DNA of 64,000 nt from Thermoplasmatota archaeon (GTDB lineage Archaea; Thermoplasmatota; Thermoplasmata; Thermoplasmatales; GCA-001856825): NCBI GenBank assembly GCA_023381415.1, contig JAMCUN010000032.1, positions 27,025 through 91,024 of the forward strand, in the 5' to 3' direction. The notes under the pieces are model-generated. The model saw nothing but the letters and a program-made list of their open reading frames with translations, had not been told where the DNA came from and did not search any database. Below, piece by piece: positions 1-64,000 of this stretch; the stretch's first letter is position 1; every line of letters starts with the position of its first letter. The position numbers and the translations under genes are program-made.

Positions 1-728
1 CAGGGAGCAGGATAAAGGAAGAAGACATTGAGGAAAAGCTTGACGAAATTGGCAGATACGGGATAAGAGTAGTGGACATAGGAGGACAGAGCACTAGGCC
101 AGGAAGTGAGAGAATTTCGCCTCAGGAGGAAATCAGGAGGATATCAAAGGCGGTAGAAGCCTCACTCAACAGGAAGTTTATAGTGTCAATTGACTCATTC
201 GAACCCGAAGTTCTTCGGAACTGCCTGGAGATGGGTGTCCATTTGATCAATGACGTAACAGGTCTCGAGAACGAGGAGATTGGGAGGCTTGCCAGGAAAT
301 ACGATACCCCACTGGTTATCATGCACAAGAAGGGTGACTTCAAGACAATGCAGAATTCGCCTTCTTATGAAAATGTGATAAATGAAATCATTTACTTTTT
401 CTACCAAAAAATTTCCCTAGCTGCAAGGCTGGGGATAGAGGATAACATCGTTCTAGACCCGGGAATTGGATTCGGAAAGAGAGTGGAGGATAACCTGGCC
501 ATCATAAATAATCTCAGGGATCTCAGGCTCGGCCATCCACTTCTGATCGGACTCTCAAGAAAGAACTTCATTGGAGTGATAATGAACGAACCGGTGGGTG
601 AGAGAGGAGAGTCTTCCCTGATCCTTAACACGATTTCACTAATGAATGGTGCTGATATGATCAGAGTCCATGATGTACGTGAAAATTCGAAATTAATAAA
701 AATAATAAAAAAGTTAAAAGAGAATTAG
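1..728 (+). CDS. folP: Dihydropteroate synthase, 5' truncated by window edge
   Basis: DIGGQSTRPGSE motif, ...DPGIGFGKRVEDN..., RVHDVRE C-terminus; reading frame open from window start. Confidence 0.9.
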   Translation, partial: GSRIKEEDIEEKLDEIGRYGIRVVDIGGQSTRPGSERISPQEEIRRISKAVEASLNRKFIVSIDSFEPEVLRNCLEMGVHLINDVTGLENEEIGRLARKYDTPLVIMHKKGDFKTMQNSPSYENVINEIIYFFYQKISLAARLGIEDNIVLDPGIGFGKRVEDNLAIINNLRDLRLGHPLLIGLSRKNFIGVIMNEPVGERGESSLILNTISLMNGADMIRVHDVRENSKLIKIIKKLKEN

Positions 729-2848
729 ATATGCAGCAGGTAGTGGTACATTATTATCGATACGAACAGTATCGATATGGTGTTAACAACCTTTATCAGT
801 GGGTTTATTGCAGGACCTGCGGTGTCTTTCGTAGCATCACCCACAGTATCTCCAACTACTGCAGCCTTGTGGGCATCTGATCCCTTCCCTCCGTACTTCC
901 CCTGCTCTATGTACTTCTTTGCGTTGTCCCATGCCCCTCCCCCAACTGTCATCATTATCGCCAACGGGAATCCTGCTATTATCACTCCCATGAGGAGGCC
1001 GCTAACTGCAAGTGGTCCAAGCACGAACCCTACAACTATAGGAGTGAGCACAGCTATAAGTGCAGGGACCATGAGCTGTTTCAGTGCCTCCTTTGTGACT
1101 ATGTCAACAGCCTTACCGTAATCAGGCTCATCCTCCCCTGTCAGTATCTTAGGCTTAAGCTTGAACTGTGACCTGACTTCCTCGACAATAGCAGAAGCCG
1201 CTTTCCCCACAGCATTCATGAGATAGGAAGTAAAGAAGAACGGAAGAGATCCTCCTATTATCAGTCCTGATACCACGATAGGGTCAGTTAGTTGAATGCT
1301 CTGGAAACCAGGTACCTTGTCTATTGAGAACTGGTATGCAGCAAATAGTGTTAGGGCTGCAAGTGCAGCACTACCTATGGCATATCCCTTCGTCACTGCC
1401 TTGGTTGTGTTTCCGACAGCATCGAGCGGGTCAGTAACTTCATCTCTTGTCTTCTTATCGAATCCGGACATCTCTGCTATTCCACCTGCATTGTCAGTTA
1501 TTGGCCCGTATGAATCTATTGAGATGATCATGCCAGTTGCAGATAGCATGCTTGCGGCAGCTATTGCTATGCCGTAGAGGCCCATGGATGAATTGCTACC
1601 GAAAGAAGTGGAGGTAATGAAGAAAGATATTACGATTCCACCAATGATCACCACAGCTGGAATGAATACAGCCTGTAACCCGTAGGAAAGTCCAGTGATA
1701 ATGTTTGTTCCTGAACCCGTGACGGATGACTTTGCAATCCTTGCAACAGGGCTGAACCTTTCGGAGGTGTAGTATTCCGTCACATATACTATAACACCCA
1801 TTATTACCATCCCAATTATGGCATCGAAGTATATAGCAAGGTTACCGTTCATCAGGTAGTAGTCCACAACGTAGAATAGAACTGCTGAAAGCAAAACAGT
1901 CGCTATGAGCCCCTTGTAAAGGGCAGTCATTATTCTCTGCTTCCCACTCTTCTTTACGAAGAACGAGCCGACAATTGTAGCGAGAAGGGCCGTTCCTCCT
2001 ATCGCGAGGGGAAGAATGACTATGCTTCTAGTGATGCGCGAGCTGAGGTCATTAGTGTAGATAAAATATCCAACCAGCATAGCAGAAAGCGCAGTCACAA
2101 CGTATGTTTCGAACAGGTCCGCTCCCATTCCTGCGCAATCTCCAACATTGTCTCCCACATTATCCGCTATCACAGCTGGATTTCTTGGATCATCTTCAGG
2201 TATCCCAACTTCCACCTTACCCACCAGGTCAGCCCCAACATCCGCCCCCTTCGTGTATATCCCTCCACCTACCCTGGCAAAGAGGCTCACGAGAGAAGCA
2301 CCGAAGATGTACCCTATCATCAGGACAGGGTTTCCGAACCACATGTAGAAGAGAACAAGTCCCAGTAAGGCGAGTGAGGCAACTATCAGACCTGTGACTG
2401 TTCCTCCCCTGAATGCTAGCTTCAATGCAGGGTTCAACCCCTTCTTCGCCTCGATCGCGCAACGAACATTTGCCCTGACAGATATGCTCATTCCTATGAG
2501 ACCGGCTACTGCCGAACCTATTGCACCAACAAGGAAGCCAAGCGTAAGCTTCCATGCAACAGAGATGCCGGATTCAAAATAGAAGGCAATGAATATTACA
2601 ACCGCCAGAATTGCAGCAAATATGAAGACGTTGGTGTACTGCCTCCTCATGTATGCATTAGCCCCCTGGCGGATTGAGGCCGATATCTTTTTCGGTTTCT
2701 CCTCCGTCACTGGAATCCTCAGCAGAAGGTAACTCTGAATCACTGCATACGCTACCCCTATGAGGGCAGAGACGAGTATGAAAACTTCCCAACTGAATGT
2801 GTTCAAAAATATCTCCTCCAGATCACTTTCCTTTGCCCTGTGAGCCAA
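725..2848 (-). CDS. hppA: Membrane-bound H+-translocating pyrophosphatase, K+-independent type (true start probably slightly downstream of the ORF start)
   Basis: DDPRNPAVIADNVGDNVGDCAGMGADLFE and GDTVGDATKDTAGPAINPLIKV motifs; GNTTKA (Lys) as in K+-independent enzymes; many TM segments. Confidence 0.95.
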   Translation of the reverse strand: MAHRAKESDLEEIFLNTFSWEVFILVSALIGVAYAVIQSYLLLRIPVTEEKPKKISASIRQGANAYMRRQYTNVFIFAAILAVVIFIAFYFESGISVAWKLTLGFLVGAIGSAVAGLIGMSISVRANVRCAIEAKKGLNPALKLAFRGGTVTGLIVASLALLGLVLFYMWFGNPVLMIGYIFGASLVSLFARVGGGIYTKGADVGADLVGKVEVGIPEDDPRNPAVIADNVGDNVGDCAGMGADLFETYVVTALSAMLVGYFIYTNDLSSRITRSIVILPLAIGGTALLATIVGSFFVKKSGKQRIMTALYKGLIATVLLSAVLFYVVDYYLMNGNLAIYFDAIIGMVIMGVIVYVTEYYTSERFSPVARIAKSSVTGSGTNIITGLSYGLQAVFIPAVVIIGGIVISFFITSTSFGSNSSMGLYGIAIAAASMLSATGMIISIDSYGPITDNAGGIAEMSGFDKKTRDEVTDPLDAVGNTTKAVTKGYAIGSAALAALTLFAAYQFSIDKVPGFQSIQLTDPIVVSGLIIGGSLPFFFTSYLMNAVGKAASAIVEEVRSQFKLKPKILTGEDEPDYGKAVDIVTKEALKQLMVPALIAVLTPIVVGFVLGPLAVSGLLMGVIIAGFPLAIMMTVGGGAWDNAKKYIEQGKYGGKGSDAHKAAVVGDTVGDATKDTAGPAINPLIKVVNTISILFVSIIMYHYLLHI

Positions 2849-3383
2849 TCACAGATGATATCTTCTTGGCTGCCTCGTCTGCCTTCCCCTCTTCATTCAT
2901 CACGATCATAAACGGGCAACCTGCACTGCTGGAATAGGATACTGCATAATTCCTGTTAATTTCGGTGTGCATTCTTATGCTGTCTATAGTGTCATTGTCC
3001 CTGTTTCTCCCAGCATCTTTCTTCCTTCTCTCAAAAACTTTTGTGGGATCTGCCTCTATAGAAATTAGAAGGTCAGGCTTTAGTTCCTTAAGTACGTGCG
3101 CAGGTAGTCCAGGGAGGTATCCGCACTCCGTTGCAATGGAGAAGTGGGTATCTATGATCACAGATTTGATCGTGGAAAGATATCTTGCAGCCAGCTTCTG
3201 GATTTCCTTCTGCTTCTCCACCGGTAATTTCCTCATCTCATCCCTGTCCTTCACGTATTTCTTTCTTTTAGCCTCCTTCAGCATTATGTCACCGTAGTTT
3301 TCAACCCTGAATCCTTCTTTGACAAGCCCGTCCAGTACAGTGGTTTTTCCAACCCCAGGTATTCCTCCAATTATTACTCTCGT
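2823..3383 (-). CDS. adkA: Archaeal-type adenylate kinase; start extended to a non-canonical ACG codon
   Basis: Frame extended upstream of the listed ORF (start 3284) reads TRVIIGGIPGVGKTTVLDGLVKEGFRVENYGDIML (Walker A); in-frame TAA directly precedes ACG; GGAGGG lies 6 nt upstream. Confidence 0.8.
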   Translation of the reverse strand, partial: TRVIIGGIPGVGKTTVLDGLVKEGFRVENYGDIMLKEAKRKKYVKDRDEMRKLPVEKQKEIQKLAARYLSTIKSVIIDTHFSIATECGYLPGLPAHVLKELKPDLLISIEADPTKVFERRKKDAGRNRDNDTIDSIRMHTEINRNYAVSYSSSAGCPFMIVMNEEGKADEAAKKISSVIGSQGKGK

Positions 3384-3782
3384 TTAAATCCCTCCGAATA
3401 AGTCAAAATTCAACGGAAGTCCATCCGTCGTTCTCATCATTCTTGAGGCCCGATATTGTTCTCTCTGAGACCGTGGAAGACCGCAAACGTAGCAAGGTGA
3501 ATATTCAATTACCGCACTCTGTGAAGACAAAGGTCCACGAGATCTGTCAATTCTTCCGCCATCCCTGAAGTTGGTAAGATTGTGTCTATCATTCCTGACT
3601 GCTCCATATCTTGTTTCAAAGGCGGGTCTATAAAGTTCACGTCCTTCTGAATCCACTTCAGGGGTTCCCTCCTTCATTCCAAGTATTTCTAAGACTCTTC
3701 TTTCCAAGCATCTGATGGCAAGAACGTCATCATCCTTTTGGTTCCCCTCACCGATCTCAGAGCTGTCAGCATTGGTCTCCAT
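3384..3782 (-). CDS. Uncharacterised ~132 aa protein with CxxC (ORF track start 3806; internal Met at 3782 fits promoter position better)
   Basis: Open frame of 140 codons; conserved operator/TATA just upstream; stop codon abuts adkA; no family recognised. Confidence 0.4.
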   Translation of the reverse strand: METNADSSEIGEGNQKDDDVLAIRCLERRVLEILGMKEGTPEVDSEGRELYRPAFETRYGAVRNDRHNLTNFRDGGRIDRSRGPLSSQSAVIEYSPCYVCGLPRSQREQYRASRMMRTTDGLPLNFDLFGGI

Positions 3783-3826
3783 AGCAGGCCCATTACCAAT
3801 ACCCATCTTCGATTAAGAACACCGCA

Positions 3827-3840
3827 CCTTATCCGTAAGG
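3827..3840 (-). promoter_or_regulatory. CCTTA-N4-TAAGG operator upstream of orphan-adkA-hppA unit
   Basis: ccttatccgtaagg, exact match to the shared palindrome. Confidence 0.75.
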
Positions 3841-3887
3841 CATTTTCGGAGATTCTCAATCTTTAATGAGGGAATGTAAAAGTTCCT

Positions 3888-5057
3888 CTATACAGCTGGT
3901 CTGCGTCCTATGGAGGTCAGATAGGTCAATGCGAAGAACCTGTATGCAAGGTGCGCAAATTTTGAGTATGGGAAATAGGCAACTAGCATGAATACTAGAA
4001 TGAGATGTATCATATAGGTCCAATAGGCCAAAGAAATGCCGTCCAGGCGGAGGAGTTCCATGACGAATCCTGTGCACACTATCAGGAGGAGGAGAATGAG
4101 GAAGAACCAGTCGAAGTAGGTATCCTCTTTGGGGACCTTGCTCGTAGTCCTGTTGATTATGGCTATAAGTAGACCTGGCAATATCAGGACTGTTCCTATG
4201 TTCCCTATGATATTCTGGGGTTCCCCAAGCAAAGCGTGGGAGAATCCGAATACGTGAATCTCTAGTGCACCTGTAAATGTTGCAAGGAGCAGGACGCAAA
4301 ACCCGTAGAATATCAGGATGTGGGCATAGTACCTATTGCGGTTAGAACCGCATACGCTGAACCAGGTATGCAGGATGACGTCCTTGAGGGTCAATATCGC
4401 AGCAATCACAGCGTTCATTTTACCCTTCTTCTGCTTGCTCAAAGTCCTGTAATACCTGAAACATCCGTAGAGGAGCGCGAGTATCGCATATGCCCCAACT
4501 ATTATTCCTGCAGTATCCAGATAATTGTAAGGAACAAGGCTTGAGAAGTAGATTGGACCGCCATTTGGGACCCTGATTCCTGTCGCCAGGAAGAACACAA
4601 TCATGAGGACGACCGGGACGAGCGCAAATAAAGCAAGGAATGCTTTCTTTGAAAATGCCCTTGATATAGCTCTCGGCCATGAGTATGTTTCTATCACCAT
4701 TGAACGAAGGGCACCAAGGACGCTCCCAGGTTTTGCATTTCTCGGGCATTCCTTTGAGCAGTCTTCACAGTTATGGCACATCCAAATGTCAGGGTCTGCC
4801 ATTAGCTTGTCCTTCAACCCCCACTGAGTCCAGAGCATCTCCTTCCTCGGGAAAGGGGACTCAGATGGACTGAGCGGACAGACCACGGAGCATTCCGAGC
4901 ATTGCATGCACTTCTTGACGTCTCCTCCTCCCCTTCTTGTAACTTCGTTCACGAAATTCAAGTCAACTTCTATCCTCTGCCTAGAAACTGGATTGGAGGT
5001 ACTCACGTTAAAGCCCCCTGAATGGATTTGGCCCAAACTTCCTGACAGATTCAACAA
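3888..5057 (-). CDS. qmoC: Quinone-interacting membrane-bound oxidoreductase subunit C (HdrC/HdrE-like fusion); actual start likely inside the ORF
   Basis: CMQCSECSVVCP and CHNCEDCSKECP Fe-S motifs followed by TM heme b-type domain; adjacent to QmoB/QmoA/AprAB. Confidence 0.88.
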   Translation of the reverse strand: MLNLSGSLGQIHSGGFNVSTSNPVSRQRIEVDLNFVNEVTRRGGGDVKKCMQCSECSVVCPLSPSESPFPRKEMLWTQWGLKDKLMADPDIWMCHNCEDCSKECPRNAKPGSVLGALRSMVIETYSWPRAISRAFSKKAFLALFALVPVVLMIVFFLATGIRVPNGGPIYFSSLVPYNYLDTAGIIVGAYAILALLYGCFRYYRTLSKQKKGKMNAVIAAILTLKDVILHTWFSVCGSNRNRYYAHILIFYGFCVLLLATFTGALEIHVFGFSHALLGEPQNIIGNIGTVLILPGLLIAIINRTTSKVPKEDTYFDWFFLILLLLIVCTGFVMELLRLDGISLAYWTYMIHLILVFMLVAYFPYSKFAHLAYRFFALTYLTSIGRRPAV

Positions 5058-7218
5058 AACCGTCTATTATGTTACCAACCTTGCTCCAGTCCGAAAGCTC
5101 TATCTGCTCAATCCTGAGCCTTTCAGGCTCAAGGGCCAGATTGTCAAGTGTCTCTTTGAGGGCTTTCAACCTCTGGCTCTCAAGTTCAGAACCCCTGACG
5201 AAGTGGCACTGATAATCGCTACCGTATTTGCATCCCAGGAACAGCAATCCGTCTATTCCCTCAGAGAGAGAATCAGCTACCAGGACGCTGTTTACTGACC
5301 CGAGGCACCTGACAGGTATTATCCTGACTTCCTCGCTGTACTTCATCCTCTCCCTGGAAGCGATGTCAAGTGCTGGATATGCATCGTTTTCACAGGCGAA
5401 GACTACGATCCTCAACTTGTCATCTTCTTCTGGAATCTTTATTGATTTTATCATGCTGTGCAGGATGTCGACAGAATATTGCTTGAATGAAATCGCCTGG
5501 ACCGGGCAGGCGCCCATGCATATTCCGCAATCCCTGCATCTAAGAGGGTTGTAGAGGGGGAAGGTCTTAGCATCCTCATCGATTGCTCCAAAGGGGCACT
5601 CCTCAGTGCATCTCCTGCACTGTGTGCATCTTTGAAGTGAGATTGTGAGATGATCCTCCTCCCCAACCTTTGGTGGCCCTATTATCAATCCCCTATCTGC
5701 AAGCTCCACTGTCTGTATTGCCTTCAGTGCGGCACCCTTTGCGTCAATTTCACACGTTGCAACATTTGAGGGGGACCTGGCAGTCCCTGCCGCGAATATA
5801 CCCGTCCTTCTGGATTCATAGGGGAAGCATACGTAGTGTGAATCCGGGAACCCATCCATGAGCGTAGGCAACTCGGGGCCCTGTCTGTACCTCAAGTTAA
5901 GTATATGTTCCCCAGAGGTGGCAGTAGCACCATCAGAGAGTTTGTAGGGATTCAGGTGTGAATACGAGAGTGGTCCATTTTCTGGATGCTCCTCCTTCAC
6001 GTTGTACATTCCGAATTCAGAAGAAATCATCCCGGTTGCAAGTACAACCTTGTCCACCCTGATATCAGTTCCAAAATCCAGGAAACCACCGTTTAATTTG
6101 AGTTCCATACCAGGCTCACCGTCATTCCACGAAATTTCATCAACGTCTGCCTTCGCAAGGAATATCCCACTGTCTTCCTGAGCCTTCTTGTAGAATTCCT
6201 CATAAACTCCCAGGGCCCTCATGTCCTTATAGAAGATGAATACCTTTGAGTCCCTCACTCTCTCCCTTATCTGGAGTGCTTCTTTCAGAGAAGCGGCACA
6301 ACAAACGCTTGAACAGTAGGGGAGGTTCTGATCGTCTCTCTGCCCGGCACACAGCACAAATGCAAATGTCTTTTGATTCGCAAAGGAGTTTCCGTCCTTC
6401 AGGAGTTTCTCCAGTTCGAGAGTTGTAATTATGTCAGGATTCAGCCCATACTTGTACTTCTTTATCTTGCTGGCGTCATACGGTTTCCATCCTGTGGCAA
6501 CTATTATGGACCCCACCCTTATGATGGCCTCAGAACTTGGGCTCTTTATCTGGACATCAAACATTCCCGGTTGACCTGATATTGATCCAATTGAACTCGA
6601 CAAGAATGTTTTGATCCTGCTATCCTCCTTGAGGCGTGCAATCCTTTCATTGATAAAGGAAGATGCGTCGACCGTATCCCTGTACGGTGACTTGACGGGA
6701 AGAATCCTTCCATATTCCGCAACCTTTCCACCTAGCTTTCCCTCCTTCTCTACCAGGAACACGTTGTAGTTTGCCTTAGCTGCCTCTAGTGCGGCGGTTA
6801 TGCCCGTTATCCCCCCTCCAATTACAAGAATGTCCTTTGAAATTTCTTCGTCTATCAAGGTTGCAAGAGATTTCCGCATGACGGAATTTATCCCCATCCT
6901 CAGGTAGTCTTCCGCCATACTCTGCATCGCCTCGTTTGATTGATGCGACCAAATGATTCCTTCCCTTAGGTTCACCCTCTCCAGTATGGAATCATTTTCT
7001 ACGCTGAAATTGGCCTGTTTCTCCCTTGGGGAGCAGGCCGCAATGACGACGTTTCCGTGAACATTCCTTAGTAATTCGGGGCTGTTGCACAATTCGCTGG
7101 ATATTGATACCTCCCCCTTGAACTCCCTTTCGGCTATCCCCTTCAGTTTCTCGATGTCTAGCTTCTTGCCTATATCGCACCCGCTGCATATCAGGACGTT
7201 TAGCTTCATTTCGTTCAT
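5008..7218 (-). CDS. qmoB: QmoB, HdrA-like flavoprotein with ferredoxin and MvhD-like C-terminal domains
   Basis: VIGGGITGITAALEAAKANYNVFLVEKEGKLGG FAD motif; CTQCRRCTEECPFGAI, CRDCGICMGACPVQAI; operon context. Confidence 0.9.
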   Translation of the reverse strand: MNEMKLNVLICSGCDIGKKLDIEKLKGIAEREFKGEVSISSELCNSPELLRNVHGNVVIAACSPREKQANFSVENDSILERVNLREGIIWSHQSNEAMQSMAEDYLRMGINSVMRKSLATLIDEEISKDILVIGGGITGITAALEAAKANYNVFLVEKEGKLGGKVAEYGRILPVKSPYRDTVDASSFINERIARLKEDSRIKTFLSSSIGSISGQPGMFDVQIKSPSSEAIIRVGSIIVATGWKPYDASKIKKYKYGLNPDIITTLELEKLLKDGNSFANQKTFAFVLCAGQRDDQNLPYCSSVCCAASLKEALQIRERVRDSKVFIFYKDMRALGVYEEFYKKAQEDSGIFLAKADVDEISWNDGEPGMELKLNGGFLDFGTDIRVDKVVLATGMISSEFGMYNVKEEHPENGPLSYSHLNPYKLSDGATATSGEHILNLRYRQGPELPTLMDGFPDSHYVCFPYESRRTGIFAAGTARSPSNVATCEIDAKGAALKAIQTVELADRGLIIGPPKVGEEDHLTISLQRCTQCRRCTEECPFGAIDEDAKTFPLYNPLRCRDCGICMGACPVQAISFKQYSVDILHSMIKSIKIPEEDDKLRIVVFACENDAYPALDIASRERMKYSEEVRIIPVRCLGSVNSVLVADSLSEGIDGLLFLGCKYGSDYQCHFVRGSELESQRLKALKETLDNLALEPERLRIEQIELSDWSKVGNIIDGFVESVRKFGPNPFRGL

Positions 7219-8459
7219 TTCCTCACTCCCGAATTCCGCAGTAGCTGTATTGCACTCAGGGTGGCCGCTTCCGCATCCTGATTGGACTGGCTTACATCAC
7301 CAACCTTGTGTGCGACCCCACACGAGAATAGGCCATCGTCGCTTACAAATCCATTTTCATCATATGAGACCCCTTTTATGCCACTGGCCACTGAACTTGG
7401 TTCCATTCCAGTCGCAAGAACTACAAACTCGACCTCCCTTCCAACCTTGGTTCCAGAAAGGGTATCCTCGGCCTGGACCAGAAGATTATCGTTTCCGAGC
7501 TCATCTATCTTTGACACTTTTCCCCTGATAAATTCAACGCTACGGTCTGATTCAAGCCTTTTCAGGAAATGTTCGTATATACCGTACGCCCTGAGGTCGA
7601 TATAGAATATCTGTATCTTGATTTCTGGATACAGCGTTTTCAGATAGTTGGCCTGTTTGATGGTGGCAAGGCAGCAGACCTGGGAGCAATACTTCAGGTT
7701 GTTTTCGTCCCTTGAACCTGCGCATTGCACGAAAGCGACGCTCTTTGGTTCCTTTCCATCAGATCTCCTGACAATCCTGCCGCTGAAAGGCCCGTTAGGA
7801 GACGCTATTCGTTCCATCATCAGGTTAGTCACAACGTTCTTGAACTTCCCGAACCCAAGGTAATGGATTTTTTCAGCGTCGTATTGCTTCCATCCAGTCG
7901 ATATTATTACTGCCCTGGCATCAATGGTAATGTTTTTCCCCTTTTCCGTCAGATCAATTGCCCCATAGGCACAGGCTTCTACGCATTTTGAGCATTCAAC
8001 CCCTTTACAATTCCTTTGGTCTATCACGTATCTGTTGGGGAATGCATACTGGTGAGGGAGGTATATTGCCTTCGTCGTGTCCATGCCGAAGTTGAAGTCG
8101 TTCTCCCTTGATACATCGCAGGCTTCTACGCATTTTCCGCAGGAGGTGCATCTATCATTTACAAATCTCGGGCTGAGGGTTATCTCCGCAGTGTAGTCTG
8201 ATCCGCCTTTGGAAACATTTTTGACTTCAGCCCCCGTATATATCGTAAGGTTTCTCAGATTCTTGGCTCTCCTGAGCAGTATTTCAAGCCCACATTGAGG
8301 AGGGCAGAGCTTCGGAAAATATTTGTAGAATTGGACAACCCTCCCGCCTAGGTAGAAGTTTTTCTCCACCAGCGTGACGTTGTACCCTATTTCCGCTGCT
8401 TCCACTGCAGCAGTGATTCCTGCTATACCTCCTCCGACTACCAGTACATCTGTGTTCAA
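7215..8459 (-). CDS. qmoA: QmoA, HdrA-like flavoprotein
   Basis: VVGGGIAGITAAVEAAEIGYNVTLVEKNFYLGGRV; CTSCGKCVEAC; between aprA and qmoB. Confidence 0.9.
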   Translation of the reverse strand: MNTDVLVVGGGIAGITAAVEAAEIGYNVTLVEKNFYLGGRVVQFYKYFPKLCPPQCGLEILLRRAKNLRNLTIYTGAEVKNVSKGGSDYTAEITLSPRFVNDRCTSCGKCVEACDVSRENDFNFGMDTTKAIYLPHQYAFPNRYVIDQRNCKGVECSKCVEACAYGAIDLTEKGKNITIDARAVIISTGWKQYDAEKIHYLGFGKFKNVVTNLMMERIASPNGPFSGRIVRRSDGKEPKSVAFVQCAGSRDENNLKYCSQVCCLATIKQANYLKTLYPEIKIQIFYIDLRAYGIYEHFLKRLESDRSVEFIRGKVSKIDELGNDNLLVQAEDTLSGTKVGREVEFVVLATGMEPSSVASGIKGVSYDENGFVSDDGLFSCGVAHKVGDVSQSNQDAEAATLSAIQLLRNSGVRK

Positions 8460-8493
8460 GTCGCTACATCCCTAAAAAAAGAAGGGGAAAGGA

Positions 8494-10437
8494 TTAAATT
8501 GTGTAATCCGCGACCTGAACGTACGGTACCTTCTGCAGGTTCCAGGAACCCGTTGAAGGGTCCCTCCTCCCAACAGTGAAGCACTTCCACTCCTTGTCAT
8601 CAAGTTTGGGATAATCTGTCCTGTAATAGTATCCAGGCCATCTGGTCTCCTTTCTGAACCTGAGGTGCTCACCGTGTGCTTCGGCAACGGTTATCCTGTG
8701 AACCATTTCCCAGCATCGCATCAGTTCGTGAAGGTTTCTGGCTGCTAGTTTTTCTGAATCCTCCCTCAGCTTCCCTATTCTCTTCAGCCCCTCTGCAAGG
8801 TAGGCATCGCTTGTCCTGTACCATGTGGAGATACCTCCCATGTACTCATCCATGATCTTCTGCAGTCTCCAGAGGGTCTGCTTCGGGAACAGATAGTTCG
8901 GGTTTATCTCCTCAGCCGTTGTTGCATCCTTGAACTGTTCATAGGTTTCCATAGGCTTGAAAACCTTCTTCTTCATCTCAGCTACCTTGGAATCATCTAT
9001 TGTAGGTTCGAAGTTCTGTTCAACTGAGTACCTTACAGCTTCCTTGCCGGCAATTCTCCCTTCTGCAAATGAACCGCTTGAGAATTTATGGGGTGAAGCA
9101 CCTGCATTATCGCCTATAGCGAAGAGCCCTTTAATTGTCGTCATCCTGTTATACTGCAGAGGGAAGAGCGTTTTGTATTCATCAGGCATCAGATCGTCTG
9201 GCCCGCATACCCACAATCCAGCACATCCTGAATGTGAGCCCATCAGGTATGGCTCAGCAGCAGCAATTTCTGACGGAGTCTTATCAGGTTCCACGTCATT
9301 AGCTGCCCACAGCAGGGCCTGGTCAACTGTCATGTCCAAGAAGTCTTCCCATGCTTCGTCAAGAACTTTCTTCGTCTTCTTCGGGTCACCGGCTCCCAAT
9401 TTTCCAATTGCCTCGTCTGTCCTCATCCAGATCGGGCCGCGTCCGTTGACCATTTCCTCTATCATCTGGTGGTTCCTCAGTGGAGTAGGGACTGGCGTGG
9501 CACTTGCGTACGGTTGGTAAGGCGCAATCGTTTCCACGTTCTCAGTGTAATCCTTCCCATATGCATTCGTTGCCTTGCTCTTGAACAGAAGGAACCACGC
9601 ACCAACAGGCCCGTACCCGTCTTTGAATCTTGTCGGTATGAACCTGTGTTCCATCTGTGTTGTATGGGCACCAGCTTCTATTGCCATCGCATAGCCAGAA
9701 CCGGTATTGAATACTGCATACCAGATCCTTCCCATTCCTTCGGCAGTGCTCTTGGGCCTGAAGAGGCCAGTCGCCCCCCCAGTAGCTATGATCACTGTCT
9801 TTGCCTTGAATACGTAGAATATTGGATCCCTGACACTGAACCCCACCGCACCTGCAACTCTCGTGGGGTCATTCTTGTCCATAAGCAGGTGAGTAATGAA
9901 GACCCTTTCGTACAGATTCTCTTCCCCAATTGCCTTCTTAGCCCCTTCTGCAACAATAGGCTTGTAGGACTCCCCGCTGATCATTATCTGCCACCTGCCT
10001 TCCCTCACGTACTTCCCGTTCTCGTCCTTCCACAGTGGCAGTCCCCACTTTTCGAATAAGTGGACGCTATCATCCACATTCCTTGCATAATCAGCAACTA
10101 GGTCTTCCCTCGAGACTCCCATCATGTCCAGATTTACGTATCTGACAAACTCTTCAAGAGCAATGGGTTTATTGTTCGTGAACTGCGACCTATCAGAAAG
10201 TCCCATGTAGCAGTTTATTGCGGAGAGGCCGTGAGCGACTGCTCCACTTCTCTCAATTGCGGCCTTCTCAACCAGTATGACTTTCTTTCCAGCAGCTTTT
10301 GCCCAGTAAGCAGCCTCGAATGCGGCACCGCATCCTGACATCCCTCCTCCAACTATCAGGACATCTGCTTCAACAGTCTTGGTCTTTATGTCAGATTCCT
10401 TGAACGTTTCCACTTTCCTGTACGACTCAACTGCCAT
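8494..10437 (-). CDS. aprA: Adenylylsulfate (APS) reductase alpha subunit
   Basis: VLIVGGGMSGCGAAFEAAYWAKAAGKKVILVEKAAIERSGAVAHGLSAIN flavoprotein signature of AprA; followed by qmoABC. Confidence 0.96.
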   Translation of the reverse strand: MAVESYRKVETFKESDIKTKTVEADVLIVGGGMSGCGAAFEAAYWAKAAGKKVILVEKAAIERSGAVAHGLSAINCYMGLSDRSQFTNNKPIALEEFVRYVNLDMMGVSREDLVADYARNVDDSVHLFEKWGLPLWKDENGKYVREGRWQIMISGESYKPIVAEGAKKAIGEENLYERVFITHLLMDKNDPTRVAGAVGFSVRDPIFYVFKAKTVIIATGGATGLFRPKSTAEGMGRIWYAVFNTGSGYAMAIEAGAHTTQMEHRFIPTRFKDGYGPVGAWFLLFKSKATNAYGKDYTENVETIAPYQPYASATPVPTPLRNHQMIEEMVNGRGPIWMRTDEAIGKLGAGDPKKTKKVLDEAWEDFLDMTVDQALLWAANDVEPDKTPSEIAAAEPYLMGSHSGCAGLWVCGPDDLMPDEYKTLFPLQYNRMTTIKGLFAIGDNAGASPHKFSSGSFAEGRIAGKEAVRYSVEQNFEPTIDDSKVAEMKKKVFKPMETYEQFKDATTAEEINPNYLFPKQTLWRLQKIMDEYMGGISTWYRTSDAYLAEGLKRIGKLREDSEKLAARNLHELMRCWEMVHRITVAEAHGEHLRFRKETRWPGYYYRTDYPKLDDKEWKCFTVGRRDPSTGSWNLQKVPYVQVADYTI

Positions 10438-10440
10438 GCT

Positions 10441-10893
10441 TTACCTCACCTTCTTTCTAATTGTGAACCTTGCAGGGTCCTTGCATTCCCTTCCTCCTGC
10501 GTAGTCCTTTGATTTGAGTTTGTCTAGCGTTGGTGCTTCTATTCCGCCGAAAGGATCAATTGAATCCCAAGGGGTAGTCCTGATGGGGAACTTGAATCTC
10601 TGTACCTTCCCGTTCCTGAATTTTGCTGTCCACATTATGGAGTCTGTCCCTCTCTTTGGAGTAACCTTTGCACCAAGAGGAACAAAGTCCGCATATCCCC
10701 TTACTTCAATTGCATCCTTCGGGCATGTCTTAACGCACGAGTAACATTCCCAGCACTGATCTGGTTCTTGATTGTACGCCTTCATTTTCACGCTGTCAAG
10801 AATCATTAGGTCGTTTGGGCAAATATATTGGCAAGCAGTTCTTGCAAGGGCTTTGCATCCATCACACTTGTTCGGATCAACATAAGTCGGCAT
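10441..10893 (-). CDS. aprB: Adenylylsulfate reductase beta subunit
   Basis: CDGCKALARTACQYICPNDLM and CWECYSCVKTCPKDAIEVRGYADFVPLGA; immediately upstream of aprA. Confidence 0.96.
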   Translation of the reverse strand: MPTYVDPNKCDGCKALARTACQYICPNDLMILDSVKMKAYNQEPDQCWECYSCVKTCPKDAIEVRGYADFVPLGAKVTPKRGTDSIMWTAKFRNGKVQRFKFPIRTTPWDSIDPFGGIEAPTLDKLKSKDYAGGRECKDPARFTIRKKVR

Positions 10894-10912
10894 TCTTAAT
10901 ACATCTCCGCAG

Positions 10913-10987
10913 CCTGACTGCCAGGTGCGCTCAAGTTATAATTCAGCCACCTCGTGATTAAACTCGAGTGTCGCCTGGGGAATCAGG
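10913..10987 (-). promoter_or_regulatory. Imperfect 75-nt hairpin in the predicted aprBA mRNA leader
   Basis: Minus strand: CCTGA...CCAGG...CTCGAGTT...AACTTGAG...CCTGG...TCAGG, nested complementary arms with a G-U wobble that only pairs in the minus-strand RNA. Confidence 0.5.
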
Positions 10988-11026
10988 TTACAACTGATTA
11001 GCTGTACACAATATATGAATTTCAAC

Positions 11027-11040
11027 CCTTACTCATAAGG
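11027..11040 (-). promoter_or_regulatory. CCTTA-N4-TAAGG operator upstream of aprBA-qmoABC, followed by GAAATTCATATAT promoter
   Basis: ccttactcataagg, exact match. Confidence 0.8.
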
Positions 11041-11632
11041 CATTTTGGGGGTGATGCAAATTAGGGATATCGGAAAAAACTATGGAACGAGGCTGTAAAG
11101 ATGAAAGTGTTTAGCAAAGATAGAGATCAGTTCATTGTGAATAGCTAGGCATTTTCCCGATCAATAACAGTTGAAATAAGGACTGACACTATTTCCAAAC
11201 TCATTTGGATTTGCCTGAGCTATTACCCGCATTCCGGCCGCGGTTAGATGGGTGTGAATCTCATTTTTGTGGGATGCATCTCATTCCGGAAGCGTTCATC
11301 TCCAGGATACTGAGGAAAGGGGGAAATGCAATGAACTGAATGATAGAAACGGCAGGTTTCGACTTTCGAGCAATAGGAAGATGAGGGTAAAGAATTGATT
11401 GTTGTATTGCAACCAACACTGAGCAAGGGAAGAGAAGATCCCCTTATTTTCTAAGGTTGTATGTGATAGACATATAAAAGGGAATGAATTGGAATGAATT
11501 CCAATATTTCTGTACCGCAAATTTTGTCTCAGTTCAGATTGAAAGGTTAAGATGGTAGGCGGGAGGGATTGTTCACTGCTGAAGTATGCTATGAATGCAA
11601 GCCAGGCTGGAAAAGTCAGAGGTGGAAATATA

Positions 11633-11646
11633 CCTCATCCCTAAGG
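11633..11646 (+). promoter_or_regulatory. Degenerate operator (9/10 arm positions) upstream of sat
   Basis: cctcatccctaagg. Confidence 0.55.
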
Positions 11647-11721
11647 GTATGTTATTAAGCCAAATTTCAGGATAAATCAACTAGTCCTCGTAAGGGGAAT
11701 TTGAGTCCTGGAGTATGATTT

Positions 11722-12993
11722 ATGATGACGAGTTATGTTGGTCACAACGGAAAAACAATAGTAGACAGGGTAGAGGCCGATGGAAGAGAAGGAAGGTTAG
11801 GCGGGATGCTTACCATTCCTGTGAGAAGAGAAATTGCCCACGAGATAATTAGCTTATCTTATGGCTTCTTCACTCCTCTCGAAGGCTTCATGAACCGAGA
11901 ACAGGTGGAGAGTACGCTGAATGAGATGGAACTGCCGGATGGGACGCTCTGGAGTATTCCAATTGTTTTTGATCTTGCTCCAGAAAAGATATCCGAGTAC
12001 GGACTGCGCTCTGGCGATGAGGTTCTGCTCGAATACGACGGTTCGCCGATCGCAAGGTTTTCGATGGATGATATCTTTGATTACAACACGGATGAAATGT
12101 CAGAAAAGACATACGGTACAAAAGACCTGAAGCATCCGGGAGTTAAAAGGACGCACTCATATCAAGGCAAATTTATTGGGGGTAAAGTAACTCTGGTAAA
12201 TGAGCCAAAATTCAATCCACCTTACGACAGGTTCTGGATGACGCCCAAGCAGCATATCGATGCGTTCAGAAAGAAGAAATGGAAACACATAGTTGCCCAT
12301 CAGACGAGAAATGTTCCTCATACCGGCCACGAGGCGCTGATGAAACAGGCCTGGTTTGCAGCCAATGAGGATATGCCAGTTGACCAGATCAGAACAGGTA
12401 TCCTGGTAAATGCAATCATAGGAGAGAAGAGGGTGGGGGATTACATCGACGAATCGATACTGCTAACACAGGATGCACTGAGGCAGTATGGTTATTTCAG
12501 GGAGGACGTCCACATGGTCACTTTCACACTATGGGACATGAGATATGCCGGGCCGAGGGAAGCGATATTCCATGCAATTCTCAGAACGAACCTAGGTTGC
12601 ACTCACCACATGTTTGGCAGAGACCATGCAGGCGTTGGGAATTTCTACAGGCCATACGACGCACAGGACTTACTGAAGCAGTACAGGGAAAAACTGAGCA
12701 TTAAACCTGTCTTCCTCATGGAAAACTGGTACTGCCCTGAGTGCGCGGAAGTGACGAATGCGTCCGTCTGCGGTCATGAAAAGAAGGCTCAAAATTTCAG
12801 CGGAACATTGCTTAGGAGCATACTGACCGATGGTGTGAAGCCGACAAAGAAGGTCATGAGACCAGAAGTATTCGATGTTGTGATGAAAAGTGCGTCAGAT
12901 TATGGTGTTGGATCACCATTTGTCACGGAGAAGTACCTTGCATCTAGGAGGCCAATTTTCAATCTCAGAAAAATGGAGGTGCAGAAGGCATGA
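11722..12993 (+). CDS. sat: Sulfate adenylyltransferase (ATP sulfurylase)
   Basis: HQTRNVPHTGHE, GRDHAG motifs; Cys/His zinc-type insertion CPECAEVTNASVCGHE. Confidence 0.96.
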   Translation: MMTSYVGHNGKTIVDRVEADGREGRLGGMLTIPVRREIAHEIISLSYGFFTPLEGFMNREQVESTLNEMELPDGTLWSIPIVFDLAPEKISEYGLRSGDEVLLEYDGSPIARFSMDDIFDYNTDEMSEKTYGTKDLKHPGVKRTHSYQGKFIGGKVTLVNEPKFNPPYDRFWMTPKQHIDAFRKKKWKHIVAHQTRNVPHTGHEALMKQAWFAANEDMPVDQIRTGILVNAIIGEKRVGDYIDESILLTQDALRQYGYFREDVHMVTFTLWDMRYAGPREAIFHAILRTNLGCTHHMFGRDHAGVGNFYRPYDAQDLLKQYREKLSIKPVFLMENWYCPECAEVTNASVCGHEKKAQNFSGTLLRSILTDGVKPTKKVMRPEVFDVVMKSASDYGVGSPFVTEKYLASRRPIFNLRKMEVQKA

Positions 12994-13307
12994 CAGGAAA
13001 GGGAAACGTGAAAATCAATGTCTGGATCAACGAGGAACGCCTTGATGCTCTCAGGAAGGCGGGACTGGACAGGCTTGCGAAGGAAGAGTTCGCTGGAATG
13101 ATGCTTCTGGAAGTCACCTGCACGGAAGAGCAGAAGGACAAGCTACTGGAACAGTACCCCACGGCCAAATACGACTCATCTACAACACATTCAATAGAGC
13201 TACTCCCGAGGGAAGTAAAGGATAAGATATTCGAAACATCCTTACAACTGCGCTCCACCGGTCCAGAGGTAATAGAAAATATGCTGTCCAGAGGTGGAGG
13301 TAAATAG
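12990..13307 (+). CDS. Uncharacterised ~105 aa protein overlapping the end of sat
   Basis: ATGA overlap with sat; no family recognised. Confidence 0.75.
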   Translation: MTGKGNVKINVWINEERLDALRKAGLDRLAKEEFAGMMLLEVTCTEEQKDKLLEQYPTAKYDSSTTHSIELLPREVKDKIFETSLQLRSTGPEVIENMLSRGGGK

Positions 13308-13452
13308 GATTTATCGCCCGGAAGAATTGATCTGCCTTCACTTTTCTATATTTTTTCTATATGCTTTTCCTGTATAAACAATGAAAATTGTGGCCCTTTT
13401 TTCAATCCCGCTGATGAAATATCATTGACACTTTCAGGAAGGTAACATCTAC

Positions 13453-13466
13453 CCTCACCGATTAGG
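13453..13466 (+). promoter_or_regulatory. Weak operator-like palindrome (8/10) upstream of tauE-like gene
   Basis: cctcaccgattagg followed by AT-rich ttgataatt. Confidence 0.35.
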
Positions 13467-13515
13467 TCATAACTTGATAATTCAGTTCCATTATAAGGAG
13501 TGGTAGGGGGACTCA

Positions 13516-14373
13516 GTGATCACAATACTCGAATATTTTTTGCTGGTGCTAACTATAGCTTACGCCGCAGGATTCATAGGTGCCCTAGTGGGAATGGGGG
13601 GTGGCGTGATCATCTCTCCCGTGCTCACACTTCTGTTCGGGGTCCCCGTTGCCATAGCGGCTGGAGCCAGTCTACTGGCAGTCATCGGTACTTCCAGCGG
13701 CGCAGGATTTACGGCCTACGGCAAGAACACTCCAGCCAATTATCGAATCGGGCTGCTCCTGATGACAGTAAGCACGGTAGGTGCCATTCTTGGAGCTGTA
13801 ACGACAATATTCCTTTCTAAAAGTATAAGGTCAGAATGGATAATATACATCATTTTTGGGGTTGCCATGATGGCCTGTGCTGCCGCTCTTTTCAGATCCA
13901 AAACAGAAGAAGATGCCGATCAAGCAATCAAAGACCCTCTCGCAACGAAGCTGAACCTTCACTCATCCTATTATGAAGAATCAACAAAGAAAAGGATCAC
14001 GTATTACCCCAGGAACATACCATTCGGAATGGGGCTGAACTTCGTTGCGGGCATTCTGGGAGGGATGTTCGGGATCGGGGGAGGGGCATTCAACAACATC
14101 TCAATGAACGGCATAATGAAATTCCCTATGAAGGTATCTGCGGCAACAAGCAACCTCATCAATGGGGTAACAGCTGCATCGAGTTTCGGAGTATACTACC
14201 TCACTGGAAACGTATATCCGCTGATAGCAGTGCCAGCAGTAATAGGAATCATACTCGGTTCGATTTCTGGGAGACGGGTGCTATCGAAGGCAAAGACACC
14301 CGTGGTGCGTTTTGTGTTCATCGCTATCCTGGTAGCGATAGGTGTTGAAATGATTATGAAAGGGGTGGCATAG
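13516..14373 (+). CDS. Sulfite exporter TauE/SafE family transporter
   Basis: Hydrophobic, GALVGMGGGVIISPVL and GGMFGIGGGAFN repeats typical of TauE/SafE. Confidence 0.88.
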   Translation: MITILEYFLLVLTIAYAAGFIGALVGMGGGVIISPVLTLLFGVPVAIAAGASLLAVIGTSSGAGFTAYGKNTPANYRIGLLLMTVSTVGAILGAVTTIFLSKSIRSEWIIYIIFGVAMMACAAALFRSKTEEDADQAIKDPLATKLNLHSSYYEESTKKRITYYPRNIPFGMGLNFVAGILGGMFGIGGGAFNNISMNGIMKFPMKVSAATSNLINGVTAASSFGVYYLTGNVYPLIAVPAVIGIILGSISGRRVLSKAKTPVVRFVFIAILVAIGVEMIMKGVA

Positions 14374-14374
14374 G

Positions 14375-14779
14375 ATGGATCCAGCTTTACCGAGGATTAT
14401 GACAAGAAAGGTATTGCGATATGGCATATACATCAGCATTGGATTTGCGGTCTTAGGGGCAATTATGATTTTCATTTCATTCAGGTGCATAAATAGCAAT
14501 TTCACCCAGCTGATATCTTCAGGAGGAGTCAACGAGAATCTACTGTCAGCTTTCAGCATATCAGACAATGGAACGAGGTTGTCAGACTTCTTGGCCGGGG
14601 TAGGGATGATAGCACTTGTCGCAATTCCTATAGCCAGGATAGGATTGACAATCTGCGAATTTGCATGCGAAAGGGAAACGTTCTACACTGTAATCGCTGT
14701 CCTGGTCCTGATAGTTCTGGCAATTAGTTTCCTGGTCGTTGGTCCTATGGAAGCCGGATATGGCCTGTTCCACATTTGA
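14375..14779 (+). CDS. DUF1634-family membrane protein
   Basis: Position right after TauE; three predicted TM segments; PIARIGLTICEFACERETFYTVIAVLVLIVLAISF. Confidence 0.75.
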   Translation: MDPALPRIMTRKVLRYGIYISIGFAVLGAIMIFISFRCINSNFTQLISSGGVNENLLSAFSISDNGTRLSDFLAGVGMIALVAIPIARIGLTICEFACERETFYTVIAVLVLIVLAISFLVVGPMEAGYGLFHI

Positions 14780-14988
14780 AAGGAGCTGAAGAGTAATTCA
14801 GTGCGGTGTAATGGGAACGGGGGTTAAGCACGAGAAGAGGGAATTTGCCGGGGAATTGAATGGGATATGTAGGAGAAAGAAGTATGCTCCGCGACATTCA
14901 GGCAGTCTCTGCAAATGATGTAGCAGTGAAAAGGGGTCAAAATGATTCCATAGTTGTCTAAGGAGAAATTTTGGCAATTTCTAGGCCT

Positions 14989-16389
14989 TCATGCAAACTC
15001 GAAGTAGGAGGAAGATTTATCGTCGTAGAATCCCATCTGCCAGGAGTTTGGTGTATTGATCATGTAGGGGGTCATGTAGTAACTGTTAAGTGGCTCAAGG
15101 CCGGAAGGAAGGGTACCGAAAGAGACATTGGATATCGACCCGTTGAAGGAGAAGGAATTGATTCCGGATGGCGTAAATCCTGATATCTCGAGCTGCGTGT
15201 ACGCGGCGCAGAAAGGAGGTCCATCGTATTCCATACTCGCATTCCACCATCTTTCGTTACCGGTTATGTTTTCGTCAACAATCTGGAAGAGGATTGTACG
15301 TTTCTCCATCTCGTAATAAATAGTCATCTGAATTATCGATTTACAAGGGGTTTTGAATCCAGGCATGAAATAATTGTTGACATTCTCCGGATAATATTCT
15401 GCAATTGCATCCTTGCCATTTACGTGCCAGGGTGCTATAACCCCACCAGGGTCAAGATCGATCCCCAGCTGGAAAAAACCGTTGCTTGTCGGATTAGTTG
15501 CGCCCGTATAGTTCATCACATTTATCTGTATGCTGAATGTGTCGTATTGGACTGAACTCCAATTGTCTAGGACTATATCCGCACTTATGATGTCGAAAGG
15601 AGGAAGCAATGAAGCAAGTGACCCGGATCCTTCACCGTACCCCTCCATCACGTTGTACCCAGGGATGTTCCTACCGATCTCATAGCTTGCGAAAATTATG
15701 TCGCTGAAATATACCGTCCCAGAAAGTGACGCCAGTTCTATTCCAGAATACGTATTCCCATAGGGTGCGCTTAAATTAGCAAAGACGTTTGAAGTTCCGT
15801 CCACAAAGACCTGGAGCATCCAGGATGGTTCCAGAAAGGACCCAAGGTTTACGAGGTTTCCTGTTATAAGCAACCATGTTTGCATTTCCTCCAAACCTCC
15901 TTGAAATATCCTAGCAACATGGCCGGCAAACGAACTGACGCTAACCAGGTCACCAGAAACAGAAACGGAGGCAATTATCCTACCAGAAGAATTGGTCACT
16001 GCAAACATGCCTGCTCCAATAGCTGAGTCGACAGCGAATTGAAATGAGACAACAGGGTCATTCGGCACCACATTTCTATCAGTAGCTACCACAGTTCCAG
16101 CAGCTAAAGAAAGAGAAGCCTCTCCCATAAAAGAGGGATTTCCGGTTATAGGAGGAATTTTGGTGCCACTTTCTAAATTCCACCCATAGTCAGCGATGTT
16201 AGTGCCTGAATTGAACAATGAAACATAATCGAAACTTGAGGAGAGAGGTGAAACAGGGACAACTGCCTGGTCGGAGCCAGATGATGAGATAGGGAGGGAG
16301 AATGGCCTTCTTAATTCTTCGCCTACTGTAGAGACTGTTACTATTACAATAATGATCGCCAATGCCTCTATTTTCTTTAAATCAGTCAC
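14989..16389 (-). CDS. Uncharacterised secreted or cell-surface protein
   Basis: N-terminal hydrophobic signal/anchor (ALAIIIVIVTVSTVG), Ser/Thr/Asn-rich beta-type sequence, multiple N-x-S/T sites. Confidence 0.75.
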   Translation of the reverse strand: MTDLKKIEALAIIIVIVTVSTVGEELRRPFSLPISSSGSDQAVVPVSPLSSSFDYVSLFNSGTNIADYGWNLESGTKIPPITGNPSFMGEASLSLAAGTVVATDRNVVPNDPVVSFQFAVDSAIGAGMFAVTNSSGRIIASVSVSGDLVSVSSFAGHVARIFQGGLEEMQTWLLITGNLVNLGSFLEPSWMLQVFVDGTSNVFANLSAPYGNTYSGIELASLSGTVYFSDIIFASYEIGRNIPGYNVMEGYGEGSGSLASLLPPFDIISADIVLDNWSSVQYDTFSIQINVMNYTGATNPTSNGFFQLGIDLDPGGVIAPWHVNGKDAIAEYYPENVNNYFMPGFKTPCKSIIQMTIYYEMEKRTILFQIVDENITGNERWWNASMEYDGPPFCAAYTQLEISGFTPSGINSFSFNGSISNVSFGTLPSGLEPLNSYYMTPYMINTPNSWQMGFYDDKSSSYFEFA

Positions 16390-16879
16390 ACCGATCGCCC
16401 TTTTTTGACTGCCGGAAACACTAATGTTCCAAGCTGTTGACTAAGTTTTGTCCAAACGTATGGACAGTACGGAAAGATGCATCTTCGAATTCACAGTTCT
16501 TAATATCGAGGGGAAAGAAAAGATGAATTCCATACCGGTAAGGGGTAACACATGAGTTTAGTGATTCATGATTTCCACAAGTTTCCACTTATTGGGAAGT
16601 AACTTGTACGGCCTCTGAACGAGTAACTTTGGAGGTCCCAGCCTTATCTTGTAATTTCTAGGTCATCTGTCTAATTGTTTCTTAAGAGGAATATCCATCT
16701 CTCTCCATTATTGATAATCAAGACTGGCTGCAAAGTGGAGCTCCACGACAACGATCAGACTCAGTTGGTATTGTATGCACTTTCATTCACCATTTTCCCA
16801 TGGTTACTGAGGCCTTGGACGGACATCGGAATTGGGCAAATTTCGACAATCTCTTTGATTGTTACATCAGTAGTTTTAC

Positions 16880-16893
16880 CCTTACTGATAAGG
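16880..16893 (+). promoter_or_regulatory. CCTTA-N4-TAAGG operator upstream of SatP-like transporter
   Basis: ccttactgataagg, exact match. Confidence 0.8.
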
Positions 16894-16947
16894 TTTGTTC
16901 CTTAATATGATCAATGAGATTGAACACACATCAGGGGGTATAATCAA

Positions 16948-17613
16948 ATGAGTGAAGAAGTAAAGAAAGGAGATCCAACCGCGCTTGGAATCTTTGCTTA
17001 TGGATTCGGTCTCATGATACTTTCTCTGTATGCTCTCGGAGTGTACAACTGGGGAGAACATCTGACGCTGATGGCTCCAGCCCTTGTCTTCAGCGGCTTG
17101 TTCCTTCTCGTAGCTGCAAACTGGGAATACAACAACGGCAATACTTTCGGAGCTACCGCATTCGGAACATATTCAGGGTTCTTCCTGACGTTTGCTGTGC
17201 TTTCATTCGCCCTGAAACTTGGGTGGGTGACGGATGTTGAGCACGCACATCTGGTAGGAATGATGGCGCTTGCCTTTGTATTCATGACTTTCATATACTG
17301 GGTGGGCAGTTTCAAGATGACTCTGGTCCACAATCTGATGCTGTTCGTGCTCTTGATAACATTCATACTCTGGGCTCTTCCACTGCTCAGTATGACTGAC
17401 GCTTCTACCACCATTCTCGGAAAGATGCCAGGAGCGGTATTTCCAGCTGGAGTTGCAGGAATCATAGACGTTGTGTTCACAACATACCTGGCAGGTGCAG
17501 TCGTCATAAACGATAGGTGGGTAAACGCAGGATCTCGGCCTCCGCTACCCTTATTCCCACTGGGAAAGAAGACGGTAAAGACCAATCAGCCAGTGACACA
17601 TCCCGGAAAGTAG
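16948..17613 (+). CDS. GPR1/FUN34/YaaH (SatP) family acetate/monocarboxylate transporter
   Basis: DPTALGIFAYGFGLMILSLYALGV, six-TM profile, FGTYSGFFLTFAV. Confidence 0.85.
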   Translation: MSEEVKKGDPTALGIFAYGFGLMILSLYALGVYNWGEHLTLMAPALVFSGLFLLVAANWEYNNGNTFGATAFGTYSGFFLTFAVLSFALKLGWVTDVEHAHLVGMMALAFVFMTFIYWVGSFKMTLVHNLMLFVLLITFILWALPLLSMTDASTTILGKMPGAVFPAGVAGIIDVVFTTYLAGAVVINDRWVNAGSRPPLPLFPLGKKTVKTNQPVTHPGK

Positions 17614-17772
17614 GCATAGACCAGGCTCAAAATGCCTGCAGCTATGCCTCTTTTTTTTAATTCTCAATTTTTTCTCCCATTCACGTGTGACAGAAGGACG
17701 CTGTTTCTGAAGCTTAAACTCCGGATTACTTAAATGCGTTGCATTTGATGGAGCACGCAAATTTATCAGAAG

Positions 17773-18408
17773 TCACTTGGCTAGTTTTGATGTGCTCTTA
17801 TCCATGCCGTATTTGTAGGCTTTTTCATCTTTCCTATCTGATACAAGCTTCCAGAATATTTCGTCATTCAGAAGGAGGCTGAAGAACCTGGCTTTCTCCT
17901 TGGAACTCCCAAAGTTTACATCCTTTCTCAACCTTTGAATCACCGGAAGGCAGAGTGAGTACCTTACTGTCTGCTCCTTCAGCCTGTCCCTTATGAACCT
18001 TGCCAATGATGGCGATCTTCCGTCTGTGGAAACTGAGAGAGTGACCCCCCCGGAACTGAATGTCGCTGGAAAAATGAACGGACTGTCTGCTTCGTCCACG
18101 CTGTTAAAAAGTAACCCTTTCCTAGAACAGTAATCCCGGATTTCCCTGTTCATATTTCTGTCATCTGTTGCTATCACTACTATTGAGTCCTTGTTCACAA
18201 ATCCAGAAAGCTGTTCAGGATCAGTCAGCCTCATTTTGACCTTCCTTATGTCGGCGGATTCAAACTCGCTGTCAAACTCTTCTGAAATAACTGTAACTTT
18301 CTGAAACTTGGGCTTCATGTTTTCGATTTTCTTTAAAGCAGCGGTGCCTCCTCCAATTACGACTAGATCTCTTGAGGAGACATTCAGCATGATTGGGATG
18401 AATTCCAT
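17773..18408 (-). CDS. Precorrin-2 dehydrogenase / siroheme synthase N-terminal domain protein
   Basis: MEFIPIMLNVSSRDLVVIGGGTAALKKIENM, VIATDDRNMNREI, FSSGGVTLSVSTDGRSPSLARFIRD. Confidence 0.9.
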   Translation of the reverse strand: MEFIPIMLNVSSRDLVVIGGGTAALKKIENMKPKFQKVTVISEEFDSEFESADIRKVKMRLTDPEQLSGFVNKDSIVVIATDDRNMNREIRDYCSRKGLLFNSVDEADSPFIFPATFSSGGVTLSVSTDGRSPSLARFIRDRLKEQTVRYSLCLPVIQRLRKDVNFGSSKEKARFFSLLLNDEIFWKLVSDRKDEKAYKYGMDKSTSKLAK

Positions 18409-19349
18409 TGTTGCATCACCTTTTGCTGATACTCCAATTTCCCTATAACTTCATCCACATCTTTCAAGTCAACCGCTCCTTCCTGTGCTTTCCACGGAGT
18501 AGGGGAGACTATCTTCATGCCGACAATTGCTTCCACAACTTTTCCTATCACAATAATGCCAGGTGCAGATATCTTTTCTCTTTTTGCAACAGATGCTATG
18601 TTGGAGACTGTCCCGCAAATAATTCTCTGCCTCTTCTTTGTTCCGTCCTGAATTATGATTGTCCCCATTTCCGGGTCCATCCCCGCCTCTATCAAGTCTC
18701 TTGTAATTTCATCCAGCATCCCTATCCCCATCAGTATTACAAGAGTCCCCCCGAACCTGGCAATGTAGTTCCAGTCGTTCACTTCTTCCTTTCCAGAATC
18801 CTTCTTTCTGTGCCCAGAAATTATCATCAAGGACGAAGAATAGTCCCTGTGTGTGAGCGGGACGCATGCCGCTGTAGGTACAGATATAGCAGAGGTAAGA
18901 CCCGGAACGATCTCAAACTCTATCCCTTCCTTTTTTAGAAATTCAACCTCCTCGCCTCCTCTTCCAAATATGAAGGGGTCTCCGCACTTCAGTCGGACCA
19001 CATTCTTCCCTTCATTTGACAGATTCAGCATCAGTCTGTTTATTTCCCCTTGTTTTGAATCCGGCTCAACACCGTGATCTGTCCCTACCATAACGGCTTC
19101 CCTCCCTTTTGGAATTAATTCAAGGATAGCTCTATCGACCAGTCTGTCGTATAGCACAACGTCAGCCTTCTCCAGAGTTCTAACAGCTTTAAGGGTCAGC
19201 AGTTCCGGGTCTCCAGGCCCGGCACCGACCAGGAACACCTTCCCTCTCTTCTTCTCATCCAAAGTCAGGTTGCATCCATTCCCTCTGTCCCGTCCTGCCT
19301 TCGTCTTTGAAGGGGAGACCGAACTGCTGCTATCAATTATGCGTGACAT
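18384..19349 (-). CDS. cobA: Uroporphyrinogen-III C-methyltransferase (SUMT)
   Basis: KVFLVGAGPGDPELLTLKAVRTLEKADVVLYDRLV; VRLKCGDPFIFGRGGEE; VPGLTSAISVPTAACVPLTHR. Confidence 0.95.
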   Translation of the reverse strand: MSRIIDSSSSVSPSKTKAGRDRGNGCNLTLDEKKRGKVFLVGAGPGDPELLTLKAVRTLEKADVVLYDRLVDRAILELIPKGREAVMVGTDHGVEPDSKQGEINRLMLNLSNEGKNVVRLKCGDPFIFGRGGEEVEFLKKEGIEFEIVPGLTSAISVPTAACVPLTHRDYSSSLMIISGHRKKDSGKEEVNDWNYIARFGGTLVILMGIGMLDEITRDLIEAGMDPEMGTIIIQDGTKKRQRIICGTVSNIASVAKREKISAPGIIVIGKVVEAIVGMKIVSPTPWKAQEGAVDLKDVDEVIGKLEYQQKVMQQWNSSQSC

Positions 19350-19358
19350 TCAATCCTC

Positions 19359-20744
19359 CTACAGCTCCATTGCATATCCGACCAGATCCATTAGGCCGTG
19401 ATTCTGCATCTTGACCTTGTGATAGTCCATGACGTATGGCATCTGCGCTTTGTCTATTGCGCACGGGGAAACCATGTGCTCCGCTCCAGTCCTCCAGGAG
19501 AAATAGACCGCGGGCCAGCCTGACCAGGCCCTGTACTCATTCCATTCCTTTTCGTCTGCGAGAAGTCCGCCACCTGCGCCGCAACAAAGAGTCTTTTCCC
19601 TGTTGTACTTCGCCTCTACAGTCTCCCTCACCACTGCCTTAAGGACGTCCCTCGGTTCGTTTACGAGGTTTCCTCCCCTGGCAAGGTTGCACGGGTCGTG
19701 ATAATTGAAAAGATCATCGTTCTTGTTCCTGTCCACGTGAATCTGCTTCCTTTCTATTGCCTTAGCCGTGATCTGATGTATGTGCCTTAGCTCGATCCCT
19801 CTCTTTGAAAGTTCGTAGCGTACATAATTGTTTGCGGTTCTCCACCCGTGTCCGCACTCCCCCCAGACTACCATTTTAACTCCTGTCTTTACAGCCTCAC
19901 TCACAACCATGTCCCCGAAGTCCCTCAGATGCCTTTCACTCGCAAATGTTCCAAAGTTTGCTGCCTCCGTTGTGTTGGTTGAAATGGTCCATTCCTTCTT
20001 GAGGGTCTGAAGGACTTTGGCATAACCTTTCAGTGTGTCGTTGTTGACGAATATATCTGCGGAGGAAGGGATCATCAGCACATCAGCCTTTGGAAGATTC
20101 AAGGGAATTTCTATCTTTTTCCCCGACTCTGAGAGCATCTCATCCTCGACGAATGATACGACGTTCTTGATGAATTTCTCTTTAAGGCCCATGTTGTTCC
20201 CCGTCTTGTATACCTGTGTCATAGTTGCCGTGACGTATTCTGAAATAATCCCCATGTCTGTCAGAATGTTCCTTATGTTCCTTGTTATCTCTGCCTGGTC
20301 TATACCGGCCGGGCAGAAAACAGAACATCTCCTGCATTCAGTGCATTGATAATAGTACGAGTACAGCTTGTTGAGATCCACGTCTTTTGGAGTTGCGTCG
20401 TCGCAGATCTTGTAAAGTTTTCTCACCAGATTTGCCCGTCCCACTGGGCTGTTGTTGATGTCCCCGGTGGCTATGAACATCTGGCATTTGTCTATGCATT
20501 CACCGCACCTGGTGCAGCTTTCCATGAATGTGACAAAAGCCCTGTTCTTTTTCAGATCCTTGAATCTCTCAAGGAAATATGCCTCATCTCCTTTTTTATC
20601 TACCTTTATTCCTTCTAGCTGCTGGTCCTTTGCCCTCCTTTCAGCGGATGATACTGCCCATTCGATATCTTTCTGTTTTGACAGCCATTCTTCTGCCTTT
20701 CCACTGGGGGACTCGAGGATTATGTCTCTAATCTTTGGTTTCAT
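19359..20744 (-). CDS. dsrK: DsrK, HdrD-like catalytic Fe-S subunit of the DsrMK complex
   Basis: CTRCGECIDKCQMF, CTECRRCSVFCPAGI, CCG-domain CCGAGGG; start reassigned to ATG at 20744 (MKPKIRDI). Confidence 0.92.
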   Translation of the reverse strand: MKPKIRDIILESPSGKAEEWLSKQKDIEWAVSSAERRAKDQQLEGIKVDKKGDEAYFLERFKDLKKNRAFVTFMESCTRCGECIDKCQMFIATGDINNSPVGRANLVRKLYKICDDATPKDVDLNKLYSYYYQCTECRRCSVFCPAGIDQAEITRNIRNILTDMGIISEYVTATMTQVYKTGNNMGLKEKFIKNVVSFVEDEMLSESGKKIEIPLNLPKADVLMIPSSADIFVNNDTLKGYAKVLQTLKKEWTISTNTTEAANFGTFASERHLRDFGDMVVSEAVKTGVKMVVWGECGHGWRTANNYVRYELSKRGIELRHIHQITAKAIERKQIHVDRNKNDDLFNYHDPCNLARGGNLVNEPRDVLKAVVRETVEAKYNREKTLCCGAGGGLLADEKEWNEYRAWSGWPAVYFSWRTGAEHMVSPCAIDKAQMPYVMDYHKVKMQNHGLMDLVGYAMEL

Positions 20745-21486
20745 TTGCCTCACCCGGATGGAAAATGGAATACATGGTAGGGTTTGTAAGGAAGGAGTAG
20801 GGGTGCATGAATTTGCTACAGGGGAAGTATATGAGGAGAGTGCAGACAAGGAAGAAGTGTATTATGAACGGCCATTGAAAAGGTATGTTAATGGGGGAGA
20901 GGGTGAATATGGAATGGATGTATGGGGAGACTTGATTGTATGCAAATAGGGATGGGAGGGCCACCCTCATGTAAATTCCGGATATCCCAATTGCAATTAT
21001 GAGAAGAATCGAAAAGTAATCTGCAGTGCTACTTATCCTCCTGACATACTTGTCTGTGATCCTTCTGAGCAGGAGAAGGAATCCTGCTGCCACCATGATC
21101 ACAGCAAGGCTGGTCCCAAGGTACGTCCCTATCATTTCCATTGTCTGCTCACTTATGCCAATAGAGGCAAAGTATGGCATCAGAACCAAGTCTGCATGAG
21201 CTGCTATGACTATCCAGAGTGACCAGTGGAACGTCATAGTGACAGTCCTGAGGTAAGGATCATCCTTCAAGCTTGAGAATAGAAATATTCTCTTTAGCAT
21301 GTTTTTGAATGCACTTGCCCTGCTAGTGTTTCCAGGGAAGGTCAGGAGGTATGGGTATCCAAGGTATGTGCCGGAAGTCCCCTTAGGTAGAAATATCCAC
21401 CTGGCTATGACTATTATGCTCCCGATTACGAAAATGAGACCCGCTGCGCATGCGTATGACAGTATCAACCAGGAAAAGAGTGTCAT
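20728..21486 (-). CDS. dsrM: DsrM, NarI-like heme b membrane subunit
   Basis: Multiple TM segments with His residues; YFPCSKFMHP C-terminal motif; overlaps dsrK. Confidence 0.88.
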   Translation of the reverse strand: MTLFSWLILSYACAAGLIFVIGSIIVIARWIFLPKGTSGTYLGYPYLLTFPGNTSRASAFKNMLKRIFLFSSLKDDPYLRTVTMTFHWSLWIVIAAHADLVLMPYFASIGISEQTMEMIGTYLGTSLAVIMVAAGFLLLLRRITDKYVRRISSTADYFSILLIIAIGISGIYMRVALPSLFAYNQVSPYIHSIFTLSPINIPFQWPFIIHFFLVCTLLIYFPCSKFMHPYSFLTNPTMYSIFHPGEANETKD

Positions 21487-21521
21487 ATAGGACCACTTCT
21501 CAAGTTATCCTCGAAAGTAGC

Positions 21522-22580
21522 CTACCTAGTTCCTCCGTCCCTAAGGGTCATCATTCCTCTTACGTCCAGGTATTCCATGCTCTGACCGTAGAACGGAAGC
21601 CCAGTCTTCTCATAGAAGCTTTCCCACCCTATCCTGTCTACCCAGTCTGCAATCCTTTCGCCTTTCCTAGCATCCTTCTTCCACGTTTCTATTATCCTTG
21701 TTACCACGGCCACAGTTTTCTTGTAATATGGAGGCTCATTTGGGAGATAAGGAACGACCACCCTTCCAAGGGTAGTTCCTACCCTAGACGGTACCGCCTT
21801 ACCCCCTATTGAGATCGCATGTCCATCTGTCTTCTCCGGAGTCTCGAATATTATTCCTCCGCACGCTCCTACACAAAGTCCGCAACCTATGCATAGGTTC
21901 GCCCTTATCTCTAGCGTCCTTGATCCGTCAGGTAGTTGCTTCAGCTGAATGGCTCCAACTGGGCACGTATAAGCTGTACCCTGGAGATCACATTTCGAAA
22001 CTTCTGGAGTCACTATCGGGATCTCGGTATGAATACCGCTTATGGATATATCCGTCAAGAAGCTGTTTCCACAGGAACTGGGACACCCTGAGGATGATAT
22101 CGTCAGCTTAGCAGGCAGCTCCTCTTTGTTGAAGTACTTTCCAAGGTTGTTTGCAAGGTTCTGAAGTATGGAGGGAGCATCTGTAGCTGCAAGCGCGCAG
22201 TGGAAATACCCGGCGCAGGACGTCATGTTCCAGAGGTGTCCATCCCATCCTCCAATCGGGAACCCGAGGTCCTCCATTTCCGTCTTAAGACTTATGGCAT
22301 CGTTTAGGTCCTTGGTCACGAACTCCATGTTTATTCCTCCGGTAAACCTCATGCTTGCACCTGCGTACTTCCTAGCTATAGCAGAGATTTTCCTCATTGT
22401 CTCAGTGCTGTACCTTCCATTTGGAGTTGAGGCAACTCTGACCGTGTAAATTTTGTTTCCTGATGTATCCAGATGCTCTATTATCCCCGGCTCGAGAACT
22501 TTATGAGTCTTCCATTTTCCGACGGATTCTTTAAGGTAAGGGGGAATAAAGTTCGTGTAAGGTCTTGCTGGTCCCTCCAT
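21522..22580 (-). CDS. dsrB: Dissimilatory sulfite reductase beta subunit
   Basis: TSCAGYFHCALAATDA, SSSGCPSSCGNS siroheme-[4Fe-4S] Cys pattern; ferredoxin domain CIGCGLCVGAC. Confidence 0.93.
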   Translation of the reverse strand: MEGPARPYTNFIPPYLKESVGKWKTHKVLEPGIIEHLDTSGNKIYTVRVASTPNGRYSTETMRKISAIARKYAGASMRFTGGINMEFVTKDLNDAISLKTEMEDLGFPIGGWDGHLWNMTSCAGYFHCALAATDAPSILQNLANNLGKYFNKEELPAKLTISSSGCPSSCGNSFLTDISISGIHTEIPIVTPEVSKCDLQGTAYTCPVGAIQLKQLPDGSRTLEIRANLCIGCGLCVGACGGIIFETPEKTDGHAISIGGKAVPSRVGTTLGRVVVPYLPNEPPYYKKTVAVVTRIIETWKKDARKGERIADWVDRIGWESFYEKTGLPFYGQSMEYLDVRGMMTLRDGGTR

Positions 22581-22583
22581 TGT

Positions 22584-23771
22584 TCATTCACCTCCAACTG
22601 CTTTCTTTATCTCTTCTGGCATTCTTTCCCTCTCCTCTCCATTGACCGAATAGAAGATATTTGTCCTGAGGTCTTTCGCATTATGTGCCTGAGGTTTTGT
22701 TTTCATAAGGTCAAGGAAATTCTTCATTCCTATCCTGAACATCAGGTCGCCCATCCTCTCTTTCCTCGCCGCCTGTTCCCCGTAGATATCTACCATAGTA
22801 CCTATCAAGTTCATCGCCTCTTCTATCGAGTTAACTTTGGTAAACAGTTTTCCGGAAAGGGGTCCTTTCTTGCCCCTTAGCTTTCCGCCTGCATATATCA
22901 GGTACTGCTTTTCCCTCCCCTGAGATATCGCGCCTCCGCTATTCCTCACACATATCATGCACTGAGTGCAGTCCTCCCCCTTTATGGAAATCCCGGAGCC
23001 GTGTCTTGATATTGCTCCGGTTGGGCAGCTTCTGATTATGTTGTCCAACTTTTCCGAGTCCATCTTTGAGATGAGGGATTGATTTACCTCAGGAGCTCCC
23101 TTCCAGGAACCGACAATCCCTATGTCAGCCTTCTGCGTCGCCCTGCCACAGTCAATTGGGCAGCCTGAGACCTTAACCTTCACCTTGTGCGGGAAAGTGG
23201 GGAACTTTGCAAAATCGTTGTATTTGTCATAAAAAGAGTCCCTGAACTCGGCCGTATTCAGGTTGGAGTATTCGCATAGTAGGCTTCCTACGCAGGTTGT
23301 CACGGCCCTGAATGCGTCACCTGTCGAGCCACACTCGAACCCTCTCTGTCTCAGTTCTGTAATGAAGTCCCTTATCTTTTCCTTCGGAATACCCGGTATC
23401 TCAACGTCCTCTCCTGTGCTGATGCCGTGAATCATTCCCACCCCGTATTTGTCGGCAAGTTCACAGAGGGTATCCAGCATATCAGATGTGAGGAAGTTGC
23501 CTGAAGGTATCAGGACCCTAACAATGTTAGCGTTCTCTCCAATATCTGGTCTGCTTGTGACCCTCATCAGTATCCCTGTCGGTGCTCCGGGGACAGAAAC
23601 ATACCCGCCGGTTGTGAAGAGATCTCTCTTCAGGGCCAGCGACGCTCCATAGAGGTCAACTGGATAGCGGGTCTTTTCTGCTTCCCTCACAAAATTTGGC
23701 CAGTCTCCTTTTTTGAGTTCGTTCAATATCTTTCTTCCTTGAATAACCTCTTCCGGGACTTCTGACATCAT
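22584..23771 (-). CDS. dsrA: Dissimilatory sulfite reductase alpha subunit
   Basis: TTCVGSLLCEYSNLNT, KVSGCPIDCGRATQKADIGIVG; ferredoxin-like CTQCMICV. Confidence 0.94.
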   Translation of the reverse strand: MMSEVPEEVIQGRKILNELKKGDWPNFVREAEKTRYPVDLYGASLALKRDLFTTGGYVSVPGAPTGILMRVTSRPDIGENANIVRVLIPSGNFLTSDMLDTLCELADKYGVGMIHGISTGEDVEIPGIPKEKIRDFITELRQRGFECGSTGDAFRAVTTCVGSLLCEYSNLNTAEFRDSFYDKYNDFAKFPTFPHKVKVKVSGCPIDCGRATQKADIGIVGSWKGAPEVNQSLISKMDSEKLDNIIRSCPTGAISRHGSGISIKGEDCTQCMICVRNSGGAISQGREKQYLIYAGGKLRGKKGPLSGKLFTKVNSIEEAMNLIGTMVDIYGEQAARKERMGDLMFRIGMKNFLDLMKTKPQAHNAKDLRTNIFYSVNGEERERMPEEIKKAVGGE

Positions 23772-24067
23772 TTACCACCTCTGAACTCCTGCAGTGCGTA
23801 CGACGTTCCTACGGCATACCCCTTTGTTCTAAGGTATCCGATGAATTTCTCCGTTTCTGACTCGTTTGGCTTCACCCTCAAAATGGGGATTTTCTCATCA
23901 GGTTCCTGTATTTTTTCACACTTTGCTATCGTGTTTATGCAGTTTGGGCAGATTTGGTCTCTCGTTAGCAAGTACTTCATCCTCTTAGATCTAACGGGAT
24001 CTGTTGCCTCCTCCTCTTTGAATATGTCTATGGAATAGCCGCATATCGGGCATATCAGGTAAATCAA
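23768..24067 (-). CDS. Uncharacterised ~99 aa protein with two CxxC motifs between dsrC and dsrA (TTG start, 1 nt after dsrC stop)
   Basis: L/MIYLICPICGYSIDIFKEE...DQICPNCINTIAKC...; in frame with ORF 23768..24208; ATGA overlap with dsrA. Confidence 0.8.
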   Translation of the reverse strand: MIYLICPICGYSIDIFKEEEATDPVRSKRMKYLLTRDQICPNCINTIAKCEKIQEPDEKIPILRVKPNESETEKFIGYLRTKGYAVGTSYALQEFRGGK

Positions 24068-24068
24068 G

Positions 24069-24425
24069 TTACACACACCCCGTGGGTTTTGGAGCGCCGG
24101 CCATCCTGCAAGCACCTTTAGCTGGTCCAGTGGGGAATAAGCTGTATATGGTTTTAAGATCAAAGCCAGTCTCCTTCGTAAGCATCCTGATTGGCGGACA
24201 ACTGTCAAAATTCAAGTAATAGTTCCGAAGATAGTTAATGACCTTCCAGTGGTCGTCAGTCAGTTTTGCGACTCCTTCGTCAGCAGATATCGCATTCACG
24301 AATTCGGGGCACCAGTCAGATGGATTTAGGAGAAATCCTTCTTCATCTATTCCTATATCCTTCTCAGCCCCATCCTTGGTCTTAACGTGAACACGCCTTT
24401 CAGTAGCGTCTCCCATATAGATCAC
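24069..24425 (-). CDS. dsrC: DsrC sulfur-carrier protein
   Basis: IDEEGFLLNPSDWCPEF; two conserved C-terminal cysteines spaced by 10 residues: ACRMAGAPKPTGCV. Confidence 0.96.
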   Translation of the reverse strand: MIYMGDATERRVHVKTKDGAEKDIGIDEEGFLLNPSDWCPEFVNAISADEGVAKLTDDHWKVINYLRNYYLNFDSCPPIRMLTKETGFDLKTIYSLFPTGPAKGACRMAGAPKPTGCV

Positions 24426-24462
24426 CTATTTTCTTATCGGCTGACTCATAATGAATTTCGCA

Positions 24463-24476
24463 CCTTATCAGTAAGG
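24463..24476 (-). promoter_or_regulatory. CCTTA-N4-TAAGG operator upstream of dsrC operon, followed by GAAATTCATTAT promoter
   Basis: ccttatcagtaagg, exact match, 38 nt from dsrC ATG. Confidence 0.8.
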
Positions 24477-24774
24477 GTAACAACACGTATACGGGGTGTT
24501 CGCCAGGTCAGGATGCTAGTGGACTGAATCAAACAAATGAAGATCATCCATTATTGCAACATTAGTGGTGGATTCCTTTCAAAGTTCTGACCCTTCAAAC
24601 AACCGGATTAGAAGATTGATATTCTCCGAAAGTTAATTCTGGCAAATAATACATTACCCTAATTCTTAGAGAATAAGCGACAAGAGTGTGGGAGAAACTT
24701 AGGTCTATTCTTTTAGCGTGATGAAATTCAGACAATCTGAGAATGTTTAAATTACCAGCTGACGATTTGCACCT

Positions 24775-25149
24775 ATGCCTGTTAACAAGGCCAGGAAGAA
24801 AAAGAAGGTCGTTTTCTTCTCGATGATTCCGCCAGGAGATTCAGCAAGACTGGAGACAATGCTCGGATATGCAAACGCTGCGGCCCTGATGGATTACGAA
24901 GCGATGATCTTTCTGCTCTTAGATGGTGCACTGGTAAGCAAGGCGCAGGTATTCGAGAAGCTCGGACCTAAGGTGAAGGAGAGAATAAAGGAAGCTATAG
25001 AGAACGGTGTTTTGCTCAAGGTCTGTTCTTCTGCCGCTCAGAGTTTCGGAATAGACGAGACAAACATCGTGAAGGGCTTCCAGATTGAGGGAATTGCATC
25101 GTTCTATGTGTACGCCGAAGACGCATCAATTGTGCTTTCTTGGACTTAG
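24775..25149 (+). CDS. DsrE/DsrF-like family protein
   Basis: KVVFFSMIPPGDSARLETMLGYANAAALMDYEAMIFLLLDGA; conserved Cys in LLKVCSSAAQSFGI. Confidence 0.8.
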   Translation: MPVNKARKKKKVVFFSMIPPGDSARLETMLGYANAAALMDYEAMIFLLLDGALVSKAQVFEKLGPKVKERIKEAIENGVLLKVCSSAAQSFGIDETNIVKGFQIEGIASFYVYAEDASIVLSWT

Positions 25150-25264
25150 GTAGATAGCCCATACAATAGTTTCTTCCCTTGGAAGTCCCCTGTTACCACC
25201 AAGGAATAGGGGCAACGTTACATTGAATTGAGCACTAAGGTTGTGGTAAATGGCAGCTAGACTG

Positions 25265-25882
25265 TCATGCCTGGTAAAGATAATTAGTTACAGTCTTCTT
25301 GAGCCCTCTTCTCAGAAGTTCGGAGAGGGAAGCTGGGGTTATGCCCATTACGCGAGATAGATCTGTGAGGGAGAGCCTTCCGTCAATTTCAAAATAACCT
25401 CTCCTAAGTGCTTCCTCAAGTGCCTCTTCCTCCTTTTTTGTCAATTCCTGATGAAGATATGGAGTTACGCTGATGATTGTGTATCTTAGATGAGCACGTT
25501 CAAGTTCGTTCTTGAACAGGCGAAAATCAGCTTTTGAAGCTACAATCACCCTCACCTGTAAGCGCGACCTTCCAATTGAATTCGTTCCAATCGGTTTCAC
25601 AAAAGACATCTTTGAGAACAATTCACACACTGAGCAGCTCGAGCTTTCCACCCAGTACGTCCCTGAATTCACCCTCCTGAGCTTGAATCCCTGGAGCCTC
25701 GCGAATTCTATTGGGTCGCAGTCAGCGGTTGCCTTGACGCGATGGAGCGTGAAATCCGGCCTCATTATCAGCCTCATGATGGAGCAATTTACACCAACAA
25801 GAGCATTTGTCACATGACAATCTTCCCTTTCTATTTCAGCAACAACCTCCAGCGCTGATTTTGAAGGCATAATACTCTCCAT
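25265..25882 (-). CDS. Bacterioopsin-activator (HTH_10)-like transcriptional regulator
   Basis: C-terminal LTKKEEEALEEALRRGYFEIDGRLSLTDLSRVMGITPASLSELLRRGLKKTVTNYL. Confidence 0.88.
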   Translation of the reverse strand: MESIMPSKSALEVVAEIEREDCHVTNALVGVNCSIMRLIMRPDFTLHRVKATADCDPIEFARLQGFKLRRVNSGTYWVESSSCSVCELFSKMSFVKPIGTNSIGRSRLQVRVIVASKADFRLFKNELERAHLRYTIISVTPYLHQELTKKEEEALEEALRRGYFEIDGRLSLTDLSRVMGITPASLSELLRRGLKKTVTNYLYQA

Positions 25883-26099
25883 CAGGAATTTCTTCTTTGA
25901 TAAAAAATCTTTAGGACGTGGTTGCCTGTCATTCTACGATGCGAAAGAATCCGATGTCCGTGGAAGAGTCCAAACATCGCACCTTTCTTTGACTCTGTCA
26001 TCGCAGATTCATTTTCAAAGACGACTTCTTTCATATCTCTCAACCTCAATAAGTTGCGACGCCGTAGAGTAGGTCGTCATTGCTTCCAATAGGTTCATA

Positions 26100-26432
26100 T
26101 CAGTTCTTCCTTGACTTTATGATTTGGATATCGTCTGCGGTGAAGTGTCTTGGTTCGCCCGTCTGTTCGTATTTTGTGTCTCCCATTTCTGAAACCATCC
26201 TTCGTATCCACCCTTTCTCCTCCAGAGGCTTCAGATGTATCCTCTTTATCTGATGCAGATCGGTCCGGTGGCAGAAGATATCGGGGAATTCTGAAATCAA
26301 CCTTTCCCTTATCTCGTATTCATCGAGAGGTCCTTCTTCCAGATAGTTCAAGATGGCCAGCTTAGTTATCCCAGGCTTGTTCTTTTTTCCTGCGCAGCCG
26401 CGTTCGCTAAATCTAAGACTGTATGAGGTCAT
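26100..26432 (-). CDS. Small winged-helix DNA-binding protein
   Basis: ITKLAILNYLEEGPLDEYEIRERLI...RIHLKPLEEKGWIRRMVSEMGDTKYEQTGE wHTH pattern. Confidence 0.75.
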   Translation of the reverse strand: MTSYSLRFSERGCAGKKNKPGITKLAILNYLEEGPLDEYEIRERLISEFPDIFCHRTDLHQIKRIHLKPLEEKGWIRRMVSEMGDTKYEQTGEPRHFTADDIQIIKSRKN

Positions 26433-26469
26433 CGCTCCTAAATTTTAGTCTTCGGTTATTAATTTCATA

Positions 26470-26483
26470 CCTTATCCATAAGG
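26470..26483 (-). promoter_or_regulatory. CCTTA-N4-TAAGG operator upstream of the winged-helix gene, followed by GAAATTAATAA
   Basis: ccttatccataagg, exact match, 38 nt from the ATG as in dsrC. Confidence 0.8.
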
Positions 26484-26620
26484 TTATTGAGTCGCAATTT
26501 TTTGAAAGAGGTTAGTGATAACGTATTATATCTCTGCACTCTCGCTAAGAAATTGACGAATGTACGCCCAGCTCTCAGTTGACGTCCCCTAAGACCTCAA
26601 ATTTGCAGCAGTGACTGTTT

Positions 26621-29038
26621 CTACTTCCCCTTCGAGTGCTTTGCCTCAAGATCGGATATGCGATTCTTCATTTTTGAGACCTCATCCCCCAGTGCCTTTA
26701 ACTCATTTGTTGTGCCTTGACCTTTGAATTCCAGTGCCTTCCTCATTGACCTCCTTACGGAACCGACTGTCTCATTTGCCAGGTAGAGATTTATCTTAGA
26801 AATCAGCTGTTTATCCTGCGTCTCAACGATTCCTTTTACAGCGCTCAGTCTCACGGCGGAATGCTTATCCTCTAGTGACCTTACCAGGATGTCCCTCAAA
26901 GACCTATCTTTCCAGTAGTAATTTGCAATGGCAGAAACCGCAGCCGCCCTTGTCTGCCAATCGTATTCCTCTACGGCGTACTTCTTCACCAGGTCCATTG
27001 TTGATAAGTCAGCAAGTTCCCCCAGTGCCTTCAAAGCAGCTACCCTTATTACGCTATCACGCGACTCCGTTTCAAGGCCTCTGAGAATTAATCTCTTTGA
27101 CTCTTCCACTCCCAAGGTCCTTGCGCATGACATAATATTTGCCCTAAGCGCAAACCCCTTCTCTTCCTCAAACATTTTCTCAAGCTTGGGGAGAAGCTCC
27201 TTGTCATTCAGGTATGAAGCTGCTGCCACTACCTCCCTCCTGACCTTGTAATCGCTGTCTTCCAGCATTTTTGCTATTGCCTTTGAGGCGCCTCGTCCTC
27301 CTATCTTTGCCACAGATTCTGCTATCTTTCCCTTTACGTACCAAAATTTCTCAGATTCGAAGGATTCACTCAGGAATGGAATCTCTGAAGGACCAAATTT
27401 CCCCAGGGTAATCGCTGCCCTGGACCGCTCGACGATGCTCCTTCCATTCCTGAGAATGAACCTCGAAGATTCCTTTGGCCCCTTTGTCATTATGGTTCCA
27501 GGCAATACTGATTCGGGGTCAAGTGAAAATCCCTTAAGGCGCTTCCTTTCGAATTCTAACTGTGTCTCCTCACCGTCAATATTCACCTCTAAATCCTCTA
27601 CGCCGTCATCAGTGTAAAGCCTCGCAGGTATCCTAACATTGTAAACCCTCCCCTTCTGGGCAATCCGTATCAGTGCCTTTCCCCTAGCAAATGTTTCCTC
27701 AACCTCAATCTGCGGATGCCCAGGTTCGTCAAGGAACTCATGGAATACTGACTCAAGAGAAAACCCAGAGACTGCAGACAAGGCTTTCCTGAAATCATCA
27801 GTGGAAACGCCGCTCATCTTATTTACTTCTAGATACTCCTTCACACCACTCCAGAATATTTTGTCTCCAAGGTAATGGTTAAGGTATCTCAGGAAGAGGG
27901 ATGCCTTCTGGTATAGGTGCCTGTCAAATATCTCCTCCGGCTCCATGTACTTGCGTTCCACTATTGGCCTCCCGTAGTCATTTGCGAATTCGCGAAGGTA
28001 GACAGTCTTGTTGTTTTCAACGGCAACCAGAAGATCATCCTTCCCTCCGCTTCTCTCCTCATAGATCGTTGAGATAAATGTTGCGAATCCCTCGTTCAAC
28101 CAGGCGTGAGACCAGTCCTTGCACGTGACGTAATCTCCAAACCATTGGTGAGCCATTTCATGGCAGATCAGAGGTTCAGAGCGATAATCGAGATGGGCAA
28201 TCTCATCGTGCAGTGTCCGATCCGTGAGGGTGGTCGCACTGATGTTTTCCATCCCCCCCATGGAAAAATCTGAAACGCATGTTTGATCATACTTAGAATA
28301 GGGATACCTTACACCAGTCTTCTTACTGATGAACTCCATGATGTCCGGGGAGTTTATGAACGTCCTCTCTGCCATTCCCTCGTATTTCGGGAGGAAGTAC
28401 GAAGTAATGGGGATTCCATCCCATTCCTGCTTCAGCGATTTGAACTTGCCAGCAACAACGCTGGCCAGGTAAGCTGGGAAACGAAACTCCTCCTTGAAAA
28501 CAAACGTCGAAAAGTCACCGTCTATTCTGTCAACAAGGCGACCGTTGCTTATCACCATGTAATCTGTAGGAACTGTCACTCTTATTTCGTAGGCGCTTCT
28601 CATGTTTGGATAGTCGAAGCAAGGAAACCAAGCGTGACTGTCTGTGCTCTCCCCCTGGGTCCAGAACTGGAGACCCCCTTGGTCCTCGACGAAGAATCCC
28701 CCCTTCCTCGGTACAGTTTTGTAGGTAATGGTAAGGATGTAGTCAGATGATGCCTTGAAGTCACCAAATACCACTATCTTGTCTTCATAGGTCTTGAATT
28801 GCGCAGGAACGCCTTTGACTGATACGTTGTAGATGTCCATTTCAGTTGCGTCGATGTCGAGATGATCCTGGCCGAGGCTGTTCATCCTCAGATCGAGCTC
28901 CACCTTCCCCTCTATTGCCTTCTCTTCAAAGTTGATCTTGATGTCGATCACTGTTCTTTTCAGATCAAATTGTTTTTCCCTTTCCAGTCTCGTTTCATAT
29001 CCAGAGAGAGGGAATGGGTTGAACTCCTGGTCCATCAT
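26621..29038 (-). CDS. M1-family aminopeptidase (tricorn-interacting-factor-like) with C-terminal HEAT-like repeats
   Basis: GGMENISATTLT, HEMAHQWFGD...NEGFATF; HEAT-like repeat C-terminus. Confidence 0.93.
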   Translation of the reverse strand: MMDQEFNPFPLSGYETRLEREKQFDLKRTVIDIKINFEEKAIEGKVELDLRMNSLGQDHLDIDATEMDIYNVSVKGVPAQFKTYEDKIVVFGDFKASSDYILTITYKTVPRKGGFFVEDQGGLQFWTQGESTDSHAWFPCFDYPNMRSAYEIRVTVPTDYMVISNGRLVDRIDGDFSTFVFKEEFRFPAYLASVVAGKFKSLKQEWDGIPITSYFLPKYEGMAERTFINSPDIMEFISKKTGVRYPYSKYDQTCVSDFSMGGMENISATTLTDRTLHDEIAHLDYRSEPLICHEMAHQWFGDYVTCKDWSHAWLNEGFATFISTIYEERSGGKDDLLVAVENNKTVYLREFANDYGRPIVERKYMEPEEIFDRHLYQKASLFLRYLNHYLGDKIFWSGVKEYLEVNKMSGVSTDDFRKALSAVSGFSLESVFHEFLDEPGHPQIEVEETFARGKALIRIAQKGRVYNVRIPARLYTDDGVEDLEVNIDGEETQLEFERKRLKGFSLDPESVLPGTIMTKGPKESSRFILRNGRSIVERSRAAITLGKFGPSEIPFLSESFESEKFWYVKGKIAESVAKIGGRGASKAIAKMLEDSDYKVRREVVAAASYLNDKELLPKLEKMFEEEKGFALRANIMSCARTLGVEESKRLILRGLETESRDSVIRVAALKALGELADLSTMDLVKKYAVEEYDWQTRAAAVSAIANYYWKDRSLRDILVRSLEDKHSAVRLSAVKGIVETQDKQLISKINLYLANETVGSVRRSMRKALEFKGQGTTNELKALGDEVSKMKNRISDLEAKHSKGK

Positions 29039-29095
29039 AATTCCTCATTGAAGCGCATACTATATCATTTCCCCCGGACAACTGGGGGTAGGACC

Positions 29096-29917
29096 TCAGG
29101 AGGAGTTGTGAATCGAGTCTATTATTGAATCTATGACCACATCCGAATCGTTGGGAAGGGGAACTCTCTCGTATTCTATTCCCTCCTTTTCTGCGTCGTT
29201 CTTCAGCTTGTAGTCCAGATCGTACAAGACCTCAAGATGATCATATATGAACCCTATCGGTACTATTCTCATCCTGGCGTAACCATTCTCCCTTGAATAT
29301 GAAATAGCATATTCAGGATAAGGAGTAAGCCAGGTCGCATGAAATGGTCCCTGGCTGTGATATATGTTTATGAACTTCCTTTCTCCTGCTATCAGTCTTG
29401 ATAACTTCCGGATGGATTCAGAGTAGGGGTCCTCTCCTTCAAGCGGAATGCTGTGGGCGGAGAATGTGAGGATGGTATCATCACTTATGCTCACCTTTTC
29501 CCTGTAGAAATCGACCATGCCTGGATTGAAGCCTAAGTCCGAAATCCTTACCATTTTCCTCCCCTTGAGGCTAGCTTCAAGTGGACCAAAATATCCATCA
29601 AAGATGAACCTGGAATAAACAGGGAAAAGTGGTACTTCGTACACATAATTTTCAGATATCTGCTTTGCCCCGTCTTTTATAGAAGGCTTGTAGTGCTTTG
29701 AGAGGAGGTACACATTGTACCCTTCCCCAGTAACCCTGTCGGCCAATTTTTCACTAATGCTCTTTACGATGCGAGTGGAAGGAGTCTCACCTCCTACAAC
29801 ATCTAGCTTCTGGAGGTTTTCCCTCACGAGGAAATCGGGGGGGTCCTTCCCGTGAAGGATGTCCCTAAGGTAATCCCTCATCTCTTCCCTCCTTTCTGGG
29901 AAACCGTAGTACATCAA
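29096..29917 (-). CDS. hemH: Ferrochelatase
   Basis: TFSAHSIPLEGEDPY, FHATWLTPYPEY, IGFIYDHLEVLYDLD. Confidence 0.92.
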   Translation of the reverse strand: MMYYGFPERREEMRDYLRDILHGKDPPDFLVRENLQKLDVVGGETPSTRIVKSISEKLADRVTGEGYNVYLLSKHYKPSIKDGAKQISENYVYEVPLFPVYSRFIFDGYFGPLEASLKGRKMVRISDLGFNPGMVDFYREKVSISDDTILTFSAHSIPLEGEDPYSESIRKLSRLIAGERKFINIYHSQGPFHATWLTPYPEYAISYSRENGYARMRIVPIGFIYDHLEVLYDLDYKLKNDAEKEGIEYERVPLPNDSDVVIDSIIDSIHNSS

Positions 29918-29927
29918 TACTATCGCC

Positions 29928-30899
29928 TTATCTGTCGTATGAATGCACCTCTCCTGCTATCAAAGCCAGTTTTTTCCAGTCTGCCCAAGGAGGAACGCCG
30001 TGCCCAAGGTTGAAAATGTGCCCCCTCAAACCCTTCCCCTCGTCCATTATCCTCTCCGTCTCTTTCTTCAGGTAACTGTCGTCTGCTCCGAGTATGTGAG
30101 GGTCAAGGTTACCCTGCAATATGCAGTCCGTGCACAGTTCGCCAAATCCCCTGAGATTCATCCTCCAGTCGATGGAATAAACGTCTGGTCTCAGAGCAAT
30201 GAACTTGCGGTAAAGGTGTGAGCTTCCCTCGCTGAAGAATATGACTGGTTTTCCTAAATCCTTTATTTTTTCCATGAAATACGATTCGTTCTGTTCAAGG
30301 TGATTGGAATAGAAGGTATCAGAAACCCAGCCTAGCCAGCTGTCAAACACTTGGATAACATCCACTCCGGCTCCGGCCTGCAGTTTGGCAAAATCAACTA
30401 TTTCGTCTGTCAGTTTCTTCAGGATGGTGCGGTGACCTGAGGCCAGCACTTCCTTCGTCAGGTGATATCCTGTTCCCCCCTGGTCATAGAGATAAGATAG
30501 GGTTGTGAACGGTCCTCCGACAACCCCAACGAGTGTTTTGTCTCCGTGCTCCTCCTTTATCTTTCTAATCGCATCCGCTAGAGGCTGGTAGTAGTCAACT
30601 TCCTCCCCCTTCCTCTTTGTAACTGTGATTCCGTCATCATAATTCACGACGTATCCCATCCTTGTCAAAGGCACTAGAATGTCAGTAAAAATGACTATTG
30701 CGTCTACATCCATGTACTTCAGGGGAAGCGATGATACTCTGGATATGGTGATTGGGTCCCCGAGCATATCCAAGAAAGTTCTTCCACCTTTAAGAGAATC
30801 GTAGTCCGGCAGGTACCTTCCTGCCTGCCTCATGAACCAAACCGCATTTTCCTGCAGGTTACCTCTCGCGATCTCCAGTACCCTCTTGTTTCCTTTCAC
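29928..30899 (-). CDS. hemE: Uroporphyrinogen decarboxylase
   Basis: AVWFMRQAGRYLPDY, VIQVFDSWLGWVS, FNLGHGVPP. Confidence 0.96.
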   Translation of the reverse strand: MKGNKRVLEIARGNLQENAVWFMRQAGRYLPDYDSLKGGRTFLDMLGDPITISRVSSLPLKYMDVDAIVIFTDILVPLTRMGYVVNYDDGITVTKRKGEEVDYYQPLADAIRKIKEEHGDKTLVGVVGGPFTTLSYLYDQGGTGYHLTKEVLASGHRTILKKLTDEIVDFAKLQAGAGVDVIQVFDSWLGWVSDTFYSNHLEQNESYFMEKIKDLGKPVIFFSEGSSHLYRKFIALRPDVYSIDWRMNLRGFGELCTDCILQGNLDPHILGADDSYLKKETERIMDEGKGLRGHIFNLGHGVPPWADWKKLALIAGEVHSYDR

Positions 30900-31156
30900 C
30901 TACCCTCAAGTCCTGGGAGTATTTATTATTTGAACATGCCGATGGATTCAGCTTATACTATCCAACAGAATAATGCCTGTCCACCTGGCCTCTATCTCCC
31001 GACTAAGATCGAAAATATCTCGTATTCAACTTCGAAATCAGATGCGTTTTTCTTAGACTTACATCGTGAGTGATGTTGAATTGGATGCCTAGGGAAATAT
31101 CTCTGTATTTTGCTAAAAGACGACTCCCTTAAATAGAAATCATCACTTAACCGGTA

Positions 31157-32287
31157 GTGAATCCCCGTCCCATTGATTACAACTCCAAGCCGATACTCAT
31201 ATTCTGGGAGACTACAAAGGCTTGCGACCTGGCTTGCAAACACTGCAGGGCGTCTGCACTGCTGGAAGGGTTGCCGGACGAGATGAATATAGATGAGTCC
31301 CTCAGATTCGTAGAGCAGGTCAAAGATTTTGGCCCCCCATACCCGGTCCTCATACTCACAGGAGGCGATATCATGAAGAAGAAGGGTCTTGAGCAGATAC
31401 TGAAAAGGGCAAAAGAGCTGGGGATACCTGCCTCCATGTCTCCAAGCGCGACGCCTCTTCTTAACGAGGAAGCATTTGAAATGATGAAGAAATACGGTGT
31501 CAAATCCCTGTCCCTGAGCCTGGACGGTGCATCTTCTGACACACACGACTGGTTGAGAGGGTACATAGGCACTTTTGAAAGGACAGTTGATCTGGCGAGG
31601 AGGATCATTTCAGAAGGGTTCACTCTTCAGATCAATACCACAGTGTTCAAGAAGAACGTCAACGAGCTTCCAAAGCTTCTTAAAATATTGCTGGATACCA
31701 AGGTGAAGACGTGGGAGGTTTTTTCACTCATAAAGACAGGGAGAGGAATAGACAGGGAGGACCTTGACCCTGAGGCGTATGAGGACGTTTTCAACTACAT
31801 GGAGTTCGCATCCAGGTATGGAATATCCATTAGGACTGTGGAGGCTCCATTCTTCAGAAGGATACTTTTGCAGCGTGAGGCCACGCCTTACGAAGGAGGA
31901 GATCTATACAGGAGGCTTGTTGAAGACACAATCAGGCTCCTAGGCAATCCAGGAGCACGCCCAAAGGGGCACACGAGCCAGACAAGAGACGGAAAGGGTA
32001 TAATATTCGTCGCTCACAACGGAGACGTAAACCCATCCGGTTTCCTTCCGATCAAGCTGGGCAACGTGAAGGAGAAGTCCATCATCGAAATATACAGAAA
32101 CAACGAAACACTGATAAGGCTCAGGGATTCCAGGAATTTCAAGGGAAGGTGCGGGGCCTGCGAGTATTCTGACATATGCGGCGGATCGAGGTCAAGGGCG
32201 TACAGCTACTATGGGGACATATTTGAGGAGGACCCGAGGTGTGTGTACGTTCCCGAGGCCATGAAAGCTTTGAATAGCGCAAAGTGA
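31157..32287 (+). CDS. Radical SAM/SPASM protein, AhbC/AhbD-like heme biosynthesis family
   Basis: CDLACKHCRA; C-terminal CGACEYSDICGGSRSRAYSYYGDIFEEDPRC; within heme cluster. Confidence 0.85.
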   Translation: MNPRPIDYNSKPILIFWETTKACDLACKHCRASALLEGLPDEMNIDESLRFVEQVKDFGPPYPVLILTGGDIMKKKGLEQILKRAKELGIPASMSPSATPLLNEEAFEMMKKYGVKSLSLSLDGASSDTHDWLRGYIGTFERTVDLARRIISEGFTLQINTTVFKKNVNELPKLLKILLDTKVKTWEVFSLIKTGRGIDREDLDPEAYEDVFNYMEFASRYGISIRTVEAPFFRRILLQREATPYEGGDLYRRLVEDTIRLLGNPGARPKGHTSQTRDGKGIIFVAHNGDVNPSGFLPIKLGNVKEKSIIEIYRNNETLIRLRDSRNFKGRCGACEYSDICGGSRSRAYSYYGDIFEEDPRCVYVPEAMKALNSAK

Positions 32288-32299
32288 TACGACCATAAC

Positions 32300-32806
32300 A
32301 TGTTCGGCATATTGCTGATCACCATCCTCTTCATCCATGTGATTTCCGCGGTCTTCCTTGTCGGGTCTTCAATATTTGTCTGGGTCATAGTGTGGCCTGC
32401 AAGTAGCTTAGCCATGCCTGACGAGAAGCAGAGGACCAGGTTCATGTCGGTTATGGGAAAGAGGTACGCCTTATGGACGAACGTCGCGATCATTCTGCTG
32501 ACCTTTACTGGATTGCTCCTTGTTTACCTTTACCGGCCGCTGTATCTGACAGATTTCTCCTATGCCATAACGACGCAGTGGGGGTACTTCCTAACGGTAA
32601 AGATCGTTGCCGTAGCGCTGATGTACGCAATACTGTACGGAAACAATCTCTGGCACGGTAAGAAATTCCCAAAACTCGCCGAAGAAGGAAAGTTCGATGA
32701 ACTTAAAAGGATGAGGAGATATTCTCACATATTCTCATTCATAACAGTCGGCTTGATGGTAGTCATTATCCTGATCGCCGAAATACTTGCGGGTGTGTTC
32801 TTTTGA
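32300..32806 (+). CDS. Four-TM membrane protein (CopD/HemJ-like size and topology) in heme cluster
   Basis: LFIHVISAVFLVGSSIFVWVIVWP; start 12 nt after radical SAM gene, end overlaps hemL. Confidence 0.7.
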   Translation: MFGILLITILFIHVISAVFLVGSSIFVWVIVWPASSLAMPDEKQRTRFMSVMGKRYALWTNVAIILLTFTGLLLVYLYRPLYLTDFSYAITTQWGYFLTVKIVAVALMYAILYGNNLWHGKKFPKLAEEGKFDELKRMRRYSHIFSFITVGLMVVIILIAEILAGVFF

Positions 32807-33996
32807 GAGGTAGCGAAGTTCTGTTCAGCAGGGCATCAAAGCTCTTCCCTAAGGGGGTCAACAGCCCGGTCCGCTACTACCCCCCTTACCCTGTGTTCAT
32901 CAAGAAGGCCAAAGGCTCTAAGATATGGGATGTTGATGGGAAGAGTTACACGGATTTCCTTCTTGCATACGGTCCGCTGATCCTAGGCCACAGTCCTGAG
33001 CGCGTTGTGAAAAAGGTTAAGGAGGCGCTTGAGGACGGAACGCTCTTCGGTGCACCGACAGAGAAGGAGGTGAAGTTCGGGGAGCTTTTTCTGAAAGGCT
33101 CGCGGCTTGACAGGATCAGGATCGTCAACACAGGTACTGAGGCTACAATGCACGCGATAAGGCTCGCCTTGCATTTCACAAAGAGGAAAAGGATACTGAA
33201 GATAAGAGGAGGTTACCACGGAACTCACCCCTACAATTTCGAGTCTGAACGGGTAGAGTCTGTGGAATTCAATTCCATCGAAGCCATCAAGGACAAGCTT
33301 TCTGGAAGGGAATTTGCATGCCTTATAATGGAGCCTGTCATGGGAAACATTGGCGTCATAAACCCGAAGGAGGGCTATCTAGAAGAGATCAGGGAAGTCA
33401 CTGAGAAGACCGGGACGCTGCTGATCGCGGATGAGGTGATAACGGGGTTCAGAACAGGCTTCCATCCTTACTACGCTACAAAGAGAATAGAACCTGATAT
33501 TGCTACGTTTGCGAAGATAATAGGTGGCGGCCTGCCGCTGGGAGTCTACGGAGGGAAGGAGGAGATAATGAGAGAGGTACGTCCGTCCGGGAATTTTCCA
33601 CAGGCGGGAACGTATTCAGGCAACCCAGTATCGGTCACTGCAGGTCTCGAAACCATGAAGATACTTTATTCCAGGGACTATTCGAAGCTGAAAAGAATGA
33701 CAGAGGATGCTGTAAAATGTCTTTCAGAATCTGGGTTAACTGTAAATTCAGAGACAGGGATGCTGTCACTTTTCTTTTCCGAAAGGGAGGTTACAAATGC
33801 TTCCGAAGCGATCAAGTCCAGGAGCGACCTTTATACCGAATTTTTCAGGGCCGCACTGGGTGAAGGGATATACCTGGCCCCATCATTCGACGAAACAATA
33901 TTCATCAGCTTTGTTCATGGGGATAAGGAGGTCCGGGAAAAGTTCCATGTCCTGGCAGAAGAGGCAAGAAGAATATGGAAGAAACGCTCAAGATAG
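32803..33996 (+). CDS. hemL: Glutamate-1-semialdehyde 2,1-aminomutase
   Basis: FPKGVNSPVRYYPPYP, NTGTEATMHAIRLA, ADEVITGFR, FAKIIGGGLPLG. Confidence 0.96.
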   Translation: MRGSEVLFSRASKLFPKGVNSPVRYYPPYPVFIKKAKGSKIWDVDGKSYTDFLLAYGPLILGHSPERVVKKVKEALEDGTLFGAPTEKEVKFGELFLKGSRLDRIRIVNTGTEATMHAIRLALHFTKRKRILKIRGGYHGTHPYNFESERVESVEFNSIEAIKDKLSGREFACLIMEPVMGNIGVINPKEGYLEEIREVTEKTGTLLIADEVITGFRTGFHPYYATKRIEPDIATFAKIIGGGLPLGVYGGKEEIMREVRPSGNFPQAGTYSGNPVSVTAGLETMKILYSRDYSKLKRMTEDAVKCLSESGLTVNSETGMLSLFFSEREVTNASEAIKSRSDLYTEFFRAALGEGIYLAPSFDETIFISFVHGDKEVREKFHVLAEEARRIWKKRSR

Positions 33997-34820
33997 CCAC
34001 AAGAGGCTCCAGGCTTGCATTAAAGCAGTTTGAGCTCGTGGCAAGACAGCTGGAAGCTGGTGGCCTTAAAGTCCAGCCAGTTATAATCAAGCCATTAGGG
34101 GAGCGAGATACGGAAACTCCACTTTACGACATGAAGGAGCAGGGGGTCTTTGTCAGGAATCTCAACGACCAGATACTGGAGGGGAACGTAGTTGCAGCAG
34201 TACATTCAGCAAAGGACATACCAAATGAGATAGACCAGAAACTTGAAATCAGCTATTTTTCAAGGAGAGCAGATCCAAGGGACTTTTTTATTTCTGCATC
34301 TCCTCTGGAGAAGTTCAGCGGGAGCGTGGGTTCAAGCTCAATGAGGAGGAAAAATTTCATTCACATTTTCAACAGTAACACCAGATTCGAGAGCATCAGG
34401 GGGAACATCGAAACAAGGATAGGCAAATGGGAGAGGGGGATGGTAGATTCAATTGTAGTCGCAAAGGCCGCATTAGATAGGCTTGACCTTCACCCAAAGG
34501 GGGAGGTGATTAGTGAATCGATATGCCCGCCAGATCCGAACCAGGGGTTCATAGCAGTTGTTACAGAAAAGGGGAGCAGGCTGGGAGATACAATGAGAAG
34601 AATTCAAGAATCGGAGCCATTATGGGAAGCATCGAAGGAGAGAGACCTGATGGTAAGACTCAGGCTGGGATGCAACCTTGCGGTGAGCATAAGGGCCGAA
34701 CATCCTAAAAAAACGATTAGATTCTCTTACGCGAACGAAGCGGAAAGGTACGACTTCACCTTCAAGGAGAAAGTTGATGAGCCAGATATAAGGAAGCTGG
34801 AGGATATAATTGGCTCATAA
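33975..34820 (+). CDS. hemC: Hydroxymethylbilane synthase
   Basis: IATRGSRLALKQFELV, AVHSAKDIP, RRKNF...RGNIETR, LRLGCNLAVSI. Confidence 0.95.
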   Translation: MEETLKIATRGSRLALKQFELVARQLEAGGLKVQPVIIKPLGERDTETPLYDMKEQGVFVRNLNDQILEGNVVAAVHSAKDIPNEIDQKLEISYFSRRADPRDFFISASPLEKFSGSVGSSSMRRKNFIHIFNSNTRFESIRGNIETRIGKWERGMVDSIVVAKAALDRLDLHPKGEVISESICPPDPNQGFIAVVTEKGSRLGDTMRRIQESEPLWEASKERDLMVRLRLGCNLAVSIRAEHPKKTIRFSYANEAERYDFTFKEKVDEPDIRKLEDIIGS

Positions 34821-35460
34821 GATCGCTTACGTCGGGGCACCCCTGGGGTTTGAAATGGAAGGTGTTGTCCAGATACCCGTCCTTCGAATAGATTACCTGG
34901 ACCTATCCAAAATGAATAATATTGGAGGGGTGGTCGTATTCACGTCGAAGAGGGGAATAATTTCATTGAAGAAATCCAACGTTTCTATCAGATGTGATCG
35001 TGCTTACTGCATAGGGGAACAGACATCTCGCTACTTAAAGGAAACATACTCCATAGACTGCATAGTTCCGGCGGTACAGACAACAGAAGGGTTAGCGGAA
35101 TTGCTAATTGGCTCAGAAACTTCAGTCAACGTGGTTGCTAGCGACCAGATAGACAGGAAATTCATAGAAAGAATGGAGTCAAGAGGGATCTATGTGAAAT
35201 ATATAGTTTCATACAAGATATCAGAGAACAAGGCTGCAGACTACGAGCCACTCCGCGACTCAGATAAGGTGCTCTTCGGGTCATCAAAGTCATTCGAAAT
35301 ACTCTACAGGAACGGGGCCAGCCTACTGGACGGAAAGGAAATCTATGCAATCGGGAAACCGACTGAAGAAACGATAATGAGGCATGGGTACGGTGTGGCA
35401 GAATCATTCGAAACGCCGAACATAAGGGCGATATTAAGTAAGCTAATCACGAAAAGATAA
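34810..35460 (+). CDS. hemD: Uroporphyrinogen-III synthase
   Basis: VVVFTSKRGI, AYCIGEQTSRYL, FGSSKSFEILYR, YAIGKPTEETI; between hemC and hemA. Confidence 0.85.
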   Translation: MAHKIAYVGAPLGFEMEGVVQIPVLRIDYLDLSKMNNIGGVVVFTSKRGIISLKKSNVSIRCDRAYCIGEQTSRYLKETYSIDCIVPAVQTTEGLAELLIGSETSVNVVASDQIDRKFIERMESRGIYVKYIVSYKISENKAADYEPLRDSDKVLFGSSKSFEILYRNGASLLDGKEIYAIGKPTEETIMRHGYGVAESFETPNIRAILSKLITKR

Positions 35461-35496
35461 TTATGTTCGCCGTGCTTCAGTGCTAGGTGCGATAAG

Positions 35497-36726
35497 TTGG
35501 AAAAAGGAGGTATATTTCTCATAAAGGTCACTTACAGCGACCTTGGTTCACTCTATTTCTCAACAATCAAGGACTTTCAGCTAGAGGAAGTATACGATTA
35601 TATACGCAGGAATGAGCGGATAGAAGAGGCTCTGGTTCTTTGGACCTGCAACAGATTCGAGATTTACTTCTACCCCGGGGACAGGGAGACTGTGGACTTT
35701 CTCGAGGATTACGTAAACGGCAAATCCCTTAAGCACAGCGTCGCGCACGGAATGGATGCGATAAAGCACCTATTCCTTGTAGCTGCAGGGCTAGACTCAA
35801 TGGTCATAGGGGAGAATGAGATACTGGCACAGATTAAGGAAGCCTGGGAGATTTCCAAAAGAAACAGCCTGTCCGGTCCTAACATCAACGAGATCCTGAA
35901 GAAGGCACTGGAGGTGGGGAGGAAGGCAAGGAGGGAAAATGGTAACGGACTGAGGATAAAGAGTGTTGCAGCAGAGGCAATCGAAGAGATCAGGCTTGAT
36001 GAGGGCAAGAAGATTCTCGTAATCGGGGCAGGAGACCTCGGTACTCAGGTGTCCAGCATCCTCTCAAGGAATGGCTTCGCATTTTCTATCGTGAACAGAT
36101 CTCCAGAGAAGGCTAAGGAGATTTCGAAGGCGTTCGGAGCTCAAATAGAGGATTTCAATAAGAAGAAGTGGAAATCGTACGACGTTATAATCGCTGCAAC
36201 AAAGTCCAACAAGGTCATTCTGGAGCGGAAGGACGTTGAGAATTCCAACGTAAAGACCATTCTTGACCTGGGAGTTCCGCCGAATGTATCGGTCGACATG
36301 CCTGCGCATATAAGGCTGGTTAACATGGAAATGCTCTCCAAAAGGATAGCAACCGCAGGGCAGAAAAATAACGACTATGCAACTAAAAGTCTGAGGACTG
36401 TCAATGAAGAGTTCGAAAGATTCTCGCGGAAACTGATGGACATTGAAAAGGAGGAACTGCTTAGAAGGATATTCGACTATTCCAACGAGATCATAGAAGA
36501 GGAGATGAGATATTTCGAGAAGAAGCCATTCGGTAAGGAAAATGAGGCACAGATCAGGAAAGGGCTCGAGTCAACAAGGAACAAGCTTCTCGGGTTCGTT
36601 ATCAATGGTATAAAGAACGCGAAGGACATAAGATCTTCAGAGACAGTAAAAAATATGGAGTTGATATTGAACGAAAACTTTTCCAGATATGAGGCTAAGA
36701 AGATTAAGAAAGTCTCCCAGGATTAG
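35497..36726 (+). CDS. hemA: Glutamyl-tRNA reductase
   Basis: LVLWTCNRFEIY, LVAAGLDSMVIGENEILAQIKEAWE, VIGAGDLG. Confidence 0.96.
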   Translation: MEKGGIFLIKVTYSDLGSLYFSTIKDFQLEEVYDYIRRNERIEEALVLWTCNRFEIYFYPGDRETVDFLEDYVNGKSLKHSVAHGMDAIKHLFLVAAGLDSMVIGENEILAQIKEAWEISKRNSLSGPNINEILKKALEVGRKARRENGNGLRIKSVAAEAIEEIRLDEGKKILVIGAGDLGTQVSSILSRNGFAFSIVNRSPEKAKEISKAFGAQIEDFNKKKWKSYDVIIAATKSNKVILERKDVENSNVKTILDLGVPPNVSVDMPAHIRLVNMEMLSKRIATAGQKNNDYATKSLRTVNEEFERFSRKLMDIEKEELLRRIFDYSNEIIEEEMRYFEKKPFGKENEAQIRKGLESTRNKLLGFVINGIKNAKDIRSSETVKNMELILNENFSRYEAKKIKKVSQD

Positions 36727-37645
36727 GGAAATATTCAGGGATACGGACATAAGGAACGACAAATTAGTCATGCCCATGTTCGTTGATGAGAACATCTCCG
36801 ATAAGGAAGAGATAAAGAACATGCCCGACATCTACAGGTTTCCCCTCCGCCTTCTTGTGGATAAGGCAAAGGAGTATGAGGATATCGGTGTGAAATCAAT
36901 CCTGTTGTTCGGGGTTCCGAAACACAAGGATGCGGGAGGTTCAGCAGCATATGACAGTCGTGGGATTGTCCAGGAGGCCATAAGGGAGATCAAGAAGGAA
37001 ACGGACCTGGCAGTTTTTGCGGACCTCTGCCTGTGCGAATATACAGACCATGGGCATTGCGGCCTGATCAAGGGAAAGAAGATTGACAATGACTCCACCC
37101 TGGGGGTATATGCAAAGATCGCGAAGAGCTATGCCGATGCGGGGGTAGATGGAGTTGCTCCGTCTGGAATGATGGACGGTCAGGTGGGAAGAATAAGGAA
37201 AGAACTGGACGGCAATGGTTTCGAAGACACGCTCATCCTCGCCTACAGCGCCAAGTTCGCAAGCGTGATGTATTCTCCATTCAGGGGCGCTGTGTTTTCC
37301 ACCCCCTCTTTCGGAGACAGGCGGACGTATCAGATGAACTACTCAAGCACGAGGGAAGCTATACGTGAAATAGAGCTGGATATAGAGGAAGGTGCGGATG
37401 TCGTGATGGTAAAACCAGCCCTTTTCTACCTTGACATAATCAGGGAGGCAAGGAACAGGTTCCTCCTCCCGATTGCAGCCTACAACGTAAGTGCAGAATA
37501 TGCGATGATCAGATCGGCGGGGGACAGGGGGATAGTAAATCTTGATTCGGTGGTAGACGAGTCCATGTCATCGATATTCAGGGCAGGTGCAGACATTGTG
37601 ATAAGCTATTTCACCGAGTACCTACTGAAGCGTGGAAGAAATTAG
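36689..37645 (+). CDS. hemB: Delta-aminolevulinic acid dehydratase
   Basis: DLCLCEYTDHGHCGL, VAPSGMMDGQVGRIR, YSAKFASVMYSPFR, VMVKPALFYLDI. Confidence 0.96.
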   Translation: MRLRRLRKSPRIREIFRDTDIRNDKLVMPMFVDENISDKEEIKNMPDIYRFPLRLLVDKAKEYEDIGVKSILLFGVPKHKDAGGSAAYDSRGIVQEAIREIKKETDLAVFADLCLCEYTDHGHCGLIKGKKIDNDSTLGVYAKIAKSYADAGVDGVAPSGMMDGQVGRIRKELDGNGFEDTLILAYSAKFASVMYSPFRGAVFSTPSFGDRRTYQMNYSSTREAIREIELDIEEGADVVMVKPALFYLDIIREARNRFLLPIAAYNVSAEYAMIRSAGDRGIVNLDSVVDESMSSIFRAGADIVISYFTEYLLKRGRN

Positions 37646-37696
37646 TAGCTTTCAAAACTCAAATTTATTTATATCTTAACATCATTTCAACGAACG

Positions 37697-38647
37697 ATGA
37701 GGACAGTAATCTGGAACATAGATTTCAAGTGCAATCTCCTCTGCAAGGGATGCAACGCTTTTGAGGGTAACGTTCTCTTTCCGAAGGACAAGATAGAAGA
37801 CTTCGTGGACGAGATGAAGTATAACAAAGTGAAGATCGTTTCGGTTACTGGAGGGGAACCCACTCTTCATCCGGACCTGGTGAAAATCCTTAAGACACTC
37901 AAGGAAAACAATTTCAGGACGCACATTGCCACCAACGGAACGAACAAGTACGTCCTCAGCAAGATTTACCCGTACCTAGATGCGGCAACGATAAGTCTGG
38001 ACAGCCATATACCTGAACTCCACAACGAATACAGGGGAAGGAAGATATTCGACGTGGTTGTGGAGAGCATGAGGTACCTGAGACCGAGGGTCAAGGTCCT
38101 CACATCCAACATACTTGTTACAGATTTCAGTTACAACAAGATTGGTGAATACGCAAGTTTCGTGAACAACGAGCTCGGCCTTCCTGTTTCTATGTGCTTC
38201 CCGGACAACAGCTCATACTATTACGAAAAGGTTCCAGTCCAGGGGAACCAGATAAGGGAAGCTTTCAATTTTGCATTCGAGAACTACAAGGAATACAAAT
38301 TCGGTAACACGAGGACGTACTACAAGGAGGCAGTTGACTGGCTGGACAAGAAGGAAGTCCAGAGGTGCAGGGCAGGCGAAGAGGTCTTCTATGCAGACTA
38401 CCACGGCGATGTATACCCATGCTTCTACAAGACCACCAAAAAATTGAACACGAACAGGAAGTGGGATGTATACAACAACACATGCAACGACTGTTTCATA
38501 CAGTGCTTCAGGGAACCATCAGAGAAGAATTTCCTTGAACAGGCAACTCTCGTGAGTAAGATATATCTTTATAATCGTAGAAATATCGGACACTCGACTC
38601 CTAATGCGAATAGCCCTATGCAGCGATACGTACCACCCGATAGCTGA
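37697..38647 (+). CDS. Radical SAM protein with C-terminal Cys-rich (SPASM-like) region
   Basis: CNLLCKGC, SVTGGEPTLHPD, CRAGEEVFYADYHGDVYPC...CNDCFIQC. Confidence 0.85.
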   Translation: MRTVIWNIDFKCNLLCKGCNAFEGNVLFPKDKIEDFVDEMKYNKVKIVSVTGGEPTLHPDLVKILKTLKENNFRTHIATNGTNKYVLSKIYPYLDAATISLDSHIPELHNEYRGRKIFDVVVESMRYLRPRVKVLTSNILVTDFSYNKIGEYASFVNNELGLPVSMCFPDNSSYYYEKVPVQGNQIREAFNFAFENYKEYKFGNTRTYYKEAVDWLDKKEVQRCRAGEEVFYADYHGDVYPCFYKTTKKLNTNRKWDVYNNTCNDCFIQCFREPSEKNFLEQATLVSKIYLYNRRNIGHSTPNANSPMQRYVPPDS

Positions 38648-39677
38648 CGGTGTAGCAAATCATCTCGTAGATTACAGGGCTGAGCTAATAAGACGGGGGC
38701 ATTCGGTAAGGGTCTACACTGTCTTCTCTAACAACGACGGTGTTTTTGGGCTCCCATCGTATCGTTTCCCACTCTACAAGGAGTACAGGATTGGTATTCC
38801 AGTTTATGAGATGTACAGGGACCTCGGTAGGTTCAATCCAGATGTCATCCACATTCACACCCCATTCACACTGGGTACAATGGGATACAGGTATGCAAGG
38901 AACAGGAACATTCCAACGGTTGGAACTTACCATACAGATTTCGTCAACATGGACAATACGATAAATTTTCCATTCATCAGGAGCATCCTCAACATGGGCT
39001 TTCAGTACAATATGCACCTGTACTCCAAGCTTGATCTCGTTATATCGCCGTCAAAACTCGTTGCCGACTACCTGAGTACGTTCGGAAATGTGTCGAGGGT
39101 GGTTCCTGTGGGAATAGACCTGAGCAAGTTTGTCTACAGTAACAAGAAGCAGGGATACTACCTATTCCTCGGAAGGCTGACAAGGGACAAGGGGGTGGAT
39201 GAGGTTCTGGAGGCTGCAGCGCATCTCCCCGGCATCAGGTTCAAAATTGCCGGAACGGGTCCACTCAAGGCTAACGTGATGGACTTCGTGAGCAACCACT
39301 CCAACACAGAGTACCTGGGATACGTGACAGAAGAAGAGAAAGTGGAGCTGCTTAAGAATGCAAAGGTACTGGTAGTCCCTTCAAGGGCGGAAACATTCGG
39401 GGTAGTTTTCATTGAGGCGATGGCATCCGGTACGCCCGTTATCGGATCTCACGAGACAAGGGAAATAGGCATACTGAAGGATGACTACAATGGCTGGTTC
39501 GTTGATTATGGAAGCTCCGATGCACTGATAAGCAAGATACGGGAACTTGAAGATAGGGACCTAAGCAAGTATTCTGAGAATGCGAGAAATTCCAGTCTAG
39601 AATACTCAATCCAACACACTGCCGACCAACTGGAAGAGATATATGGTGAACTGATTGAACTTAAAGGCAGGAAGTAA
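38604..39677 (+). CDS. Glycosyltransferase family 4
   Basis: MRIALCSDTYHPIADGVANHL, FLGRLTRDKGVDEVLEA, VVPSRAETFGVVFIEAMASGTPVIGS. Confidence 0.93.
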   Translation: MRIALCSDTYHPIADGVANHLVDYRAELIRRGHSVRVYTVFSNNDGVFGLPSYRFPLYKEYRIGIPVYEMYRDLGRFNPDVIHIHTPFTLGTMGYRYARNRNIPTVGTYHTDFVNMDNTINFPFIRSILNMGFQYNMHLYSKLDLVISPSKLVADYLSTFGNVSRVVPVGIDLSKFVYSNKKQGYYLFLGRLTRDKGVDEVLEAAAHLPGIRFKIAGTGPLKANVMDFVSNHSNTEYLGYVTEEEKVELLKNAKVLVVPSRAETFGVVFIEAMASGTPVIGSHETREIGILKDDYNGWFVDYGSSDALISKIRELEDRDLSKYSENARNSSLEYSIQHTADQLEEIYGELIELKGRK

Positions 39678-40656
39678 GTACATAGGCATCGCAATTTCTG
39701 CCATAACTATCCTCATATTTGCGCTCATATACGGGCCCAGAAACCTAATACATGCAATATATTCACTCCCATCCACATTCTACCTCTTCTTCCTCGCAGC
39801 AATATCGCTCCACGTAGCCTCATTCGTGTTCTGGGCCTTAAGGATAAAGATTCTCTCCAGGTCTAACGGTTACAGAATATCGTTCCTGAAGTCGTTCATA
39901 ACAGTGATCTCCTCCCTATTCGCCGCATCCATTACGCCAGGATATGTTGGGGGGGAACCGGTGAGGATTAAAAAACTGACAGACTACGGAGAGCCTGTCG
40001 GAACGGCTACGGCAATAGCATTGGGAGAGAGGGGGTTTGACTCCATATTCTTCGTTGGAGTATTTGCATTCGTGGTTCTATCAGGTCTCGAAATTCTCAC
40101 AGGGGACCTGAAAATCATTGCAGTTATAGGGTTCATCCTCCTTGTTCTCTTCCTCCTATTCATCCTTGCAAGCATGGGAGTGGTCTCCTTCATGAACAGG
40201 ATAAGAGGATGGCTGGAGAGGACTGTGAAAAGGTTTGATAAGACGGGGACAAAATATGTGAACAGGCTGCCAAGGTTCTTCGAACACGTGGAAACGTATG
40301 CCTCATCTACGAAGGAGATATTCCTGAAGCATCCAGGGGCGCTTGTCCTTGGGGTGTTAACCACGTCCCTCCTCTGGCTGTCAGACTTCATGGTCCCTGC
40401 GGTCCTCATACTAGGCTTCGGCTACACCCCGGTACTGATAGATGTAATATTCATCCAGGTTCTGCTGGTCCTTATCTCACTTATTCCCGTGACCCCGGGA
40501 TCGGCGGGCATAATGGAAGTTCTCATGATTGCAACCTTTTCCCCATTCTTCCCGAACGGTGGCATTGTTGCCTTTGTCCTGATATGGAGATTCATAACTT
40601 TCTACCTGAACCTTATCATCGGGTCCCTGTCACTCCACTACGTCGTGGTAAAATAA
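39655..40656 (+). CDS. Lysylphosphatidylglycerol synthetase TM-region (UPF0104/flippase-like) protein
   Basis: TPGYVGGEPVRIKKL, GERGFDSIFFVGVF, VTPGSAGIMEVLM motifs. Confidence 0.85.
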   Translation: MNLKAGSKYIGIAISAITILIFALIYGPRNLIHAIYSLPSTFYLFFLAAISLHVASFVFWALRIKILSRSNGYRISFLKSFITVISSLFAASITPGYVGGEPVRIKKLTDYGEPVGTATAIALGERGFDSIFFVGVFAFVVLSGLEILTGDLKIIAVIGFILLVLFLLFILASMGVVSFMNRIRGWLERTVKRFDKTGTKYVNRLPRFFEHVETYASSTKEIFLKHPGALVLGVLTTSLLWLSDFMVPAVLILGFGYTPVLIDVIFIQVLLVLISLIPVTPGSAGIMEVLMIATFSPFFPNGGIVAFVLIWRFITFYLNLIIGSLSLHYVVVK

Positions 40657-40687
40657 ATAATAAAGTCCTCATTATCCTACGATTCGG

Positions 40688-42361
40688 TTGAATGAGAGTC
40701 AGCGACTGAGGAGATTTGCATTCCGCTCTCCAAAGTACTATTTAGCACTGCCTCTCGTGATTGCCCTAGTTCCGTTCTTCTATTTCTCATCCAGAAACCT
40801 GGAATTCACACTGATCTATTCCTTTTCCATAGCAAGCATAATCGCATTTGACATCCTATCACCCAGGTTGCTCAAATTCAAATTTCCACCGCAGAGAGCG
40901 ATCTTTCTCAATCTTGTCACACTCTACATTGCGATAATTTTCTATTTCATCGTGGTAGTGCTTCACTACCTCAGGCCGCCTCTGGCCCTACTTGTTTCAA
41001 TAACTACTATACCTTTTCTCAGGAGCATGGTATACGTCACTTTCACCAACAAGAATGCGGTTATGAACTACATCCTATCGATTTCCTTTTCCCTCTTCTT
41101 TTCTCTTTTCATATTGATATTTGATCCGAAATATTCCATTTACATCCTCCCGCTCATTCTCTCTTCCCTGGTATATGCACTAGCGTCGCACCTATTCGTC
41201 AGGCTTTCCGTCTCTAAATTTGTGAAGGAGTTCAGCACGGACCCCATCAAGATACTGAGGGAGTTCGTAAACACAGTAACATCCGACATTTCCTACAATG
41301 TCGTCCTAAAGAAATTTTTTGAAGACCTTTACACCACCCTTGCGCCAAGGGAGGTATCTCTCATAAGGATGAAATCAAGCATCCAAAGTTTCACCATGGT
41401 ATTTCCGTACGTTCATCCCGGTCCCCTTGGGGATCTTGGGAGTTCCAACATAACTGCAAAACTCCAGAGAAAGCATCAGGACCAGCAGCTGCTCGTCTTT
41501 CACACTACAACAACACACGATGATAACTGTGCGGGAGACAACGAAATAGAGAAAATTTCCAACGTCCTTAACGAGAAGGGGAAGCAGTTCGTGTTCTGCT
41601 ATGAGCCTTTTCTGGGGAGATATCTGACATTCCTTCCGCTGGGGGATGGAGGACTCTTCTTCCTTTCCCCTGACGACCCTAGGTTTGACGACGTAAAGCT
41701 GACCGAAGGCAGGAAGATCGTCAGGAAGGCCAGGTCCCTCGGGTTGAAGTGGGCCGTCACAATCGATCAGCACAACAACAATATGGATGAACCAAAGGAG
41801 CTTACAGATGTCTCTTACCTCCTTGGAGAAGTGGAAGAGGCAGTAAAGGGCCGCAAGAACAAGAAATCGCTTCTAGTTTCTCACAGTAAGTATGTTCCAG
41901 ACTTCAAGGATCTTGGTCCAGGTGGAGTATCGTTCCTCTCTATGACGGCTGGGTCAAAGAAACTCGCAATAGTGCTTATGGATGGGAACAACATGGAGTA
42001 TGAGTTTAGGAGGAAGATAGAAGATTCCCTTCCCGGATATGACAAAGTTCTCGTCTGCACGACCGATAACCACGTTGTCAACACCAACGGCCTTAACGTG
42101 AACCCGGTTGGAAGATTTGCTGACCACGAGGAAATGATCAGGATAGTGAAGAGGCTTGAACAGGAGACTTCAAACCAGGAGGAAGCAAGCATGGAGTATG
42201 TCAAGAGAGATATATGGCTAAAAGTTGCAGGAGAGAATCAGTGGGAGAAGCTCAACTCCGTAATAAGGAGCTCGGCGAACAGGGCAAAGGTACTAAGCGC
42301 TGCCTCAATTGTCTTCTCTCTAGCCCTCTCACTCATAATATTCAAAATAATAAGGATCTGA
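40688..42361 (+). CDS. DUF2070-family membrane protein
   Basis: N-terminal TM bundle plus HPGPLGDLGSSN and HTTTTHDDN motifs. Confidence 0.8.
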   Translation: MNESQRLRRFAFRSPKYYLALPLVIALVPFFYFSSRNLEFTLIYSFSIASIIAFDILSPRLLKFKFPPQRAIFLNLVTLYIAIIFYFIVVVLHYLRPPLALLVSITTIPFLRSMVYVTFTNKNAVMNYILSISFSLFFSLFILIFDPKYSIYILPLILSSLVYALASHLFVRLSVSKFVKEFSTDPIKILREFVNTVTSDISYNVVLKKFFEDLYTTLAPREVSLIRMKSSIQSFTMVFPYVHPGPLGDLGSSNITAKLQRKHQDQQLLVFHTTTTHDDNCAGDNEIEKISNVLNEKGKQFVFCYEPFLGRYLTFLPLGDGGLFFLSPDDPRFDDVKLTEGRKIVRKARSLGLKWAVTIDQHNNNMDEPKELTDVSYLLGEVEEAVKGRKNKKSLLVSHSKYVPDFKDLGPGGVSFLSMTAGSKKLAIVLMDGNNMEYEFRRKIEDSLPGYDKVLVCTTDNHVVNTNGLNVNPVGRFADHEEMIRIVKRLEQETSNQEEASMEYVKRDIWLKVAGENQWEKLNSVIRSSANRAKVLSAASIVFSLALSLIIFKIIRI

Positions 42362-42415
42362 TAAAGGGACAAAAGAACTAAACATTATTTTATATGTTGT
42401 ACGCATCTGGGCTGA

Positions 42416-44662
42416 GTGGGAAGCTTAATTATAGCCGAAAAGGCAAATGTCGCCCTAAGGATCGCCACCTCACTCAGCGAGGGGAAGGTGAGCAGAGAAA
42501 AGGTCGGCTCATCAAACGTGTTACGGTTCCAGAGAGATGGAAGGGAATACACTGTTCTGTCACTAAGAGGGCACATAATTGAGCTTGATTACCCAGAGGA
42601 ATTTAGCCAGTGGAAGATCGACAACCTCAAGGATCTGATCCGTGCAACTCCTGTAGAGAACGTGAAGGTGAAGGGGCTGGCCTATGCATTGAAGAAACTG
42701 GACCAGGAAAACTCTGAGATTATAGTTGCGACCGACTTCGACCGTGAAGGTGAGCTGATTGGAGTAGAAACACTCCGTCTGATGGGCAGAAGAGATGGGG
42801 TGAGGAGGGCGAGGTTCAGCGCTCTGACAAAGTACGATCTGGTTCAGTCATTTGGAAATCTAGCCGAAGTGGACTATAATCTTGCTGCATCAGCCGAGGC
42901 CAGGGGAATCATAGACTTAATGTGGGGGGCGGCCCTTACTCGGTTCTTCAGCGTGACAACAAAAAGGCTCGGAAGGGAGTTCATCTCGGTTGGAAGGGTA
43001 CAGAGCCCAACCCTGACGATTCTTGTTGAGAGGGAAAACGAGATCAGGAGCTTCGTACCGGAGAAATATTACGAGCTTAATATGGTTGTAAACGGAGTCA
43101 GGTTTGCTTACGAAGGGAACCCCATAAAGAGTAGGGAGGAAGCGGAGAAACTCCTTGAAAGGCTCGGGAAAGATGGGAAGGTAGTCGTATTAGAACGTAC
43201 TGAAAAGGAGAGGACGATATACAGGCCGATTCCATTCTCAACAACAGAGTTCCTGAGGGATGCAAACAGGATAGGGATATCAGTGGAAAGGGCAATGGCA
43301 ATTGCTGAAACCCTTTACCAGCACGGTAAGATTTCATATCCGAGAACGGACAACACAGTTTATCCCAGGACAGTCAGCATCAAGTCAATAATAGGGGCCC
43401 TCTCAGGCTCTTACTTGATGAAGGAAATTGAACACCTGACAAGCAACAGCAGGCTCATACCTTCCAGAGGAAAGGTTGAGACAACAGATCACCCTCCAAT
43501 ATACCCCACCACCCCACTCAAGAAGAGCGAACTGAAAGGGGATTATTTCAAGATTTACGACCTGGTGGCGAGGAGATTCATGGCCACCGTTGCAGAAAAT
43601 GCTGACATTCTTGATACAGAATATGTTGTAGAGAAGAACGGGCTAAGGTTCAAGTATACGGCTTCTAAAGCACTGCGAAGAGGATGGATGGATTACTACC
43701 CCATTGTTTACTACCAGGAAAAGATTGATCCAGGGTTTAAAGTGGGGGACCAGCCCAATTTTTCTGACTCGAAGATAGACGAGAAGAACACCAACCCCCC
43801 TCCGAGATTTTCGCAGGGGTCCCTCATAGAGAAGATGGAAAAGGAGCTGCTGGGGACGAAAAGCACCAGACATGAGATAATACAGAAGTTGTACGACCGG
43901 GGATTTATAGAGGGGAATCCGATCAGAGTGAAGCCACTAGGAATGGCAATGGGAGAGTCGCTCATACTGAATTCTGAAGCGGTTGCGAGACCTGAAATGA
44001 CTGCGAAACTGGAACAGGAGATGGACCAGATTGCAAGTGGATCTAAAAAGAAGCAGGAGGTCGTTGAAGACAGTAGAATGATCCTTACGACACTCCTGGA
44101 TGATTTAATCAACAAGGCAGACAAGATAAACGAAAAGTTTTACGAAACACTGCGTCTGGAAAAGGTTGTTGGGAAATGCCCCAAGTGCGGGGCCGACCTG
44201 ATAATAGACTACAGGAATGACTCAAGGTTCATAAAGTGCTCTGGGCCATCAAATGATTTCTTCCAGTATCTTCCAAGAACAGGGAAAATAGAGGTTACAG
44301 ATGAGAAGTGTCCGGTGTGTGGACTCTTTCTCATAAAGGTGATAAGGAAGGGGGAGAGACCCGAAATGAGGTGTGTTGACAGCAAGTGTGCGTACAACAC
44401 GAGCAGAGAGACATTCGGGGAGTGCCCATCTGACGGCGGAAACCTCGTTCTCAGGAGGAGCAGGAACTTCACGCGCTTCATCGGCTGTTCGAATTACCCA
44501 AATTGCAAGGTGACCCTTTCAATCCCCCAGAAAGCGGACCTGATCCCCACAAGCAAGAAATGTGAAGTCGATGGATTCCCTATCGCGATATTCAAGTTCG
44601 GTAAGGAACAGGTTGAACAGTGTTTGAATCCAAAATGCAAAAGCAGATCATCCAAAAGGTGA
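42416..44662 (+). CDS. topA: Type IA DNA topoisomerase
   Basis: LIIAEKANVALRIA, ATDFDREGELIG, YPRTDNTVYP, C-terminal zinc-finger repeats. Confidence 0.95.
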   Translation: MGSLIIAEKANVALRIATSLSEGKVSREKVGSSNVLRFQRDGREYTVLSLRGHIIELDYPEEFSQWKIDNLKDLIRATPVENVKVKGLAYALKKLDQENSEIIVATDFDREGELIGVETLRLMGRRDGVRRARFSALTKYDLVQSFGNLAEVDYNLAASAEARGIIDLMWGAALTRFFSVTTKRLGREFISVGRVQSPTLTILVERENEIRSFVPEKYYELNMVVNGVRFAYEGNPIKSREEAEKLLERLGKDGKVVVLERTEKERTIYRPIPFSTTEFLRDANRIGISVERAMAIAETLYQHGKISYPRTDNTVYPRTVSIKSIIGALSGSYLMKEIEHLTSNSRLIPSRGKVETTDHPPIYPTTPLKKSELKGDYFKIYDLVARRFMATVAENADILDTEYVVEKNGLRFKYTASKALRRGWMDYYPIVYYQEKIDPGFKVGDQPNFSDSKIDEKNTNPPPRFSQGSLIEKMEKELLGTKSTRHEIIQKLYDRGFIEGNPIRVKPLGMAMGESLILNSEAVARPEMTAKLEQEMDQIASGSKKKQEVVEDSRMILTTLLDDLINKADKINEKFYETLRLEKVVGKCPKCGADLIIDYRNDSRFIKCSGPSNDFFQYLPRTGKIEVTDEKCPVCGLFLIKVIRKGERPEMRCVDSKCAYNTSRETFGECPSDGGNLVLRRSRNFTRFIGCSNYPNCKVTLSIPQKADLIPTSKKCEVDGFPIAIFKFGKEQVEQCLNPKCKSRSSKR

Positions 44663-44832
44663 ATTTTAGAGCCTAAAGTTATACGGCATCAGCGTCTTGA
44701 ACTGAATGGTTGTCAGTCAACGAAGATATTTTTGGGCACATGTTGTCATATTTTCTTTTCAGCGCATCAGCCAAATCCCATAAAACGCTCGATCAAGTTA
44801 GCATAAGAAAGACAGAAAAATATATATATAAA

Positions 44833-44872
44833 GTATGACATATTGATGCCATATAACAGACATCTGTCATAC
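44833..44872. repeat. Inverted repeat GTATGACA-N24-TGTCATAC in front of smc
   Basis: gtatgaca 44833-44840 and tgtcatac 44865-44872. Confidence 0.6.
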
Positions 44873-44873
44873 G

Positions 44874-47800
44874 GTGAAAAAAATGTTCCTTAAAAGAATT
44901 GAAATGGAGAATTTCAAGTCATTTGGAAGAAAGACAGTGGTGGATTTCAGATCAGGTTATACATCCGTCACTGGCCCTAACGCGTCAGGTAAGAGCAACA
45001 TAGGGGACGCATTGCTTTTCGTTCTTGGGACCAAGAGCAACAAGTCTCTCAGGGCGCAGAAGCTTACCGACCTCATTCACAGAAATCAATCAGGGAAGCC
45101 ATCACCGTACCTGAAGGCCAGTGTCACGTTTGACAACAAGGACAGGCTTGTACCACTCGATGCAAACGAAGTCACATTTACAAGAATGGTCAAACTCTCA
45201 GAGAACAATGATCAGGACTATTCCTCCTATTACTATATCAACGAAGACAGAGCAAGACTCCAGGATTTCGAATATCTGCTCGAGAAGGTAAAGATATTCG
45301 CGGACGGTTACAATTTTGTCAGGCAGGGGGATATTACCGGGATAGTTGAGATGACACCCCTTGAGAGAAGAGGGATACTGGAAGAGGTCGGTGGAATCTC
45401 AGTATACAACACAGAGATAGAGAAGGCAAACAACGAGAAGGAGAAGACAAGGGAGAATATGGTCACTGTCCAGGCCCTTGTTGCGGAATTATCAGGCAGG
45501 GTTGAACTACTGACGAAAGAGAAGGAACAGGCAGAGGCATATCTTTCGAAGAAGGGGGAAATTGAGCGAGACGAATCAATCATACTATTCAGGAAAAAGA
45601 GCGATACTGAGAGCGAAATCACCACAATAAAGGAACAGATCGAGAAGATCAACTCTGAAATAAATGCAACAGACGAGAAGGTGAAGGAACTGGTGGCAAA
45701 GGGGGACGAACTCGACAAGAGGATATCGTCACTGCAAGAGAGTAACAAAGAACTGGAAGAATTCCAGAGGATAAAGGCTGACCTCGACTCCAGCAAGATA
45801 AACTACGCAAAGGTAAATATGGAGCACGAGAACCTTCTTGGAACAATCTCTCAGATAAAGAAGGAGATATCGGACCTCACATCAAGGAAGAAAAAACTGG
45901 AAAATGAGGTTAAACAGAATGAGACAAAGGTGAAGTCTCTAGAAGAGGATCTGAAATCCAAGAATGACGAGCTCAAGGAACTTGAACTCAACATTCAAGA
46001 CCTGGAAAATAAATCTGCCACCTCCGTCGATAAATTTGAAGACCTGGCAAAGACGATAAATGAAATCAACAGACAGAAAGAAGATACCCTCAACGAGCTA
46101 GCAAAACACAAATCAAATCTCTCCTCAATACAGGCCAGAAACACTGGGATAATGGAGGAGATGTCAAAAGTTGAGGAGGAGCTGGCAACCCTGGAATTCT
46201 CAATAAAGGACGCAGACTGGAGGTCCAAAAACCTCAAGAAAACATCACCGCAGGGGGAGGATTTCAACAAACTATACCTCGAAACAAAGAAGAGGATAGA
46301 TCAACTGAGAAAGGACGAGGAGGATATAACCACTCAGATTGAAAAGGCAGAAAGCGAGGTGGGTAAGGTTCAGGGAGTCAAACTTTCAGGCGTATGGGAG
46401 AGCATAAATTTCATCAATACTGAGTCAGCAAACGGCAATCTGAAGGGGATAAGAGGAACTGTCGATTCGCTTATATCTTATTCGCCGGAGAATGAGAAAG
46501 CAGTAAGAGCAGCAGCTGGGAACAGGCTCTTCAGCATAGTCGTTGAAAAGGACGAGGATGCCCAGGCTGCTATCGAGTCCCTGAAGAGGAAAGGGAAGGG
46601 CAGGCTCACTTTCCTACCACTGAACAAGATCATACCACTTAGGCCAAGGGGGAAGGCAGTGATGCTAGCGCAGGACAAGTCTACTCTCGGATTCCTGTCT
46701 GAGAAGGTCACTGCAGAGGACTCCCTAAAAGACATAATCAGTTACGTATTTTCAGATACCCTCCTGGTAAGGGATATGAAGGTAGCAAGGGAGGTCATGG
46801 GAGGGGTCAGAATTGTCACTCTCGATGGAGACCTCATAGACCCAAGCAACGCGATGACAGGAGGGACCCTGCCGAAGAGGGAAATTGCAAAGGACCTAGA
46901 CGGACTAACAGCGAAGCTCTCATCTTTGAAAGGGAGGAGGGTGGAGATAAGGAACGAACTCGGTCTACTCGAAAACGAACTGAGGGGCTTAGCGGAGAAG
47001 ATAAACAAGGCACATCTAGAGGTTGGGAAGAGCGAAGGGGAATACAATCAGATGGTGAGCAGGAAAAAGGAGCTGGAGGAACAGTTGAGGAAGAAGAAGG
47101 CGTACCTCGATGAAAGGAAAAAGCTTCTTGAAATTGGGCACAACGATGAGATGGCAGAAAACGCTGCCATAGAACAGATAAACTCCGAACTAGAGTCTAT
47201 AAACGCGAAGATAGAGAAGATAAATGCAGAGAAGGACAAGGCGATGGACAAGAAGACTAGGGAGGAGATAAGGGCGATGAAACAGAGGCTGGGAGAACTG
47301 AAGAATGAAGTCGAGGAGCGTGTGACGAACCTGAACAACCAGAAGATGACCCTTAGCGGCCTTAAGGCAAATCTCGATTCTGTTGAGGAATCGATTGAGC
47401 TGAAGCAGGACGAGCTTTCCAACGGTAAGAAGACTTCAGACGAAATGGAGGCTTCCATGCAGAAGATCAAGGGGGAACTGGATGCCCTGACGTCCCTGTA
47501 CCAGTCAAAGGAAGGAAAACTGAAAAAGAGGGGGGAAGAAATAGAGAAAATCACAAATGAGAGATTCAAGGTTCGGTCAGAGATAGACTCCAAGACGACA
47601 ATAAAGAAGACTAAGATGGACTTCCTGCTCTCGCTACAAGCCAAGATGGAGGATGCTACCCAGAGGATATCTGAACTGAGCAAGGAGATAGAGGAGAAGA
47701 AGTACGAAATTATAGAGGACCACAGGTCAGTTGAGGAGATAAAGAAGGAGATTAACATCCTGGAGAACCAGCTCCGCGAAATGGAGCCGATCAACCTAAA

Positions 47801-48392
47801 GAGCATTAACGATTACGCCGAAGAGAAGGGAAGACTTGACGAACTGCTTGGCAAGAAGTTAAGGCTTGAGGAAGAGATGAGCAGGCTTGGAGAACTTGAA
47901 AGCAAACTGGAGGAGCAGAAGAAGGTGGTATTCCTTGAGGTCTTTGAAGCGGTGAACAAGAACTTCATAGGCATTTATAAGGAACTCACAAACGGAGGGG
48001 AAGGATATCTTATGCTGGAAAATGTCACTAACCCGTTCCAGGGAGGGCTTGTAATAAAGGCATCTTCCAAGGGGAAGAAGGTGGATAACCTGGCATCACT
48101 GAGTGGCGGCGAAAAGAGCATTGCAGCCCTTTCATTCATCATAGCAATACAGAACTACGATCCTTCTCCAATCTACTTTATGGACGAAGTGGACATGTTC
48201 CTTGACGGAGTCAATGCCGAGAATGTCGGCAGATTGTTCAGGAGGAATTCTGAGAGCGCTCAGATCATAGCTGTAACACTCAGGAAAGCGACAATGAAAT
48301 ACGCACATCAGATAATAGGAGTTACATTCCAGGACAAGAATAGCACTGTCTTTACGAAGGAGCTGGAACCTGAGGAGGCGGTGGCAACATGA
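44874..48392 (+). CDS. smc: Chromosome segregation protein SMC
   Basis: MENFKSFGRKTVVDF...GPNASGKSNIGDAL; coiled coils and hinge; SGGEKSIAALSFI...MDEVDMFLD. Confidence 0.97.
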   Translation: MKKMFLKRIEMENFKSFGRKTVVDFRSGYTSVTGPNASGKSNIGDALLFVLGTKSNKSLRAQKLTDLIHRNQSGKPSPYLKASVTFDNKDRLVPLDANEVTFTRMVKLSENNDQDYSSYYYINEDRARLQDFEYLLEKVKIFADGYNFVRQGDITGIVEMTPLERRGILEEVGGISVYNTEIEKANNEKEKTRENMVTVQALVAELSGRVELLTKEKEQAEAYLSKKGEIERDESIILFRKKSDTESEITTIKEQIEKINSEINATDEKVKELVAKGDELDKRISSLQESNKELEEFQRIKADLDSSKINYAKVNMEHENLLGTISQIKKEISDLTSRKKKLENEVKQNETKVKSLEEDLKSKNDELKELELNIQDLENKSATSVDKFEDLAKTINEINRQKEDTLNELAKHKSNLSSIQARNTGIMEEMSKVEEELATLEFSIKDADWRSKNLKKTSPQGEDFNKLYLETKKRIDQLRKDEEDITTQIEKAESEVGKVQGVKLSGVWESINFINTESANGNLKGIRGTVDSLISYSPENEKAVRAAAGNRLFSIVVEKDEDAQAAIESLKRKGKGRLTFLPLNKIIPLRPRGKAVMLAQDKSTLGFLSEKVTAEDSLKDIISYVFSDTLLVRDMKVAREVMGGVRIVTLDGDLIDPSNAMTGGTLPKREIAKDLDGLTAKLSSLKGRRVEIRNELGLLENELRGLAEKINKAHLEVGKSEGEYNQMVSRKKELEEQLRKKKAYLDERKKLLEIGHNDEMAENAAIEQINSELESINAKIEKINAEKDKAMDKKTREEIRAMKQRLGELKNEVEERVTNLNNQKMTLSGLKANLDSVEESIELKQDELSNGKKTSDEMEASMQKIKGELDALTSLYQSKEGKLKKRGEEIEKITNERFKVRSEIDSKTTIKKTKMDFLLSLQAKMEDATQRISELSKEIEEKKYEIIEDHRSVEEIKKEINILENQLREMEPINLKSINDYAEEKGRLDELLGKKLRLEEEMSRLGELESKLEEQKKVVFLEVFEAVNKNFIGIYKELTNGGEGYLMLENVTNPFQGGLVIKASSKGKKVDNLASLSGGEKSIAALSFIIAIQNYDPSPIYFMDEVDMFLDGVNAENVGRLFRRNSESAQIIAVTLRKATMKYAHQIIGVTFQDKNSTVFTKELEPEEAVAT

Positions 48393-49168
48393 CATCAGAG
48401 CTGTTCTCTGAGATCCTGAACAAGAACAAGGATCAGGCGGTCATTGAGAAGATCATGCAGGAGGAGATATCGCCGGAGATCGAGAACAAGAGGGGGGAGA
48501 TAATCCTGAAGGTTCTTGAGGTTGTAGATAAGTATGGCCTCGACCCCTGGAACATCGATCTTGATAAATTCACAACTGTTTTCCTGAGCGAGGTAAACAA
48601 GTACTTCAGGGACTTCCCTGTGGCTGGTAAAATAGTATATTTCGCCTGGATCAATATAAGGAACAAGAGCGAACTGATGCTTCCTCAGCCTGAAGAGCCA
48701 GAGGAGATATTTGAAGATTCAGTGGACGTAGGTGGGGAGGAGCTTCCAGTGCCGGAAATATCTCTTGGATACCTGCCCGTCGAGAAGAGGAACGTTACAA
48801 TAGAGGACATAGTGGATGCGATAAAGAATACTCCGATAAGCTTCCTTACAAACACAGTAAGGAAGGCAAAGAAGATAATATTCCAGGAGACAGCACACCC
48901 AGAGGACTTCCAGGTAATCATAGGCGAGGTCTGGAACAGGATGCTCCACTCAAAGAAGGATCATTTCACCATGGAATCTATTTCCAAAGGCTCTACAGAT
49001 GACCTGATTGACGTGTTCCAGTCCTCCCTGTTCCTCTCATACTTTGGCCGGATCGAACTGAACCAGGAGGTACCCTTCGGCAACATATGGATAAAGATGT
49101 TGAAGAAGGACAGCAGTACGACACCTGTCCCGGAAGTGAAACTAGAAACAGACGACTTCGTAGTATAA
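48389..49168 (+). CDS. scpA: Segregation and condensation protein A
   Basis: YGLDPWNIDLDKFTTVFL; ATGA overlap with smc. Confidence 0.93.
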   Translation: MTSELFSEILNKNKDQAVIEKIMQEEISPEIENKRGEIILKVLEVVDKYGLDPWNIDLDKFTTVFLSEVNKYFRDFPVAGKIVYFAWINIRNKSELMLPQPEEPEEIFEDSVDVGGEELPVPEISLGYLPVEKRNVTIEDIVDAIKNTPISFLTNTVRKAKKIIFQETAHPEDFQVIIGEVWNRMLHSKKDHFTMESISKGSTDDLIDVFQSSLFLSYFGRIELNQEVPFGNIWIKMLKKDSSTTPVPEVKLETDDFVV

Positions 49169-49268
49169 CTGCTCCAGATAGTCTCCTTAGAATTTCGACT
49201 TGTTCTGGAAAGTTAGTCTTGTGACCTTAAATATCCAGTACCTGAACTCAGGCAGAGGGAGGGTGAAA

Positions 49269-49718
49269 TCAGCTCTGGGTGAGAATCTTTTCCATGGAGT
49301 ATGCGTCAGATCCGTCGTTGTAATATGAAGGGAGCAAACTTGCGATAGAGTATCCGTGATTTTTGTAGAATGCGATTGCTTCAAGATTGTCTGTCCTCAC
49401 CTCGAGCTTGATCCTGTTTATCTTAACCTTCTGAGCTTCCTGTTCGAAGAGCGTTATCAATCCAGTTCCGATGCCGTTTCTTCTGAAAGGCTTATCGACT
49501 GCGAGCATCAGTATCCTTGCCTCCTTCTCCCCTGATATTCCTCCGCAGATGAAACCTGCAACCGTCTGGTCGGACATTCCAAGTATGAAGGCAGAAGGCC
49601 ACGACTTCTGTATGTCTAGAAATACGAAGTCGTTGTACCGTTCCGTCAGGTTCCTCTTTGTAATCTCTATTACATCGTCGAGCTGAGATTGCTTGAACAG
49701 TCTGAACTGGACAAACAT
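49269..49718 (-). CDS. GNAT N-acetyltransferase (RimI-like)
   Basis: RRNGIGTGLITLFEQEAQKVKINRIKLEVRTDNLEAIAFYKNHGYSI. Confidence 0.9.
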   Translation of the reverse strand: MFVQFRLFKQSQLDDVIEITKRNLTERYNDFVFLDIQKSWPSAFILGMSDQTVAGFICGGISGEKEARILMLAVDKPFRRNGIGTGLITLFEQEAQKVKINRIKLEVRTDNLEAIAFYKNHGYSIASLLPSYYNDGSDAYSMEKILTQS

Positions 49719-49726
49719 TGTCTTCT

Positions 49727-50923
49727 TCAGAAGGTGTTTATCTCCCCCGCTACGAGCATCTTGGTTATCCTGTTCAGGTTTGCCAGCCAGTCGTCTGCGA
49801 TGTTAGTGAAATCCTTGGTATACTTCTTTGCTACCTGCTCTGTTGTTCCCACTATCTGGAGGTTGGCAACGTGCGGATCGTCAATCGGTCTTCCTATCTG
49901 TGAAACGATCCTTACGTGGATCTCAGGTACGTCCCCACCTGATTCTTTTATGCACTGCTCCGCTATCTTCATTGCTGCCAGATTGTACAGCTTGCCGACG
50001 TGGGTGACCGGATTCTTGCCAGCCGCCGCTTCCATGCTCATCGGCCTGTAAGGTGTGATAAGGCCAGTGACTCTGTTCCCCCTCCCGACCGACCCGTCAT
50101 CTCCGTTCTCCATAGAAAGTCCCGTGACTGTGAGGTAATACAACTTTTCCTTTGGATTGTCCGCGGTGTTGATTGCCACTTTTATTTCGCGCTTTGCTTC
50201 CTTCTGTACGTACTTCTCGACCATCTCCCTTGCCTTCTCTTTCTTGTCCACGTAGTCTTCCCCGTCCTTGAGGTATTTTCCTACCATTGCAGCGGCGATT
50301 GTGAGGTTTATCGTATCCTTCTTCCTGAACCCCATCACTTTGACGTCATAACCGAGTGCTGGGATGGTCTTCTTCAGGTCAGAGTTAACGAAGTTCTCTG
50401 CCCTCATCACTGCCTTTTCAACCTCGGAGAATGGAGCAAATCCTACACCAAAAGAGGTATCGTTGGACAGGAGCTTTGTTGTGTCATAGAGTGACCTGAG
50501 GTCAATCGAGCCGTGGCCGATCCTGCAGTCGATCATGACATCGCTTTCGATATTTAGCGTGTCAAACCTGTTCCTCAGATAGTCTGAAGCTGCCTTGATC
50601 GCGATGCTTCTATACGGTATCCTCTTCCCGTTTACTGTAGTTGTCGCTCTCCCGGAAAGAAGTATGTATACAGGTTCAAGAATAATGCCTCCATTGAATT
50701 CCGGCTGAGACTGCCCACCAACAACTTCCACCTGGTCTGTGTTGTGATGCAGTATTCGACCATAATTCTCTATGTAGTACTTTGACAGAGATCTGCTCAC
50801 TGCCTCTGCTATTCCATCAGATACAGAATCTGGATGGCCGATTCCCTTTCGTTCAACTATCTCGACCTCCCTATCCTCAACTCTAGCCTGAGGCAGAGAT
50901 TCGACTATTATGTTCCTTTGCAT
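49727..50923 (-). CDS. mat: Archaeal-type S-adenosylmethionine synthetase
   Basis: VERKGIGHPDSVSDGIAEAVSRSLSKYY, HHNTDQVEVVGGQSQPEF. Confidence 0.96.
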   Translation of the reverse strand: MQRNIIVESLPQARVEDREVEIVERKGIGHPDSVSDGIAEAVSRSLSKYYIENYGRILHHNTDQVEVVGGQSQPEFNGGIILEPVYILLSGRATTTVNGKRIPYRSIAIKAASDYLRNRFDTLNIESDVMIDCRIGHGSIDLRSLYDTTKLLSNDTSFGVGFAPFSEVEKAVMRAENFVNSDLKKTIPALGYDVKVMGFRKKDTINLTIAAAMVGKYLKDGEDYVDKKEKAREMVEKYVQKEAKREIKVAINTADNPKEKLYYLTVTGLSMENGDDGSVGRGNRVTGLITPYRPMSMEAAAGKNPVTHVGKLYNLAAMKIAEQCIKESGGDVPEIHVRIVSQIGRPIDDPHVANLQIVGTTEQVAKKYTKDFTNIADDWLANLNRITKMLVAGEINTF

Positions 50924-51044
50924 TAGGATTCCTCCATATTCACTAAAATTTCCTCTATAAATAAAATGTTTGTTGTTCTAACTGCATAAAAACACAGGCA
51001 ACGTTCCAAAAAATAGTTTAATAGATTCCAAGGATTCGGTTATC

Positions 51045-52526
51045 GTGAAGAGGGGAGAGATGAGGAACGCTATAATATCAGTTTCATCAAAAGAAGGGTT
51101 AGAGAAAGCAGGAAAATTCCTGATTCAGAACGACTTCAACATTTTCGGAACATCCGGGACAAGAATGTACCTGGAAAGGAATGGAATTAGGTGCGGAAGC
51201 GTGGATGAATTAACTGGAAATCCAGAAATTCTGGGTGGACGGGTTAAGACGCTTTCTGCCGCACTTTCGGCAGGCATACTTGCGGAGGACAGGGACGACG
51301 AGGAGCTGAAGAGATACGGGTACATCCCGATAGACCTTGTGTACGTTGAGCTTTACGACTTCATTGGCTCCTTCAGGAAGAAGATAGGTGACTTGGTTGA
51401 ATTTATAGACATTGGTGGAGTGACGATGCTAAGGGCAGCTGCCAAAAACTTCAGCAGGGTGATAACAGTACCCGGAGGGGAGGCCATGGAATGGGTGATG
51501 TCTGAAATGAAGGAAGGGGAAATACCTCTTGTTCTAAGGAAAAAGTTGGCGGCAGATACCTTCAGACTCACGTCCCTCTACGATTATGCCATATCCGAAT
51601 GGATGGGGGCTGACGGGAAAAACTTCACTACAGGAGGGATTGAAACAACGAAGTTAAGATATGGTGAGAACCCCCATCAGGCAGCCCGTTCATATGCTCT
51701 TTATCCTCCCTTTTATGAAGTCATTAAGGTAGGGAAGGAAGTGAGTTTCAACAACATCATAGACGCATGGACCGCCTGGGAACTTTCTTTCAGGATCGGG
51801 CGAGGTTCAAGTACAGTCGTAAAGCATGCATCTCCTTGTGGGGCTGCGGTTGGTGAAAATTCGATGGAGAAGGCATATTCGTCTGATCCAATCTCCGCAT
51901 ATGGTGGTATTCTGGCCCACAACGGAGTGGTCAACAAGGGACATGCATCCTTCCTCAAGGACAAGTTTCTTGAGTTAATAATAGCAAGAGATTTTGAAGA
52001 AGACGCAATTGAACTGCTGGACAAGAAGAAGAACATTAGGCTCCTAAGAGGAAAGGATGATGTGTATTCAGTGCCTGACATAAGGAGTGCTGGAAACGTC
52101 CTCCTTGTGCAGGAATGGAACAAGAAATCCAACCTGAAATTCGAGGTGAAGAGCGGAAAGGCTACAGAAAGAACAATCAGCGATGTCAACTTCGGATGGG
52201 AGGTTGTCAAATCTATAAAGAGCAACGCAATTGCAATAGTTCAGGACGGCTGGCTTCTCGCATCTTGCGGCGGACAGCCGAACAGGGTGGATGCCGTCAA
52301 GATAGCGCTGAACAGGGCAGAGGAGTTGAAGAGGATCGATGAAAATAGCCTGCTCGTTTCTGATGGTTTTTTTCCGTTCGCAGATTCGATTGAACTGATT
52401 GAGAGCAGGGGAATAAGGAATATAGCAGCACCATTGGGTTCAATAAGGGACCACGACGTCCTAGATTATGCAGAGATAAAGGGGCTCACGTTCATAGAGA
52501 TAAAGGAGAGGGCGTTCAGGCACTAA
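51045..52526 (+). CDS. purH: Bifunctional AICAR formyltransferase / IMP cyclohydrolase
   Basis: AIISVSSKEGLEKAGKFL, LGGRVKTLS, KLRYGENPHQAA, VVKHASPCGAAVG. Confidence 0.96.
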   Translation: MKRGEMRNAIISVSSKEGLEKAGKFLIQNDFNIFGTSGTRMYLERNGIRCGSVDELTGNPEILGGRVKTLSAALSAGILAEDRDDEELKRYGYIPIDLVYVELYDFIGSFRKKIGDLVEFIDIGGVTMLRAAAKNFSRVITVPGGEAMEWVMSEMKEGEIPLVLRKKLAADTFRLTSLYDYAISEWMGADGKNFTTGGIETTKLRYGENPHQAARSYALYPPFYEVIKVGKEVSFNNIIDAWTAWELSFRIGRGSSTVVKHASPCGAAVGENSMEKAYSSDPISAYGGILAHNGVVNKGHASFLKDKFLELIIARDFEEDAIELLDKKKNIRLLRGKDDVYSVPDIRSAGNVLLVQEWNKKSNLKFEVKSGKATERTISDVNFGWEVVKSIKSNAIAIVQDGWLLASCGGQPNRVDAVKIALNRAEELKRIDENSLLVSDGFFPFADSIELIESRGIRNIAAPLGSIRDHDVLDYAEIKGLTFIEIKERAFRH

Positions 52527-52528
52527 TT

Positions 52529-53308
52529 TCAAGGAACGTAGCGATATATGCCTGTCTTTATCTCCATTATTTCGCCGTCATTCATCAGGTTCCTTATCTC
52601 TTCCTCCAGCTCCTCCCTAGGTATGCGACCTCCTAGCTTGTCAACAAGTTCGTTGAACGATATCTCCCTGTAACTCTTTATTTCCTTCAGGATGTTTTCC
52701 CTGTTCCCACTGTTCACATTCCTTAGAAAAACTTCTATCTGATCCGAAAATTTTTCCACGTCTATAGAACCCTTGAGACTGAAACGCGTGTAAACCCCAA
52801 GCCCGTTTCTTTGAGAGTTCAGAAGGGCTATTAGTTCTTCCTTGTCTCTCGTCCCAGAAGATATTGCCCTTGAAATCTTCTTCACCCTTTCGCTCATGAA
52901 CTGTACCGACTTTGATTCCAGGTACTTGCGCTCTAGTTCGGATATCTTTGAAATGCTCTCAAGGTAGAACCTCTTTGAAATCTGCCCCTGAGAGTTGGAT
53001 ACGGAAACCTTCCCTATCACTAATAAATCGTCATTCTCCTTCAGTTCATCGAGAGCCTCGAGGCTTTCTGAATAGTAAGAACCAACGTAAAGCGTCACTT
53101 CGTTGAATGAGTCCTTGACTCTTAGTGTTGGCCTCTCATCCTCGTCTGACTTCCCTGCAAATTTACCAGAAATCAGAAATCTGCTGACGAGCAGACCCAG
53201 TTCAGAAAGGCCGAATGACGTGCCGTCTTCCCCTTCCTCCTTGTACATCTCGTCGATCCCGAGCAGCTCGGGGGTTGTGATCCTCACCGCAGGCTCCCGT
53301 GCTTTCAT
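52529..53308 (-). CDS. RPA-associated OB-fold/winged-helix protein
   Basis: OB-like core VGSYYSESLEALDELKENDDLLVIGKVS; ATGA overlap with the adjacent RPA gene. Confidence 0.75.
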   Translation of the reverse strand: MKAREPAVRITTPELLGIDEMYKEEGEDGTSFGLSELGLLVSRFLISGKFAGKSDEDERPTLRVKDSFNEVTLYVGSYYSESLEALDELKENDDLLVIGKVSVSNSQGQISKRFYLESISKISELERKYLESKSVQFMSERVKKISRAISSGTRDKEELIALLNSQRNGLGVYTRFSLKGSIDVEKFSDQIEVFLRNVNSGNRENILKEIKSYREISFNELVDKLGGRIPREELEEEIRNLMNDGEIMEIKTGIYRYVP

Positions 53309-54573
53309 CTTAACGCCTCTATAGCCTTTTGGTATCCTTCACCTATCTTGCTCTCGTCCATCACAGCGACCTCCTCGAATTCCATGTACGTGCCAGATGA
53401 ACCCCTGAAACCGTACACCTTGAACTGCACAGGTTTCATCATCAGCTTCCCCTTTATTTCCTCTAGAAGTTCGGATTCCCTGCCATTTTCTATTGATTTC
53501 TTTATCATGTCCCTCCCTCCTTCCACGTATCTTTCAAGGACCTTCTGGTATCCATAAACAAGCGGAGAAGCGTAACCGTCATCAAGCAACATCGACAATC
53601 TCAGTATCTTTTCCACAGGCGCGTCTGGATGGTTGCTGCACTTACCCTCCTTCACGACCTTTTGACAGACAGAACAAACACTTACCAGTATGTTCTTGTC
53701 AAATATCTTCAGTATTATTCCATCTCCCTCGACGCTTCCGCTTTGAGAGTTTGAGAGCTGTTCCAGTGTCCCGAATTTGCCACTTTCCTGGGAGATAACG
53801 TTTATCTTCGTACCCTTCCCTATTTGAAGGTAGAGTTTCTCCTTGAATTGCTTCACCGAGGCTCCCCTAATCTCCACCTGTCCATCTGTAAGTGGAGTCC
53901 CCCAGCTCTGGACTGAAATGTTTCCGGACGAATCTTCAAGCACCCCAGAATAAAGAGTTACCAAGTCCCTCCCGACCTTATCCCTGCTGCCTGTTGACCT
54001 GAGCGCCCCCTTTATGGTTACATCGTACATATCAGGTTTGAGGTCCTTAATCAATAGTGTCTCGCCAATTACGCTCTTGAGGTTCGATTTTTCCAGGACG
54101 TTCATCTCCATCTTTGAGAATATTGTTAGGTAAGGACGATCGTTGTAATTGCTGACTGAGGCGTTGATCAGCAGTATCAAGTCCCCCTTCCCTATCCTGC
54201 TGGTACCTTCAGGAAATTCTGTGAAAGGGAGCCTTCCCGTCCTATCTTCGAGCGACCCTACGCACCTGATTCTTCTGTTCCCGTCTTTCTCATATTCTAT
54301 GCATCGGACGGAGCTCACACTTCCCAATATATTTCCGTGGTATCCGTCTTTTATTTCCTTGATAGGTGGAGCCTGGAAGAAGATATTCATGTCACCAGAG
54401 TATTTCCTCAAAAGCTCTAGAGCAAGCTTCAGAGGAGCCTCATCCTTTGAGGCAATTCTCTTCTTGAATTCCGTGACGGCCTCCTCGTTGTTCTGGACAG
54501 CCTCACTGAACCTCTTTAAATATTGATCTATAAAATCGTTTCCGGGCAAGACGTTTCTACCTCTTTTCATCAA
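53305..54573 (-). CDS. rpa: Replication factor A (RPA1-like) single-stranded DNA-binding protein
   Basis: Multiple OB folds; zinc motif CSVCQKVVKEGKCSNH. Confidence 0.88.
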   Translation of the reverse strand: MMKRGRNVLPGNDFIDQYLKRFSEAVQNNEEAVTEFKKRIASKDEAPLKLALELLRKYSGDMNIFFQAPPIKEIKDGYHGNILGSVSSVRCIEYEKDGNRRIRCVGSLEDRTGRLPFTEFPEGTSRIGKGDLILLINASVSNYNDRPYLTIFSKMEMNVLEKSNLKSVIGETLLIKDLKPDMYDVTIKGALRSTGSRDKVGRDLVTLYSGVLEDSSGNISVQSWGTPLTDGQVEIRGASVKQFKEKLYLQIGKGTKINVISQESGKFGTLEQLSNSQSGSVEGDGIILKIFDKNILVSVCSVCQKVVKEGKCSNHPDAPVEKILRLSMLLDDGYASPLVYGYQKVLERYVEGGRDMIKKSIENGRESELLEEIKGKLMMKPVQFKVYGFRGSSGTYMEFEEVAVMDESKIGEGYQKAIEALR

Positions 54574-55610
54574 TGTTTTCTGGCAAAAAAGCTTATCCCA
54601 TTTGCCTTCTTTGTGACTATTGTCGTTTCATAGTAGTTTGGCCTAGTAACTATCTGATATGAAGACAGGAATTCATTTGGATACAGCAGGAACTTTTCCT
54701 CTCCTTTCTTCACCCCAAGTCTACCCATAACCTTCCTGGGGTTGTCGATAACTGCAGACAGTACCTGTTCTGGACTGAGCCTGTTAGTTTTCCTCTGGTA
54801 GCGATATAGAAATTCCACTTCTTCCATCACAGACGGTTCTGTTATGAATGCGTTGTCAGTACCAACAAGGACAGTCAGTCCGATCTTGAAGAATCTCGAA
54901 TAATCCGGCCTCTTTCCGTGGAAAAAATTTGATCTCGGAGTTATGGATACAGGTATGTCTCTCTTCCTCAGTTCCTCTAGGTCGCTGTCCGTAGCCTCAA
55001 TACAATGTACAGTGAAATCAGGATTAAGTGTTATCAGTCTTGAAATATCTTCCCTCTTGTCCTCGCTAAAATGAATTGCGAATATCCGCTTCTTTCTGTG
55101 TGCAGCCTTTGCCAGTCTGTTCAGCCAGCTGAATTCATAGTCTGATAGGGCGCTCATCCCAAATCCGGCCGATTTTTCAAGAAGCGCATCAATTTCATCC
55201 GGCGAATTTGGTCTGGTAAGGAAATAACCGTTTATGCCACCGAACTTAGGAACCAAGTCAAGTCCCCTCATTCCTGATTCTCTGAAATCAAAGAAAGCTT
55301 CAGTTCCCTTGACCTTCATGAAATCTATTGATTTCTTGAAATATTTCCTAATCTCGGTTCGCGATGCTTCGGTGAGAGCTCTTATCTTTAGTCCATTTGG
55401 ACCTACGATCTGTTCTATACTTCCCTCAGGTTCAGTACTGATAAAGGAGTCGCCCAGATGTGTGTGGAAGTTAATTGGAGCCCTGATGAGAGTCCCCTCC
55501 AAATCTGCCTTTGGAGTCCCTTCTAGGAACTGTTCCTTAAGCAGGCTAAAAGTACCACTCTTCATTTTACCTTCGCTATAGATCTCTCCCCTTACAACTA
55601 GGTCCCTCAC
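54570..55610 (-). CDS. Amidohydrolase/aminohydrolase family protein
   Basis: NFHTHLGDSF, VHCIEATDSDLEEL, VLVGTDNAFI. Confidence 0.8.
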   Translation of the reverse strand: MRDLVVRGEIYSEGKMKSGTFSLLKEQFLEGTPKADLEGTLIRAPINFHTHLGDSFISTEPEGSIEQIVGPNGLKIRALTEASRTEIRKYFKKSIDFMKVKGTEAFFDFRESGMRGLDLVPKFGGINGYFLTRPNSPDEIDALLEKSAGFGMSALSDYEFSWLNRLAKAAHRKKRIFAIHFSEDKREDISRLITLNPDFTVHCIEATDSDLEELRKRDIPVSITPRSNFFHGKRPDYSRFFKIGLTVLVGTDNAFITEPSVMEEVEFLYRYQRKTNRLSPEQVLSAVIDNPRKVMGRLGVKKGEEKFLLYPNEFLSSYQIVTRPNYYETTIVTKKANGISFFARKH

Positions 55611-55664
55611 GAATTACGATAGCTGCAACGGTTAAATATTTTTAACCATTGAAGATGACAATCA

Positions 55665-56957
55665 GTGGAATTATTCAAAGAATTGAGCGGATTCAGGATG
55701 TCCTCTGTTAGGGAAGATATGATCCACGTACTGGGGTCGGCATTCAATGAGAATCTGCCGGAGACAAAGGTATTCGAATACTTAAGAAGGGGAGTCAGCC
55801 CTGAACCCATGGGGAGATTGGTTGTCATAGGATTCGGCAAGGCGTCACAGGGGATGTACGAAGGTGTGAAGCGCTTCTTTGGGAATAGAATCTCTAACTC
55901 GGCGATAATCGCACCTGTGGAGGCATACCGGGATTTCGAGCCCCCTCTGCTGCCTGGAAATCATCCACTTCCATCAAGAGAGTCCATAGAGAGCTCAAGA
56001 ATAGTGATGGACTTGCTCACCGGGCTGAAGGAGGAAGACCTCGTGATAGTCCTTATCTCAGGCGGAGGTTCGTCTCTATTCGAAGTACTGAAGGATGGAG
56101 TTGACCTGAGCAGCTACAACAGGGTAATTGAATGCATGATGCGAAACGGGGCTTCAATATCGGAGGTAAATGCTATAAGATACCTGTTCTCAGAAGTCAA
56201 GGGAGGAGGTCTTTTGCGCTACACTTATCCAGCAAATGTCCTGGGGCTTGTAATCTCTGACGTGCCAGGGGATTCCATTTGGACTATAGCTTCGGGGCCA
56301 ACATCCAACCCTCCAGATCAGAGTTTCGTGGAAAAAGTATCCATGAAGTTCGGGGGTTTGTGCAGCATTCCCCTCCCTCAGTATCCCATTGAATACCCGA
56401 AGTCGAGAAGCCGCAACGAGATCGTCCTAAGGAATTCGGATTTTGTGTCCTCAATATGCAGAGGTCTGGTCAAGAAAGGGTACAGGGTACACGATGTCGG
56501 GTCCGGAATTGTTGGGTATACAAGCACAGTTGCAAAACTCTTTGTAGACAAGATGAGGGAGGATTACAATGAGAACAGGTCTCCAATTTTTGTGGTTGGA
56601 GGGGGAGAGAGCTCAACAGAGGTCAAGGGAAATGGAACAGGCGGGAGGAATCTTGAAACATCCATGAAGGTCCTCTTGCTGATGGAGGATGAAGAGATAT
56701 TTGCATTCGGGAGCATTGGTACGGACGGAATTGATGGTTCAAGCAAGGCGATGGGAGCCATAGTGGACAATTCCTCACTCAAGATACTGAAAAGAGAATA
56801 CATAAGGGAAAGTTTATCCAGGAGCGAAAGCCTGAAACCACTCAAGGAGAGCCGGGACGCCCTATTTACCGGATTTACAGGTACTAATGTTGCAGATATA
56901 TTCATCGGCTACTATGCAGGCATCGGGAAAGGGGCACAGATCACTGATCCTTACTGA
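55665..56957 (+). CDS. Glycerate 2-kinase (MOFRL family)
   Basis: VIGFGKASQGMYEG, LISGGGSSLFE, GGGESSTEVKGNGTGGRNLE, SIGTDGIDG. Confidence 0.92.
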   Translation: MELFKELSGFRMSSVREDMIHVLGSAFNENLPETKVFEYLRRGVSPEPMGRLVVIGFGKASQGMYEGVKRFFGNRISNSAIIAPVEAYRDFEPPLLPGNHPLPSRESIESSRIVMDLLTGLKEEDLVIVLISGGGSSLFEVLKDGVDLSSYNRVIECMMRNGASISEVNAIRYLFSEVKGGGLLRYTYPANVLGLVISDVPGDSIWTIASGPTSNPPDQSFVEKVSMKFGGLCSIPLPQYPIEYPKSRSRNEIVLRNSDFVSSICRGLVKKGYRVHDVGSGIVGYTSTVAKLFVDKMREDYNENRSPIFVVGGGESSTEVKGNGTGGRNLETSMKVLLLMEDEEIFAFGSIGTDGIDGSSKAMGAIVDNSSLKILKREYIRESLSRSESLKPLKESRDALFTGFTGTNVADIFIGYYAGIGKGAQITDPY

Positions 56958-58506
56958 ACCTTGATATCCCGCCGACGACCGTTTCAACCGTCTGGATTGT
57001 CCTGAGATCATCCGTTCTGAATGGGTCTTTGTCAACTATGACAAAATCTGCAAACTTCCCTGCTTCTATGGAACCAACTTCTTCGTTCATGATGAGCCCT
57101 GCAGAACCCTCGGTGTAAAGCCACAAAGCTGTTGATAAGCTCACCCTCTCATCTTCTGAATACCTGAGGATCTCTCTCCCCTCCCGCTCACCTCTGTTTA
57201 CTGCAGCATCCAGACTGTACCATGGGTCTGGAGGTTCTACAGGAGAATCAGTTGATATCCCCATGTTCACCCCGGTATCGTACAGGGATGCAAGGGGATA
57301 GGAGTGTCTGCTCCTCTTCTCCCCCAGCCTCTTGACGGCCCACCAATCCTCAATAACGAATGCTGGCTGTACGGAGACCCCAATCTTCAGTTCCCTCAGC
57401 TTCCTCATATGGTCCTCCCTCAGTACGGTGCAGTGCTCTATCCTGGGGTCAATGAGTCTGTCCCGTCCAAATGAAGAAACAGCATCGATCACAGAATCTA
57501 TCCCCCTGTCTCCGATGGCGTGGATCGCAAACTGAACCTTCCTGCCTTCATTTCTCCTGAAGATTTCAATAAGCTTGGATTTGTCAAGGAAAAGCATACC
57601 TCTGTTATCCTTGTCGTCTTCGTAAGGTTCCCTCAGTGCAGCTGTTTCTGCCCCTAGTGCGCCATCTGCGAACAGTTTTATCCCATTGATCCTGAGGTAA
57701 GGGTTATGACCTACCCTTTCCCTCAGTTCCTCGATTTTGTCTGCAGCACTATCCCTTAGGTAAATGCTCACCCTCAACCCAAGTCCTCGCAATTTCTTGG
57801 ACAAAAAGTCAATTGATTCTGGAGAGCATGATACAAAACCAACAGAGGTCACGCCCAGTGAGAGGAGGTGCTTTGCTGCCTTTTCAAGATTGCCTACCTC
57901 GCTCCCTGCCATGCTGTGAGATATCTCTTTGAAGAATGCGGCTGCTTCCTCCTTTACAACTCCGCTAAAATCCCCATCGACGTTGCGTGGAAGTACCTGG
58001 CTTGAGAATGATCTAGAATCAAGGAATTCCAGCATCTTGGAATTCACAACACCTGCGTGTTCGCAGAATCTTTCCAGGAAGACCGGTACGTCCTTCACAA
58101 TCTCATCTATGTCATACTTGGTCGGCCATCTGCCCTCAGAAAACGATTCCTGATCCCATCCCATCCCAATCAGGACGGGTGCATCTGGATTCCTGTCCCT
58201 GTACTTCTTCAGCCGTTCCTTCATCTCCCCGATGGATCGCGTCCCTTTGAGATCCAGATAACTCAGGAAATTTCCAAGATCGTCTAGATGGAGGTGCGAA
58301 TCAACGAAGCCTGGGAGTATCACCCTCCCGTCCAGGTTGATTACTGAGGTTGCACTCTTGCCAAATAGCTCCATAGCCTCTTCAGAATTTCCGCAGAACT
58401 CTATCCTATCATCTTTAATTACCAACGATTCGCACGTAGTTCTATTCAAGAAATTGAGGTAGACTTTCCCGTTGTAGTAAATCCTAATGATTCCTCTTCC
58501 CCCCAT
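56941..58506 (-). CDS. Amidohydrolase family 3 (YtcJ-like)
   Basis: VILPGFVDSHLHL, IGMGWDQ, AIHAIGDRGID, STDSPVEPPDPW. Confidence 0.92.
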   Translation of the reverse strand: MGGRGIIRIYYNGKVYLNFLNRTTCESLVIKDDRIEFCGNSEEAMELFGKSATSVINLDGRVILPGFVDSHLHLDDLGNFLSYLDLKGTRSIGEMKERLKKYRDRNPDAPVLIGMGWDQESFSEGRWPTKYDIDEIVKDVPVFLERFCEHAGVVNSKMLEFLDSRSFSSQVLPRNVDGDFSGVVKEEAAAFFKEISHSMAGSEVGNLEKAAKHLLSLGVTSVGFVSCSPESIDFLSKKLRGLGLRVSIYLRDSAADKIEELRERVGHNPYLRINGIKLFADGALGAETAALREPYEDDKDNRGMLFLDKSKLIEIFRRNEGRKVQFAIHAIGDRGIDSVIDAVSSFGRDRLIDPRIEHCTVLREDHMRKLRELKIGVSVQPAFVIEDWWAVKRLGEKRSRHSYPLASLYDTGVNMGISTDSPVEPPDPWYSLDAAVNRGEREGREILRYSEDERVSLSTALWLYTEGSAGLIMNEEVGSIEAGKFADFVIVDKDPFRTDDLRTIQTVETVVGGISRFSKDQ

Positions 58507-58605
58507 TATCTCTTATCCATTCCATACAAAAATGATTTCCGCTCAACATTGCAGAATCAATGGTGCTACAAAATGTTATTTTCTCTCTTCCTATTCTAGA
58601 TTCAA

Positions 58606-59277
58606 ATGAACAAAGAAGGGATCGTCCTTTCATGGAGCGGAGGGAAGGACAGTGCATTTGCACTATACACCCTCCATGGGATGAAGGAATATGACATCAG
58701 GTATCTGCTGACAACTGTAACCAAGGATTATGGAAGGATCAGCATGCACGGTGTCAGGCAGGAGCTTTTGTTGGAACAGGCGAGAAGAGCCTCCGTAGAA
58801 TCTGATATAGCCTATATCTCCAGGGTGGCAAACAACACGGACTATGAAAGTGTAATGAACAGCAAGATTGAGAAATATGTTCGAGAGGGTATCCACAGTA
58901 TAGCTTTTGGAGACCTGTTCCTCCAGGACATCAGGGATTACAGAGAGAAGAAAATGTCAGGCACGGGAATGAAGTGTGTGTTCCCCCTGTGGGGGAAGGA
59001 TACTGCAAAACTCGCGGAAGAAGTCATCAGGAAGGGGTTCAAAGCTATAATATGCACTGTCGACCCTAGAAAACTTGACAAGGAATTTGCAGGAAAAGAG
59101 TTTGACGAAGATTTCCTTTCGTCTCTCCCGGAAGGAGTTGATCCCTGCGGAGAAAATGGTGAATTCCATAGCTTCGTTTACGATGGGCCGATATATGAGT
59201 CTCCAATTAAGGTTAAAAGGGGAGAAACGGTACTCCGGGACGGGTTCTACTTCAAGGATATCGTACCTGATTTTTGA
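58606..59277 (+). CDS. Diphthine-ammonia ligase-like ATP pyrophosphatase
   Basis: IVLSWSGGKDSAFALYTL...TTVTKDYGRISMHGVR, AFGDLFLQDIRDYRE. Confidence 0.9.
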   Translation: MNKEGIVLSWSGGKDSAFALYTLHGMKEYDIRYLLTTVTKDYGRISMHGVRQELLLEQARRASVESDIAYISRVANNTDYESVMNSKIEKYVREGIHSIAFGDLFLQDIRDYREKKMSGTGMKCVFPLWGKDTAKLAEEVIRKGFKAIICTVDPRKLDKEFAGKEFDEDFLSSLPEGVDPCGENGEFHSFVYDGPIYESPIKVKRGETVLRDGFYFKDIVPDF

Positions 59278-59810
59278 AACGTTAAGTAATCAGTCGTTCA
59301 AAATTTCACCACATATGTGTGGTCTGTCTTAAAAGAAAGGAATGAGGTTAGTTGGCAATGAAAGAAGGGGCTGAAAGCCGATAGGCGATTACTAAATTAT
59401 AAGGAACTTATTAAAGAGGGAACTTTAGAGGTTGATCCAAGAGCTTTCATTGGCTATATAAGTGAATAAAGGTCTTTCCATTGATGCACCCTCCAGCACA
59501 GGATTCGAGCAGATTTACAATGGGCCTGACTCCCCCCTAAAAATTAAGTTTATGGCGAAGGTGAATGGCGAAATGATCACATAAGGGAAAGGGTCTCGGG
59601 TTATTAGGTCTTAAAATGCAAGAACTATCAAGATGACGGTAGGAACGGTAATGGCCTTAAAGATCAGTTCTTTGCAAAGAGAGGTCTATGCAGCTTCCAC
59701 TACTCATTCAAAATGGATCATCTCCGCATTCTGCTCCATTGTATCATCAAATCTTCCTTTCTGAAAGGCAGTAAAGAAACGTAATATAACTCAAAGGCGT
59801 TACCATCACC

Positions 59811-60968
59811 ATGAGAAAAATTCTTATGATCCCAGGGCCGATAGAGTATGAAAACAACGTATTGAGTGCTATGGCAAACCCCACAATCTCTCACTCATCA
59901 AAGGAGTTCATGTCTACATACAGGGAGGCTCTCCAGAAGACAGCAACAATTTTCGGAGCAGATGCAAGCAAGGACCTCCCGTTCATTATATCCGGGTCCG
60001 GGACGTTAGGGATGGAGGCTTCTGTTGTCAATTTCATAGGAAGGGAGTCAAAAGTTCTGGTAGTAAACACCGGTTACTTCGGCGATAGATTTGTGGACCT
60101 GTTCTCAAGGTTCACAGAAAAGATAGAGCAGATTAACCCTCCCATCGGAGAGGCTGTAGAACCTGCCCAAGTGAAAGAGAAACTTGATACTAACGAATTT
60201 GACCTGATGACGGTAACTCACGTCGATACCAGTACAGGTGTCAAAAACAACATCAAGAAGATTGCAGAGATATCAAGGAACTCGGAGACGTTATTAGTAG
60301 TGGATGGAGTATGTTCAGTTGGTGCGGAGGAACTGGATATGAGATGGGGGGTTGATGTTGCATTCACAGCATCTCAGAAGGCACTTGGAGCGCCTCCAGG
60401 ACTGGCAGTAGGAGTTATGGGCATAAGGGGCCTGGAGAGGATGCACAAGATGAAACCACTGACATTTTTCTCAGATCTTAGAAAGTGGGAGGCAGTATCC
60501 AGAGGAATACTCGATTCCAAAGGCGGGTATTTCGGGACTCCAAACGTAAATCTCATAACTGCGCTAAATGTAAGCTTAAATAACATAATGGCAGAAGGCC
60601 TGGATGCAAGAATAAAGAGGCATGAGTTAATGGCATCCTCAATCAGGGCTGGCCTTGCCGAGATGGGGCTGGAGATCATTTCAAAGAGGTCCTACGCCAA
60701 CACTGTTTCCGCTGTTTATCTTCCCGGAGGCATTGATTCTCAGAAATTCCTCTCAAGCTCGGAGAGGAATGGGGTAGTGTTCGCTTCAGGCCTGATAAGG
60801 GATATTGCAAGCAGATATTTCAGAATCGGTCACATGGGAAGCATCGGTCCATCAGAGGTTATGATAACAGTGGGTGCCATAGAAAGGGCACTTAAAGAGA
60901 ACGGCTATGGGGTAAGGCCAGGATCAGGGCTATCTGCAGCACAGGAAATTCTGTTTAGATCGGGATGA
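59811..60968 (+). CDS. Class V aminotransferase (alanine-glyoxylate/serine-pyruvate type)
   Basis: ILMIPGPIEYENNVL, VDGVCSVGAEELDMRWGVDVAFTASQKALGAPPGLAV. Confidence 0.94.
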   Translation: MRKILMIPGPIEYENNVLSAMANPTISHSSKEFMSTYREALQKTATIFGADASKDLPFIISGSGTLGMEASVVNFIGRESKVLVVNTGYFGDRFVDLFSRFTEKIEQINPPIGEAVEPAQVKEKLDTNEFDLMTVTHVDTSTGVKNNIKKIAEISRNSETLLVVDGVCSVGAEELDMRWGVDVAFTASQKALGAPPGLAVGVMGIRGLERMHKMKPLTFFSDLRKWEAVSRGILDSKGGYFGTPNVNLITALNVSLNNIMAEGLDARIKRHELMASSIRAGLAEMGLEIISKRSYANTVSAVYLPGGIDSQKFLSSSERNGVVFASGLIRDIASRYFRIGHMGSIGPSEVMITVGAIERALKENGYGVRPGSGLSAAQEILFRSG

Positions 60969-61102
60969 AAAGCGCTACTGAACGGAAGTTGATGTGGCAG
61001 CCTCCCCCTGATGCTTGCTATCCTGAAATGAGGCCTGAAAGACATCATAAATAAAAAGAAAGAAATTGAAGAGTTTGGCAAAATAGACTTTGCCGCACAA
61101 AT

Positions 61103-61282
61103 TCACTGGCGCTTCTGTATGAGGTTAGACACAACTGCATGACCATGGGTCCAGGCGGGAATATGGCCAAGAGCATTTGTTAGCCCAGCAATGTTACCCA
61201 CGTGGGCTGCGGCGACAGCTGTTCCGGCCACTCCGGCAGCTATAGCAAGTCCCTTTGCTACACCTAGTCCTGTTAATACCAT
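61103..61282 (-). CDS. Small hydrophobic Gly/Ala-rich protein, 59 aa (below the ORF-track cutoff)
   Basis: MVLTGLGVAKGLAIAAGVAGTAVAAAHVGNIAGLTNALGHIPAWTHGHAVVSNLIQKRQ*; GGAGAT upstream of ATG. Confidence 0.55.
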   Translation of the reverse strand: MVLTGLGVAKGLAIAAGVAGTAVAAAHVGNIAGLTNALGHIPAWTHGHAVVSNLIQKRQ

Positions 61283-61512
61283 AATGTTCTATCTCCAGAT
61301 CAGTTTAAGGGTTATGGTACAATCGTCAAATAATTTGAAAATTGCACCAGGTTAGAAATATACTGGAATACCAGGTTATATCAAATTACGATTCACAATT
61401 TGGAAGATAGATGATGTGAATCAATCCACATGCTTCCTGCAAAAATCATTTATTCATTTTTTTCAATTCTCATCTTCCGAAGAAAGTATAAGTAGTAGGG
61501 GAGGAGTACGAG

Positions 61513-61749
61513 ATGAGAAGCATGAGGGAGGGGAATCTAGACAAGGAGTACATGACTGGAAGGAGGGATCAATTTGATCTGGACCTCACAACATTCTGGG
61601 AAAGCGTGAAAGAGACAAAGTCAAGGGAAGAGTTGATAAAGACATTCAGGGACAAAATGTCAATGATAATATCTCGTTTAGCATTTGAACGAGCAAAAAA
61701 TTTGCAGATGGAGATTGAGCTTATAGAGCAATATTATCACAGCGATTAA
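61513..61749 (+). CDS. Uncharacterised 78 aa helical protein
   Basis: ORF with ggggagga upstream; Glu/Lys-rich helical composition. Confidence 0.55.
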   Translation: MRSMREGNLDKEYMTGRRDQFDLDLTTFWESVKETKSREELIKTFRDKMSMIISRLAFERAKNLQMEIELIEQYYHSD

Positions 61750-62030
61750 GTGGACGACTCCTTCAGTATAGTCTCAATTTCCTTAACCTTCTGGGCTATC
61801 TGCTTCCCTTTGCTGGTTAGGGAAATGATATTTCTCTTTGGATAGGTGGTGGTATCAACCTTCTTCTGTATCAAATTCAGCTCCATCAGAAGGTCAATAG
61901 ACCTAAGCAGTTGTATGTTAGGGATATCAGTTTCCTTCAGTATCAACGTTACATAAGATGGTCCCTTCAGTAAGTAAAGCAGAAGTCTCATAGCGCCAGA
62001 CTGTGTTTCTAGCGCTTTTATCACTGGCAT
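61746..62030 (-). CDS. Winged-helix (MarR-like) transcriptional regulator
   Basis: MRLLLYLLKGPSYVTLILKETDIPNIQLLRSIDLLMELNLIQKK...ISLTSKGKQIAQKV. Confidence 0.8.
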   Translation of the reverse strand: MPVIKALETQSGAMRLLLYLLKGPSYVTLILKETDIPNIQLLRSIDLLMELNLIQKKVDTTTYPKRNIISLTSKGKQIAQKVKEIETILKESST

Positions 62031-62051
62031 GATTTATTATTAAATATGCAC

Positions 62052-62092
62052 TAAATAATCGATTATATTCTATTACAGATTAAATAATCGAT
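62052..62092. repeat. Two direct copies of TAAATAATCGAT between divergent genes
   Basis: taaataatcgat at 62052-62063 and 62081-62092. Confidence 0.7.
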
Positions 62093-62122
62093 AGTAATAT
62101 ATACTTCCTCGCACTAATCTCT

Positions 62123-62338
62123 ATGGAAAGAGGACATAGACATATGGGGTCGAATTCCCTGATATGGGAAGAAAGGTCTCTTTCTCCGAAACGAATGGGG
62201 GGAATAAGAATGGGTATGCTGATTCAGGGTTTCTCTGACAGGTCGTTAAGGATCATTAGGAAACTTGAGGAGAAGGAATTGAAAGAGAAGTTGAAGGTAG
62301 AGAACGAGAAGATTATAGATTCGAAGGTCAAAATTTGA
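62123..62338 (+). CDS. Uncharacterised 71 aa basic protein
   Basis: ORF divergent from wHTH gene; charged C-terminal helix. Confidence 0.4.
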   Translation: MERGHRHMGSNSLIWEERSLSPKRMGGIRMGMLIQGFSDRSLRIIRKLEEKELKEKLKVENEKIIDSKVKI

Positions 62339-62824
62339 AATGTGAGGGCTTAGTTCTTGCAGGAGCAAGAACGTTCATTGAATTGTAGTGTAGTTGAGCC
62401 GCCTCAAATCTTACAACTGCAACAGATTGTGAAGTAGTTTCAAGAATAGTCCCTTCTAAAGTGAGTATAATTCCTATGGTGGTGCTACAACCCCGCTTTT
62501 TCTTATATAAATTAGTCTTTTTGAATTTTTGATGAATAGTAACAGTAACTAGGCCAAAGTGGGCGCACTGGGGTTGTATTAAATATGTAAGCGAATCCTG
62601 CTTTGGTACCACAATATTAACTATATTTGCCATCCAATTTATCACTTTAGGTCAAAATTTACAGTTTCAATCTGATCAAAGGAGCCCTGCTCTCGTTTCA
62701 GCCAAAGCATGTAAAATTTAGTAAATCTCAGAATACTAGAGAGCTCCTTGTCAATTGTTTTGGAAAGCTAAACCTGCGACATAAGGTTAAATACTTATTT
62801 TACTTATACCACTTAAGAGATATC

Positions 62825-63049
62825 ATGACAAACATGACTCTTGCAGTACCAGATGACCTCATGGAGGTAATGAAGAAGCACAAGGAAATCAAGTGGAGTG
62901 AAGTAGCAAGACAGGCACTAAATGAAAAAGTTAACGAACTCAGATTAATGGATCAAATCCTTTCCAAGAGTGTGCTCACGGACGAGGACGCCATAAAAAT
63001 TGGAAAGATTGTTAATGAGAACATTGCAAAAAGGCACAAGTTGAAATGA
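62825..63049 (+). CDS. vapB: VapB-like antitoxin
   Basis: Short N-terminal strand MTLAVPDDLMEVMKKHKEIKWSEVARQAL; overlaps PIN gene. Confidence 0.85.
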   Translation: MTNMTLAVPDDLMEVMKKHKEIKWSEVARQALNEKVNELRLMDQILSKSVLTDEDAIKIGKIVNENIAKRHKLK

Positions 63050-63444
63050 AACTTGTCGTGGATGCAAATGTTCTGATAGCGGCCTTGATTAGAAGTGGAA
63101 TTTCTCGTGATATAATAATGAGCGACAAATTCGCTCTAGTGAGTCGAGATTATTTAAATTTGGAGTTGAACCAGCACAAGAATCTCATCTCACAGAAATC
63201 TGGATTATCAGAAAATGAGATTGCTATAGTAATGACTATACTACTCAGAAGAATTGATACAATACCCCTATCGGACTATCAAGAAAAGTTAGAAGAGGCA
63301 GTGACCTTAATGAAGGAAAATATCAATGATGCACCATACGTTGCCTGTTTCCTCGCTTTAAGGTGCGATGGTATATGGACAAATGATTCAGACTTCAAAG
63401 GAATACATAAAATTAAAGTCTTTCAAACCAAAGATTTAGTCTGA
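63046..63444 (+). CDS. vapC: VapC-like PIN-domain toxin
   Basis: KLVVDANVLIAALI, NDAPYVACFLALRCDGIWTNDSDF. Confidence 0.92.
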   Translation: MKLVVDANVLIAALIRSGISRDIIMSDKFALVSRDYLNLELNQHKNLISQKSGLSENEIAIVMTILLRRIDTIPLSDYQEKLEEAVTLMKENINDAPYVACFLALRCDGIWTNDSDFKGIHKIKVFQTKDLV

Positions 63445-63468
63445 AAGATCTGAAAATGCAACTTACTT

Positions 63469-63981
63469 CTAATCTGTTAAAAAATTTTGATCATTCCGCA
63501 AAATCTCACCTGCTATCTCTTCAGGTGATTTTGAAGTTGTATCCAGATAATTTCTTGGTTTAGGATTAAGAGCATTGAACTCTTCGAGTAAAACCAGGCA
63601 TCGTTCCTCCATAGATTCTGTCCTTTCGTTGTCTCTTTGCAATAAAGAACTCTTGTCAGCAAGAAGAATCACGTATTTTGTGATGACGTCTCTTTTTCCG
63701 ATTGCGTCTTTTAGATACCTCACTTTGCTGGGGAAAACCACGGCATCAATCACAACATCAAAACCGGAATCCAAGAAATTCTTGGTGAGTTCAGCGATGT
63801 TCTTCCAGGTTAAATTATCCTGACTAACGTCTTTCCACGGAGCTAAATGTCCTCCAATGATCATATGATGCACATGGTCTCCAGAAATCAACGCACTTTT
63901 AGGGAGACTGTTAGCTACCAATTTAGAAATTGTTGACTTTCCAACTGCTGACGGGCCAGAGATGACGTAAATCGTATTCAT
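63469..63981 (-). CDS. P-loop kinase-like AAA protein
   Basis: IYVISGPSAVGKSTISKLVANSLPKSALISGD; C-terminal LDTTSKSPEEIAGEIL. Confidence 0.85.
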   Translation of the reverse strand: MNTIYVISGPSAVGKSTISKLVANSLPKSALISGDHVHHMIIGGHLAPWKDVSQDNLTWKNIAELTKNFLDSGFDVVIDAVVFPSKVRYLKDAIGKRDVITKYVILLADKSSLLQRDNERTESMEERCLVLLEEFNALNPKPRNYLDTTSKSPEEIAGEILRNDQNFLTD

Positions 63982-64000
63982 GTGCTGAGTAATCGATTGG

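Follow-up and report, generated by a model that had tools for sequence, protein, structure and literature searches.

A short gene between dsrC and dsrA, located within a 64,000-nucleotide stretch of a Thermoplasmatota contig (the window), was found to be a conserved component of one type of archaeal dsr operon. The gene, which we label gene X (its product, protein X), encodes a family of its own, occupies an invariant position, is under selection and tracks a single type of DsrAB, so that its dedicated link to this dsr type is firm. Protein X is very probably a working part of sulfite reduction in these sulfate- and sulfite-respiring archaea that had gone unnoticed. Tentatively, and at a little less than an even chance, we regard it as an accessory protein that one branch of the reductive archaeal-type dsr systems dedicates to DsrAB-DsrC, with an adaptor or activator as its most likely role. 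The dsr system itself is known and the component is new; no protein like X is described in the part of the literature that was searched.

Gene X and its product

The minus strand of the window carries dsrC, gene X, dsrA, dsrB, dsrM, dsrK and two sirohaem synthesis genes, in that order (Table 1); the original prediction had named no strand. The mechanical open reading frame of gene X comprises 146 aa and begins upstream within dsrC, and the original prediction had instead placed its start at a TTG one base past the dsrC stop, giving a protein of 99 aa. This TTG at 24067, one base past the TAA of dsrC, is the right start because nine homologs have ATG and one has GTG at exactly this codon, and the distance from the dsrC stop to the gene X start is 0-2 nt in 11/11. 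The resulting protein reads (M)IYLICPICGYSIDIFKEE...DQICPNC...FRGGK, and the predicted ATGA shared by its stop codon and the start of dsrA is plainly seen in the sequence.

Table 1. Gene X and the dsr operon genes of the window
Feature	Coordinates	Strand	Remarks
gene X (unnamed; label of this analysis)	24067..23768	minus	99 codons, TTG start
dsrC	24069..24425	minus	PF04358, E 2.5e-34; both C-terminal arm cysteines (GACRMAGAPKPTGCV)
dsrA	22584..23771	minus	full ferredoxin-domain cysteines; start overlaps gene X stop (ATGA)
dsrB	21522..22580	minus	
dsrM-like (nitrate reductase gamma / DsrM family)	20728..21486	minus	
dsrK	19359..20849	minus	homologs suggest ATG near 20747 (MKPKIRDI) as true start
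uroporphyrinogen methyltransferase-like, sirohaem synthesis	18384..19349	minus	
sirohaem synthase N-terminal-like (CysG-N)	17773..18408	minus	

An initial search recovered relatives of protein X in 5 of 60 related genomes (47-58% identity), with E-values of 1e-34 to 5e-41, and the full set comprised 11 distinct sequences, the other ten being 46-61% identical to that of the window. Pairwise differences at codon positions 1, 2 and 3 were 0.30, 0.22 and 0.64, the closest pair gave a dN of 0.043 and a dS of 0.313 (dN/dS about 0.14), and purifying selection on the gene is clear. The homolog E-values, the codon-position differences, the dN/dS and the location between dsrC and dsrA in all 11 species establish gene X as a conserved protein-coding gene and no chance open reading frame.

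The residues invariant in all 11 sequences are M1, I2, Y3, C6, P7, C9, G10, I13, K28, R29, Y32, L33, R36, D37, Q38, C40, P41, N42, C43, T46, C50, P61, G83 and Y84, with 21 of these 24 falling within residues 1-50. The tetracysteine CxxC/CxxC pattern of the original prediction held up, as C6/C9 and C40/C43 form two invariant CxxC knuckles of the zinc-ribbon kind, and these likely make up a Cys4 metal site; the prediction had overlooked C50, a fifth, spare invariant cysteine outside both motifs. Alongside the five cysteines, the stretch KRxxYLxxRDQ is invariant, and the non-cysteine invariants point to a conserved contact surface.

Profile searches against Pfam, NCBIfam and the PDB assigned protein X to no family, and with no curated match in Pfam or NCBIfam, the earlier view that no standard dsr gene has this description is borne out. 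Most members gave sub-threshold zinc-ribbon matches in Pfam and NCBIfam, with scores far under the curated cut-offs (at best 16.1 bits vs 27 for the window protein). Zinc-ribbon families such as Zn_ribbon_3, HVO_2753_ZBP and the MqsA N-terminal type have paired CPxC motifs in common with protein X, which differs from them in the long conserved helix between its knuckles and in its strict dsr linkage; its CPxCG and CPNC pattern recalls those of zinc ribbons and rubredoxins and is unlike that of a classical Fe-S ferredoxin. PF08679 (DsrD) was not among the Pfam matches, and the combination of PF01206 and CPxP typical of TusA/SirA was not found, PF01206 appearing in one member at E 0.019. In AlphaFold models built on the 11 sequences, the window protein reached a pLDDT of 85 and the homolog from MV2-Eury 91, with agreeing secondary structures: a strand, a knuckle, a strand, a helix (24-35), the second knuckle, a short strand and an alpha/beta C-terminal part. 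The fold is provisional because the five models per run vary widely in confidence.

Distribution among two dsr types

The recurrent place expected of a dsr operon component was found without exception, gene X lying between dsrC and dsrA in 11/11 species; the recurrence that the original prediction had proposed to look for is therefore strict, and it stands beside zinc-ribbon matches that are all sub-threshold, not a strong match to a common family without dsr recurrence. The operon form common to all copies is dsrC-X-dsrA-dsrB(-dsrM-dsrK), some contigs or loci ending ahead of dsrM or dsrK. An order-level search of 117 genomes detected dsrB in 14 and gene X in 10 of those 14, and when 390 genomes sampled from the class were searched, gene X was present in 10/18 dsrB-positive and 0/372 dsrB-negative genomes (Fisher P 2e-15), two weak matches among the latter having been inspected and found spurious. 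Weak matches rejected as protein X were a TFS-like zinc ribbon (G038), a stretch antisense to a symporter gene (G478) and a match spanning just 43 residues (G059).

When Thermoplasmatota operons were sorted by dsr type, gene X was found in 11/11 of one branch and 0/8 of the other, a contrast between two deep clades that is phylogenetically near a single event. In the DsrB tree the 11 X genomes cluster together, apart from seven X-less genomes whose DsrB is 36-40% identical to that of the window; the eighth X-less operon (G578) was assigned to its type by BLAST, not by the tree. In the X-less clusters, DsrAB and DsrMK both belong to the other type. One genus (g1) has both types, with gene X in G000 and without it in G010, and two families (f6 and f7) each contain both; since gene X tracks the dsr type and not the species in these groups, it travels with the operon. 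Among the genomes searched, gene X is confined to one archaeal DsrAB branch in Thermoplasmatota. Reductive archaeal DsrAB has been divided into five clades, with clades 1 and 5 belonging to Thermoplasmatota, and transfer between lineages is described as frequent (PMC12948486); the two types here may be these clades 1 and 5.

A scan with patterns from the alignment, covering one genome per species in 84,980 species, found protein X only in Thermoplasmata and related archaeal MAGs, although its short exact peptide patterns could miss distant relatives; relatives may occur in Thermoproteota. A genome-wide scan with a single protein X sequence gave no match, none was found in the viral contigs scanned, and plasmids carried no dsrA. 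The MAG named MV2-Eury (L048), a sulfite reducer (PMC7174415), carries a protein X identical to that of G023, and the main-text passages searched in that paper make no mention of a gene like X.

Gene X was found in genomes with and without aprA, and aprA also occurs in some X-less genomes, so a tie of gene X to sulfate rather than sulfite use was rejected. A profile search for DsrD found none in the 18 dsrB-positive genomes; because control genomes were likewise silent, its absence rests partly on published reports that early archaeal dsr systems lack DsrD (PMC10591310), as does MV2-Eury (PMC7174415), which carries gene X.

Proposed role and competing readings

Our favoured reading assigns protein X to the sulfite-to-sulfide step, because it is present with and without aprA, and the few-base spacing, the never-separated genes and the same independence from aprA suggest that DsrAB and/or DsrC should be its partner. 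C6/C9 and C40/C43 would bind one metal, most likely Zn, that holds the N-terminal half of the protein, KRxxYLxxRDQ and C50 would form a face docking on DsrAB and/or DsrC, and translational coupling would make protein X in step with both of these partners. The protein would most likely serve as an adaptor or activator that has no catalytic part, either bringing DsrC to the active site of DsrAB or adjusting how fast DsrAB turns over, and would fill the niche held by DsrD in other sulfite reducers, no DsrD having been found here. DsrD (PF08679), an allosteric activator of DsrAB, is likewise a small dsr-operon protein and occurs in lineages without protein X, and protein X is similarly proposed to act on DsrAB; however, the two have no sequence match, the four-cysteine pattern belongs to protein X, and gene X precedes dsrA, the reported place of DsrD being downstream of dsrAB (PMC10591310). 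Against this putative role, protein X has no sequence relation to DsrD, the conserved cysteines, including the spare one, fit a redox or thiol role equally, the 11 vs 0 contrast is close to one event, and relatives may exist in Thermoproteota.

That redox role is a close rival, though less likely, and the evidence sets the adaptor, the redox partner and an assembly factor only loosely apart: protein X would be a rubredoxin-like Fe(Cys)4 carrier or a C50 thiol relay, passing electrons to DsrAB or exchanging disulfides with the DsrC trisulfide, and would then be the DsrAB electron donor of these archaea. Rubredoxins have the spacing C6, C9, G10, Y11 ... C39, C42, which C6, C9, G10, (Y/F)11 ... 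C40, C43 of protein X nearly copy, including the first knuckle CxxCGY. The weak PDB profile matches were mostly rubredoxins, as were all 15 of the 15 best Foldseek matches of the window model, the fifth cysteine is invariant, and DsrAB has no known electron donor in systems without DsrL (PMC10591310). Nevertheless, the Foldseek E-value was only 0.16, the more confident homolog model (pLDDT 91) gave no Foldseek match, the rubredoxin family was missing from the Pfam matches of the 11 members shown up to E 1 (which included a weak rubrerythrin rubredoxin-like match), and the second knuckle is without the glycine of CPxCG; protein X further departs from rubredoxin in its C-terminal alpha/beta part, its length of 99 aa and its extra cysteine. 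It is unlikely, in our estimate, that an early archaeal sulfite-reductase system has in protein X a new essential subunit, the missing electron or thiol partner to DsrAB or the DsrC trisulfide in the absence of DsrD and DsrL; if it were, the accepted minimal Dsr set would be incomplete for its branch. A part in DsrAB assembly, which the original prediction had suggested beside DsrC trisulfide handling, or in DsrAB maturation, by inserting sirohaem or Fe-S clusters or holding DsrA until DsrB and DsrC bind, appears improbable: gene X lies directly ahead of dsrA with sirohaem genes downstream, and TIGR00379 (CbiA type, used for DsrN) had no match in 7/11 X genomes (G000, G026, G045, G055, G084, G085 and G096, some of them incomplete), whereas the other dsr type carries a CbiA-type gene, mostly in or beside the dsr cluster, but protein X resembles no known cofactor-delivery family, and four X genomes do have the CbiA-type gene. 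The persistence of that gene also led us to reject protein X as a simple replacement for DsrN. We give little credence to an operon-encoded metal-ribbon regulator, nucleic-acid-binding or sensory, as suggested by the sub-threshold likeness to zinc-ribbon nucleic-acid-binding families and the KR-rich stretch, because the net charge of the protein is near zero, an HTH_10 regulator already adjoins the operon in many members and a regulator would not need the invariant dsrC-dsrA slot. Least credible is an unrelated hitchhiker retained as the operon spreads as a unit, which would suit a dsr-type contrast so near one event; purifying selection, the 24 invariant residues, the lack of any loss in 11 species and the spacing held at a few bases to both neighbours speak against it.

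Other candidate explanations were discarded. Protein X as a divergent TusA was rejected with an hhalign probability of 1.3%. DsrC has an extra DWC cysteine in 11/11 X operons, where the other type has N or D, but its pairing with protein X was rejected as a signature because the Desulfovibrio DsrC (2v4j) has DWCPE with no reported protein X.

Published reconstructions take DsrABCMK(N), with DsrN counted in the set, to be the minimal module of sulfite reduction and also the ancestral one (PMC10504309, PMC12948486). They screen known Dsr families only and so cannot see a short gene that has no name. That a small protein keeps its place between dsrC and dsrA throughout a deep branch of archaea suggests an overlooked member of this module, and protein X is a concrete, testable candidate for the electron donor or a regulator of DsrAB in systems that lack DsrL and DsrD. 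The family combines a strong, recurring genomic link with a host range that is narrow so far.

Further sulfur genes of the X-less clusters and the window

In 7/7 X-less operons examined (L033, L034, L088-L092), the ferredoxin domain of DsrA has CxxSxxC, and in 11/11 X operons the normal CxxCxxC; the extra [4Fe-4S] cluster may be altered in DsrA of the X-less type. In four X-less clusters (L033 10325-11848, L034 7530-8689, L088 and L089) tusA lies directly ahead of dsrA, filling the slot of gene X, with DsrE2 and DsrE genes adjoining it. TusA has no profile similarity to protein X and is distinguished by CPxP and another fold, and these clusters represent another architecture of archaeal dsr loci, the second here, that brings sulfur-relay genes of its own.

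Divergent from dsrC, the window has a DsrE/DsrF-family gene (24775-25149, plus strand) with near relatives (56-58%) in X-less clusters. An HTH_10 (bacterio-opsin-activator-like) regulator gene follows at 25265-25882 (minus strand); such a gene is a repeated neighbour of dsrC in many of the X operons and is a candidate dsr regulator. The window also contains a near-complete sulfate-reduction island in the same stretch as the dsr operon (728-12990), with genes for a H+/Na+-pyrophosphatase, adenylate kinase, QmoC, two HdrA/Qmo-type subunits, AprA, AprB and Sat, which makes this archaeon a candidate for the reduction of sulfate as well as sulfite, in contrast to MV2-Eury. In MV2-Eury (G023:C13:150-1844), an AprA-like stretch below the cut-off with one internal stop is perhaps a decayed or divergent aprA. 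Directly 3' of sat in the window, a gene at 12990-13304 (plus strand) encodes a DUF6955 protein, a possible partner of sulfate activation.
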